Part shown: in pieces, positions 1-64,000 of the stretch
Numbering within the stretch: the first letter of the stretch is position 1
Layout: each line of letters starts with the position of its first letter
From: Simmondsia chinensis
Lineage: Eukaryota > Streptophyta > Magnoliopsida > Caryophyllales > Simmondsiaceae
Direction: 5' to 3'
NCBI GenBank assembly: GCA_018398585.1
Contig: JAGTTD010000011.1
Span: 18,653,346 to 18,717,345, forward strand
DNA: 64,000 nucleotides
The notes under the pieces: model-generated
The model's database searches: none
What the model was told of the DNA's origin: nothing
The model's input: the letters and a program-made list of their open reading frames with translations, nothing else
Translations under genes and position numbers: made by a program

Positions 1-825
1 GTGTCACACGATACGGCTCCCGTTTTTTGTTTTTTTGGTATAATCCCGGCCGTTCGTTTGAGGCTTGTCAATGGCTGAGATTGTGAGCACACAGATACCC
101 TTTTGTCTACAAATAAGGGGGGTTTGTAGAGGGAGAAAAATGTTGGTCGTTTTTTTGGTTTTTTTTAATCGGTTCTCTCTCTCTCTCTCCTCTAGTGCTT
201 CTTCAACCTTCAGCAAGGGTTTCTAGGGTTTGTCCCTAGGATTTCCTGTGCCATAACCAAGCTGGTAAGAGAAGGAACTCGCCGGTGCTAGTAACCACGA
301 AGGCTTATCAAGGAGGATCTAGGATCGTGATCTCTCGCAGCAACCAGGCTTTGGAGTTGGTATAATTTCTCTTGCTCTCTCTTTATTCTTTACAGTTTTT
401 TGTTGTAAACGTTTGTATAAAGAGGGGTTTGTAATTAATAGCTTAGGTTTTGATGTGGAAAGCGCCTTGTGCCATTTACGCAGTTGTAATCTTTATATGA
501 TTAATAAAATGGAGCTCTCTAGTGGTAGGGAGACCGTGGAGCAAGTCAGTTAGGACCGAACCATGTTCAAATCGTGTGTACTCATTTATTTTTCGTTTAT
601 GTCTTCTATCGTTACTTGTGAACCAATCTCGTACTTAGAGCCACATTTTTAAGACAAAATTTTCACCGATCCTAAAAATCAGTAAAGTTATTGTTGAAGT
701 CAAAACCTAATATCCTGTGTTTCGCTTTGAAAAGGGGTTTGGTTTTACTTGGTCAACAGTAACAATTTGTTTTAAGAAATTTAAATCAGAACTAAAAACA
801 GTTTAAGGATTCTTAAAACGCAACA
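1..825 (+). repeat. 5' LTR of the outer copia element (cut by window edge)
   Basis: This stretch matches 11064-12294 in the same orientation, from the region around ACGGCTCCCG to the common end CTTAAAA(C/T)GCAA(C/T)A. The first roughly 400 bp lie outside the window. The LTR ends in CAACA, pairing with the TGTTG start seen in the 3' copy. A TATAAATA-like stretch is visible in the 3' LTR near 11576 (degenerate here near 110). Confidence 0.9.
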
Positions 826-827
826 AG

Positions 828-842
828 TGGTATCAGAACCAA
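828..842 (+). other. Primer binding site of the outer copia element
   Basis: TGGTATCAGAACCAA starts three bases after the LTR end. Plant copia elements usually carry TGGTATCAGAGC, complementary to the 3' end of initiator methionine tRNA; the first ten bases are intact here. Confidence 0.8.
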
Positions 843-904
843 GTTTGTGAAAACAATTTGGTCTCACTATTTGTGAAAAACGGTTTGAGAAAAAGGCTAC
901 TAAG

Positions 905-2230
905 TTTGAGATAGAGCATTTCGATAGGAAGAATGATTATACTTTGTTGAAGGTCAAGACCAAAGCATTGCTGATGTCCCAAGGCGTGGGATCTGCTCTC
1001 CTGGAAGCGGACAAGCAACCATCTCGTCTGACTGAGAAGGACAAGGAAGAAATCGAGCAAAGGGCCTATGGTACTCTTGTTATTTGTTTAGATAATAATG
1101 TGCTTCCTCTTGTTTCCTCTGAAACTACTGTTGCTATAATCTGGGCTAAACTAGAAGAAATATATAAGGTTGAATCCCTCTCTAATAGGATACTTTGTAT
1201 GGAAAATTTCTTCACGTTTAGAATGAACGAACATAAGCCATTAGATGACTCCCTAGATGAGTTTAATAAAATTTTACGGGACCTAAAAACTATGAATGCT
1301 GGTGTTCAGGATGAGATTCAGGGTATCATATTGTTGTGTGCTTTACCTTAATATCTTAGGGCATTTAAAGACACTCTCAGATATGGTAGGCAGAAAATCA
1401 CATTAGATGAAGTAACATTGGCCTTTAGGGGTAAAATTTTAGAACTAAAAAGGGAGGAGAAACATGGACTTTATAGCAACAGCGATGCGGGACTAATGAT
1501 GAGAGGAAGAACTAATAATAACAAGAGAAGATCAAGGAGTAGGTATCGCTCTAAGTCAAAGGGTAGGAGAGACATAACAAAAATGAAGTGCTACGCGTGT
1601 CACAAGTTAGGACATATGAAAAAGGACTGCCTCGATAGGAATAGAACACCCAGAACAGCAGATAACGTTGTTTCATTTGAATCTGGAAATGCTAAGGTGC
1701 CGAATGTCTCGCATGGTTTATTTGTTTCGAATGACATTTTTGATTTGTGTGATTCTAATGCAAATTGTGATCTACCTGAACATGCTATGTTTGAATGTAA
1801 TACTTCTGATCATGTTAATGTTTCATCTGATACATTAGAGCATGAGTGGGTGTTAGATTCGGGTTGTAGTTTTCATAAGACTACCACTAGAGCTAATTTT
1901 ATTAATTATAAACCAGTAATAAGGGGAAGGGTGTTGTTAAGAGATAATAGAGGCTACAACATAACTGGTGTGGGGTCCGTCAAAATAAAATTAACCAACA
2001 GAACGGCATACATCCTTGAAGATGTTAGACACCTTCCTGACCGACGTAGAAACCTGATATCTCTAGGTCAATTAGACTTGAAAGGTATGTCATTTAGGGC
2101 AATGAACTTGGAACTTAGGATTGTGAAAGGGTCGTTGGTGGTTCTGAAAGGGGAGCTCAAAAATGGTCTCTACGTGTTAAAGGGTAGGATTGTCTCAGGA
2201 GAGTCAAATGCCATGGTTAAGTTTGACTGA
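905..2230 (+). pseudogene. copia gag and protease remnant
   Basis: The reading frame begins without a visible ATG around 905 (FDRKNDYTLLKVK, a typical copia gag N-terminus) and runs to a stop at 1349-1351; a second open stretch covers 1418-2230. The latter has a CCHC knuckle, CYACHKLGHMKKDC, at about 1592-1633, preceded by an Arg/Ser/Lys-rich segment, and the protease motif LDSGCS near 1852. The frame changes between the two stretches show decay. Confidence 0.85.
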
Positions 2231-3300
2231 ACTGAGTTATGGCATAGGCGTTTAGGCCATGTGTCCGAGAAAGGATTGAGAGAATTGTCAAAACAGGGTT
2301 TGTTAAGAGAGGACAGTGTGTCCAAACTAGATTTCTGTGAGTATTATATATTTGGTAAACATCATAGGTTGGCGTTCAATGTATGAAGTCACACAACTCA
2401 TGGACCGTTAGATTACATACATTCGAATTTTTGGGGGCAAGTGAGGGTTGCTACCTTTGGTGGAGCTTTATATTTTATTGTAGGTGATTATTCACGCAAA
2501 GTCTAGTTGTTTGTTTTGAAAAATGAAGACGACTGTTTTCCCACATTTAATAGGTGGAAGAATCAGATAGAAAATATAACTGGATGAAAAATTAAATACC
2601 TCAGAACTGACAATGGACTGGAATACATAAATTCTAAATTTGATGAGTTGTGTGCTAAAAGTGGAATCAAATATCATAACACGGTTAGGAAAAATCCTTA
2701 ACAAAATGGGGTTGAGGAGCATATGAATCGAACTTTATTATACAGAGTCCGGTGTATGCTGTTCGCATCAGATCTAAGCAAGCAGTTTTGGGGAGAGGCT
2801 GTCATGACAGCCTCCTATCTTGTGAATAGGACACCCATGACTGGGATAGGCTTAAAGACACCTGAGAAAATGTGGACTGGAAAACCAGTCGACTACTCAA
2901 AATTGAGAGTCTTTGGCTACGCAGTCTATGCTCACCAGTTGGAGGGCAAGCTGGAACCCAAGACTGTAAAAGGCGTGTTCTTTGGTTACTCTGAAGGGGT
3001 AAAAGGGTATAGGATAGGAGTTAAAAATGGAAACCGAACTGGGAGTGTTATAATCAGAGATGTGACCTTTTATGTGTCTAACATGCCCTACATAAGCAAT
3101 AACAATAACTCAACTCCGAAGAACTGTGTGTTTGAACCAGAAATTTGTGAATTTGAGTTGAATCCACTAGAACCTAATTGCCAAAATATGACAAGACCAG
3201 AAATTAAAAACGAACCTGGAAACGAACTGGAGACCCAACTAAAATAACCAGAACTGGAATAATCTCAAGATGTAGGTTGTGGTGAAAGACGCACAAAAAC
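2231..3300 (+). pseudogene. copia integrase remnant
   Basis: A GAG-pre-integrase block (LWHRRLGHVSEKGL) starts near 2239. The integrase core follows with the TDNGLEY and NGVEEHMNRT motifs and then the copia-specific GLKTPEKMWTGKP and KLRVFGY region to 3247. Stops occur at 2228-2230, near 2383, 2503, 2584 and 2699, so no active enzyme can be made. Confidence 0.85.
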
Positions 3301-3304
3301 TGAA

Positions 3305-4510
3305 ATGGAATCTGAAATAATTCTTGAAAACGAGCTCAAAAACTATCAACTAACTAGGGATAGGGCAAGGAGAGAGATTAGACCTCCTGAAAGATTAGGT
3401 CACGCTGATTGCATAGCATACGCCCTAAACACAGCCCTAGAGTATATAGAATCAGAACCTTTGAGCTTCAAGCAGGCTATTAACAGCCTCCATTCAGTAG
3501 AATGGCTGGGATTGTTGTTGTTATTGTTGTATTCAGTAGAATGGCTGGGTGCCATGAAGGCTGAGATGGACTCCTTATTGAAGAATAGGACTTGGTCACT
3601 AGTGCCGAAGCTGGTGGGCAAGAAGCTAGTGGGATCTAAGTGAATCTTCAAGATTAAGGAACCGAGTTTACCTTCGGAAAGACCTATGTTTAAGGCTAGG
3701 CTTGTAGATAAAGGCTTCATGCAGCATGAAGGCGTGGACTATGACAAAATATTTTCATAGGTAGTTAAGCACACTACAATTTGGGTATTAATGGAATTGA
3801 CAGCTAGGTTTGACCTTCATTTGGAGCAATTAGATGTAACAACCGCTTTCTTCCATGGCGAGCTGGATGAGGAGATCTACATGGCTCAGCCCAAGGGTTT
3901 TGTGAAACCTGAAAAATGCTGGCCTAGTATGTAGACTCAAAAAGTCCTTGTACAGACTAAAGCAGTCCCCAAGGCAGTGTTACAAGCGGTTCCACCACTT
4001 CATGACTGAATTTGGGTTCACTAGGTCAATACATGATGTGTGCTTCTATGCAAAAAACTTGAATTCTGATTCTACTATATCCTTGCTGATTTATGTCGAT
4101 GACATGTTGATAGCTAGTCGTCATTTGCTTGAGATTGAGAACCTGAAAAAATTGTTAAACTATAACTTTGACATGAAAGACCTAGGTCTTGCTAAGAAGA
4201 TCTTAGGAATGGAGATAAGTAGGGATCGTAAATTGAAAACGATAAACTTATCTCAGTCTACTCACTTAGAAAAGGTCATTCATAGGTTTAACATGGACGA
4301 GGCTAAAATTGTAAGAGTTCCCATAGCCCAATATCACAAATTTTTAGTAGCACAATATCTAGGGAATGAACAGGAAGTGGCTGAAATGAGTAATGTACCT
4401 TATGATAACGCAATAGGTTCGATTATATGTGCCATGACTTACACTAGGCCTGATCTAGCTTGCATCATTAGTTTGCTCTCTAGATTCATGGTGAATCCGG
4501 GGTAAGAGCA
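3305..4510 (+). pseudogene. copia reverse transcriptase remnant
   Basis: The RT starts around AMKAEMDSLLKNRTW (3551) and continues through LDVTTAFFHGEL near 3832 to the catalytic YVDD of IYVDDMLIASR (about 4090-4107), which is intact. Stops at 3641 and 3758 and a frameshift near 3930 break the frame. A 39-bp in-frame insertion at 3511-3549 is described separately. Confidence 0.85.
3492..3549. repeat. TTG-rich micro-insertion with 19-bp direct repeats
   Basis: ATTCAGTAGAATGGCTGGG occurs at 3492-3510 and again at 3531-3549, flanking the 20-bp ATTGTTGTTGTTATTGTTGT. The net insertion of 39 bp keeps the copia reading frame. The arrangement matches a target-primed insertion consisting only of a (TTG)n tail, like the tails of the LINE/SINE copies elsewhere in this window; slippage is the alternative. 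Confidence 0.6.
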
Positions 4511-5004
4511 CTGGAAAATGGTAAAGTGGTTATTAAGATATATCAAGGGCAGGTCGAAGCTAGGACTTACATTTGGGAGAACAGATACAGACCTAAGACT
4601 CTTAGGATACACCGACAGCGACATCAGTGGAGACTTAGACAAGCATAAGTCCACCAACTCCTGAAGTTTCTCTTTGAATGGCTGGGCTATTAGTTGGAGA
4701 TCGAAGCTCCAGTCAATGACAACATTGTCAACGACTGAAGCAGAGCTCCTGGCACTAACGAATGCCATTAAAGAGGGAATATGGCTAAGTATACTTCTAG
4801 AGGAATTAAACATAGGCCTAGGAGTACCAACGATATATACGGATAGCCATTCAGCCCTAGTGTTAAGCAAGAATCCTGTATTCCATGATAGGAGTAAGCA
4901 TCTTGCTATCAGGAGACATTTTGTAACAAAACAGATAGAATCTGAAAGGGTCGAGCTGCTAAAAATTTTGACTGATGAAAATCAGACTAACATGGGAACG
5001 AAAG
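4511..5004 (+). pseudogene. copia RNase H remnant, split by the gypsy insertion
   Basis: LGYTDSDISGDLDKHKS, LSTTEAELLALT and DSHSALVLSKNP are the usual copia RNase H blocks. One stop lies at 4661-4663. The frame reaches TDENQTNMGTK at the gypsy insertion point and continues at 10915-10985 beyond it, ending in a stop near 10981. Confidence 0.85.
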
Positions 5005-5403
5005 TGTTATCATCGTGCTACAGAAAGTCTTTGGTGGTTGCTGTTTAGCTTTTGATAATTGAAGCTTATTTTGATTAGTTGCTGGTTTGTTGTCTTTGTC
5101 GCTTGTTGTGGTAGGTTTGAATTGATAGTTTGGCGCCAAGTCTTGTATTAGTCGGTTAAGTAAGTCAAGTGATCGTCAAATGTGGCGGCTAAGCTAGTTG
5201 TTAGTCGGTTGGATCTTGTCTTGATACATTGTAACTAGATTTTTATAAGTAGTTGGCTTAAGTGTAAGATTCATCATTCAATGAAATACGACCTAAGCTC
5301 TTTGAGATATTTTCTCCCTCTAATTTCTCATGTCCTTCACTTCTTTTCTCATCTAAACTCTCTTTCATACGGTTAGACTTCTAGTTCAACTAGAGGCTTA
5401 ACA
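5005..5403 (+). repeat. 5' LTR of nested gypsy element
   Basis: The LTR starts TGTTATCATCG and ends GGCTTAACA (399 bp). A TTTATAAGTAG motif near 5241 is a possible TATA box. The next bases, TTGGTATCAAGACC from 5405, form the primer binding site. Confidence 0.92.
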
Positions 5404-5541
5404 ATTGGTATCAAGACCTCGTTTTAGGCTATCGATTGAGTTGAATTACTTCAACTTGATTGTTTACGCTTAGATCAAGGTGACTTTGATCATTTGCTTA
5501 ATAAATCAGAGCTAGCGGAGCACAAGAATCAGCAATTAGCA

Positions 5542-7179
5542 ATGTCTAGTGGTGTTACTACGCGATCAGGAGCTAGAGCAGGAAATCCAACTGCATTTGT
5601 TGATCCTAATGTCTCCTATGCTATAGCGGTTGGTCCAAGTGCTGTAAGAGAGGTATAGTTTGTTACGAATGATCAATTGTCACTGCAAATGGATCTAATG
5701 TTCAATCGGATTCAGCAGCAGAGGCAAGAGGATAAAGATCAAATGCTTCAACAGATGAGGCAGGTTCTAAGAGAAAACAATCAAAGGAATGAAGGCCTAG
5801 TGTCTCAACAACTGCAAGGTTTTGAGGAAAAGATAACTAATCGTGTTAATGATCAAGCTCAAGAGTTTGAGGAAAGGATCACATATAGGTTGAATCAACA
5901 TACACAAAGCATTGAAGAGAAGTTCAATGAGTTGCGCAACCAATTCGATAGGCAAAATATGTCATTTGCTCCTGAACCTCTAATTCCTACTAGTCTGTTA
6001 CACATAAATCAACAGAGGAGGCTTCCTGATGAGGTGAATCCTCAAATGCCAAATGTTTCTACTAGACCTCAAGGTCATGCTTAAGTGGATTCTGTTAGAT
6101 CTCAGGATCAGATTCAAGAAGCTAAGGTAACTGTTAGAGCACAAGATCATCCATCTGATCAAGTTCAGTCACAAGCTACAAGCTCAATCCTAGGATAGAA
6201 TGATCGACCTCCTGATCATCTAATTCACTTTAGATCTGCCGATTCTAATGCTGAACAACTTGATCGTCCACCTGATCAATGGCACCAGCAACATTCAAGA
6301 AGTAATGATGCTTCATCTAATAATAGAAGAAGTGGTTACAGGAAGCCAAGAATTCAGATAGATCCTTTCAATGGGAAGCAACCTCATTCATGGCTGAGAA
6401 GATGCAATCGTTATTTCCATTTCTACCACATTGATGATTCTGAGAAGGTGGAGATAGCATATGTGTATCTTCTGGGAGACCATGAGGTGTGGTTTTACAA
6501 TTTGTTGAAGAGAAATCCTACACTTTCTTAGGCTGAATTTGTAAAAGAGCTTTATGAGCGATATGGAGAGGAAGATTCCAGTGATATTGTCTATAGATTT
6601 AATGAAGTGATACGAGAAACATCAATGAAGGAGTATATGACAAGGTTTGAGAACTTTAGAGCTAGCATGATAACTGCATATCCTGAAGCTACTGAGTCGT
6701 ACTATATCTCAAGCTTCATAAGTGGCTTAAAGCCCAAAGTTAAGAAACTTGTTAAGGCTGCTGATCCTGCCACACTATCTAAGGCTTATGCTAAGGCCAA
6801 GCCATTTGAGGCAATAGTTCTTGCTTCAAATGAAGGATCAAGGTATCATGGAAGCAGTTCTAAGCAACAGAAAGAGGCTATCAAGTCCAAGGCCAGTCGA
6901 TCTAGTGAGAAGACGCCACAAAGGCTTTGTTTCAAGTGCAATCAACCTTATCAATTTGGCCATAAATGCAACCTAAAATTCCTTATGTCAGCTAGGGGAA
7001 GGAGTGTTGAGGAATTGTCTGATAGTGAAGAATCTAAAGTGGATAATGATAGTTCAGAACAAAAGTCACTGGAGGAACTTAGTGAAGATGAAGTTGGAAT
7101 TTCTATGAAAGCATTAACTGGCAATGGAACTCATAACACTATAAGGATCAAGGGAAAGCAAGAAAGAGATCAATCATAA
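5542..7179 (+). pseudogene. gypsy gag with in-frame stops
   Basis: The ATG at 5542 opens a frame that stays in register to 7179 but is cut by stops near 5656, 6082, 6196 and 6529. It contains a Gln/Glu-rich coiled-coil-like N-terminus (5670-5960), the retrotransposon gag block around 6400-6760, and the zinc knuckle CFKCNQPYQFGHKC near 6928, the form usual in plant gypsy elements. A one-base frameshift near 7150 separates it from the protease frame. Confidence 0.85.
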
Positions 7180-7181
7180 TT

Positions 7182-9022
7182 TTGATTGATAGTGGGAGCA
7201 CCCATAGTTTTGTTGATCCAAAAGTGGTGAAGAAGGTGGGATTTGAAGTAATCAAGACACATCCATTGGCAGTGGCAGTTGCAGATGGGAATTCAGTGTT
7301 AACCCAGAACAAATGCCAAGGATTCCAGTGGTTGATGCAAGACGACAAGTTTGATTATGTCTTCAGGATCTTGCCTTTGGTTGGATGTGACATGGTCCTT
7401 GGGGTAGATTGGATGAGATCTTACGGTCTAGATCTCTTCGACTTTGCTAAGTTGACAGTCTCATTTCAAATTCAAGGATCTAAAGTCACTTTGCAAGGCA
7501 TGGCAAATCAGGCTCAATTACAGACTATGAATGGCAAGAAATTGGAGAAAGGATTCAAGAAATGTGCTTACCATTGGGTAGGACAATTGTTTGCTATATT
7601 TCCAATTGAAGTGGTGAAGATTACTTAGCCTGGAGTTCAGGCAGTGTTAGAGGAATTTGAAGATTTGTTTGAATTACCCAAGGCCTTACCTCCTCAGAGG
7701 AGCTTGGATCATGCTATCCCTCTCAAGTCTGATGTAGAACTTGTGAAGTTAAGACCATATAAGTATCCTCATGCTCAAAAGACAAAAATTGAGAGGCAGG
7801 TGGACGAGTTACTCAAGACAAATTTCATATGGCAGAGTCACAGCCCTTTTGCTTCTCCTGTAATCCTTGTAAAGAAGAAAGATGGAACAACAAGGATGTG
7901 TATAGACTACAAACAGCTAAATTCAATGACAGTGAAGGATAAGTTTCCAATTCCTGTCATAGATGACTTGCTTGATGAATTACATGGAGCACAAGTCTTC
8001 TCCAAATTGGATTTGAGGCAAGGCTATCACCAAATCAGAGTGTTGGAGCAAGATGTGTATAAAACTGCATTCAGAACACATCATGGACACTTTGAATTTG
8101 TGGTCATGCCATTTGGGCTGACCAATGCTCCAGCTACCTTCCAGGCTCTTATGAAAGATGTTTTCAAGTAGCTCTTGAGGAAGTTTGTATTGGTATTCTT
8201 CAATGATATTCTAATTTACAGCAGCTCACTGGAAGAACATCTGAAGCATTTAAGGGAAGTGTTCTTGGTCATGCGCAAGCACAAGTTATATGCCAAATTG
8301 GCTAAGTGTTCCTTTGCTCAAATGCATTTAGAGTATTTGTGCCATGTTATATCTTATGAACGAGTCTCTACTGATCCTTCCAAGGTGCAAGCTAAGGTGG
8401 ATTGGCCTGTACCTGTGACTTTGAAGCAGTTGAAAGGATTTTCGGGCTTGACAGGTTATTATCGAAAGTTTGTTGCTAACTATGGAGCTATGGCCAAACC
8501 TCTAACTGAATTGTTGAAGAAGGATTCCTTGAAGTGGTCAGACAAAGCTCAAGAAGCATTCGAAGCCTTGAAGTCTGCAATGTGTAAGGCACTAATTCTA
8601 GCAATGCCAGACTTCACTTTGAGATTCATCCTGGAAACAGATGCTTGTGGAAGTCGAATTGGGGCTGTTCTGTCTCAAGAAGGGAAGCAAATAGCTTACC
8701 TCAGCCAAGCTTTGAGTCCTAAGCACCAAGATTTATCCACTTATGAAAAGGCGTACCTCGCAATTCTGCTTGCTGTTGATAAGTGGAGGCATTACTTGGA
8801 TGGGCATCATTTTACAATTAAGACAGATCATCAAAGTCTGAAACATCTTTTGGAGCAGAAAATTGTTACAAGCATCTAGAAGAAAGGATTAATGAAGATG
8901 TTGGGGCTTGATTATGACATTGAATACAAGAAAGGGAAAGATAATGCTGCAGCTGATGCATTATCTCGAAGATTGGAAGATTGTGAGTTAGCATTTTGTG
9001 GAGCAGTATCAATTGTACTCTA
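7182..9022 (+). pseudogene. gypsy protease, reverse transcriptase and RNase H
   Basis: The protease motif LIDSGSTHSF lies at the start. RT follows with [17 protein letters not shown] (about 7875), [13 protein letters not shown] (about 8001) and the catalytic box near 8196. There the sequence reads FFNDILIY, so the first aspartate of the usual FFDD is replaced by asparagine. RNase H follows with ETDACGSRIGAVLSQ and TDHQSLKHLL. In-frame stops lie at 7626, 8169 and 8877. Confidence 0.88.
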
Positions 9023-9094
9023 GCTTGGGTTGATGAGGTATATAAGTCCTATGAAGATGATCCTTTAGCACAATAATGCTTTACTGCTTTCAAT

Positions 9095-10413
9095 GTGAGC
9101 AAGACTGGCAGTGAAGCCACTGATGCAGAGATGTCTGTGGTGAAAGGAATTATTAGATTGAAGGGCAAGTTGTATATTGGCTCTTCCACTGATTTAAGAC
9201 AACAAATCATTAGTGCCTCACATGAGTCAGCATGGGGAGGACACGTTGGATTTGAAGGCACCTACCAAAGGCTTAAAGCTTATTTCTGTTGGACAGGCAT
9301 GAAGAAGGCCGTTGCTGATTTTGTTCAAACTTGTGAGGTTTGTCAGCAAACTAAGCTGGGAGATCATATATATCAAGGTCTTCTCCAAGTTTTACTGGTC
9401 CCTTAAGGAGCTTGGCAAAACTTTAGCATGGACTTTATTAAAGGGTTGCCCAAGTCAGAAAGAAAGGAGGTTATATGGGTTGTGGTGGATCAATTCACCA
9501 AATTCAGTCATTTCATTGGCTTGGATAGACCAGTAATAGCTGAGAAATTAGCTAAGAGCTTCTTGGACAACATCTATAAGTTACATGGGTTGCCTCAATC
9601 TATTGTATTAGATAGTGACAGGATCTTTACTAGCCATTTCTGGAAAGAATTGTTCAACTTGATGGGAACAACCTTAGCTCTTAGTTCATCATACCATCCC
9701 CACACCAATGGACAAACTGAAAGAGTCAACCAATGCATTGAGCAATACCTTAGGAGTATGGTGTTTAATCATCCCAAAGTGTGGAGTAAGTGGCTATCTT
9801 TGGCGGAGTATTGGTACAATGCTCATGCTCATGCTTCCATTGGAACTACTCCATTGAAAGCTCTCTATGGCTATGATCCCCCAACACCATTGATGTTGCA
9901 AGGCATTGTGTCAACGATACCTAAAGTGGCTGATTTACTTCAGTAGAGGAGGCAATTGATGCAAGTGTTGAAGGACAATCTCCATCAAGCACAAGCTAGA
10001 TTGAAGTTTTACGCAAATAAGAAGCGTGTGGATAGAAATTTTGAAGTTGGAGACATGGTCTATTTGAAGTTACACCCTTACAAACAATCAACCATGGCTA
10101 TGAGGAAAATGTGAAGTTATAGGCTAGGTTCTTTTGAACATACAAGATCTTAGAAAAGATTGGCAAAGTGGCTTACAAGCTTGACTTACCACTTAACTCT
10201 TACATTCACCCTTTTTTTCATGTGTCCTTCCTCAAGAAACAAGTGAAGAGAGGTTGTGAAAGCTCAATTCAACCTCCAGACACAGCCTTAAATGGAGCTA
10301 TTTTGCTGGAACCTATTGTTGTGCTTGATTCTCGCAAGTTGAAAGATGGTGAAAAAGTTAGACAAGAGGTTCTGGTGCAGTGGGCCAATCTAGATGACAA
10401 ATTTTCGACATAG
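9095..10413 (+). pseudogene. gypsy integrase and chromodomain-like C-terminus
   Basis: The HHCC zinc region ends in CEVCQQTK near 9342. The core carries MDFIKGLP, DSDRIFTSHFW and YHPHTNGQTERVN, which contain the D, D and E of the active site. The C-terminal part has FHVSFLKKQ (about 10220) and ends with VLVQWANL before the stop near 10411, matching the chromodomain-like tail of chromoviruses. Stops lie at 9404 and 9944 and a frameshift before 10168. Confidence 0.86.
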
Positions 10414-10490
10414 GAAGAGCTTTAATTCTTGAAGAGTCAATTTCCTAGCTTCCATTTTTGAGGACAAGAATGTTTTCAAAAGGAGGGGAA

Positions 10491-10909
10491 TGTTATGATC
10501 GGTGCTACAGAAGGTCTTTGGTGCTTGTTGTTTAGCTTTTGAAAATTGAAGCTTGTTTTGATTAGTTGTTGGTTTGTTGTCTTAGTCGCTTGCTGTGTTA
10601 GGTTTGAATTGATAGTTTGGCGCCAAGTCTTGTATTAGTCGGTTATGTATGTCAATTGATGGTCAAATGTGGCGGCTAAGCTAGTTGTTAGTTTGTTAGA
10701 TCTTGTCTTGATACATTGTAACTAGATTTCTATAAGTAGTAGGCTTAAGTGTAAGATTCATCATTCAATAAAATACAACCTAATCTCTTTGAGATATTTT
10801 CTCTCTCTCATCTAATTCTCTCTCTAATTGCTCATCTCCTTCACTTCTTTTCTCATCTAAACTCTCTCTTTCACAAGGTTAGACTTCTAGTTCAACTAGA
10901 GGCTTAACA
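10491..10909 (+). repeat. 3' LTR of nested gypsy element
   Basis: The LTR starts TGTTATGATCGG right after the polypurine tract AAAAGGAGGGGAA (10477-10490) and ends GGCTTAACA (419 bp). It carries a short CT-rich insertion relative to the 5' LTR near 10801-10826. Confidence 0.92.
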
Positions 10910-11063
10910 AAAAGTCATGCCCTTGAATAAGTTAATAAAGTGTATTAACATGATTCGGGCCTCTTGGAATCCAGGAGGAGGTTAAGGACCAAAACAAAAG
11001 GTTTTTCCCCCTATTACTCGAGTGAGTCCAGTAGTTAGACTAACTAGGAACCAGGTGGAGAAT

Positions 11064-12294
11064 TGTTGAAATTTGGTTCCTATATAGTCTGAACTATGTT
11101 CGAGTACAAGACTAGAGAGAGAAAAGCTATTAGTCGCAAATGTGTTTTTTGGGATAAAACGTAAAATGCTTAAAATGAGGATTTTACTTAAAAAATAAAA
11201 CGTTTTGCATTAAAGTAAAATTAATTAAGTAAAATAAAAAAAATAATTAAGTATTTTATTTAGGTTTTATCCTTTGCACTTTATTTATCGCATTGTGGTG
11301 TTGGGGTACAGCTGGTATCCATGTTGAGAAGCTTCTCCGGGAAGCTTCCTTGCATGTCCTTTTTTCCTGCCCATTGCATGCCACGCGTCAGCACACCACT
11401 TGCGGGTTTTGGAGGTTTAATCTGGACCGTACTTCAGGCGGTGTATCTGAGGGCCATTGTTGTCCCATGTGTCGCGTGTTACGGCTCCCGTTTTGTGTTT
11501 GTTTGGTGTAATCCTGGCTGTTCATTTGAGGCTTATCAATAGCTGAGATTGTGAGCACATGGATATCCTTTTGTCTATAAATAAGGGAGTTTGTAGAGAG
11601 CAAAAAATTTTGGTCATTTTTTTGGTTGTTTTTTTTTATCTTGTTCTCTCTCTTCTCTCCTCTGGTGCTTCTTCAACCTTTAGCAAGGGTTTCTAGGGTT
11701 TGTCCCTAGGATTTTTGGTGCCATAACCAAGTTGGTAAGAGAAGGAACTCGCCAGTGCCGGTAATCACGAAGACTGATCAAGGAGGATCTGGGATCGTGA
11801 TGTCTCGCAACAACCATGCTTTGGAGTTGGTATAATTTCTCTTACTCTCTCTTTATTCTTTACAGTTTTTCATTGTAAAGGTTTGTATAAAGAGAGGTTT
11901 GTAACTAGTAGCTTAGGGTTTGATGTAGAAAGCGCCTTGTACTATTTACGTGGTTGAAATCTTTATATGATTAATAAAATAGAGCTCTCTAATGGTAAGG
12001 AGACCATGGAGTAGGTCAGTTAGGACTGAACCATGTTAAAATCTTGTGTACTTATTTATTTTTCGTTTATGTCCTCTATCGTCGCTTATGAACTCATCTC
12101 ATATATAGAGCCACGGTTTTAAGACAAACTTTTCACCGATCCTAAAAATCAATAAAGTTATTGTTGAAGTTGAAACCTGATATCCTATGTTCCGCTTTGA
12201 AAAGGGTTTGGTATTACTTGGTGAACAGTAACAGTTTGTTTCAGGAAATTTAAATCATAACTAAAATCGGTTTAAGGGTTCTTAAAATGCAATA
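11064..12294 (+). repeat. 3' LTR of the outer copia element
   Basis: The LTR begins TGTTGAAATTTGG directly after a purine-rich tract (CCAGGTGGAGAA) and ends GCAATA, diverged from the GCAACA of the 5' copy. At 1231 bp it is long for copia. Many point differences from 1-825 indicate an old insertion. The 5' flank is outside the window, so no TSD can be tested. Confidence 0.88.
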
Positions 12295-12808
12295 GAAGCT
12301 AAGGGAGTAATATAATTTTTAACAGTACAATATGTTAACCATAAGTAACTCACTACAAATTCACCCATCGACCTAGTTTAGTCCATATGGCCGAATCATA
12401 AAAAATATCTATAACAACTTAACATAAAATTGCACAAATGACATAATATTACTTTTACAATGACTAATTTGACACTATTAAAAGTATAGCAATGGACAAA
12501 GTACTGGGACATTTGATATAAATAACCCTAATTTTTAACTATTTTATTTGAGCAAACTTTTTATTTTGTCTATTTTCCCTATACGGTACAAATAATTTAC
12601 TTTTATAAGAGTAACACCTACTAAACAATCAACTTTGCCTTGTACGCAAAAGTAATTGCAGTGTTGTTATAAGCATTCTTCTAATGAGTTGACCATTTTT
12701 GCTGGCTAGATTCAAACCCAAAAGTATGGATCTTTGTTGCGCAATTACATTCTCGTTAGAGTTCCACTTCTTCCTCGATCCAATCTAAGAAAAATGCAAG
12801 TTACTTTA
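12295..12808. other. AT-rich spacer, nothing recognised
   Basis: About 510 bp between the copia 3' LTR and the next element. It has no coding potential and no repeat structure that I could pair within the window. Confidence 0.5.
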
Positions 12809-14570
12809 TGTTAAAAATAAAAATAACCCGGGCATACCTGCAAAATGAGCCCAACATTGTGAGGGTCTTAGGAATTTTGCACGAGATGCCAAGTCAAACG
12901 CTAGCAAGCTATCCTTCCCATAGACGGTGCCTTTGTTTCGGTTAAATTTGGTTCGGTCAATGAGCCAGACCCAAATGCCCCAAGTAACAAATATTTGTAG
13001 GTTCCAGATGAGAGCGGGACTCGAGCTCTCACTGAGAAAGCAGCTGCTAGCGCATTTAACCCAAGCATACCTGCAGAATGAGCAAGGCCCTCAGAGGGAC
13101 CCACGGTGGCTTGGACCACAGGGGACCCCTCTGATGCCTAAGCCTGTTGTTTTGCTTCACTTGAAATGGCAACACGAAGTACTCGGGTGCGATAAACTTT
13201 CACCTAACCTGAGAGCCCATGATTGTCTGTGTCCCCATCTAACACTAGGGGCTGGCGGTTTGCTCCACTTGAAATGGAAGCATGAAGTATTCGGGCGCAG
13301 TAAACTCTCATCTAACGTGGGAACTCGCGGTTATTTATTATCTATAATACACTCCATCCTAGCCACCGACTAGGAACCCGGGACTCGGCCCTTCACAACC
13401 TAGCCAAATGCTAGGGGCCAGTAGTTAATACTCTATAAACCCATACTATAAAAGGAACTCACGGTTAACGCCTATAGGGTTCCTCATAATTGGCAATGTT
13501 CATTAACAAAAGACATGCCTACACACCCAGTCTCACAAACGTCATATCTTGGCAACAAACACGCAAATCCTAACAAACACTTTTAACATCACTCAAAAGG
13601 AGGCGTCACCTAACCCTCTGCTTAATAAAATCTTGACAGTACACATTTTGGCAAAGCTTTTGGATGTTACACACTCCACGGCTAAATGTGGACAGGTCGG
13701 CATTCACCCATAGAGTGGGGGGCTAACTGTTAAGAATAAAAATAACCAAGTTAATATTGAAATAGGATAACGAAATTATAAGCTTAAATACAAAAAAGCC
13801 CATAAAAAGACAAAACCCCCCACCCACTTTCTCTTCTCTCTCTCCTCTGCTCTCTCTCCTCTCTCCTTGCCGGTATCGCCCACCACGGGCACCGCTCTTC
13901 CCTTCTTCTTCCTCTCCTCTCTTCTCTCTCCTCTCTCCTCGTGGGTACCGCCCACCAACAATACCGACCGGTACTGCCCACCACCATCAGTACCGCTCGG
14001 CCACCCTAGTACCGCCTCCTGCCATCCCTTCATCCAATCACCATCCACCCCCACACCCCTCCAGTCACATCCCAACACCCACCAACTTCCCTCATAAATA
14101 CCAACCTCTCCCCCCTCATTCAACAAGGCCCAATCAGGCCTCCTACTCTCTCTCACTCTAGTCCTCCCCGGGGCCTCAATCTCCACATGAAGCTTCTCCA
14201 GGGTCTCACCCTTCTTTCTCTCTTAAGAAACTTTACGTCTCTCCCTTTACTAGGACCTGGGTTTGCCCCCTCCCCTCCGTGGCTGCCACCTCGCTCACCC
14301 ATACTTACCAGGTATTATTTACTTTACGCATACTTATTACTGCTACCACTTCTCTTACTAACTTAGGCATCGGAGGGGTCCCCCGCGGTCCAAACCACCA
14401 CGGGTCCCTCTGACGGCCTTGCTCGTTTTGCAGGTATGCCCGGGTTAAACGCGCTAGCAGTTGCTTTCTCAGTGAGAGCTTGAGTCCCGCTCTCATCTAG
14501 AAATCACAAATATTTGTTACTCGAGGCATTTGGGTTTGGCTCACTGACCGAACCAAATTTAACCGAAACA
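12809..14570 (+). mobile_element. Rearranged non-autonomous Tat-like LTR element
   Basis: The unit is flanked by CTTTA (12804-12808) and CTCTA (14571-14575), a 5-bp TSD with one mismatch. It starts with about 20 bp of the family LTR (TGTTAAAAATAAAAATAACC). Next comes a segment (about 12829-13140) that is the reverse complement of the LTR 3' end, primer site and first internal bases, then two diverged copies of the family's 112-bp repeat (about 13140-13340), then a polypurine tract (GAGTGGGGGGCTAAC) and a full 3' LTR. There is no gag or pol. The relative at 26212-31789 shows the unrearranged order. Confidence 0.8.
13728..14570 (+). repeat. 3' LTR of the rearranged Tat-like element
   Basis: It begins TGTTAAGAATAAAAATAACC and ends ACCGAAACA, 843 bp. 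Its middle is a long CT-rich tract (13826-13950) followed by CACC-rich sequence, which gives long but meaningless open frames on both strands. It matches, in reverse complement, the LTRs at 26212-26934 and 31112-31789. Confidence 0.85.
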
Positions 14571-14575
14571 CTCTA

Positions 14576-15505
14576 TTATAGAGAATTGTGTTTAATAGAT
14601 ATAATTTGTTTTACACTTAATTGTATATGAACGGGTATCTATGATGACCAGTAATTTCAGAAATATTTTAGTGACGCATATTGGGGGATTGTGTAAGGCA
14701 GGTGAGAGAGGAGGAATGGTGGAGGCCAAACAACAGGTTTCTAACTTTGTATCGTCAAAGAAAGGTTGGAGAGTGTTGAAGCGCATGAGGAAAAAAAAAA
14801 AAAAAGAGAGAGCAAGCAAAGTGGGACTTGTTAAAATTTCTGAAGGAAATGACACCTGAGAGTAGCACATAGGGGACAGTCAAGCCCTCAAGAAAACAAA
14901 AAAGGAGTTTGGTGAAGAGTGGCAAAAACACTAGTGATGTTGATAATCATCCTGCCCCAAAGCGTGCATGAGAGTTTTGTAAGAAACTTGGCCTGAGTTT
15001 TGAGGGTGATGAATTGATTTTGGTCAAGCAGACGCAATGATGCACTAGGTTATGATCGGCCTCCATTTATGTCCGGGATTGCCTAATCTTCATCCTCAGT
15101 TTTGGCACATTAGTTCACTCCCTCCCTATTCCTCACCTATTTCGGACACTTTCCACCTATCATTTACACAGTTAGCATTATTGCCTATAATTTTTTTATA
15201 ATCTTATTTTCTTGAACTATGCTATTGTCTTGTTTTGTCTTCTTTTATAATTCATGCTTTTAAATGAGTTGGCTCAGGTCTCACTTTTATGAGTTGCTTA
15301 TTTTCTATTGCGACTTTGTCTCTAATTATCCCAAAAAATGTTCTATCCATCTAGAGTGTTTGGTCTAAGACTTCAATTATTCCATGTTTCTAGAATAGCT
15401 CAACCATACCGTGTATGATAAGTGTATGAGACACAGTAAAGCATCAGGGAGTTTTCATGACTCTAGTGACTTCGCCACTTTAAACAACCAACGATGCAAG
15501 ACATT
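14576..15505. other. Unassigned spacer
   Basis: About 930 bp of moderately AT-rich sequence with an A15-type run near 14790. No domain, LTR or terminal repeat was recognised. Confidence 0.5.
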
Positions 15506-15510
15506 AGTTC

Positions 15511-16148
15511 TGTTGGAGAATTTCCCAATAAACCGGGAACAGGGTAATCAAAGATCTCAAGTGTTGAGGCCGTGTAATCACTTTCCTTGAGACTTATTTT
15601 GGCGTATGAAATAGTCTTGGAGATACAACGACAACCAAATAAAATGAAGTGAGAATGCTTAGAAGGAGGGATAGAAGAGATATCAATGAGAATGAAGTTT
15701 TCAAGTACTTTTCACAACACTATCTTATGAATACACACAAGTGTTTCTTGCAATGTTTTTCATCAATTTATCAACCCTTGAACATGAGGGTGAAAGGGGT
15801 TATTTATAGTTTTCAAGTGTCTCTTCGTGAAGGAACACATCCCTTCACAAAGTGACACTTCCCCTTTTAATATTTTACAATACTTGCAAGCAAACACCTT
15901 TCATGTCTATTTCTCCAAATGAACCAGAGGGAATGTTTATGTAAAAGACGACTTAAAGATGTCCAAAAACATCACCCAAATAACCTCCTAAAAGAACTGA
16001 ATGTAAGATCTGTGTGTCGACACACGGGCTCTCTGTGTCGACACACAGACACTTTAAGTTAGTTCTATTGGGCTGTGTGTCGACACACCTTATATAAGCC
16101 AATGCACTTCAAACACTTTATTAAATACTCTATTTTAAAAATACACCA
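15511..16148 (-). repeat. 3' LTR of the LARD-like element
   Basis: On the minus strand the LTR runs TGGTGTATTTTT ... CTCCAACA (638 bp). It contains several perfect TGTGTCGACACA palindromes between 16013 and 16090. Confidence 0.85.
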
Positions 16149-19100
16149 ATATTCCCCCACCATTTTCAAAATACAATCATTCTCACAGACATCATCTCCA
16201 AGTTAAATGGGGCCTTATTGTGCATCAATGAGGGTGTCTCTCGATTGAACCCCCAGCTAGTGAAGACACTGTTACAGATAATCGGATTGAAAATGGTAAA
16301 CCAAGCTTTGAACCATACAACCCATTTGACTAACTGACTATGTCATCACGCACAAGGTGTACTCCCCGTACACACCCTACAACTCCCAGATCGACACATA
16401 TGCAGCCTTGTGTCCTGTACCCTTCGTGAGTGTTTCAGAGCCAAACCCTTTGTCAAAAATCACTCCTTGAAGCCGCCAAACTTCACACTCACTAAGGTGG
16501 ACCCCACTGATCATGTCCCTGCGACTCGACATTTAGTAATAACATAAACACGGGTCCATTAAGAGCATACGCTCATCCTCTTAGATTCTCTATCGCAAGT
16601 AACCAAGTACCTTTTACACGGGATGGAGAAAATCTTTTGTGCTTGCAATCACACAGATGACAAGCCTCACTCATTGAACTCGAGACCTATCGTCATGCTA
16701 GACGTCGAGTTGAGGGCCTATCATGGGTGACTGAAATGACAAGTTTCACACCATCCCTTTAATTATCAAGTCTCGAGCAATGTTCTTAAACAAGAGATCC
16801 ACTAGTTTCAGACTTATATTTTCAAAGTCTACAGTGATCACTCAGTCTTTCATGAGTTATTTCACTTAATAATATTTGACACTGTTGTGTCCGGACTTTC
16901 AGTTATACATCTCACTCTTATACATTAAAACACATCTTACTATCACAATGGATAGAAATAGCACATATTTGCTTGCGCCACAAAGTGATCTTAAACATAA
17001 GACCCTTTAATCATTTTGTTTCTTTATAAGCAGAAACTAGAGCAACAAACTCTATTATCACAGTGGAATTTATAACATGTTTTAGTTTCTTGAAATTCAA
17101 GGAACAACACCCCCACCATCTATAACATTTACTAGCTTTTAGAAGCGTAGTCCTCCTTATGGGATATACAACTGGCATCCTTCTATTCTTCTATATAGAA
17201 GATTACTCATTAATATTAACACCATAACTCATGGTCATTCCAGTACCTTATGTACCACATGCCAGTCACCTTTATTTACATAGCTAGTTATACACACTCA
17301 GCTATCCAATAATAAAGGCTACATCTAACCTTTTCAAATTCCAATTATACCATTGGAACACTTTCATTTGGTTCTAAATTTTCACACCAAATTGCAACAT
17401 GTAATCAACACATACATACAATGAATCCTCTTACTTGTTAAACTTGCCATATGCACTCTTCAGATTCATTAACTACCTCTTTCAAAAGGCAACATCGCTA
17501 GACTACAGAGTCTCGTCATAGTATCACAATCTATGACAAAATAATAGTGAACTTTGACGTTCATATTATTTCTAGTTCATATATACAAGTCCGATCGCTA
17601 GGACTTCTCTTTTCATACTCTTTACTCTTTAAAAGTTGTAGAGTATTTTCAGGGATTTTCCCTCAATCACGATTTTCCTCATAATATATCTTACTTCACA
17701 TGATCACAATGCACTGTTCAATATCAATAACAGACTCAAAGTCACTTTTATGTACTCATTCACATTACATCTTAATATGTTCAATTCACCCATAATTCAA
17801 TCATACGAATTTACTTATCATTTATATGAATTATCATGCCACTTATAAGCATCTAACTTTTATGGGTACAATAAAAGAGTTATCAGAATTCAGTATTTAT
17901 ATACTCTTTAAATTTGTCACTTTAATGACTAACAACATTCTAACATGTGAATATAACATCACACAATAATCTAATTTACCATGCAACAATTACATATAAC
18001 TATCACTCAATTTGAGTATTTTAACATTCATCATATAAATGTTCTTCATTTTAAGCGATGAAAAGAATCATAATCATTGCACCAACTAACCATGGATTAC
18101 TTAACCGCCATATACACATGCCCCTTAAAATTGCATATGGACATTACTTCAACTGTAATAACAATGATAGGTGATAAAACTTTTTACACGCATGCTGGTT
18201 TCCATTGAAGCATTACATCCAATAACATTGGAAAACCCACTGTAGATACGCGGTCAATTATGAAATTATGACTCATCGTTTCCAAGTGCTTTTATACAAC
18301 TTCTTTCATCATCCTTAATCATGAACTTCAATTTGAATTTCTTTAATCAATCACATTAGGGATCAACACATTTAAAATAATCATATACTTCATGATCCAC
18401 TAAATCCATTCAAATTCACATCACTTCCATTTTATCAACTAAACAAATGGCATTCATTTTTATAAATAACCGAGCCGTAAAACTCATAACCACATTAAGG
18501 TTCATGGACATATTGACCTCATAACTACATCAACATATATGGTTACTCAAATCATTTTTTATGATGCATTAACTTTGATCTAATGAAATCATACATCCAT
18601 AATTGTATCAAAGCATTAATCGTACAACCATATTAACACCCATGCTTAGCATATAAACTAGCATGCATTATCAGTATAACTAGCATCATATTAACTACAT
18701 CAAAGCATTAATCGTACAACCATATGGACATGCATGTATTTGTTATATTAACTAGCATACATTATTAGTATAACTCCATTAACATATATAGATTGTTATG
18801 CTCAAATTCTTTTCATATTCATGATCATATAAACATTGCCTGTCATGATCCAATTTCTTTTACTCAAATTCAAGCTACTTTCGGATTCACCAAATAAACA
18901 TATAATATTCATGTTTACAAATTAAAACCGCAAAGTTTGTGATTGCATTGATCATGCGTACATACATTATCAACTTAGTTACTCATAGTACAAATTCATA
19001 CAACAATGAATTTATTATACACAATGCATAATCTATACTTTGTTCCAACCAACATAATTCTTTAAGAATTATTATCATGATATATAAAAGCATGGATTTT

Positions 19101-19288
19101 CATATTACCAATTTGTAATAAACATGAATCCACAAATTTTATTATTAGTTTTGGCATCGTCTCGGTGTCTTGTTTGAACAACCATGCTAAACAAGGATTT
19201 CCCTTTTAGCATCACCTCGACGTCTGGTTTTAACCACCCAAAGGAAAATTTTCATACTTAAAGACATATCAGGAATTACAGTAACTAA

Positions 19289-19563
19289 TACAACACATAT
19301 TTCAAAAGGAAAAGGAACATACCCAGTGCCTCAAGGGCTCCCGCCTACGCAGGGTCTGGGGGGGCCGGATGTACACAGCCTTCCCCCTTCAGGATGTTAA
19401 CCTGAAGAGAGGCTATTTTTCAGTGCCCCCAACCTGAGGGTGAGGACTTCCCAGGAGGTCACCAATCCTGGTACTACTCTCGCCCAAGCACGCTTAATTT
19501 TGGAGTTCTAATGGGATCCGGTGACGGTGTGTTGGTGCCCTCTTTGGTACAACACATATTTCA
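19289..19563 (-). mobile_element. SINE with a 5S rRNA-like head and Au/RTE-like tail
   Basis: A 243-bp insert (19305-19547) is flanked by a perfect 16-bp direct repeat, TACAACACATATTTCA (19289-19304 and 19548-19563). On the minus strand its first roughly 100 nt (19540-19442) closely resemble plant 5S rRNA, including box A (AATTAAGCGTGCTTGGG), the GAGAGTAGTAC block, and box C (GGTGACCTCCTGGGAA). A middle part with a TTCAGG-ATGTTAA-CCTGAA hairpin follows. The 3' end (19380-19321) matches the 3' end of the LINE at 43250-45009 and of Au SINEs (AAGGCTG, CAGACCCTGCG, GGGAGCCCTT, GCACTGGG), ending in a T-rich tail. The long TSD excludes a 5S gene and argues against a Cassandra LTR. Confidence 0.88.
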
Positions 19564-19737
19564 CAATGGAGTAAAATGTCCACATTATGTTACGAATCAA
19601 TTAATTGAAATTAATAATACATCATTAATTAAAAATACTTGCTCATAATATATGTAGCAAATTATCAAAAGAAAGGCAATTCACAACTAGAAACACGCAG
19701 TTTTCAGTTCAATAAATTCTTTTGTACGTATTAGACA

Positions 19738-19812
19738 CAAAAAGTCAAGTGCTTCAATGGTAAGTGCCCTTATCCTCTTGTTACATGACAGTGGTTCGAT
19801 TCTCCATAGCCC
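19738..19812 (+). other. tRNA-like segment with box A and box B
   Basis: TGCTTCAATGG (19750-19760) resembles box A and GGTTCGATTCT (19793-19803) matches box B of RNA polymerase III promoters with normal spacing. No proper acceptor stem closes, so it is not a functional tRNA gene; a decayed tRNA or tRNA-derived SINE head is more likely. Confidence 0.4.
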
Positions 19813-20453
19813 CAAAATTGTAATTTCTTTTCCTTTTCCTTGCTTTATCAATATATAATAAATATCTTGTTTGCGTTACAATAAACGCTCAATATGGAAC
19901 AATGGTGGGGAATTGCATCCCTTTTCTTCCTCAAGCACTGTGGTTCGAGATTGATAAACCGCAAGTTCCCCTTTGTTTTCGATTTTTACTTTTATTAAAT
20001 ACATGATATTAATCATAATTTGATTCAAGACACTTGATCTTAAACATGTGGTACAATGCATCATAATAATGCCTAATTATAATTCATGTATACTCATCAA
20101 CAAATTCACATCAATTCACACGAATTTCATATTTCATAATTTCATCTTGAATCAAGTATATATACTTTTATGCATAAACGACAATGCATCAACCACTACT
20201 CATTAGGCATTATAGAACTTCATGATTTTGGTATCTCTTGATCAAATTTTATATTAATATTAAAATTTCATGATTCTTCATACTCATATTGAATCAAAAT
20301 GACATACCTTGATCTATAGCAATTTGTATACAAGAAGAATCAAAGAAGACATACATTTCCCTCTTTGTCACTTTCTCCAGTCTCATATGGTTCGCCAACA
20401 AATCAAGGAAAGTGAAGAATCCATTTTCAAATAACGAAACTAAGTCTTAAGAT

Positions 20454-21097
20454 TGTTGGATAATTTTCCAATAAATCGGGAACCGGGTAACCAAAGATCT
20501 CAGATGTCGAGGCCATGTAATCACTTTCTTTAAGACTTATTTCAGCGTACGAAATAGTCTCGGAGATACAACGACAACCAAATAAAATGAAGTGAGAATG
20601 TGTAAAAGGAGGGATAGAAGAGACATCAATAAAAATGAAGTTTTCAAGTACTTTTCACAACACTATCTTATGAATACACACAAGTGTTTCTTGCAATGTT
20701 TTTCATCAATTTATCAACCCTTGAACATAAGGGTGAAAGGGGTTATTTATAGTTTTCAAGTGTCCCGTCCCTTCACTAACTGACACTTCTCCTTTTAATA
20801 TTTCACAATACTTGTAAGCAAACACCTTTCATGTGTATTTCTCCAAATGAATCACAGGGAATGTCTATGTAAAAGACGGCTTAAAAACGGCCCCAAACAT
20901 CACCCAAAGGATTGCCAAAAAGAACCGAATGTAAGATTTGTGTGTGGACACACGGACCCTCTGTGTCGACACACAGACACTTTAAGTTAGTTCTGTTGGG
21001 CTGTGTGTCAATACACGGTACCTGTGTGTCGACACACCTTATACAAGCTAATGCACTTCAAACACTTTATTAAATACTCTATTTTGAAAATACACCA
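20454..21097 (-). repeat. 5' LTR of the LARD-like element
   Basis: This 644-bp copy matches 15511-16148 throughout with scattered substitutions and small indels. It carries three to four copies of the TGTGT(C/G)GACACA palindrome (20939-21040), one of them disrupted. Confidence 0.85.
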
Positions 21098-21129
21098 AGA
21101 AGTGTGTATGCATTTACCACCATCACTAT

Positions 21130-22600
21130 TGGTGTATTATCAAAATAAAATGTTTTGAATGAGTTATGGTCGGCTGTGGTGTATGTCGACAGATGTAACG
21201 GTGCGTGTCGACATACATACAATAGAAACACTCACTAAAAGGTGTGTTGACATATGTTCTTACAGAAACTATAATGTGTCAACATACAAACCCTGTGTAT
21301 CAACACAACTTTAACACACGGGTCTTATGTGTCAACATACATATTAGTTTTGGCCATTATTTTGAGTGGTTATTTGTGACATTTGGGAAATGTTTTTTGT
21401 GTCTTTTTGAAGGGTTGTGTCCCTTTCCAAGGGAGACCTATTAACTTATATAAAGCCCTACCAAATCATGTTTGAAGACACTTGAAAATTATTTGTAAAA
21501 ACCATATCATTCTCAATTTCTTCCATCTCGAAAATAAATTCTTTTTACACTCGTTCTCTCTTTATGTTTTGGTTATAAGTGTATCCCTGAGACTAGCTCG
21601 ATAAGCATGAAATAAGTTTTAAATAAAATGGTTTGCTACACAGCTTGAAGCGGGCTTGACTTTTGATGAACTTCCCTAACAATCTTAAGAACTAGTTTCT
21701 TGTTCATGAAAATGGTTTCTTCACTTCATGTGATGATGACGAAATTTGTGAGATTGATGAAAGAGGTTAAGAGCGAAAGATATAAGATTTCTTCTTGGAT
21801 GTTTCTATTATGTATATCACGATGGATCAATGTATGTTCTTTGATTTGAACATGATGAAAGTCACGAAGTGCTAAGATACCTATCTTTATGATGTAGTGT
21901 TTTTGAATCTTAATCAAATAATGTTGCATTACCATGAAACAAGAGCATGTTTTTGATACTAAAAATTGATGTATATACACTTGTGGTTAATACATGAAGA
22001 TCATGATTCTCCCTAAAGTGTTAATGCGGTTTTAGTTAATAATCATGCATGATTGGGGTTTTCTTTTCTAAGTTAATCAAAAGGAAATTTGTAATTGATG
22101 AGTATAATTTGTGTACATAAGAAGAATGAAAAGGAAATTTTAAGTTTTGGGTGATTATTGAAATCAGACATTGAGGCAATACCAAAAAGAACAATCCTTT
22201 TTCTAGGTGTTTGTTGAAACCAGACACCAAGACGATACCAAAACTACTTATAATCATGCATGATTGGGATTTTCTTTTACAGTTTAATCAAATGCATAGA
22301 TAATTGGTGAGTGTAATTTGAGTATATAAGAAGAATGAAAAAGAAATTTCAAGTTTTTGGTAGTTGTTGAAACTAGACATTGAGGCGATGCCAAAAAAGA
22401 AAATCCTTGTTTTGGGTGGTTGTTTAAATCAAATGCCCAGACGATGCCAAAACTAATTATAAATAAATAAACTACGAATACATGCTTGTTATTAATTGGT
22501 AAACGAAGAATTTTAAAAATTGAGGTTAATACATGTATGATTAATGTAGTTAACAAGCTAGTTTTGAGTACTGTACCCATTTATGATGAATATCCCTAGC
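21130..22600 (+). mobile_element. Truncated relative of the LARD-like element, inverted
   Basis: A plus-strand LTR (21130-21681, TGGTGTATTATC ... CTTCCCTAACA) is followed by internal sequence starting ATCTTAAGAACTAG, the same start as in the element at 15511-21097. The internal part holds two diverged copies of a roughly 200-bp unit (22035-22260 and 22261-22450), each with CAGAC-A-CGATGCCAAAACTA type motifs that also occur at 19140-19260. No 3' LTR is present; the right end near 22600 is approximate. Confidence 0.65.
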
Positions 22601-23404
22601 AACCACAAGCTTACAAAACGAATCATTTAAACTTTCATCTCTTACAGTTTTCTTTAGTAGGAGATTTCATTGTAAAGTAGAATACTACGGTAATTATTCA
22701 ATTCATAACGCTTTCCTTTTTTCTAGCTTTATTTTCTAAAGCAATTAATTTTTTCAAAAAACATTAATTTTTATTAGGAAACTGGAAAATAAGTTGAATT
22801 GCCTTTTCACTAAAATGTATCAGCTTCATGAGACACTATACGCTGGGATCATTGATTTATGAACTCTTTGTGTTGCCTTGACCGCCTGTAGCAATAGATG
22901 AAGCAATTGTGAGAAATTGATCGAAAGATAATGAGATCCAAGGATTCCGAGTCCAGCTCCTATTAGGATAACTTATAGTCGTCTAATTAAAATTAGATTT
23001 TGAGTAAGGGCACTTAAAAAGGAAAATAATAAAAACCCATTGTTTTTTGTGTTACACTAAATTTTTTTTGAAAGTAATAGAGGGAATCCTTATTAGAAAA
23101 TCCTCTGACAAAAAAATAATCATATAAAAGTGTATTTTTAGAAAGTAATTTATTAAACAATATAAAATGTCATATTTGAAAACCAACATAGATATTGATA
23201 TATCTTTTTACACAAATTTCTTCGGATTATACAGTTTAGAATTTTTTAATGCGAGTCCTTGTATTATCATTATTTTTAGATAAATAAAGTGTAATTAACT
23301 TTTTATATGAAAAGGATTGAAAACAAGCCAACTTTTTGTTACAATTGAAAAAACAAAATAATTTTCAAGAAAAGAAAAAGAAAACTCATAATTAACTTGA
23401 AAAT
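22601..23404. other. 3' flank of the MATE gene
   Basis: AT-rich sequence without a recognised element. It should hold the MATE 3' UTR and terminator on the minus strand. Confidence 0.5.
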
Positions 23405-23521
23405 TTAAAATATGATAGAGATTAGTTTTCTTACTTCTTGGTCCCAATTGGTACGCATTGTTATGGCAAGAAGTGAGGCCACTTGTACTACAAGCGCACA
23501 TATGATCCCCAGCCACAGTCC
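23405..23521 (-). CDS. MATE exon 7 and stop codon
   Basis: The terminal exon follows an ACCACAG acceptor and encodes [19 protein letters not shown], then [11 protein letters not shown], the last helix and cytosolic tail of a plant MATE, ending in TAA at 23407-23405. The joint KGLWLG across the 8.6-kb intron 6 is the usual family sequence. A TTTATT (AATAAA on the minus strand) at 23149-23154 is a possible polyadenylation signal. Confidence 0.9.
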   Translation of the reverse strand, partial: GLWLGIICALVVQVASLLAITMRTNWDQEVRKLISIIF

Positions 23522-26500
23522 CTGTGGTGTGCAACTTTAATACAAAAAAAGTAAAGAGTTAAGATCTTGCAACTTTAATACAAACCTAAAAGCTATTGGA
23601 CAGATAAGGCAAAACTTAAACGTCAAACAAAATTAAGTAAAAGACAATACCATCTGATAAAATTCAAAAAGTAAAGAGACAGATAAAAATCAATAACAAC
23701 AATAACAGTTCCAATGCCACAAGTGCTTCCGTCGAATTTCTCATCTCCTTCTCCTGTGCTCTAGCTACACCAATAGCCCGTTATTGCCACCATGAGGCCA
23801 GCACTAGCCTCCCTCTCCACCCTCGTGTTGCTGCCAATTTTTCCCCTTATGTCGTCGTTGGTCTTCCTCAAGCCCCAACCCTTTAATTGGTCTATTATGC
23901 CTTTTCCCCATTATCAAAGATCCTCCATTCTCATTTCTATATCTGAATTTAGCTTACAGATTTTGAAGCCAGAGGGTGAAAGACTCTCGGGTTAGACACC
24001 AGGAGTTTAGAGGAAGGGAGGCCAGCTATGATGGTAGTAAATGTCTTTCTTTTTCCTAATTTTAAAATTTTATTTAAAAAGTAAAATAATAATTTTATTC
24101 CTGGCTAATTTTTTGAAAATATATTTTTTGGTGCCACTTGAATATAGATTAACAAGGGCTGACAAAGTTACGGAAATGGTACCTAAAAGGTATCAGCATA
24201 CCTAAAAAATATATTACCAAATTTTAAAATACTTGAATTTAATTTTCTCAATATATTACTTAAGTATCAGATTATATATATTTAATTAAAAAAATTTATA
24301 AGGTGTACTTATAAGAGCTTGTTTCCAAAATAATTCTTTATAAAATTTTGAAAATAGGGTAGAAAACATTTTGGGAACTAGTGTCCACAAGGACACTAAG
24401 ATGCAAAATTGAATTTTTTTTTTATTTTTTTTAATTCAAGAATTTGAAGTTAGGCCACCAAAAAGTGGAAGAAGCATATATATGTCACTTGCCGTGGGCA
24501 CGACAAAGCAACACAATATTGTAGCAATGGAAGGCGACGTAACACTGAGCAAAACGCAACTTTACCAATATAAAAATATCCCCCTCGATCACAACAGGTG
24601 GCAATGTTATATTGGGGGGTATGTCACTTTCCTCTATGTAAAGCCTCTCGTCCCTTTAACTCCTATAAAATCCTAACCATTACGTCTGAAAGCGAAAACC
24701 TTTGCCACACCGGCCATACTGACACAATCGTCACGCTCTCGCGCCCCGCTACACCATTGTTTGGTCACTGTTAGCCGAAGCATGGCAATCATTAAGATTT
24801 CCTTTTTATTTTTTTTTAGCTTACTTTATTACAAGTTTTAAATTTTGGGTTATTTATGCAATAAGTTCATGTATTTTATCTATTATATCAAATTTTGTCA
24901 TCGAACTTTTAACTATGTCATTCAATCCTTATGTAATTAAAATTGTTGCAATCAAGTCCAATTCTTAAATTAATATTCATATATAATTTAAATTGTAACA
25001 TTATCAGTGACAAGGACCTCTTATTCAAGAGAAGAAAATGAGTTGGGAATGGTTATTCTATAACCAGGTTGATGGGGATGACTATGCTAAGATTAGAAAT
25101 ATGTCGGTAGTTAGGAGAGAGAATTGAGGGTACATCAAATGGAAGAGTCTGAATCTTGGAAGCACCAAACCCTGCATATGCGGGAGCCCTTGTGGCACTG
25201 GGACTGTTGTTGTTGTTGAATCTTGAGAGCATAAGGATAAATTTCATGGCCCGAAGGTGGGTAAATGGGCGGCAATAGGATATGTCACTAGGGATGAAGC
25301 TGGGAGATTCATTGTTAAGAAGTGCTATACACTTGGAAGTGCTTCAATTGTGGTTGTGAAGGAAGTGACAATTGGAGCTGGTAATCATAGGATAATTAGC
25401 TCGGGATTCAGTACATTCAAGTGGAAAGCAATAGTGCGATAGTGATTAATGTTCTCAATAGGAAGTGTCAGGCCCCATAGCAGATTTAGATGATTGTTCG
25501 GGAGATTTGAGGACCAAGGACACTAGAAGAAGCATTTCTTTAGCCATTATTATAGGAAAGCAACTTGGCATTTTATTGGGTTGCAAGATTCGGACATCAT
25601 ATATCTTAGTAGTTTAATGGTCCATGGTACCTAGCTTCGACCTAGACTCCATTGGTTTTACTGATGTTCTAGGCAAAGCCTTTTCTAAGAGGCATGCTTA
25701 GTATTTTCTCTCCTTACTATTATAAAAAGAGAAAGTACAATGCTATTGTAGAGGAAACTTCAATGTGGGTTTAAAAAACAAATATGCAAATCGACGGATA
25801 TTTGGACAACTTATCCATGTGGACGCCATTTTAGTAATTATTTTTGGACCCCCATTTTTGGAAACTTTTGGGAACTATTTCGAGAACTAGGGATAGCAAC
25901 GAGATGAGGGGGGTTACAAGGCATGCCTCCCCCATATCTATACTCGCCACCCAAATCCATACCTGCTGGTGTCCCATTACCCGTCATGGGTATGGAGTGG
26001 ATACTCGTACCTGCCCCCGGCAGGTATAAATCTACCCATACCCACTATACTACTTGTGGGTATCAAACAAATATACATTACCCGCCTCATACCCACTCCA
26101 ACTTATACGCCAAATTAAAATTATATTTTGTAATCTAACTATATTTTGCCACCTCTTTGATAGATAAATTGAGCATTTATAGCGTTTTGCATTCTCTAAT
26201 TAATTAAGTACTGTTTCGGGTAAAATTGGTCCAGGTTGCCTAATCGTCCCCAAGTAACAAATATTTGTAGATTCTGCATGAGAGCCGAGCTCAAGCCCTC
26301 ACCAAAAAGTAGCTGTTGGCGCGCTTAATCCAGGCTCTCCCTGGTTCGGCGAGGTAGCCGGAGAAAGGAGAGAGGAGAGAGAGAGGGTGAGGAACTTCTT
26401 AGGGGGTTGTTGTAAGTGAGAGTAAGGAAAGCCTGGTTGGGCTTGTGTTAAATGGAGGAAGGGGGTTGGTATTTATAGAGGAAGGGGTAGTGTTGAGTGA

Positions 26501-29500
26501 GGTGGTAGGGGCGGTACCGGTGTGGTGGTGGGCGATATTGGCTTGGAGGTGGGCGGGACTGGCATGGTGGGAGAGGGGGGAGAGGTCGGGCAGTACCATC
26601 GTGGTGGTTGGGTGGTACTGGCGAGGTGTACCAGCATGGTGGCTGGGCAGTACTAATGGTGGTGGGCGGTTCCGACGAGGTAGGGCGGTATCGGCAAGGT
26701 AGGGCGGTACCGGTGGTGGCCGAGTGGTATCGGCGAGGAGAGAGGAGAGAGAAGAGAGGGGAGAGAGAGAGAGACCTAGGGGGTGAGAGGAGAGAGAAAG
26801 AGAGAGACATGGGGGTTGGGGGTGAGAGGAGAGAGAAAAAGCAGGGGGTGGGGTTTATTTTGTCTTTATGTGGGATTCAAGCTTATTAGTTTATTATCAT
26901 TTTAATATTGACCTGGTTATTTTTATTCTTAACAGTTAGCCCCCCACTCCATGGGTGAATGGAGACCTGTTCACATTCAGCCGTGGAGTGCATAATATCT
27001 AAAAGCCCGTGTCTGGCTTCCAACCTTTTTGATGGGCATTGAGAGTGAGAGGTTCCGCCGAGTCATATCGTGTGTCGGGGTGAGTGTTTGTTTTGTGTTG
27101 ATAAGCAGATGGTTTCGCTAGGTATGCCTTCGCGAGTTAAGGTCATCAGCGGTGGGGAGGGTGAATGAGGAAATTGGAGAAAGAGGAGCGTCTGGATCTA
27201 ATTCTCAAAGTGATGAGGAAGACTAGAACATTATTTCTATGTTTGACGTCTTTTGTTCCATTTTGTTGTAAGTATATGACAAATGACTTTTGTATTTTAC
27301 ATTAAGTTGAAATGAATATTTTTTTCTTTGTTGTTATACTTTTGAATGATAGGGCTCATAGGTGTTTTTGATACCCTTGAGTTGGTTGGTGGTGTTTGAA
27401 CCTTATGGATATTTTATAGGTTGTTGACATTAAGGTGTGTAGATATATTTAATGAAGATAATAACTTGATCAGAATCAGGCAGTCTTAGTTGATGACGGG
27501 CAATGCTTTGCCAGTATGTGTATTGTCAAGATTTTATTAAGCATAGGGTTAGATGATGCCTCTTTTTAAGTGATGCTAAAGGTGTTTGTTGGGATTAGCG
27601 TGTTTGCTGCCAGTATGGCGTTTGTGAGACTGGGTGTGTTGGCATGCCTTTTGTTGATTGCCAGTTATGAATTGTTCTGATTTGTTCATCTTCTGATTAT
27701 GCTTGTGGCTTCTTTTTGGGATGCTTTTATGTGGGTAAGTGGTTTTACATCCTTGCTATTTTATGTGGCGCTGATTTGTTCTGATGGTTTCTTTTTGGGA
27801 TTCTTGTGGCTCTCAAGCTGGTGAAAGTTTACCGCCAGTCTCAATGTTAGGTGGGACATACATAATCGCGGGCTCTCAAGCTGGTGAGATTTTACCCGCA
27901 GTCCCAATGTTAGATGGGACACATAACCGCGGGCTCTCAAACTGGTAAGAGTTTAACGCCCGCCCCGATGTTAGGCCGGGCACAACAAAATCGCGGACTC
28001 CCATGTACGAGGAAAGTTTACCGCGCCTGAGTACTTCGCGCTCCCATTTCAGTGGGAGCAAAAACAACCACCCACCCCGATGCTGGGGGGGCACAACAAA
28101 ACCGCGAACTCCCACGTTAGTGAAAATTTACCACGCCCGAGTATTTCATGCTCCCATTTCAATTGGAGCAAAAACAACCGCCCGCCCCGATGTTAGGTGG
28201 GGCACAACAAAACCGCGAACTCCCACGTTAGGTGGAAGTTTACCGCGCCCGAGTAATTCGTGCTCCCATTTTAATTGGAGCAAAAACAACCGCCTGCCCC
28301 TATGTTAGGTGGGGCACAACAAAACCGCGGACTCTCACATTAGGTGGAAGTTTCCGTGCCCGAGTACTTCTTGCTCCCATTTCAATTGGAGCAAAAACAA
28401 CAACTCGCCCCGATATTAGGTGGAGCACAATAAAACTGCGGACTCTCACGTTAGGTGGAAGTTTACCGCGCCCGAGTACTTCTTGCTCCCATTTCAATTG
28501 GAGCAAAAACAACCGCCTACCCCGATGTTAGGTGGGGCACAACAAAAACGCGGACTCCCACATTAGGTGGAAGTTTACCGCGCCTAAGTACTTCGTGCTC
28601 TCATTTCAATTGGAGCAAAAACAATTACCCGCCCGATTTTAGGTGGGGCACAACAAAACCGCAGACTTCCACGTTACATGGAAGTTTACCGCGCCCGAGT
28701 ATTTCTTGCTCCCATTTCAATTGGAGCAAAAACAACTGCCCACCCCGATGTTAGGTGGGGCACAACAAAACCGCGGACTCCCACATTAGGTGGAAGTTTA
28801 CCATGCCCGAGTACTTCGTGCTCCCATTTCAATTGGAGCAAAACAACCACCAGCTCCCTGTGTTAGATGGGGACACAAACAAATCGCGGGCTCTCATGTT
28901 AGGTGAAAGTTTATCGCGCCCGAGTACTTCATACTCCCATTTCAATTGGAGCAAAACAACCGCCCGCCCCGATGTTAGGTGGGGCACAACAAAACCTCGG
29001 GCTCCCAAATCGATGAGAGTTTACCGCCTATCCCGATGTTAGGTGGGACTCAAATAACCGCGGCCTCCCAAGTTGGTGAGAGTTACCGCCAGTACCAATG
29101 TTAGGTGGGACTAAAATAACCGCGGGCTCCCAAGCTGGTGAGAGTTACCGCCAGTCCTGATGTTATGTGGGACTCAAATAATCGCGGGTTCCCAAGCTAG
29201 TGAGAGTTACTGTGCCCGAATAACTTCGTGCTTCCAATACTACTTGGAGAAAATTACAACATCATCCCCAGTATGAATGGGACACACACCATCGTGAGCT
29301 CCCGATATTATTGGGAATCTACTGTGAATAACAGCTTTAGCCTCCAGCCCCGTCTGTGGCCGGATTAACATAGAGTACACAAGGCACGTCCAGCCCTCCG
29401 CAGGGAGCTAGGTTCAACGTAAATCACATAAGCCCCCAGCCCTCGGCTAAGGACTGGGTTGAACAAAAATCACATAAGAGACATCAATCACGTAATTCAC

Positions 29501-32500
29501 ATAAGGAACATAAATCACATAGAGAACATTAAGCCCCTAGCTCCAGGCTAGGGACTGGGTTAAACATAAATCATATAGGAAGCATCAAGCCCCCAGCCCC
29601 CCATTAGGGACTGGGTTAAACAATGTGTATAGGTAAACACGCTTGCCTGAGAAGGGCTTACGACTCGACTGGTCATTGCTAGCTCGAAGGTGGTGGTACT
29701 GGGTTACATATGTTACAACGAGCTCGTTTATGACTCTAGGTCCGTGGCCCAAAGTAACAAGTTCGGCATATGTGTGGATGTGACTGTTGAGTAGCTTCCT
29801 TTGCTCAAGTGGCCACCATTTCACCCAGCATAGGAATTTGTTTGGGCCAATGCTAATCATATACTTGAAATCCCGCAATCTTTTCAACTAGATAAAAAAT
29901 TGTTAAGAATATTTGAAGTGGTCATTCTTTGATTTTGTGAGACGAAAAAAGAAGGTTAATTTATACAAAAAGGAGTATAATATACATACAAGAAAAAATA
30001 TTAATATTTAATAATGTAAGTAAAATCCAATAGATATAGTACTCTTATAAGCAACAAAAATCTTTAAAGTTTAGCTTAGATGAGTTTGTTTTTATAGGTT
30101 ACCAATACAGCTAATATAGGAATAATTAGTAGTGTAAATACCTTTAAGGATTGCGTATTAATGATTGCTAAGAAAATTAATCAGACAACAAATACACTTT
30201 CTCTCTAGTTCCCTCTCGTATTTTACAATATTTTTCTTCACTCTGTGCATTTTTCTCATTCATTTTGTTTGTACCTTCTCTGTACCACAAATTGGTAGAT
30301 GTAGCTTCTTAACGTATATAAAATTTTAAATGACACAAGAATGGTAAAATGAAAGATATTTTTAAATAACCAACATGTGACACAAATTTAGGCTATATAA
30401 GTAATAAGTATGTTTCTGTATAGAGAAGCGTCTTTATTAGATGATAAATTATGTTATAATTCTAACTTTGATTTTTGCTCGATTAATTAGGAGGTCAATT
30501 AAGTATGAAACACATTATTATCTAAATAGGTTTTTTTTTTTTTTTGGCAAATACTGATTGAAAATAAGTATGTTTTTGTAAAAAGTTATTGAAAAATTTT
30601 TACTCTCTACACTTATTTTCCAAAATTTTGAAAGACCCACGATAGTTTTTTGATTAATTATTGAAAAATATTAGGTTGGAACTATAGAGTAAACGAAATA
30701 TATCCAAAAGATTGTGGTAAAAGCTGGGCTAAAATTTGATTTAACATCCAGTAAACAATTTCTGAAAAATAACTGATACAACAGTTCAAGTGTTATTGCA
30801 AAGTGAAAAATTTGCTAGAATAGATTGTATAGTTTTTGTAAAATTGCAGTAAAAAATTCAGTAAAATATAAATCTACGAATTTTATTGTAAAATTTAAAA
30901 TCAAAATTTGCTATAGATTTACTTGAAATTTCAGATCTAAAATCCTATTTTAAATGCATTAGAGAGCAAGTAGAAAGAGAAAAATTGAAATTCGAGACTT
31001 ATATAATGTTTAAACAGGTACCGTGGCCCCAACCTTTTGAGGGTCTTTGATGATTTGCATGGGATACCAGGTTAAACGCTAGCAAGCTATCCTTCCCACA
31101 GACGGCGCCTTTGTTTCGGGTAAAATTGGTCCAGGTTGCCTAATCGTCCCCGAGTAACAAATATTTGTAGGTTCTGGATGAAAGCCGGGCTCAAGCCCTC
31201 ACTGGAACGCAGCTGCTAGCGCTTAATCTGGGCCGGGCTGTACCGGCGAGGTGGCCGGAGAGGGGAGAGAGGAGAGAGAGAGGGTGAGGAACTTCTTAGG
31301 GGGTTGGTGTAAGTGAGAGTGAGGAAGGCTTGGTTGGGCTTGTGTTAAATGGAGGAAGGGGGTTGGTATTTATAGAGGAAGGGTTGGTGTTGCGTGAGGT
31401 GGCAGGGGCAGTACAGGCGTGGTGGAGGGCAGTACCGGCGTGGTGGCTCCAGCGTGATTGGAGAGGAGAGAGGTCAGGCGGTACTGTCGTGGTGGTTGAG
31501 CAGTACCGGCGAGGGCGGTACCAGTGGTGGTGGGGGGTACCGGCCGTACTAATGGTGGCTAGATGGTACCGGCGAGGAGAGAGGAGAGAGAAGAGAGGTG
31601 AGAGAGAGAGAGAGGCGTGGGGGGTGGAGGGCGAGAGGAGAGAGAAAGAGAGAGAGAGATGTGGGGCGTGGGGGTGAGAGGAGAGAGAAAAAGTAAGGAG
31701 TGGGGTTTATTTTTGTCTTTTTGTGGGGTTCAAGCTTATTATTTCTTTATCCTATTTTAATATTAACATGGTTAGTTTTATTCTTAACAAGTACAAATTG
31801 GAGCAAATGATGTACGTGGATATGAGGCGGGTACAACGTTATGCCCATACCGCCCCAAACTCGTGACGGGTATTTCCACTTGTACTCTTCATATACCTGC
31901 TACCGGCCTCCCTATGACCCCTACTCACCCTAAACGGGGCGGATAACCATGAGTAACGGGTTTTACCCCTCTGATTTTCATCCCTACCGGGGAGCAGCTC
32001 CACATATAGAAGATAATTATTTAATAATATGAATGATTTTACTTTTAATCTTAAGATTGAGTGAAGCATTACCTTTCCTCCTATGTGCAATAGAAATGCT
32101 AGTATGACAGCAGAAGGAATTCCGACAAGGTAATAGGACCCTAGATTAATGTACGCCCCGATTTCCTGCCAACCGCACCCTCTGGCTACACCTGCATGTA
32201 GCAGATGATTCCCCTGTTAGCTTGAGCCATAAAATCAAGTTGCACATCACGGTCAAAGTTTCAGTGTCATAAAAAAAAGGGTAATATCAAAATTGCAGAA
32301 GGGATCGTGGTAATCAGATTGGGTTATTTTTATTTGATTATGTTATTCTGTAATAATATTATTGTCTCAAATTCTAAGACTTATAGTATAAAACAAAGAG
32401 ATATGATTAAAATCTTGTCAAAATGTGGGTATCTAAATTTGGAATTTAAAGTGAAATTAGGATTAGGTTGCTAAATTGTAAAAGGGGCTTATAAGAAGAT

Positions 32501-35500
32501 GGCTAGGGTGCACGAAAAGAGAGAAAAAATATGAGAGTTTGTGTAAATTTGTAAGGGAGTCCCGGGATACCCCGAGTAAAAGGAGAGTATGAATTTTGTT
32601 TGTGAGTGCTTTGCATATGAGTTTGAGCGTAGTTGATCCGGGCATGAAGGTAGTCATGCTTAGATAACTTGATCGAGGTTTCGCAACTTTTATGTCCAAA
32701 AGTTGCATGTGGGAGTGCTAGTTACTTTGTGTGTGCAAAAGGTACAATACGGAGGATTGTAGATTTGTCGGTGTAAAATTTACATTGAAGTTGAACGATT
32801 GTGAGCAGTTTTGTGTTTTTATTCAAGGTTGTAATTACAAAATTCTAGAGTGAATGATGCACATGTTTGGGTCCCAAGATTTTTCTATCTAGTGTGGAGA
32901 GCATTTCTACATAAATTTAGTGTTTTGTTTGGTTAGATGTTACCCTTCCATTACATGTTTTCGGATTTTTTCACAACATATTCAAATCATTTACATGCAA
33001 TTGGCAGGTGAAAAATCATTAATATAAAATATAATTATTTAAGGGTAGTATTATTGTCAAATCTATATGCTATTTGTTAATGTCAAAGCAAATGCTTTTC
33101 TTTTTACCGCATAATCTCTTGAGCATTAAAAAATTTAGCCTTCACAATAATAATACCCTAGTTTCATAGTAAAAGTTATTATTTTCTAATTTTATTTTTG
33201 GCAATGAGTACTCCATACTATGAAAATGACTTTTTATACAACAATAAAGATCCTTTACTGAGTATCTTGACCTACTACCTCTGTTAGGGTCACTCACGAA
33301 TTTCCACTCCTTATTTAATCAAAACAGCATTTGGGTGCTTGTTGTGAGATCCACTACTTTCTTTTAAGAAAAAAGGTGTAACAAGGACATGTAAGGATCT
33401 ATTTATATAAATATCCCTTACTTTTTACATTGGTAAGGAGAGTACAGTATATAACTTCTTAAAAAGGGAAATGGAAGATTGAAAGACAAGCCACTACACT
33501 AATCATCAATAAATCATTGTTTGATTTTATGTTTTGATGTGGTAACATTATCTATGAGACAATAGTTAAAAAGAGAAATAAAAGTACCTGAGAGGACACA
33601 TTGGAGTCCATCAAGGAAATTGGAAGCGGCAAGAATAGGCAACATGACGGCTACATATCTGACCACTTGGCTTTCATTACTATAAGCGTATCCCCATACG
33701 TTGCGTATCAATATCAGCCCCGTTCCCAGCACAACACCCTCTGTTATGGCTAGGCATAGCACCACCGATACTGCTTGCCGAGCCGCCTGTGGCCTCCCTG
33801 CCCCGAGTTCATTTGAAACCCTTGTACTGCACCCACAATGAGTGGTTCGTATTCAAAAGTGTTAGTTCAATTCGTCTTTTACCACTAGGTGGGTCTATTA
33901 TCTACTATATGGATTGAAGTTTATTACGGTGCTATATAATTTATTTTATCTTTTTTAAACACTAATACAACAAGGGAAAAGATTAAAAACAGGAACATAG
34001 TAAGAGGGAAATGTGCAAAGTTTACGTCAAGAAAGTAAAAGTGTTGCAAAAAACTTAAAAGTATCATATCAACTTTAGGAATTAGTTTATATACTTTTCT
34101 CATCATTAGAATAAGTTTATATACTAATGTGTCCCTCTCATGGTTCAAATTATTAATAATGTATATATATTAATTTTATACTTTGTGTTGACTTTATATT
34201 AATATAAAGAACTGACTAATGAAATTAGAACATTGAAACTTCTATTTAAGGATCGTTTATATAAAAGTACCTGTTAAAGTTATCAAGTTTTACTTAACCA
34301 CTATACCTTTAACATTTTTAAAAAATAACCTATTGGTTAAATCAACCATCTTCAGTCTAAATAATTAGCATTTCGTTGCAAACTTTCATGTTCCCAGCCC
34401 CAAAGTTATTAAACAATGAAAATTGTAACATTTGGGCTAAGACTAACTTATAGTTTAGTCGTTAGGATGAATAAGCGAGTTGATTTTTCACGGATCGAGC
34501 TTTAATACATATATCCTCACTTCTCAATTACTTTTGTGCATTTTCTAATGCAGCACATAAGAAGTGTACTGGAAACGGACAGCTCAACGGCCTTCCTTTA
34601 AACTCTTATTGGTAAAACAATTAAGAAGTAAAGGGAAAAGTCTAATATTGGTTCTCACAGCCCGAGCAAAAGAAAATTCTAATAGAACAAAGATAAATGC
34701 ATGTGTTAGGATTATGTCTCAAATTACTTGTTTTAAGTTTATGGGTTGCCGAGGGGTCACAGATCGATTGGGAGGGAAGCCTGATCGATCGGCACTGGGC
34801 CAATCGATCTGGTCCTCCCATACCCGCGCCTATATATGGAGCTAGGGTTTCGGTTATTTGTATCCAATTTCAGAGTGAGGCGCCGTCATTGAGAGAGAGA
34901 GGTGATTTCGCAATTCCTCCAATTCAGATATTCGAATGCTACGAGAGTTCAGAGAAAGTGATTGTAATTCTTTCATAGATCTCGTTCGGAGAAAGTGTCG
35001 TTGTAATTCTTCCATTCAAGTATCAATAAAGAATTTCCATCTCCGCCCGTGGTTTTCTCCCCTCTCGATTGTAGAGGGGTTTCCACGTAAATCATCGTGT
35101 TCTTCTTGTTCATTCTTTCTTTCTCCATATTTGTTTACTTCTCATTTGTGTGAGTCATATTATTTAAATCGAATCAAGTGATTAGGGTTTACGCTTCCGC
35201 ATCAAGATTTCCCTAATAAATTGGTATCAAAGTATATCAAGTTTGTTCCAGATTATTCTAACAAATTGGTATCAAAGCCCTATTTATTTCGATTTGATAC
35301 TATGACATCCGCAATTAGGTCTGAAGTTGAGAAGTTTGGTGGTCAAGGGAGCTTTAGTTTGTGGCAGGTTTGCATTAAGGGCCTCTTGACTCAAAGTGGC
35401 TTGAAGAAAGCTTTAGATGGGAAAGAGAAGAAACCAGAGAATTTGACAGAAGCACAATGGGAGAAGTTACACGAAAAGGCCCTCACTGCAATTCAGATGT

Positions 35501-38500
35501 GTCTTACCGATGACGTTTTGACAGAAGTTCTGGAAGTGAAGACCGCTAAAGAGTTGTGGGAGAAATTGCAAGATATGTTCTATTTCAAGTCCGTCTCCAA
35601 CAAACTTGTAGTTAAGCGCCGGTTATTCACGTTTTGTATGTCAGAAGATACATCACTTAAGAATCACGTCAATGAATTTAATTCAATTATTCAAGATTTA
35701 AAAGAATTGGATGATGTTCCTAAGTATGAAGATCAGGCAATGTTGTTATTATGTTCTCTCTCTGCTTCATATAAGGGTTTTGTTGAAAGCACGATTTATG
35801 GTGGTAGACAAACCATATCTGTTTATGAAGTTAAGAGAAACCTATTGAGTAAAGAATGAGTAGAGAGAGAATTATCTAATTCTGTTAATAACTCTGGTAG
35901 TGGCTTATTTGTGAGAGGGAGAACTGAGTATGATCATAGTGGAAGCAAGTCTAAGTCTAGGTATCAAGACCTAACCTGTAATTGCTGTCATAAGAAAGAG
36001 CACATTAAGAAAGACTGATACAAGCTTAATAGAAAACTTGAAGCAAATAACAGGTCTGACCAGAGATCCATAGTAGCTAGTGTTATGGATGATGAGATTG
36101 ACGGTAATCCACTGTCTGTGTCTAAACCTCAGTCCAGTTTGAGAGATAGTTGGATTTTGGATTCGGGTTGCTCCTATCATGTCTGTCCAAATCGGGATTG
36201 GTTTTCCACGTACGAGTTCGTTCGAGGTGCAGTTGCTTTGATGGGTAATAATACTCCATGCAAAGTTCTGGGTATAGGAACAATTCGTTTCAGGATGTAC
36301 GATGGCACTATCAAGGTTTTGAGCGATGTTCGCCAGGTTCCTGATTTGAAGAAGAATCTCATCTCTTTAGGTACTCTTGAGTCTAAAGGGTACAGATACA
36401 CAGCTGAAGGTGGAGTTTTGAAGGTCGTTAAGGGTGCTTTGACAGTTATGAAAGGCAGAAGGGTAGGTACTATGTATGAGCTTGTCGGTTCCACAGTTGT
36501 TAGATCTGTTGCAGCATCTTCATCATCATTGTTGTTGACAGAACCAGAGATCGCAAATTCAGGACGTTTGAGATTGGATCATTCAGGTGATAGGGGTCTG
36601 TCTGAGCACAGTGTGAGGGGCTCTTTGTGTGGTCAGTCAACATGATTGATAGTCTATGAACAAGGGCTTTATGGGAAGCAGAAAGTTTTCGCTTCAAACA
36701 ATTCCTGACGAGTAGAGATGTCACATTTGATGAGTCTTCGTTATTGTCTCCACAGAAGATGTCATCAGTTGATTGTGATTCAGGTCAGGTGAGTAAGTCA
36801 AAGGGAGTTCAGTTATAGTTGAGCAACACAGTTCAGCAGCAGGTGGGTGTTTTAGAAAATGTGTCAAGAGCCAATTCAGAGAAGAAGAATATTGGCATTG
36901 CTGATAACCTCTTAGATATGTTCCCTCAGTTGCTACCTAGCAGGAAGTTCACGCTTCGCTCGGACTCGGTTAGGTTTTGTGTTTTGTTGAGATAACCCCA
37001 TGTGTGGGTGTTTAGTGGAGAAGGTGGAGGAAATTCTTTTATGTATGTAATTTGAGCCAAGGTGGAGATTTGTTAGGATCATATCTCAAATTACTTATTT
37101 TAAGTTTATGGGTTGCCGAGGGGTCACTGATCGATCGGGAGGGAAGCCCGATCGATCGGGTGATTTAAGTGATTTTTTTGGATTTTAGGCCGTAAGAGGG
37201 CGATCGTATCGATCGGGTCCTCCCATACCCGCGCCTATATATATGGAGCTAGGGTTTCGGTTATTTGTATCCAATTTCAGAGTGAGGCGCCATCATTGTG
37301 AGAGAGAGGTGATTTCGTAATTCCTCCAATTCCGATATTCGAGTGCTACGAGAGTTCAGAGAAAGTGATAGTAATTCTTTCATAGATCTCGTTCAGAGAA
37401 AGTGTCGTTGTAATTCTTCCATTCAAGTATCAATAAAGAATCTCCATCTCCACCCGTGGTTTTCTCCCCTCTCGATTGTAGAGGGGTTTCCACATAAATC
37501 ATCGTGTTCTTGTTCATTCTTTCTTTCTCCATATTTGTTTACTTCTCGTTTGTGTGAGTCATATTATTTGAATTGAATCAAGTGATTCGGGTTTACGCTT
37601 CCGCATCAAGATTTCCCTAACAAATTGATATCAAAATATATCAAGTTTGCTCCAGATTATTCTAACAGCATGAAATTGAATTCTAATAACAACCTAGTCT
37701 TCGTCTTCTTTAGATACATGATCCAATTCATGTAGAATAAAAGACTAAAACTAAAAGAGATAAATACAAAGAAAAATAATAAAATCTACTAATGTAAACT
37801 AAACTTTCCTAATTGAAGTTAAATTCCATCCGGATCAAGCCTCTTCATGTGCATCTCCCATCCTGCCAAATTCCAACTCGCCAACGCCAAGCTGCCAAGA
37901 TCCGTTTGCCTTGTTACCCACAAAAAGCTAAGGCGTGGCTGCATCATTAATCCCCGGGTTGGAGAGAATTCACCCCAAAATTCTCCAATGGATCATCTGG
38001 GTAATTTTCCCGAGCTATGTCTTCGCACATTCATCCTCCATCTTGCCAAGCTTGCCCAGAAGTGGACTATTGACCTGACTTGCCAAGACACGAGTTGTAA
38101 CCCATCTTGTCAAGACATAGGCTGCATCATCCTCTTTGGCTTGGAAAGAATTCGTCCTCAAATTCGCCAATAATTCATCTGAATCATTCTTGCCAAGTCA
38201 CGGATTGCATCATTTTCGCCCAAATCCTGATTACTCGTTAACTTCCACAATGGCTTCCAGGAACAGCACAAAGCGTACATCCCTCTCCAAAACACAGTTG
38301 GCGGGCACGCTATGCTTGCAATCCTCATGTCACCCTTCTCTGGTTTCGAATTCAGCCTTCTACTCACCTTTTGGCGGAGTGTGATTCTGGTGGTATCCGT
38401 TCTTTAGCCCCAACTTGTAAGACACTACTGAATTCTACAATTGGCATAGAAAGTAATGCAGCGCATAAGTGGAATTTAGGCAAACAGGAAGGGTTCGATA

Positions 38501-41500
38501 GCCTTCCCCTTCATTTTATGAATGAATTAATAAAACAAGGGGGAAAATTAACTCAATTTCTTGTAATCTAAGAAAGAGAGAGAACTCTAAATCATAAATT
38601 AAAATCTAGAAAATTGAATGCTGATGAAAACCCTAGATCCCCTCTTCCTTAAAAAGAGGATCTAATTGTCTAAGAATAAAAGGCTAAAAGATAATTCAAA
38701 ATTCAATATTAAATCTGAAAACTAATCCTATTTGAAATCAAACTCTTGCTCTGCAGTGTTTGGCCAACCTGTTAATGCCGCAAATTGGTAAACCCGTCAA
38801 TACTGGCAATCATGTTTGGGCTTAGCTGCGTAACTCTTCCAAGCCGCACACCTACATGCCAACCCTCGTACCCGCCAATGACTGATCCACCAATAGAGGC
38901 GGGGCTGTATCATATTCTCCGGGTTGAGAGAATTCATCCTCGAATTCGAAATGGGCTCATTTGGACTACTCTCGCCAATGTGGGAGTTATGGTGGAAATT
39001 CTTATGCGCACTTTCTTGCGTTTAGCGTGGGCTCCAAGCAATGATCTTTGGATCTGCTCATGTTCAGCCTATTGGCTGGAAGGGAAGTGTATCGCCTTCT
39101 CTCGTGGACAACACAACCCCTGTCCCGCCTTCTGACGTGCTCGGCCTCTTCTTGATCATCCGCTAATAATGCAGAAAGCCCATAGTACACAGTGACCCAA
39201 TTGATTGCTCTGCCACAAAAATTCCTCCGCCAAGCCTCGTCCTTCTTCGGTGTCAAGAGAACTGCGAATTCTTGATGTATGGCTATTTTGCGCTTCATAG
39301 GACTCAGTCGGTAACGGGGCCAATCCGGTAAGGCGACCTCCGGCACTTGTTCAATTCCATGTGGATTGTTTACCGCCGACAACATGGTACTCGGTACCTC
39401 CTCCAGCTCTTCTCCCTATTTTGTTTCGCCATCAAGGAACTTCCGCCAAGTTCCATCTTTGTTGGTATCAATATAGCTCATCCGCACTTTCGATTTACTC
39501 GGATGTATCTCCTAGCAAGTAGTCTCCACACTTGGGGCATGAAATCCTCACACTGCGCAAGGCTTACTCAGTATTGAATCCGCCTTCTTTGTAAGGCAGC
39601 GTCGGGAACCCAATCTAGCCGACATTGTTCCTCCCTTGTTGGCGGTAAGCAATACGCCAACCCCGCTGGACACAACTCCTTTGATAGACTCTCTATGTTG
39701 TCCGGCACCTCCTCCTCGTCATAGATGGGCTCATCAAAGATGGGTGGAGAAGACAAATCAAGATATGTCGGCTCATCAAAGATAGGTTCCCTCTTGATTT
39801 CTCCTGTGGACGGCATCTCTAATTCACCAAAGGCATTGGTGAACACGGCTTGACCTTTCGGCCTTGGGTCTTTGGCCTTCGACACACATGGCGCCTCATC
39901 TTTCTTGGGCAACATGATGATTCTTATTCCTTCAAAGATAAAGTTACACGTGTTCTTTCTCCTGTCATGTATAGCATCTCTATCATATTACCAAGGTCAT
40001 CCCAACAACAGATGACACACATCCATGGCAATGACATCGCACCATATTCCATACCAATACTTCAACCCAATAGAGAAATTAACTAGGCATCATTTCAAAT
40101 GGTTACCTGGTCTCCTCTCTCAAGCCATGACATCTTGTAAGGGTTCGAATGCTCCTCCATCTTCAACCCCTAGCTTCTGGACGGCTTCCTCAGAGATGGC
40201 GTTCTCACAACTCTCTGAGTCGATGACTAGGCGGCATACCCTCTCGCCAATTGTACATGTCGCTTGGAAGATGATATCACAAACCCAATCATCTCCTTTT
40301 GCTTTCTTAGGCGTGAAGCCATCTCGCCCTACCGCTAATAAGCAACCCTCGTCACCTGCTACTTCCTCTTCCCCCAGTGATTCCAACTCGTCCTGAGCCT
40401 CTTCCGCCACTACGACGCCTTCTTCTTCGAATCCGGAATCTCAATCCGGAGACTGGATTCCCGCCTCCGATCATCAAAATCGATAGTGTTGCCGATATTA
40501 GGCCGATGTCTCCTCGACCTAGGATTCGGTAGCTCAGCATCCAAGAATGGATTCTGGAAGCTCTCTCGGCCGTCTCCTCTTCTTCACCTAGTGTCGGCTG
40601 GGTTCTCGGCGTCTGCTCGAGATTTGCCCCCAGTGCTTGATTCACCAAAATCTCTCTTCCATATCCTTGAACCTCCTCTTGGTCTGCCGTTGAAAGTCAC
40701 GCTCATATACGTCTCCAACAGCGACGTATCTCAATCGCTCACTGGCAATCTCAGAAGTCGTTTTGAGCTCTAGTACCAACTGATGCAGCACGTTAGTGGA
40801 ATTTAGGAAAATGAGAAGGATTCAATAGCGTTCCCTTTAACTTTATTAAAGAATCAATGAAACACGGGGCGGGGCGCGCGGGGGGGGGGGGGGGGGGGGG
40901 GGGGGTGGGGGAGGGAATTAACTCAATTTCTCACAACCCAAGAAAGAGAGAAAACTCTAAATCATAAATTAAAATCTGGAAAATTGAACGCTAATGAAAA
41001 CCCTTGATCCCCTCTTCCTTGAATAGAGGAGTTACTTAACTTAGAATAAAAGACTAAAAGATAATTCAGAATTAAAAATAAATCTGAAAACTAATCGTAT
41101 TTGAAATCAAACTCTTCCTTTGTCGCGTCAAGACCATGCTACCAGCCTGCTAATGCCACCAACTGGCCAACCCGCCAATATCGCCAATCATGTTTGGGCT
41201 TAGCTGTGTAATTCTTCCCAATCGCACGTCTACCTACCAACCCCCGTACGCACCAATGACTCATCCGCCAAGCTATCAGCCAATGGATGGGGGGTTGCAT
41301 TAGAAAGTCATCCAATCTCGAAAAGGGTAATCAATATCATATCATGATCTTACTAAGGATCCTGCTGTTAAGGCATATCCGCCAAATCCCATCCGTTGTT
41401 GGCGTCAAGATAACTAATGCACTCTTCAAGCTCTCTCAAGTGAGATCCTTGGCGAATAGCTTCCAAACTTAGAGCCTAAGATCCTCAGACTTCGCAATGC

Positions 41501-44500
41501 TCATTCGGTAATATGGCCTTCAAGGTAAGGCAACTCCCGGCATCCGATTATCCTATGTTGAATGCCTCTTGATGGCGATAAAGAACTCGTAAACCCTTCT
41601 GAGCAGACTTCTTTCGACAAATTTTCCACCTCTTCCGGTACTTTACCCTATTCTTCAAGGCAATCCTTGCCCATCTTGTTCTCGCCAATGTCCCTCATAA
41701 GCATGGCTCTAGTTTGGGATTCAAGTTTTCGGTTATCACTGAACGTGGCAATTCATCCTTCTTAGGCAACAAGCCTATCTTTGTGCCAACAAACACAAAG
41801 ATGCAGGTGTTCTGCCTCTCATCATGGGCATCGCCTCTGTCGAATTGCCATGGTCGTCCAAGCAACAAGCGGCAAGCATCCAAGGTAACCACATCACACC
41901 ATACCCAATCATGATACTTTGCCCCAATTGAAAAGTTAACAAAACGATGTTTTGATACGGTTACCTTGTTTTGTTTCTGGAGCCATGGCCACTTGTAAGG
42001 GTTCGGATACTCCTCGATCTTTAACATAAGCTTCTAGACTGTTCCCTCGGAGATGGCATTTTCACAACTTCCAGAATCAATGGCTAGGCGAAATACCCTT
42101 CCACCAATCGTACATGTCGTCTGGAAGATGTTATCTTGAAGCCAACCATCTCCCTCCTGCTTCCTTAGGCATGAATCCAACTTGTCTGACCATCAATAGG
42201 TGGTTATCCTCAGTTTCATCCTCTCCTTCCACCTCGGGTAACGCTTGAGGCTGAGCCGTAGTTGTTTGGTTGGGGTTCGCACCCAATTGAACCAAACACA
42301 GCTCGATTCGCTGAAATTTTTCTTCCCTCTCCTTGAATCTCCTCTCGAATTGACGTTGCAGATCTCGCTAATAAACATCACCAACGATGGCATATTTTTG
42401 TACCCACAGACCATCTTAGAAAACGTTCTGAGCTCTGACACCAACTGATGCAACGCAGATAAGAAGTAAATTGGGAACAGAAGGTTTAACGGCCTTCCTC
42501 TAAACGCTCATAGCTAACACAATTAAGAAGCAAAGGAAAAAGTCTAATCTTGGTTCTCATAACCCAAGAACAACAAAAAACCCTAGTAGAACAAATATAA
42601 ATCTATGAAATTGAATGCTAATAAAACTGTTATGATCGGGTTGCGTTTTGAGCATTACAAGCTGTGTTTTGGACTGAAAGTTGTACTTAGAAATAAAGGG
42701 GAGTTTTGGCAGGAACTACGGTTAGAATTAGTTAGGGGCTGAATTGTTTTTTTGCCGCATGTTCTTGTATTTGCGTTTTGAGCATTACAAGCTGTGTTTT
42801 GGACTGAAAGTTGTACTTAGAAATAAAGGGGAGTTTTGGCAGGAACTACGGTTAGAATTAGTTAGGGGCTGAATTGTTTTTTTGCCGCATGTTCTTGTAT
42901 TTCTTCTTCTTTGCAAATTAAGTTGGTTTAATCTTGAGTCTAGATGCAATCTTTAGTTAGATATTTTGTTCTAGTATAAGAATTGAGCTTTCACTTGTAA
43001 TTACATTCATAAATGAAAATATCTTGATTCTTATCTCTCAACCCTAATTCTCTCTATTTCTCATCTCCTTATTCTACTTCTCATCTCAATTTCCTCTTCT
43101 ATCCTAGGTTATGATTCAAGATTGATCTTGAATCATAACAAAAACCCTAGCCTTCCTCTTCTTTAAATAGAGGAGCTAATTCATCTAAAATAAAAGACTA
43201 AAGTTAAAAGGGATAAAATGCAAAGATAAATAATAAAATCTACTAATCTTAGAAGTCAATTAGGCGTTGCTCCAATAGAGGATAAGTTGAGGGAGAAATG
43301 CCTGCGGTGGTTTGGGCATGTTAGGAGAAGACCCACCACTGCCCTTGTCAAGGGATGTGAACAACTCCAGATAATAGACAAGAAGAGAGGGAGAGGTCGG
43401 TCGAAGAAGAGTTGGATGAAGATTATTCGTCAGAACCTCACATATTTCAACCTAAGTGAAGAGATGGCCCTAGATAGAGCTCAGTGGAGGACTAGTATAT
43501 ATGTGCTCGAAATAGGGGGGCAGGAGCATCAACCCTATAGAAGCAACAAGCACCAGTAAGTTACCACGAGGATGCTTGTATTACTTGGCTATCAGTGTGA
43601 GCATTTGCTGGGCAATTAGTGCTCCTACAATTGGATGGGGACAATTCCACAAATGAGTAGAGAGGAAGGGGCAGGCCAAAGAAGAATTGGGTAGAGTCCA
43701 GCCCTTCCATAGTACAGTCGGGAAGAGAAGAAGAGGCGGCCAAAGAAAAGTTGGATGAGGATAATTCATCAGGAACTCGCCTACATCGACCTAATTGACG
43801 AGATGGCCCTAGTTAGAACTCAGTGGAGGGTAGTTTTAAGGGTAACCGATTGAGCAGTGTAGGTCCTTCGAGCTCCCGCAAGCTAGTTCTAGTACCACGA
43901 CGGTGCTTGTATGCTCATTTGTACATCCGCAGCACTGGTGTACGTTGTTCGCTTAGTACTTTCTATATGCTATCTCTCTCTCTCTCTCTCTCTAACCAGC
44001 TATTGTCTCTCTCTCCCTCTCTCCTCTCCCCCTATACTCTATGGACACTACATGTTTACTTTTGCCTTTTTGCTCCTGCGACTATGCCCCCATGCGTACA
44101 TGCTATATACTTACATGCTTGCATGAGTAGTTGTTTATATGCTTATACGATTAATTGTTTGTATTTGTACATGTCACGCATGACATCTAGGCCCTACATG
44201 CTTCCTTGCATGCTCTACACTTCCTCCTTACATGCTCTTTCAGGTCCTTTATAACCACACAATAACCCCACAATCCTACAACCCATAACTATCAGGCCAG
44301 GGGGTCATCGGAAGCAGTCTCTCATCAGGGTCTCACCCCGATGGGGTAAGGCTGCATATATCCTAACCCCCCCCCCCGACTCCGCGCAAGCAGGAGCCCT
44401 TGTGGCACTGGGCATTAGGGATGGCAATGGGGCAGGGCGGGTACGGGGGGTGTCTCCTCCATACCTGTACCCGCCACCCAAATCCTATTCCCGTACCCGC

Positions 44501-47500
44501 CCCATTACCCGCCACGGGTATGAAGTGGATACCCGTACCCTCCCCGGCGGGTACAAACTCATACCCATACCCGCCCCATTACCGGCAGGTATCCAACGGG
44601 TATGCATTACCCGCCCCGTACCCTCTCTAATGTGCATAGAAAACGATTATCTATACCGAGTCATATTATTTATTTAATACTACTTTTAAAAATCAATTAT
44701 ATTTTTTCATAACATTGATAAACAATTTGGGTTATTAAATTTAAACACGTATTTTTTTAATTTGAATGTTAATTATGTACAAAATAAAGCGGGTATGGCT
44801 GGTATGAGGTGGAGCGGGGCGGGCCGGGTACAAAACTATACCCGTACCCGCCCCATACCCGTGACGGGTACAGGGCGGGTACACCGAACCCGTACCCACT
44901 ACCCGCCCCACTTATACCCATACCCGCCCCAAATGGGGCAGGTACCCGCGGGTAGCGGGTTTTAACCGCCCCATTGCCATCCCTGCTGGGCATGTTGTTG
45001 TTGTTGTTGTACTAATCTAAACTAAACTTTCCTAATTGAAGTTAAATTCCGCTCGGATCAAGCCTCTTCATGCTCATTTCTCATCCCGCCAAATTCAAAC
45101 TTGCCAATAACAACCAGCCAAGATCCGTCCACCCCATGACCCACCAAAAGCTAAGGCGTGGCTGCATCATTTTCTCTCCCAAATCATCTTTCATAGTGAC
45201 CAAAGTTGGTTGATCAGAAAATTTTAGATTATAATATATGGTATTGTAAATATTAAAAAAATTATGCTTAAGCCTCAACACTTTCATTAAATAATTTTAC
45301 ATACAGTCCTTTTAAATGAAGATTTTCCAACATCACATTTCATGACAATAGCTATTCCAGAAGTTCATAGAAACAATTTACTCTCCCAGTATTTCTCATT
45401 GAACTTTTCGTTGTTAGTTTGATTTGTTTCCATAACAAGTTATGACATAAATCTAACCTTGCAGCGCCGCTGAGACCAAAGGGAATCATCCAAACAATTG
45501 AAGCTGTATTGAGGCTGAGACCATAGGCGAAATTAAATAATTAGATATATAAATGCATAATATATACAATAAGTTATGATATTTAAGTATCTATCACTTA
45601 GATATATAAATGCATAATATATACAATAAGGTATCGAAATTTAAAAGCTCTATTATTTCGGTATCTTCAATTATGATCTACAAAAAAAGCAAAATTTAAT
45701 GCTTTTTTCCAAAATATACTCACGTGACAAATGATTATTGCTGCAATATATATGTGCCAAGTATGTGTTTTGGCAAAAATTTGCCAAATTATGACAAAAA
45801 TTCGCTGGATTCCAGTAGTGTATAATCGTATATTCATATGCAACGTCAATTTTCTCCCAAGAATAATCATTGAAATTCTGTAAAGGGTACTTATACATAC
45901 TCAAAAACAGCAAAAATTAACCGGATTTTAGCTAACAATACCCAAGTGATATTTATGGTACTCATCATGTATTGATACATTAAGGTACCTCAGTGATAAA
46001 AACTTAAGTTCAAGGTACCAATATAATAAATTATGAAATAATTTCCACAAACTTATTGGGTACTGGGAAGAGAAAAGGCTAGTGTTCACCTGATAGAAAG
46101 CACCGATGTTTCAAGCTCTGGATGGGGAAGAAGACCAGATAAGAGAACCATCATCTCGAATGACCACATCTCTAAACTGTTTAAATTAATCATCAAAGAC
46201 ACATTTCACAAGTAAATCTAGTAATAAAATTTTACATTAGAAATATGATAAGAGATGACACATACACCTAATGGTTCATTGGTTTTGGTATCGATACTTG
46301 CTTGAGTTTATACGTGAATCTCAAGCAATTCCTTGGCCTAGATTCCTGGATTATACATTCTGGAAGGGATGTGCCTTACATAGACCAATGTGAGGGAGAG
46401 GGCTTTGAGTTTGGGGACTGTCAAGAAATTAGGTGTTCTAAAAACTAAAGTGATTGGTAAGAGTCTAGGATCTTTTTAATATCTAGTATGCACTTCTCAT
46501 GCGACTGTCTATACAGTTTGGAGCATGAACAGTACGCAAACCCACTCATTTATGCAAATGCCTATACAGTTGTTAGGATTCGAACTCGTAAATTCATGGT
46601 CGAAAAAACTCTCAGGGCATATTAGGAAAAAATTATTCCAAAAGCTTCAGCTCATAGATAAAGACATATGAATGGTGTACTCTCTAACTCTCTTTCACGC
46701 AAATAAATATTGGACTTAAAAAGCTTGAATAGTGTACAAGTTCATTTACTACCTTGTACTGAAATTAAATGGTTCTAATCTCCAAGAGTAACAAAATCCC
46801 ACTTTATCATGAAGAGAAGATCAATTGATGGGCTGATACATCTAGGACAACTAGTTTTGAAATGACACCTCACTTGAACTTACAAGTAAATCTATCATAT
46901 GAAATCACTTACAACTCACCAGACCATACATGCAGAAGGCACGGCAAGCCTAATGAAGTTGGGTATGTCATTTAGAGCTTCCTTGGAAAACCCAGTCCAA
47001 GTTTTGGCACAAGAGGGTGAAAACTTGACATAAAATGCCAACAAAATCACATTAATCCAATAAGAAATCGTATTTGCAAGCGCAGCTCCTCTGGCTCCTA
47101 AACCAGACTTGAACACCAAAACCCAGCAAACCATGACATGCAACAGCGTTGTAATCCCACTACTCAGCATCATTGGGAACACATTGTTTTGTGCTTGCAA
47201 GAACTTCAGAAGCGAGTGTAGGAGGCCGTATGCGAATAGGCAGGGGACCATGACTCGTGCGTAGAGCCCTGCTTGGGCAGCTATGCGGCGGTCTTGGCCA
47301 AGGGCTAGCAGGATTGAGCCAGTGTTAGCCCAGATTACAGCAAGGGGGATGCTCACAAGTATAAGGATGAACATGGCTCTTTGCATGTGTATGCCTAGCA
47401 TATGGTATTGTTTTGCCCCATAGGATTGGCCACAGAATGTGTCTAGTGCACTTGCCATTCCCATCTGTCAAACGAGTTTGGAGAAAAGTATACAAAGGTT

Positions 47501-50500
47501 AGTACAATACTCAATCTTGAACTAAATGCAATTTATCTTTTTTGTGTAATTTTTACTAATTGACATGCTTGATATGTTTGCTTCGTCAAGTTTTAAACAA
47601 ACTACGAATTTGGCCTGATTAGATATTGATGGATGCAGTTACCACCACTAATCATTGTAATGGATTATTGAGAAAAATCCCGTAGGAGAAAGAGAGTTCT
47701 ACATAGTGCGCACAAAAAATATTGTTAACATAACTCAGTAATTCAAAAATAGCATTTTTTAGACAATAATAAATTAAGGGAATGATTGTAACAAGCAAGT
47801 CAAGCAGTCCATCAAGCAACAACACCCTTTTGGTCCCTTTTTTCGCTGTATAGCATTTAGGCTCTATTTGTTTGGGGGAAAACTATATTCTAGAAAGTTG
47901 TTTTCCCCTTTTCTGTTTTTTGGCGCAAGTTTGTTGACGAAAAAGGTTTTCCCAAAAGAAGACCTTTTCCCTCGAATGGGGAAAAATGACTTTCCTTTTA
48001 AAAGAGGGGAAGTCATAATTACGAGTGATTCAAAAACATAATTACAACAATATATGAGTATTCTCATTAAAATTTTTGCTAAAAAATTCTAACATGGCAT
48101 ATGATTTAGGCCATATTTAGGTAGTTTACATCAATATACGATTAACTTTTTATCATAATTTGTTAAAAATATTAACATGACTTGTAAATATTATCGTAAT
48201 TATGTAGTACATTAGCACTTTTATATTTGATCAGATTCTTACAAAAATTCATCAAATTTTGATGTACGGTACCTGAGTGATAAAATATTCAACTTCAGGA
48301 TACGTCATTATATGCATTCAAATGTCAAGACATGTAATAAATGCTCAAACCTTAGGGTATCTTCGTAATGATTCCACAAGCACACAAAATCTAGATAATT
48401 TTGTATATATCGTATTGCAACTTTTGTTGTCCTATGATTGGGTATAGGCTGATTGTTAGAAGATTATTTCTTTAAAATAAACAAGTAATATCAAAATGTG
48501 AAAACATGTTTTCCATTGAAACAAACAACGGAAAACTACAATGGGAATAGCATTTTCCATAGAAAACCTTTTCCAAATGAAAACGTTTTCCGGGGGAAGA
48601 GTACTTCCCTTGTAACAAACGGAGCCTTAATTTCAATAGTCAAATGCTTTCTTAATTATAAGCGGTAGTAACAATGACAACAATCCGAACTTTTTGCCTA
48701 CTAATGAGACGCGCTTGGCTATGCTTAACCAATTGAAATGTAAGCATGTTACATATTCTGAAACAGCCTAATACAACCCAAAATATTACTTGATGCAGCG
48801 CGTAAGTGGAAATTTAGGGGGAACAGGAAGGTTCAACGGCCTTCCCTTTTATTAATCTTGTAATAAAAAGGAAGACGAAAAATAGAACTCAATTCTCACA
48901 ACCCGAGAAAAGGGGCTCAAAAGTAGGAATAAAATTTTGAAATAAAAACTCACCAAAAAACCCTAGGCTCCTCTTGTACATATAGAGGAGCTAACCTAGT
49001 GGGAATCAAATTCTAAAAAGATAAATACAAAATTTAGATCTGAAATTTAAACTAAACTAATCCTACTCTAACTTGGACTTGTTCTCCTCGGCGTCTCTGT
49101 CCTTTGCATCCGCCAAGACCATGGCTTCAAGCATGGTGCCAAGTCCCTCAACCCGTGCGTCAACTCCGGGCTACATCATCCTCCCCGGGTTGGAGAGAAT
49201 TCGCCCTCGAATTCGCCTGAGTATCAGCATGATCATTCTCGCCAAAGTAGGGAACAAGGCGCTTGATATTGAAGACGTCAAAAGTCCTCATGCCGGGTAG
49301 ACGATGAAGACAATATGCGTTATCATTTACCTTCTCCAGTATCGCCAATGGTCCTATCTTTTGAGCCGTCAATTTGTTGTAGTCCCACGCCGAGAAGTGT
49401 TATCGTGTCAGAATTACCTAAACCTTCTCGCCAACCTGGAATTGAACTACTCGGCACTTTTTGTCACTTGCCATCTTGTACTTCGGTGGCCTCTAGTAAC
49501 TAGGCCCTGGTTTGCTCATGGATATCCTTGAGCGAAGAGATTAAGTCTTCCACCTTCCCATGCGAGTGTGCCAAGTCCAGGGCAGGTGTCGAGTCCATCG
49601 GGGAACGGGGAACAAAGGCATAAACTATCGTGAATGGCGCGAACCTTGTGCTTCTATTAACGAAGCTGTTATAGGAGAACTCCACTTGATGCAGCTTCAT
49701 CTCCCATCCCCTAGCGTTATCAGCAACAAGACACTGGAGAAGGTTACCTAAAGACCTATTAGCGACCTCGGTTTGTCCATCCGTTTGAGGATGGTAGACT
49801 GTGCTAAAGGCGAGAGACATATTCGCCATCTTCCACAAACCTGACGTCTCGATTAGAAACAATGCTAAATGGAAGTCCATGCAACTTGTAGACTTCCCTA
49901 AAGTACAGTCCCGCCACATGTATGGCGTCAGCAGCTCTCTTGCATCCAATGAAGTGCGCCATCTTAGAGAAATGGCCCACAACAACGAAGATGGAGTCCG
50001 CCAGTCGTTCTCGGTAAGCCCAGAACAAAACCCATGCTGACTTATGTCCACGGCTGACTTGGAATTGGTAACAGCATGTATAAACCGGCGTTGGTCATTC
50101 CTTCCTTTGAAACCTGACAAACACGACATCGTTTAACATACTTCTCCACCTCCTTGCGTATGGTAGGCCAAAAGTACTTGGCGGCAACAAGCTGCAACGT
50201 CTTGTCTCTTCATATATGCCCATTATTGTGCTTCTCCTCAATGATCTTAGGTCACCAGCTTGAGTTCGGGATGCAAAGCTAGTTCCCTTTCAACAGAAAG
50301 TCGTCATGAATAGAGCAGCCGGGAACACCCCTTGATTGTGCTTCCTGCCATGTCTCGCCAAAAGAAGGGTCATCCTGGTATTGACTCGCCAACTGTGCAA
50401 ACCCCGTGACCTCCGTCTTGCTCTCCGTCATGATAAGGTTCCGCCCGCTTAGCGCATCCGCCACCTTATTCATTACACCTGACTTGTGCTTTATCACAAA

Positions 50501-52420
50501 GTAGAAGAGTTGATTGAACCCCGCCCACTTGGCATGCCGGTCTGAAAGCTTCTCATGACTGTTGATGTATTTCAAGGCGAAGTTATCCGTGTATAGCACG
50601 AACTCTCTATTAGCAAGATAAGACTTCTAATGCCTCAAAGCCTGAACCACCGCGTAGAACTCAACATCGTATATGGAATAGTTATGTTTGCTCTCATCAA
50701 GCTTCTCACTGAAGTAAGCAATGGGTCTCTTTACTTGGCTAAGCACAACGCCAATTCCCACCTTGGAAGCGTCCGTGTGTAGCTCAAACGTCTTTTGAAA
50801 GTCCGGTAATGCTAACACTGGCGCTGTAGTGAGTCTTTTCTTGATCTTCTCAAAGGCGGTAGCAGCCTCTGGTGTCCACATGAAAGAACCCTGCTTCATG
50901 CAATCTGCTATTGGCGCCATCACCTGAAGTGAGGCACAAACCTTCTGTAGAAAGACGCCAACCCATGGAAACTCCAAACTTCCCCAATCGTCCTCGGTTG
51001 AGGCCGATCACGGACAGCCGCTATCTTCCCCTCATCAGCTAAGATTCCATCCTTGGACACCATGAAGCCAAGGAATGTCACTTGATCTTTCACAAACTCG
51101 CACTTCTTCAAAGTGGCGAACAGATGTTGTTCCCTCAAGGTATTCAACACTTCCTTGAGGTGCTTTATGTGCTCAACTCAATCCTGGCTATAGATTAAAA
51201 TATCATCAAAGTAGACGACAACAAACCTCCCAATGAACAGCCGAAGGACTTCATTCATGAGCCCCATGAAGGTACTTGGAGCGTTGGACAATCCGAATGG
51301 CATGACCAACCACTCGTAAAGCCCTTCTCTTGTCCTGAAGGCGGTCTTCCACTCATCTCCAAGCGACATCCGAATCTGATGGTACCCACTCTTGAGATCC
51401 AGCTTCGTGAATACCGTAGAGTTCTGAAGTTGGTCAAGTAAGTCATCCAATCTCGGTATTGGGAATCGGTATCTTACCGTATCGCCCGACTGTCAACACA
51501 CATTCACCAACTCCCATCCTTTTTAGGCGTTAGCAGAGCAGGCACGGCACAGGGACTTAGACTCTCCCGGATAAAACCCTTGGCGAGCAGATCCTCTACC
51601 TGCCATCTTAGCTCTTCGTGCTCTGAAGGACTTATTCGATAGTGGGGCTTATTCGGTAATGAGGCTCCCGGCACTAGATCGATACGGTGTTGGATGTCTC
51701 TTAATGGCGGTAATGTCTCCAGTAGCTCTTCTAGGAATACGTCAATGTATTCTTTTAGTAAGGTAGCAACTTCACTCGGTACTCCCCCCTGACTAAGCTT
51801 GCACTCCTTCCCAATCAGCACAAACACGACCTTAGCATCACCAATCAACTTGGTGAACAAGGGCTCGTCCTTATATGTTTGAATGTTGGGCTTCTATAGC
51901 CCGTGGCGCCTCCTCCTTCTTGGGTAGCAAGACGGTCTTGGTCCCCTCGAAGTTAAAGGTATAAGAATTCTTCCTTCCAACATGAACGGCACTCCTATCA
52001 AACTTCCATGGGCGCCCCAATAGCAAATGACAAGCGTCCATGGTGACGACGTCACACCACACCCCATCTCTGTACCTTGCCCCAATTGAAAAATTAACTA
52101 AGCAACGTTTGGAAACGGTCACCTGATTTCCCTTTTTGAGCCAAGACAACTTGTAGGGGCTAGGATGAGCTTCCGTCTTCAACCCCAGCTTGGCAACGGC
52201 TTCTTCAGATATGACATTCTCACGGCTACCTAAGTCAATGACCATGCGGCACACCCTTGTTACGATTCAAGATCAATCTTGAATCATAACATAAGATTGA
52301 AGTAGAAATTGAGATGAGAAGTAGAAGAATGGGATGAGAAATAGAGAGAATTAGGGTTGAGAGATAGAAGAACAAGATATTATCATTCGTCGATAATCCT
52401 TTACAACAATGAACCCCCGC

Positions 52421-52453
<33 letters not shown>

Positions 52454-55400
52454 TTATACAATCAAGCTCAAGTAAGAATCACAAGAAAATATCTAGCTAT
52501 GCAATGCTCCTAGATAACGACTAACCGACATATCCCCCTAACACTTCACCTAGACATGACTTAAACTAACACTTAAGCAACCTACTTGACATCAATTACC
52601 AATTACGGTTGATTATACTAAAAGGAGTACTAATTGACTAATCTAATGACTTAAACTACTCTATTACAACCTCCACTTATTAGTATATAATTCCATATGC
52701 TCTATCTTCTAGAATCATGACAATACTGCCTCCTGAAGAGATTCTTGTCCTCAAGAATCTTGTTAGAGAGCATTGTGACTCAAAGGACTCTTATTGATGC
52801 TGAAAGATTCTGAAATGCAGCTGGAAGAGAGCTAATTGTTGCAATCTTACTCTTAATCTGAACTCCCAACTTCTGAAATGCAGCTGGAAGAGAGCTAATT
52901 GTTGCAATCTTGCTCTTAATCTTGCTATCAAGTAAATTGCTACCTTCCAACTTGCTTTAGCATATGAACTTTACTCATGTAGCTTCTATGCATCTGCACC
53001 GTGCTCATGGCTACAGCAATATGAGTAAATAGCTTGTAAATATACTCCCATTTACAAGGTTCCACTATGAAGTCCTAGCGTTCTTGATAAAAACATGAAG
53101 TTTCTTGGCTTCTAAGCCTGGCTTAACCGCTCCTTGGTGCAACTTGTGGTGCTTGGCAGCTTTGAACACAGCAAGAACGGGTAGAGAATGGCTTAACTGG
53201 TCAAATATTTCAGCTGAATGTGACACTCCTACCATCCGCTTCCCTTTCCTTTCATAACCGGTTCCATGACTGAATGGTTGCATCAAACGAAGACTAGCTA
53301 CATTAACTTGATCTTCTACTTCCTGTTTGAACATCAACCACAAAATTTCAGGAGGTCTCACACTTGGTTGTACCTTTGGAGACAACTCTTTATCCCTTGC
53401 TTACACAATCTTGACTGGAACATCCAACTTTTGTTGATATCCCACTATTTTGCTATCATTCATCCTCAACAACCTATTGAACTACTTTTTTGTGCTTTTC
53501 TTTGGATGTGCTGCAGCAACATTGCCTTGCAAACCCATTTGCAAATGAGCGTTTACTTGCATTGGAGAGGTAACAGATTGAATATGTTTTGAATTTATTG
53601 ACACCACAGCAGTAACAGCCCTTTCCTTTGCTGAATTTGAGTGTACTGTAGAGAGAATACCCTGATTTGCTGCTGAACTTGATCCCTTACAGCTGGAAAT
53701 TTCCCTTTTTTTGCTATCTTGATAGTTCTTTTGATCCAAGGGAATGCCCCAAATCTTTTAATAGACATCATCAACACCGTGGGCTGCTTTAATCTCATGT
53801 TCTTGGGCATGTCAAGCTTGTCAAGAAGCACTTTATTTGAATTGAGAAGTAGAAAATCTGGAGGTCTTCCATGATAGACCAAGATTGGCTTTTCTATTGC
53901 ATCTAATCTCTTGCATGAATAGCATTTCTTGTGATTTAAGTGAATGACCAAACTAATCTCACAACCTTGCTGCAATGTGAAACTCAAATCGCAACTTCTT
54001 GATGATAAGAACTTCAATGTATACTTGTAACTTCTTTGCTGCAATATTCAGTGGCACTAAATCATGTTCAACAGCTTGCCACGGTACCATTTCAACCTGA
54101 GTTGGAGATAAGCGTACTGTGTTGATTAACCCAACAGCTATTGAATCAAACTTGTGGCGATTCTCACTGCCTTGTTTGATGTTAGCTTCCTGCTGCAGTG
54201 AAGTGACTGCTGCAGCCATCAAATAAGCTTCAAAATCGTGTATTTGCAACCTCCTATCCTGCTTCAATCTGAATGCAGCATCTTTAACCTGTTTCAATCT
54301 GGCTCCATCACTTTCATACACCTTTTGCCCAATAACTTGCTTAGATTTCTGCTGTGATTGTTGATCAACTCCCAAAGCAACACTAAGCTCCTCCTTTCCT
54401 AGATCAAGAGGCCTTAGTTGTGCTTGATTGGTTACTTTGTTAACCATATTTGTGCTCAACACTTGTGATTCCAAATCAATCACACTTGATTACAATTTTA
54501 GCTTCTTAACAGAATTCCAATCTTCCTCTAGCATATTAATCTGCTGCAAATCAACCTTCTTAGGCTATAAAATTAATTCTTTGAGCTGATCTTGCTTGAT
54601 GTTAACATTACATGACAGTACAACTGGAGTAAACTCAGCATTCCTTGTTTGAACAATCTTGTTTAGAATTATCTGATCTTGTGTTTCCAAGGTTTGCTGC
54701 TGCACCAATTCCACTTGAATATCAAATTGTGTTACTGCAATTTCAACCTGATTCGCTGTGGCCACATTCAAAGCAACATTCAATCTTGTATCTTCATGTA
54801 CTGGATTAGAAACGCTGCTCTGAAATCCATGGTCTTGCGTTTCCATAGTTTCAGACGGTGTATTTTGTCTGCTACTACGCTCCTGCATAATAGGCTGCTG
54901 CGTTACTTGCATCGTGATCATCAACTCTTGAAAAGATTGGAATATGTTCAGAAAATGTTGCTCGAAAATTTCTTGATTCCTCTGAATCATATTAGCATTT
55001 ATCTCTTTAATCTTCTGAAGCGATTCTGAACAGCATTTAAATCCATTTCTAACTCAATTCTATGCAAGTACTTTAGCTCAATTTGATGCTAGATCCTAGC
55101 ATAGGCCTTGTTTGAATGTAAATCTAGCTAGATCGATAGCAACTTCAGCTAAAATGCAGTACGCAAGTTGATCAATGTGAATCCAGCAAGTTAGATCACT
55201 TTTTAGCGACTTTGAGATGCAAATTCTAGCTAACGTTCACAAGAACAGCAACTCTAATGCAATGTCAGCTGGATCTTCAAGCTTTTGAACTGAAACTTGA
55301 TCAATTTTAATCTGAACTGCCAAACTTAAGTCCAATGCAGCACGGTCTGAACAATTAGCCAATTCTTGATCAAATTCGATCTGTTCAACAGTATCTGATC

Positions 55401-58400
55401 TTAATATTGCGTGTTCAGATGAAGAATTGCAGCTAACTTGAACAAATTCCGCTAGATCAAATCAAGTGTAATGAATACTGATCCAATGCTCCAGTAACAA
55501 TTTGTCAAGCGTTCACTTGCAAGATCTTAAGAATATAGCTCTATCTGATGATAATACAGCAAGTTCAATCAGAAACCTTGATTCAACACAATTCTAAACA
55601 GCACAACTTGATACCTAGATAGCAAGATCTGTAAAAAATTGAACAATTTAGCTCAGTTCTTGATCAACACAACCGTCCAACAGTTTGATATCAATATACT
55701 TGATCTAATGCTTTGCAATCAAATTGATCTTAATTCACTTAATTGGAAGCAATTTCACAAGCTCTGATACCAATTGTTATGATTCAAGATCAATCTTGAA
55801 TCATAACCTAAGATAGAAGTAGAAATTGAGACGAGAAGTAGAAAAGGGGATGAGAAATAGAGCGAATTAGGGTTGAGAGAAAGAAGAACAAGATATTATC
55901 ATTCATCAATAATCCCTTACAATGATCAACCTCCCCTATTTATACAAGCAAGCTCAAGTAAGAATCACAAGAAAATATCTAGCTATGCAATGCTCCTAGA
56001 TAACTACCAACCAACATATCCCCCTAACACTTCACCTAGACATGACTTAAACTAACACTTAAGCAACCTACTTGACATCAGTTACCAATTATGGTTGATT
56101 ATACTAAAAGGAGTACTAATTGGCCAATCTAATGACTTAAACTACTCTATTACAACCTTGATTACAACCTTCACTTATTAGTATTTAATTCCATATGCCC
56201 TATCTTCTAGAATCATGCAACCCTACTGCCAATGGTACATGTGGTATGGAAAATGTTGTTCCTCAGCCAACCGTTCCCTTGCTCATCTCTAGCCGCGAAA
56301 CAAGCTCGCCTAATCACCAACAGATGCCCTTCATCACCTGCTATGGCATCCTCTTCCTAGGCCACCAAGTCTCCTTGGGTTTCATTCTCAACGACCCCGC
56401 CATCTTCATCATGGAGTTCCTCAATGTAAAGGCCCTTGCCAACCTTGTCAGCCTTTCAGCACTCAGCAACTCGGTGCCCTATTTTTCCACATTTGAAGCA
56501 ATGAGTCCTTATTGTCCCCACTAAGTCTTGTGCGTTAGGCTTACCAACATTGGTGATTGAAGGCCTACTCTATATGGTTTGCGTTGGCAGTATCCTTGTG
56601 TTGTTTTTGCCGCCAACCTGCACTCCCCAAGTGCCGCCAGCTTGGAGACGCCTTTGCTGACGTTCCACGTTTACTGCTCTTTGATTCACCTCAGAAATGG
56701 TGAAGATGTCAAACATATTCAACACCTCTTGTATTGACCCCTCAACCCGCTTATGTATCGATTCGTCAACTTCTCTCTGCTCTCTGCGAAGTCATTCGTA
56801 GCGATCAATGAATAATACTCTGCCGTGTATTCCTCCACAGACTTAGAGCCCTGTCGCAACCCTTGTAGGCATTGATACATCATCCTGGCGTGATTGTGAG
56901 GCAAGAAGGTGCCTCTCATGTGCTTCTTCATCTTCTCCCAAGACTCTATCTTGGCTTTTCCTTGGCGTATCCGAATTTGCTTCAGCTGTGTCCACCAAGC
57001 ACCTGCTCTACCCCATAATCGAGCAGCAACAAGCGGCGCCTGCTTCATCTCTGGTACCACCTTGAACTCCATAATTTCCTTGACGGCTACAAGCCAATCT
57101 AAAAACTCCTCAAGGCGTCCTCCACCATTAAACTCTGGAATTTCAATCCGGAGTCCAAATTCCCACCTCCGATCTTCGTAATTGTTGGTGTCACCGGTAA
57201 AAGGCCGAGCTCTCCTCTACCTTCGGTCCAGTAGCTCAGCATCCAGGAATGGATTCTGAAAGCTCTCGTCCATGTCTTTGTCAGCATCCGGTGTTAATGG
57301 GCACTGGGGCAAGGTTCCCGATTGGAGATCGGGATTTGCCCCTAGTTGAATCAAGCAACGCTCGATTCGCCGGAATTTCTCCTCCAACTCCTCAAACTTC
57401 TTCACGGTTTGCCTTTGGAAGTCTCACTCATAAACGTCCTCAACGACTACGTTCCTTTGTCATCGATGGGCCATCTCAGCAATTGTTCTAAGCTTTGATA
57501 CCAACTGACGCAGCACGTAAGTGGAAATTTAGGGGAAACGGGAAGGTTCAACGGCCTCTCCTTTAATTTTATTAATCTCGTAACAAAAAGGAAAGAGGAA
57601 AATTAGAACTCGATTCTCACAACCCAAGAAAAGAGGCTCAAAAATATGAATAAAATCTGGGAAAAAAAAAACCTAACCAAAAAATCCGAGGCTCCTCTTG
57701 TATAATAGAGGAGCAAACCTAGTTGGAATCAAATTCCAAAAAGATGAATACAAAATTTAAATCTGACATTTAAACTAAACTAATCCTACTCCAACTTGGA
57801 CTTGTTCTCCTCCGCATCCGCCAAGACCATGGCGCCAAGTCCCCAAACACGTGTGTCAACTCTGGGCTGCATCATTACTACTACAATAAGATTGGTGACC
57901 TGAAACTCAATTTCCTAACTTAGTGTAAAACTGGCCTACAAAAAATCCACACTATTTACAAATTTAAGGAAAAGGGTGTACTTGAAAGTGAATGTACCTA
58001 AATCTAGGATTATATTTTGTTCCATGGCAGTCTATTTCTTCAACATATTACGACTCTTTGAACACATCAGGGCCGGGCCTATCATGACCTCAAACAACTA
58101 AAATAGTTGCTTAGGATCCAAATTTGTTAAGGCTCACTATGAAGATCAGTTATATTATGAGTTTGCTTTTATTATATATCAACATTCATATACGGAGAAA
58201 TAACAACGTAGGTATCTTACAGTATAAAGTACATGTACATATATAACATTAAACACTCATACAACAACAACAACAACAACAAATCCAATGCCTCAAGGGC
58301 TCCCACATATGCAGGGTCTCATAAAGGACTCATACATAAACCAAAACAATAATATAAAGTACATTATTTGAAGTACGCTCAATTTGGCCTGAACACCACG

Positions 58401-58869
58401 ATTGCCAAAAAAAAGACTCATGTGTTAAACTTACTTTGAGCCCCTTAAATTGGATAATTGATGCAGAAACAAGTAAAAGTACATAGAAATACAAACGAAA
58501 TAAAAAGAAAAGGACTAAAAGAACTAAAAAAGGAAAATGGAGGGAACAAACCAGCAAGCTGAAACCAGTGACAGAAGCAAAGGAAGTGGCCAAAGAAGCA
58601 GAAGAGAGGGGGAGTTCACCAAGATGACCCACAAACATAACTGATATCAATTGCAAACAGAAGAGCATCAGATTCACTGTTATCAGCGGCCCTGCTAATC
58701 TCACCTGCTTCTTCACTTCCTCTATTACTCCCCTTGACGATCTTCCATTACTACTATCATTATTATCATCATTCAAATTCTCGTGTTTTACAACAAATTC
58801 ATTTTCTTGGGTGACTTCAATTAAAGGAGTATACAGGGCTGCTTTTCCATCCCTTTGGTCTCTCTCCAT
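23405..58869 (-). CDS. MATE/DTX efflux transporter gene, 7 exons (complete coding region)
   Basis: Seven exons on the minus strand (58869-58552, 47464-46920, 46176-46090, 45514-45458, 33826-33588, 32191-32073, 23521-23405) join in phase to 1482 nt, giving 493 residues plus stop, the usual length of plant DTX proteins. The product is expected to be an integral membrane antiporter with twelve helices that exports organic cations or secondary metabolites using a proton or sodium gradient. Visible family blocks include VGHLGEL in helix 1, the [11 protein letters not shown] block, MVCLEMWSFE, the [22 protein letters not shown] region split over exons 4 and 5, YYLVGIP, and GLWLGI near the C-terminus. 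The acidic N-terminus before the first helix is typical. All six introns have GT donors and AG acceptors, and no stop or frameshift was seen. It looks closest to the DTX16-like clade from memory, which is uncertain; substrate and membrane are not shown by the sequence. Confidence 0.93.
25020..25720 (+). pseudogene. LINE RNase H-like remnant
   Basis: The frame around 25257-25442 ([15 protein letters not shown], ending near [12 protein letters not shown]) resembles the RNase H domain at the C-terminus of plant L1-type LINE pol. A later stretch around 25640-25700 ([14 protein letters not shown]) may belong to it. The catalytic residues cannot all be placed and stops are present. The call rests on a general match of pattern. 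Confidence 0.4.
25159..25216 (+). mobile_element. Extremely 5'-truncated Au/RTE tail
   Basis: The insert contains CCCTGCATATGCGGGAGCCC and GCACTGGGAC and ends in (TTG)n. TGAATCTTG flanks it on both sides (25150-25158 and 25217-25225), a 9-bp TSD. Only the last 58 bp of a SINE or LINE were inserted. Confidence 0.75.
26212..26934 (-). repeat. 3' LTR of the Tat-like element
   Basis: On the minus strand it starts TGTTAAGAATAAAAATAACC and ends CCGAAACA. The centre is a GGTAC/GGCG-rich and GA-rich region that produces long spurious reading frames. Confidence 0.87.
28000..29240. repeat. Tandem array of a roughly 112-bp GC-rich unit
   Basis: The motif CGCCCGAGTACTTC recurs near 28020, 28132, 28243, 28355, 28468, 28579, 28690, 28801 and 28914, a spacing of 111-113 bp. 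Each unit also has CCCATTTCAATTGGAGC and GATGTTAGGTGGGGCAC. Shorter degenerate units flank it (27820-28000 and 29010-29240). Overlapping open frames of about 60-100 codons here are by-products of the repeat. Confidence 0.92.
29320..29620. repeat. Second tandem repeat in the Tat-like element
   Basis: Units containing AGCCCC(C/T)AG...GGGACTGGGTT(A/G)AACA recur near 29336, 29430, 29530 and 29588, with ATAAATCACATA spacers between them. They are imperfect and of uneven length. Confidence 0.65.
29890..31020. other. AT-rich interior of the Tat-like element
   Basis: No coding signal or repeat was recognised in this stretch between the repeat region and the primer site end. Confidence 0.5.
31112..31789 (-). 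repeat. 5' LTR of the Tat-like element
   Basis: A 678-bp copy of 26212-26934 with several internal indels in the GA-rich and GGTACCGG-rich segments. It directly borders the primer site at 31093-31111. Confidence 0.87.
32073..32191 (-). CDS. MATE exon 6
   Basis: This 119-nt exon lies between an ATGCAG acceptor and an AAG|GTAATG donor. It encodes [18 protein letters not shown] followed by YYLVGIPSA and LLHIGGK, a conserved stretch of the second MatE domain. It enters in phase 1 and leaves in phase 0. Confidence 0.92.
32192..33587 (-). other. MATE intron 5
   Basis: A 1.4-kb AT-rich intron bounded by a GTACTT donor and a GCAG acceptor. No transposable element was recognised in it. Confidence 0.8.
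33588..33826 (-). CDS. MATE exon 5
   Basis: The exon begins after GGTGCAG and continues the conserved [17 protein letters not shown] loop, then two to three hydrophobic helices ending at [11 protein letters not shown]. The donor is CAG|GTACTT, phase 1. It is 239 nt long and joins exon 4 across an 11.6-kb intron. Confidence 0.93.
34704..35263 (+). repeat. 5' LTR of the intron-4 copia element
   Basis: It begins TGTTAGGATTATG and ends TTCTAACA. A TATATATGGAG motif near 34831 is a likely TATA box. Near its end (35221-35232) it contains TTGGTATCAAAG, a second primer-site-like sequence 46 bp before the true site at 35267-35280. Confidence 0.92.
35302..36020 (+). pseudogene. copia gag
   Basis: The ATG at 35302 opens [20 protein letters not shown] and runs to a stop at 35857-35859, covering the UBN2-type gag domain ([32 protein letters not shown]). 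Downstream, [13 protein letters not shown] near 35980 is a zinc knuckle whose last cysteine is replaced by a stop (TGA at 36016). Confidence 0.85.
36085..36645 (+). pseudogene. copia protease, with pol deleted beyond
   Basis: The protease motif [10 protein letters not shown] lies near 36157, and the domain continues through [15 protein letters not shown]. After [10 protein letters not shown] the GAG-pre-integrase block is corrupt and the frame stops at 36643. The next recognisable block (SRDVTFDE) belongs to the integrase end, so about 3 kb of pol has been lost. Confidence 0.82.
37071..37667 (+). repeat. 3' LTR of the intron-4 copia element
   Basis: It follows the purine-rich tract AAGGTGGAGATT. 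It is 37 bp longer than the 5' LTR, mainly because of a TG-rich segment at 37160-37200 that the 5' copy lacks. Confidence 0.92.
39002..40648 (-). pseudogene. gag-protease remnants of the nested gypsy element
   Basis: Open minus-strand stretches at 40648-40352 (gag N-terminal part with Arg-rich sequence), 40410-40120 ([16 protein letters not shown], protease), 39915-39568 ([14 protein letters not shown], linker between protease and RT) and 39385-39002 ([11 protein letters not shown], beginning of RT). RT catalytic box, RNase H and integrase are absent. Frames differ between stretches. Confidence 0.7.
40861..40915. repeat. Poly-G tract in LTR
   Basis: A run of 26 G (40880-40905) within a G/C-only stretch. 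The sister LTR has only AAGGGGGAAAA at this place (about 38536). Expansion or a sequencing/assembly artefact is possible. Confidence 0.85.
41308..42445 (-). pseudogene. gag/protease remnant of the outer intron-4 gypsy element
   Basis: On the minus strand a protease segment reads [20 protein letters not shown] (near 42115-42060) with an intact DSG, then [20 protein letters not shown] and [12 protein letters not shown] (about 41960-41830). The more N-terminal gag part near 42200-42440 is broken by frameshifts. The order matches the same family at 48791-57874. Confidence 0.75.
42628..43140 (+). repeat. Solo LTR of a TGTTATGATTCAAG-family element
   Basis: It runs from TGTTATGATCGGG to TTGAATCATAACA and is flanked by AAAAC on both sides (42623-42627 and 43141-43145). 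No internal domain follows. Its 3' end matches, in reverse complement, the LTRs at 52258-52722 and 55775-56219. It contains a perfect tandem duplication of 130 bp. Confidence 0.88.
42641..42900 (+). repeat. Perfect 130-bp tandem duplication
   Basis: Positions 42641-42770 and 42771-42900 are identical by eye over all 130 bases, each starting TTGCGTTTTGAGC. The duplication lies inside the solo LTR. Confidence 0.93.
43262..43559 (+). pseudogene. RTE-type LINE pol C-terminus
   Basis: The open frame reads [16 protein letters not shown], then [11 protein letters not shown] and [11 protein letters not shown] before a stop at 43557, the conserved C-terminal signature of plant RTE-type LINE proteins. 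A second, frameshifted copy of the same segment follows at about 43680-43850 ([18 protein letters not shown] type remnants), so this end is duplicated in tandem. RT and endonuclease are missing. Confidence 0.82.
44416..44985. mobile_element. hAT-type MITE with intact ends
   Basis: Terminal inverted repeats TAGGGATGGCAATGGGGC and its partner ending CCATTGCCATCCCTG are flanked by the 8-bp TSD CTGGGCAT (44408-44415 and 44986-44993), the TSD length of the hAT superfamily. The 570-bp interior has GGGTA/TACCC-rich subterminal regions around an AT-rich centre and no transposase. Confidence 0.92.
45458..45514 (-). CDS. MATE exon 4
   Basis: This 57-nt micro-exon lies between a GTCTCAG acceptor and an AAG|GTTAGA donor. 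It encodes [19 protein letters not shown], the conserved helix 8 block of plant MATE proteins, entered and left in phase 2. It is identified by family similarity and phase continuity. Confidence 0.92.
45515..46089 (-). other. MATE intron 3
   Basis: A 575-bp AT-rich intron. It contains a direct repeat of about 32 bp (45541-45573 and 45599-45630, beginning TTAGATATATAAATGCATAA). Confidence 0.85.
46090..46176 (-). CDS. MATE exon 3
   Basis: This 87-nt exon lies between an AAACAG acceptor and a CAG|GTGAAC donor. Joined in phase 2, it encodes the conserved [20 protein letters not shown] block and ETSVLSI. It is identified by family similarity and by phase agreement on both sides. Confidence 0.92.
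46177..46919 (-). other. MATE intron 2
   Basis: A 743-bp intron with a GTGAGT donor and AAACAG acceptor. No element was recognised. Confidence 0.85.
46920..47464 (-). CDS. MATE exon 2
   Basis: The acceptor GACAG precedes ATGGGAATGG, so the protein runs [22 protein letters not shown], the conserved end of helix 2 and following loop. The exon carries the bulk of the first MatE domain and the start of the second, 181 full codons. It ends inside a codon (TG) at a GTGAGT donor; the missing third base is supplied by exon 3 to give the Cys of MVCLEMWSFE. Confidence 0.93.
47857..48630. mobile_element. MITE with GGCTC(C/T)(A/G)TTTGTT ends
   Basis: The left end TTAGGCTCTATTTGTTTGGG and the reverse complement of the right end (TTAAGGCTCCGTTTGTTACA) pair as terminal inverted repeats, followed on both sides by GGGGAAAAC/GTTTTCC-rich subterminal sequence. 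There is no transposase. The TSD could not be set, so hAT and Mutator-like origins both stay possible. Confidence 0.6.
48791..49178 (-). repeat. 3' LTR of the intron-1 gypsy element
   Basis: A 388-bp LTR from TGATGCAGCGCG to GGGCTACATCA. The polypurine tract CCGGGGAGGA lies next to it on the minus strand (49179-49190). Confidence 0.9.
49160..50210 (-). pseudogene. gypsy integrase and C-terminal tail
   Basis: [10 protein letters not shown] near 50120 is the zinc-binding end. The catalytic core is spread over two frames, with [16 protein letters not shown] (49885 region, DRD changed to NRD) and [17 protein letters not shown] (about 49800-49750). After a stop near 49500, [17 protein letters not shown] and [17 protein letters not shown] (49370-49230) form the C-terminal tail. 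It is inactive. Confidence 0.83.
50279..50977 (-). pseudogene. gypsy RNase H
   Basis: [17 protein letters not shown] near 50780, [28 protein letters not shown] near 50600 and [10 protein letters not shown] near 50460 are the standard RNase H blocks. One in-frame stop lies near 50627. Confidence 0.85.
50920..51860 (-). pseudogene. gypsy reverse transcriptase
   Basis: Minus-strand blocks in order: [17 protein letters not shown] near 51550, [15 protein letters not shown] near 51410, [13 protein letters not shown] near 51300, and [12 protein letters not shown] (YFDD at about 51213-51202, intact). A thumb part, [11 protein letters not shown] and [16 protein letters not shown], follows to 50920. 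Stops near 51490 and 51175 and a small deletion interrupt it. Confidence 0.87.
51871..52254 (-). pseudogene. gypsy aspartic protease
   Basis: The segment [17 protein letters not shown] shows the protease active-site region; the usual DSGS reads DLGS, so the conserved serine is changed. [17 protein letters not shown] and [12 protein letters not shown] follow, as in the two other family members in intron 4. It is cut off at its N-terminal side by the inner element. Confidence 0.8.
52422..52450. repeat. Poly-C tract in LTR
   Basis: A run of 29 C lies in the 3' LTR where the 5' LTR has only CTCCCCTATTTATAC (55930). It lies next to the TTTATAC motif. Expansion or artefact. Confidence 0.88.
52800..52925. 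repeat. 63-bp tandem duplication
   Basis: TTCTGAAATGCAGCTGGAAG and the following 30 bp occur twice, at about 52808 and 52871, in the 3' end of the non-autonomous element. Confidence 0.85.
53065..54990 (-). pseudogene. Unknown Gln-rich open frames in the non-autonomous element
   Basis: Four minus-strand stretches (54990-54565, 54483-53959, 54044-53595, 53385-53065) of 106-174 codons lie in sense with the element. They are rich in Gln, Val, Lys and Asn. Two contain related phrases, [15 protein letters not shown] and [13 protein letters not shown], suggesting an internal repeat. No zinc knuckle, protease, RT or integrase motif appears. Shared direction and order suggest one decayed long frame, perhaps a diverged gag-like or captured sequence. 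I do not recognise it. Confidence 0.4.
56225..57405 (-). pseudogene. gag of the intron-1 gypsy element
   Basis: The N-terminal part (57405-57217) has a charged helix ([21 protein letters not shown]). After a frameshift the capsid block follows at 57072-56719 with [14 protein letters not shown] and [13 protein letters not shown] zinc knuckle, [14 protein letters not shown], is read near 56505-56460. The frame ends at the inner element insertion. Confidence 0.82.
57506..57874 (-). repeat. 5' LTR of the intron-1 gypsy element
   Basis: A 369-bp LTR from TGACGCAGCACG to GGGCTGCATCA, directly beside the primer site. It differs from the 3' LTR by many substitutions and a deletion near 57820. Confidence 0.9.
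57880..58254. other. Intron 1 spacer
   Basis: AT-rich intron sequence with no recognised element. Confidence 0.6.
58263..58327 (-). mobile_element. Truncated Au/RTE tail near exon 1
   Basis: Read on the minus strand it has GACCCTGCATATGTGGGAGC and CCCTTGAGGCATTGG and ends in (TTG)n. ACTCATAC flanks it (58255-58262 and 58328-58335), an 8-bp TSD. It lies about 225 bp from the exon 1 donor. Confidence 0.75.
58552..58869 (-). CDS. MATE exon 1
   Basis: The exon starts at the ATG at 58869-58867 and encodes 106 residues: a charged Asn/Asp-rich cytosolic N-terminus, then the first MatE helices ([16 protein letters not shown], then [15 protein letters not shown]). It ends in phase 0 after GFSLL at a CTG|GTTTGT donor. 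Reading on into the intron gives an artificial continuation of about 70 residues without family similarity, so the exon end is set by the donor and by the match to exon 2. Confidence 0.92.
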
Positions 58870-59035
58870 ATTTTAATGGAGTTTTTGCTCCCTTTTTTTT
58901 TTTTTTTCCTCTCAAGTAAAGGCAGTACAGAGTAAGGAGAACGAAAAGGGGAGGGACAACATTTTGTGAGGCAGACTTTCATTTGTCAGAATCCTTCCAT
59001 GGTTTTTTTGATAAATGTTAATCGGCCGTCAATTA

Positions 59036-62000
59036 ATCTTTCTATATATTTAAGGATAAATCTTTCCTCGTATAGGAGGGCTTCTCCCTTCAAATGCACA
59101 AAATTTAAGGCCCCACTCAAATACATAAATTTCTAAAATTTATCAGAAATTAAAAAAAAAGAACCTTTAAAAATTGCTCACATACATATGTACAGTTAAC
59201 TTACGAGCCACTATACCCCCAACAACCCACTTCAAGGGACAGTTTATTTTTTTAAAAAAATATTAAATAAAAAAACTGTCACTTTGCATAACTGTGATAA
59301 AATTCTAGAGTAGAAAAAGATTTTTTTACAAAAATGGCACTATTTTAAAAAAAATTACCAAAGTGGCATAATTTCAAAAATATTTACCAAAATAACACCA
59401 TTTATCGTAACTTTATGAACATACACCATTTTAAATGGTGTAACCCCATCAACAAATTTTTCTTTTTAATATTTAGTGGGGGTACGCAGTAACAAATAGC
59501 GTGCCCCAATCAAAAAAAAAAATTTATATTATGTGGGTATACGCCATTTATGACGGCGTACCCCTCCCACAACTTTTTTTTATTTAAATTACTAAAATTA
59601 TTAAATAATTAAAATTTTTTAAAGGGTTATTTATATCAAAGGTTTTTATACTTTTTTAATTGTGTTAATTTAATCCTTATACTTTTAATTGTATCAATTT
59701 AATCCATAAATAATTTTAAATGTGTAAATTTATTTTCTTTGATCAAATATTTTCATATATTTAAGGACAAGTCTCTCCTTATATAGGAGGGCTTCTCCCT
59801 TCAAATGCACAAAATTTAAGGCCCCGCTCAAATACATAAATTTCCAAAATTTATCAGAAATTAAAAAAAAAAAGGAACCCTTAAAAATTGCTCACATACA
59901 TATGTACAATTAACTTACGAGCCACTATGCCCCAACAACCCACTTCAAGGGACAGTTTTTTTTTTTTAAAATATTAAATAAAGAAAATTGTCACTTTGCA
60001 TAACTGTGATGAAATTCTAGAGTAGAAAAAGATTTTTTTTACCCAATTGGCACTATTTTAAAAAAAATAACCAAAATAGCATAGTTTCAAAAATATTTAT
60101 CAAAATAATACCATTTACTGCAACTTTATCAACATACACCATTTTAAATGGAGTAACCCCATCAACAATTTTTTTTTTTTAATATTTAGTGGGGGTATGC
60201 AGTAACAAATGGTGTGCCCCAATCAAGAAAAAAAAATTTATATTATATGGTGTACGCCATTTATGACGGCGTGCCCCTACCACAACTTTTTTTTGTTTAA
60301 ATTACTAAAATTATTAAATAATTAAAAATTTTTAAAGGGTTATTTACATCAAAGATTTCTATACTTTTTCAGTTGTGTTAATTGAGTCCTTATACTTTTA
60401 ATTATGTCAATTTAGTCCATGAACAATTTTAAATGTGTCAATTTATTTCCTTTGATCAAATCTTTTTACATATTTAAGGACAATTCTCTCCTTATACAGG
60501 AGGGCTTCTCCCTTCAAATGCAAAAAATTTAAGGCTCCACTCAGATACATAAATTTCCAAAATTTATCAAAATTTTAAAAAAAAGAACCCTTAGAAATTG
60601 CTCACATACATATGTATAGTTAACTTACAAGCCACTATGCCCCAACAACCCACTTCCAAGGGACAGCTCATTTTTTTTTAAAAAAAATATTATATAAAGA
60701 AAACTATCACTTTGCATAACTGTGATAAAATTCTAGAGTAGAAAAAGATTTTTTTTACCCAATTGGCACTATTTTAAAAAAATTACCAAAATAGCATAGT
60801 TTTAAAAATATTTACCAAAATAACACCATTTACTGTAACTTTATCAACATACGCCATTTTAAATGGTGTAACCCCGTCAACAAAATTTTTTTTAATATTT
60901 AGTGGGGGTACGCAGTAACAAATGGCGTGCCCCAATCAATAAAAAATTTTATATTATGTGGGTGTACACCATTTATGACGGCGTACCCCTACCACAACTT
61001 TTTTTATTTAAATTATTTAAATTATTAAATAATTAAAAATTTTTAAAGGGTTATTTACGTCAAAGATTTTTATACCTTTTCAATTGTGCTAATTTAGTCC
61101 TTATGCTTTTAATTGTATCAATTTGGTCCATGAACAATTTTAAATGTGTCAATTTTGTCCATAAACAATTTTAAATATAGCAATTTATTTTCTTTGATCA
61201 AATTTTTCTATATATTTAAGGACAAGTATCACCTTATATAGGAGGGCTTCTCCCTTCAAATGCACAAAATTTAAGGCCCCGCTCAAATACATAAATTTCC
61301 CAAATTTATCAGAAATTAAAAAAAAAAAGGAACCCTTAAAAATTGCTCACATACATATGTACAATTAACTTACGAGCCACTATGCCCCAACAACGCACTT
61401 CAAGGGACAACTTTTTTTTTTTTTTTTAAATATTAAATAAAGAAAATTGTCACTTTGCATAACTGTGATAAAATTCTAGAGTAGAAAAAGATTTTTTTTA
61501 TCCAATTGGTACTATTTTAAAAAAAATTACCAAAATAGCATAATTTCAAAAATATTTACCAAAATAACACCATTTACTGTAACTTTATCAACATACACCA
61601 TTTTAAATGGTGTAACCCCATCAACAATTTTTTTTTTAATTTTTAGTGGGGGTATGCAGTAACAAATGGTGTGCCCCAATCAAAAAAAAAAATTTATATT
61701 ATGTGGTGTACGCCATTTATGACGGCGTACCCCTACCACAACTTTTTTTTGTTTAAATTACTAAAATTATTAAATAATTAAAAATTTTTAAAGGGTTATT
61801 TACGTCAAAGATTTCTATACTTTTTCAGTTGTGTTAATTTAGTCCTTATACTTTTAATTATGTCAATTTAGTCCATGAATAATTTTAAATGTGTCAATTT
61901 ATTTCCTTTGATCAAATCTTTTTATATATTTAAGGACAATTCTCTCCTTATACAGGAGGGCTTCTCCCTTCAAATGCAAAAAATTTAAGGCCCCACTCAA

Positions 62001-63350
62001 ATACATAAATTTCCAAAATTTATCAAAATTTTAAAAAAAAGAACCCTTAAAAATTGCTCACATACATATGTACAGTTAACTTACAAGCCACTATGCCCCA
62101 ACAACCCACTTCCAAGGGACAGTTCATTTTTTTTTTTTTTAAATATTATATAAAGAAAACTATCACTTTGCAAAACTGTGATAAAATTCTAGAGTAGAAA
62201 AAGATTTTTTTTACCCAATTGCCACTATTTTAAAAAAATTATCAAAATAGCATTGTTTCAAAAATATTTACTAAAATAACACCATTTACTGTAACTTTAT
62301 CAACATACACCATTTTAAATGGTGTAACCCCGTCAACAAATTTTTTTTTAATATTTAGTGGGGGTACGCATTAACAAATGGCGTGCCCCAATCAAAAAAA
62401 AATTTTATATTATGTGGGTGTACGCCATTTATGACTGTGTACCCCTACCACAACTTTTTTTATTTAAATTATTAAATAATTAAAAATTTTTAAAGGGTTA
62501 TTTACGTCAAAGGTTTCTATACTTTTTCAATTGTGCTAATTTAGTCCTTATACTTTTAATTTTATCAATTTAGTCCATGAACAATTTGAAATATGCTAAT
62601 TTTGTCCATAAATAATTTTAAATGTGTTAATTTATTTTCTTTGATCAAATTTTTCTATATATTTAAGGACAAGTCTCTCCTTATATAGGAGGGCTTCTCC
62701 CTTCAAATGCACAAAATTTAAGGCCCCACTCAAATACATAAATTTCCAAAATTTATCAGAAATTAAAAAAAAAGAACCCTTAAAAATTGCTCACATACAT
62801 ATGTACAGTTAACTTACGAGCCACTATGCCCCAACAACCCACTTCAAGGGACAGTTTATTTTTTTTAAAAAAATATTAAATAAAGAAAACTATCACTTTG
62901 CATAACTGTGATAAAATTCTAGAGTAGAAAAAGAATTTTTTTTAACCCAATTGGCACTATTTTAAAAAAAATTACCAAAATAGCATAGTTTTCAAAATAT
63001 TTATCAAAATAACACCATTTACTGTAACTTTATCAACATACGTCATTTTAAATGGTGTAATCCCATCAACAAATTTTTTTTTAACATTTAGTGGGGGTAC
63101 GCAGTAACAAACGGCGTGCCCCAGTTAAAATAAAAAATTTATATTATGTGGGTCTAGGCCATTTATGACGGTGTACCCCTACCAAAACTTTTTTTTATTT
63201 AAATTATTAAAATTATAAATAATTAAAAATTTTTAAAGGGTTATTTACCTCAAAGGTCTCTATACTTTTTCAATTGTGTTTTTAATTGTGTCAATTTAGT
63301 CCATGAATAATTTTAAATGTGTCAATTTATTTCCTTTGATCAAATTTAAG
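59036..63350. repeat. Six-copy tandem array of a 711-742-bp AT-rich unit
   Basis: The anchor TTAAGGA recurs at about 59050, 59761, 60474, 61216, 61930 and 62663. Every unit has the same order: AGGAGGGCTTCTCCCTTCAA, ACATACATATGTAC, GCCACTATGCCCCAACAAC, CATTTTAAATGG, GTGGGGGTACGCAG, GCCATTTATGACGGCGTACC, then an AGTCC/TTAGTCCAT-rich end. Units differ by substitutions and small indels. No coding potential. The array begins about 170 bp upstream of the MATE start codon. Confidence 0.93.
59042..59053 (-). promoter_or_regulatory. Possible TATA box of the MATE gene
   Basis: On the minus strand a TAAATATATAG motif lies about 175 bp upstream of the MATE ATG. Apart from it, the leader is pyrimidine/purine biased with a long homopolymer at 58892-58908. 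The motif sits at the edge of the first unit of the upstream tandem array, where it recurs in diverged form. No transcription start was determined. Confidence 0.35.
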
Positions 63351-63567
63351 TTATATCAGTGATGTAATTTTTAACGGTAAGTAAATGAATTTATAATAAC
63401 ATAATTTTACCGTTTAAAATTACGTCACTAATATAACTTAAATTGATCAAAGAAACTAAATTGACATTTTAAATTATTCATGGACTAAATTGACACAATT
63501 AAATGTACAAGGACTAAATTAATACAATTAAGAAAGTATAGAGACATTTGGCGTAAATAATCCTTTA
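63236..63567. repeat. Fold-back inverted repeat at the array end
   Basis: The left arm (63236-63380) and right arm (63407-63567) are imperfect inverted copies around a 26-bp loop. The centre is TTTTTAACGGTAA versus TTACCGTTTAAAA, and the outer ends are AAAGGGTTATTTA versus GTAAATAATCCTTT. The left arm is also the end of the last tandem unit. A further arm-like fragment lies at 63696-63775. Confidence 0.8.
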
Positions 63568-63849
63568 AATTTTAATAATTTTTAAATATAATAAATTTTA
63601 TATTTTATATTTTCATGAAAGTACATTAACATTATTATAATATTATATGTGTCATCTATTTTTCCCGAGTGATTATTCTGGTCACTTATTAATTATCGCA
63701 TGAACAATTTAAAATGTGACAATTTAGTTTCTTTGATCAAATTTAAGTTATGTTAGTGACCTAATTTTAAACGGTAATATAATGTTACATGTAAGTAATT
63801 ATTATAAATGCATCTATTAACTCAATTTAATCTATTTACCGTTTAAAAT

Positions 63850-63964
63850 TATCTATCCTCTATATCTATCCCTATCTCATTCTCTCTCTCTATCTCTTCT
63901 ATCTCTATCTCTATCATCTGTCTTTATCCCTATCTCTCTCTCTCTTTCTCTTTTTTTTTTTTTT
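63850..63964. repeat. TCTATC/CT microsatellite
   Basis: Interrupted TCTATC, CTATCT and CT repeats end in a T tract at 63950-63964. Confidence 0.85.
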
Positions 63965-64000
63965 AATCCTCTATCTTTATCCCTTGGAAACAGCCTCTCT

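Follow-up and report, generated by a model that had tools for sequence, protein, structure and literature searches.

The 5S-headed SINEs closest to the element reported here are the SINE3 elements, such as zebrafish SINE3, AmnSINE1 and HaSE3, in which a 5S rRNA-derived Pol III head is joined to a LINE-derived tail, and Ped-1, whose tail comes from BovB, a member of the RTE clade. Published excerpts place SINE3 in vertebrates and some insects, with the moth element HaSE3 apparently mobilised by the RTE clade (PMC7245038), and a 5S-headed SINE is also described from a fungus (PMC5063351). Similar extracts indicate that SINE3 was born several times (PMC10886601), and that Ped-1 of the springhare joins a 5S head to the BovB tail (PMC3747384).

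The literature on plants, as far as its excerpts go, derives SINEs from tRNAs and includes a 37-bp 3' Angio-domain in the AngioSINE superfamily (PMC9033089). In tobacco, the TS SINE has an RTE LINE as its partner, and TTG repeats close both elements (PMC3747384). Plant capture of 5S sequence is treated for Cassandra, with SINEs cited for animals, in sections of one paper, and the 5S promoter sequence carried by Cassandra in plants exceeds 100 nt in some species (PMC10853983). Part of another paper says that SINE3 occurs in plants, but the source it cites is a Cassandra paper (PMC3095306). The TRIMs Helenus and Ajax are described with a 5-bp target-site duplication (PMC10886601). The tool AnnoSINE, made for plants, allows a 5S class but, by its excerpted description, discards candidates nearly identical to 5S (PMC8825457). 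No plant SINE with a 5S head is named in the titles and abstract openings among the matches listed in our literature search, outside which lay Repbase, SINEBase and Seibt 2020; a 5S-headed SINE is likely to be new in plants.

Within a 64-kb stretch of the genome of a flowering plant, most probably a eudicot (the window), positions 19305-19548 hold one copy of such a multi-copy SINE. Its parts are as follows, with box A, the intermediate element and box C taken at the limits usual for 5S genes.

19305..19548, minus strand: the 5S-headed SINE, a type A copy, 244 bp with its leading A, supported by Rfam and by near full-length match to other genome copies
19441..19523, minus strand: the core of the head, derived from positions 26-108 of 5S rRNA, with box A, intermediate element and box C
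19524..19548, minus strand: diverged 5' end of the head, located where 5S rRNA has the 5' arm of its helix I, and where the consensus matches host 5S at 9/25 positions
19305..19437, minus strand: body and tail common to the 3' ends of RTE-type LINEs of the host genome, with the terminus GTATGTTCCTTTTCC...
19310..19313, minus strand: first TTTT of the element, a possible Pol III stop and the sole run of at least four T in 243 nt
19289..19304, no strand: target-site duplication on the element's 3' side, a perfect 16-bp repeat
19548..19563, no strand: target-site duplication on the element's 5' side, a perfect 16-bp repeat, of which base 19548 may belong to the element

A single Rfam match at gathering score occurs within the window: RF00001 at 19431-19548 on the minus strand, with model positions 1-120 covered and 54.4 bits, well over the gathering score, which is 38. 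The initial annotation had recognised a 5S-like head on this strand with box A and box C preserved, and the match to all 120 model positions and the presence of both quoted boxes agree with it. Closeness to 5S, which it had put at about 100 nt, varies along the head, from 78/83 in the core to 9/25 in the first 25 nt, as judged from the family consensus against host 5S. The 16-bp repeat that it described is perfect, and its 243-bp insert probably has to be extended by one base. Of the 23 copies whose duplication reaches 12 bp, 16 have an A between it and CC, and in another six the duplication itself ends in A ahead of CC, so that the element probably starts with the A at 19548, which makes 15 or 16 bp the real length of its duplication. 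The window copy differs from the type A consensus at 10/227 sites, eight of them C-to-T or G-to-A.

Four genes from contigs C8 and C29 (L068-L071) served as the reference for host 5S rRNA, with L068 as the main one. Among the best 47 of 51,838 candidate matches, which were those scored, 46 lie in two tandem arrays on contig C8 and one on C29. In the alignment to genomic 5S that the initial annotation had called for, the type A consensus is identical to L068 at 78/83 sites over 5S positions 26-108 and shows 4, 5 and 4 differences from the three further genes, while its first 25 nt match L068 at only 9/25. In a second form of the element, type B, the head is identical to L068 at 92/96 sites over 5S positions 18-113. 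Both Rfam and the comparison with host 5S thus identify the head as 5S rRNA-derived; it comes from a Pol III-transcribed RNA gene, as SINE heads do, and from the particular gene that marks SINE3.

All four host genes carry CTCTTGGG, and their C-box is unusual, reading AAGATGGGTG in three of the four genes compared and ACGATGGGTG in the one at C8:4702312. Extracts from work on Cassandra give AGGATGGGTG as the canonical C-box and G81 as its canonical state (PMC10853983), and this box is kept in the consensus sequences of both types A and B. Both types have C79, G81 and C95 in place of the T, A and T of L068, so that they are most likely of one origin, and we infer that this was a 5S not yet changed. 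Both arms of 5S helix I have been lost in type A, and the replacement arms can pair: the diverged 5' end of the consensus can pair with the stretch after the core at -11.3 kcal/mol, with 41/5000 shuffles as good. In three type B copies the new arms pair at -3.4 to -4.0 kcal/mol, compared with -15.1 for host 5S; since pairing is fair in type A and weak in type B, no covariation is claimed for helix I.

A search of the host genome (831,394,711 bases, or 831 Mb, in 35 contigs) with the 243-base insert returned 4494 first-look candidates. The best 40 of these, including the window copy, are 93-100% identical and align from query base 1 (38 copies) or base 2 (two copies) to base 234-243. The 39 other scored copies were fetched with about 200 bp of flank. 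One of them, at C11:12806070, has the window's own flanks and was dropped from later counts, which leaves 38 and the window copy, 39 in all; because 3243 bp there are 100% identical to the window in inverted orientation, this locus is taken for a segment duplicated either in the genome or in its assembly, rather than for a second insertion. These 39 type A copies lie 1.8-5.3% from their consensus, a range drawn from the best-scoring copies, which favours young and full-length ones.

Head and tail occur together far more often than chance would allow. An exact pattern, in which 21 nt from the 5S part and 11 nt from the tail are separated by a gap of 80-110, has 447 + 451 = 898 matches in the genome, compared with 0 for a reversed control pattern; only copies in which none of the 32 letters has changed are counted in this way. 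Other copies keeping both parts, for which the initial annotation had proposed a search, are therefore present both among the best 40, which are nearly full length, and as these 898 exact matches. An unselected sample of 20 stretches of 10 kb (200 kb), at fixed positions on contigs C1, C2, C4 and C5, contains six head-plus-tail copies in 4/20 stretches (L050, L052 twice, L062 and L067 twice); all six reach the Rfam 5S gathering score, and nothing else in the 200 kb does. Extrapolation gives about 25,000 copies per genome with a Poisson 95% range of about 9,000-54,000, and the true range is wider because copies cluster. The copy number is probably in the thousands, with at least 898 intact-patterned copies. 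Like other SINEs, the element is short (about 240-250 bp), non-coding, dispersed and present in many copies. In a protein-database search with the antisense translation, 15/15 candidates match, and HMMER places the significant matches on the 5S head, not on the tail; the significant match of P0004 likewise falls on the 5S head by HMMER, despite 95% BLASTP coverage. The protein search thus lends no support to the family. Exact scans of non-plant collections found 0 matches each in viral contigs (head plus tail; a 5S 24-mer) and in genome contigs (head plus tail).

The family has at least two forms, type A, to which the window copy belongs, and type B. The latter was first seen beside another copy (L007:417-660); it starts with (A)GGGTTCATTTACC, keeps more of the 5S 3' part (GTGTTGC) and has a (TTG)n tail. 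Its genome search returned 8537 first-look candidates, of which the best 40 were scored and 20 copies were fetched. These 20 are 2.9-6.6% from their consensus, and three other type B copies are 85.4-85.8% alike in pairwise comparison, divergences which suggest that type B may be older than type A. A third, in-between form is represented by one copy, at L062.

The 5S head could in principle be a passenger, carried along in copies that arise when Pol II reads through from genes nearby. This is a distinctly improbable account of the family. Copies begin at base 1 (38) or base 2 (two), as a promoter-defined transcript would, although the choice of best-scoring hits favours such starts, and the contrast between the core (78/83) and the 25 nt before it (9/25) is what would be expected if promoter boxes had been kept. 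A head that acts as a promoter is in keeping with the distribution of T runs. In 38/39 type A copies TTTT is absent from positions 1-223, and in 30/39 it occurs within the 28 nt that follow, in tail or flank, so that transcription from a 5S-type promoter would yield RNA of full length with its end close to the tail.

Target-site duplications point to independent insertions. Perfect duplications of at least 12 bp, ranging from 12 to 22 bp, abut the single unit in 23/39 type A copies, while in a control with swapped flanks 3/1560 pairs reach 12 bp, two of which resemble the duplicated locus at C11:12806070. For type B, perfect duplications reach at least 12 bp in 9/20 copies and at least 10 bp in 11/20, against 0/380 in the swapped control. 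Independent copies of both types thus have the duplications of variable length that are typical of SINEs. Copies without a perfect duplication of at least 12 bp (16/39 in type A, 11/20 in type B) may be explained by age or rearrangement.

These data bear on the view that the window holds a single chimeric retrocopy, produced when an RTE reverse transcriptase switched once from LINE RNA to 5S rRNA. Such 5S/LINE-1 chimeras, many of them with duplications, are documented in mammals, where the 5S pieces are, in the excerpted description, typically truncated and antisense (PMC13174262); here the 5S part is sense and nearly complete. Near full-length copies, independent duplications and the same joined parts at hundreds of sites (898 exact matches) refute a one-off chimera as an account of the family, and it is very unlikely that the window copy is the direct product of one. 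As an account of how the family began, a single chimeric event remains a good one.

The tail links this SINE family to LINEs of the same genome. Three more stretches of the window match it (44316-44415, 25165-25208 and 58319-58278; E 2e-12 to 1e-8), two of them ending in TTG repeats. In the 200-kb sample, the consensus from position 111-114 to 233 is 80.5-85.5% identical to three tails that lie behind RTE-type ORFs. The tail at L063:3543 follows a 124-aa ORF by 153 nt and a 560-aa ORF by 696 nt, and the 560-aa ORF has an RVT_1 match (E=5.7e-33). The tails at L061:9446 and L058:3986 follow, by 267 and 391 nt, ORFs that by eye resemble these; the ORF piece at L061 has no Pfam match of its own. 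We take the tail-bearing LINEs to belong to the RTE clade from characteristic sequence features, along with the pairing of the TS SINE with an RTE LINE in the literature. A further 19 stretches of the sample match the tail only, 13 starting at consensus 104-116, where the shared part starts, and six further in, at 126-205, a pattern that fits truncated LINE copies. ARAGORN, in its bacterial setting, found 0 tRNA genes as heads of tail-only stretches in the window and 11 sample loci, which is weak evidence.

A 3' end in common with a LINE of the same genome, as is expected of a SINE, is therefore found in three sample stretches behind RTE-type ORFs, one of them with RVT_1. The initial annotation had likened the tail to both Au SINEs and RTE LINEs; the tails behind RTE-type ORFs of the host genome bear out the RTE part, and a resemblance to Au, like one to the Angio-domain, is presumed. 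The Angio-domain of plant Au/TS-type SINEs is reportedly the subject of work by Seibt in 2020. Type A copies end in TTCC units, variable between copies, and type B tails and the observed LINE ends consist of TTG repeats; the exact helper LINE for type A was not found among the LINE ends seen, which finish in TTG repeats where type A has TTCC.

Cassandra is the other plant retroelement that has to be considered here, and, like the element in the window, Cassandra TRIM retrotransposons have captured 5S promoter sequence. In Cassandra, the 5S sequence lies within the two LTRs that bracket a short internal region, and the target-site duplication is 5 bp; here one unit with a LINE tail lies between longer duplications. 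In the duplication scan of the 39 copies, as distinct from a dedicated search for LTR pairs, the 5-bp duplications with LTR ends that the initial annotation had named as grounds against its reading were not seen. The same scan showed no sign of 5S sequence inside two LTRs, the duplications abutting a single 5S-plus-tail unit in 23/39 copies. In the 200-kb sample, which yielded no Cassandra to compare with the head, the sole six 5S matches at gathering score are SINE copies. That the element is a Cassandra LTR element or its remnant is scarcely credible even with the more than 100 nt of 5S sequence carried by Cassandra in some species (PMC10853983, in part), since duplications of 12-22 bp, not 5 bp, enclose the unit of about 240-250 bp itself, the unit ends in an RTE-type LINE 3' end, and type B keeps 5S positions 18-113 nearly intact; the duplications around a single unit, along with the LINE tail, refute Cassandra as its present nature.

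We are thus highly confident that the window copy belongs to a dispersed plant SINE family with a 5S-type Pol III head and an RTE-derived tail, inserted by target-primed reverse transcription. This is the reading of the initial annotation, a SINE with a 5S head and an RTE-like tail, and the tests that it had named for refuting it were run without refuting it. The sequences show a family of two-part copies, many with duplications at their flanks, and tails that match RTE-type LINEs of the same genome; that Pol III transcribes them, which LINE helps them and that a fusion gave rise to them are inferences. The head would provide Pol III with an internal promoter of the 5S type, TFIIIA recognising its box A, intermediate element and box C. 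Transcripts would continue into the RTE-derived tail and terminate at a T run of tail or flank. The reverse transcriptase of an RTE LINE would recognise the tail and use target-primed reverse transcription to insert the RNA, with the duplications of 12-22 bp as the result. Remaining steps of insertion would be those established for SINEs and target-primed reverse transcription in general. The family may have originated when 5S rRNA was fused with RTE RNA, before the host 5S genes changed their C-box.

In comparison with known systems, the element shares its RTE-like 3' end with plant Au/TS-type SINEs, but the TS head is tRNA-related and the head here is 5S. Unlike the animal SINE3 elements, it has a flowering plant as host, a head close to the host's own 5S and a tail from a plant RTE-type LINE. 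Because the head is near the host's own 5S and SINE3 has been born repeatedly, the element probably works like SINE3 but is of independent birth. Ped-1 has a 5S head too, but is mammalian and presumably also an independent birth.

The significance of the family lies in its promoter. In it, a plant SINE would have acquired a Pol III promoter of a second kind, as animal SINEs have done, and the AGGATGGGTG box of the SINE set against the AAGATGGGTG and ACGATGGGTG C-boxes of the host offers a natural experiment on the 5S promoter. Furthermore, 5S-like sequence scattered through a plant genome is not necessarily Cassandra or rDNA. More speculatively, 5S-headed, RTE-driven SINEs could be an overlooked class in plants, missed because surveys seek tRNA boxes or discard candidates nearly identical to 5S, and their RNA may mimic 5S rRNA, bind TFIIIA or uL18 and in this way reach ribosomes translating RTE proteins, as has been proposed for Alu; we regard this wider proposal as rather unlikely.

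The surroundings of the element are themselves repetitive. The 3243 bp at 17805-21047 have a 100% identical inverted copy on their own contig, at C11:12.8 Mb and at a distance of about 5.9 Mb, which is either a recent segmental duplication or an assembly duplicate. The element lies beside or inside a larger repeat at 17079-19256, in which locus L006 matches 17079-18467 at 80% and 18841-19256 at 77%; the L006 repeat has its own SINE copy, at a different point. Stop-to-stop ORFs at 851-4505, 6532-9946 and 35182-36645 resemble, by eye, broken Copia and Gypsy retrotransposons. Elsewhere in the genome, two loci on contig C8 (L092 and L093, at 9.79 and 10.22 Mb) are decayed nuclear copies of plastid matK, one of which is at most 75% identical to 15 listed partial matK proteins, several of them from cacti. 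Further along the window, 46916-58872 on the minus strand contains two exons, separated by about 11 kb, of a gene for a DETOXIFICATION 16-like MATE transporter, with ORFs between them that resemble retroelement pieces by eye. Among the best 120 of 2128 hits, these exons match eudicot proteins best, at 72% over the whole query in Cornus and at 74-78% over 81-89% of the query in Lonicera, Cornus, Actinidia, Daucus and others.
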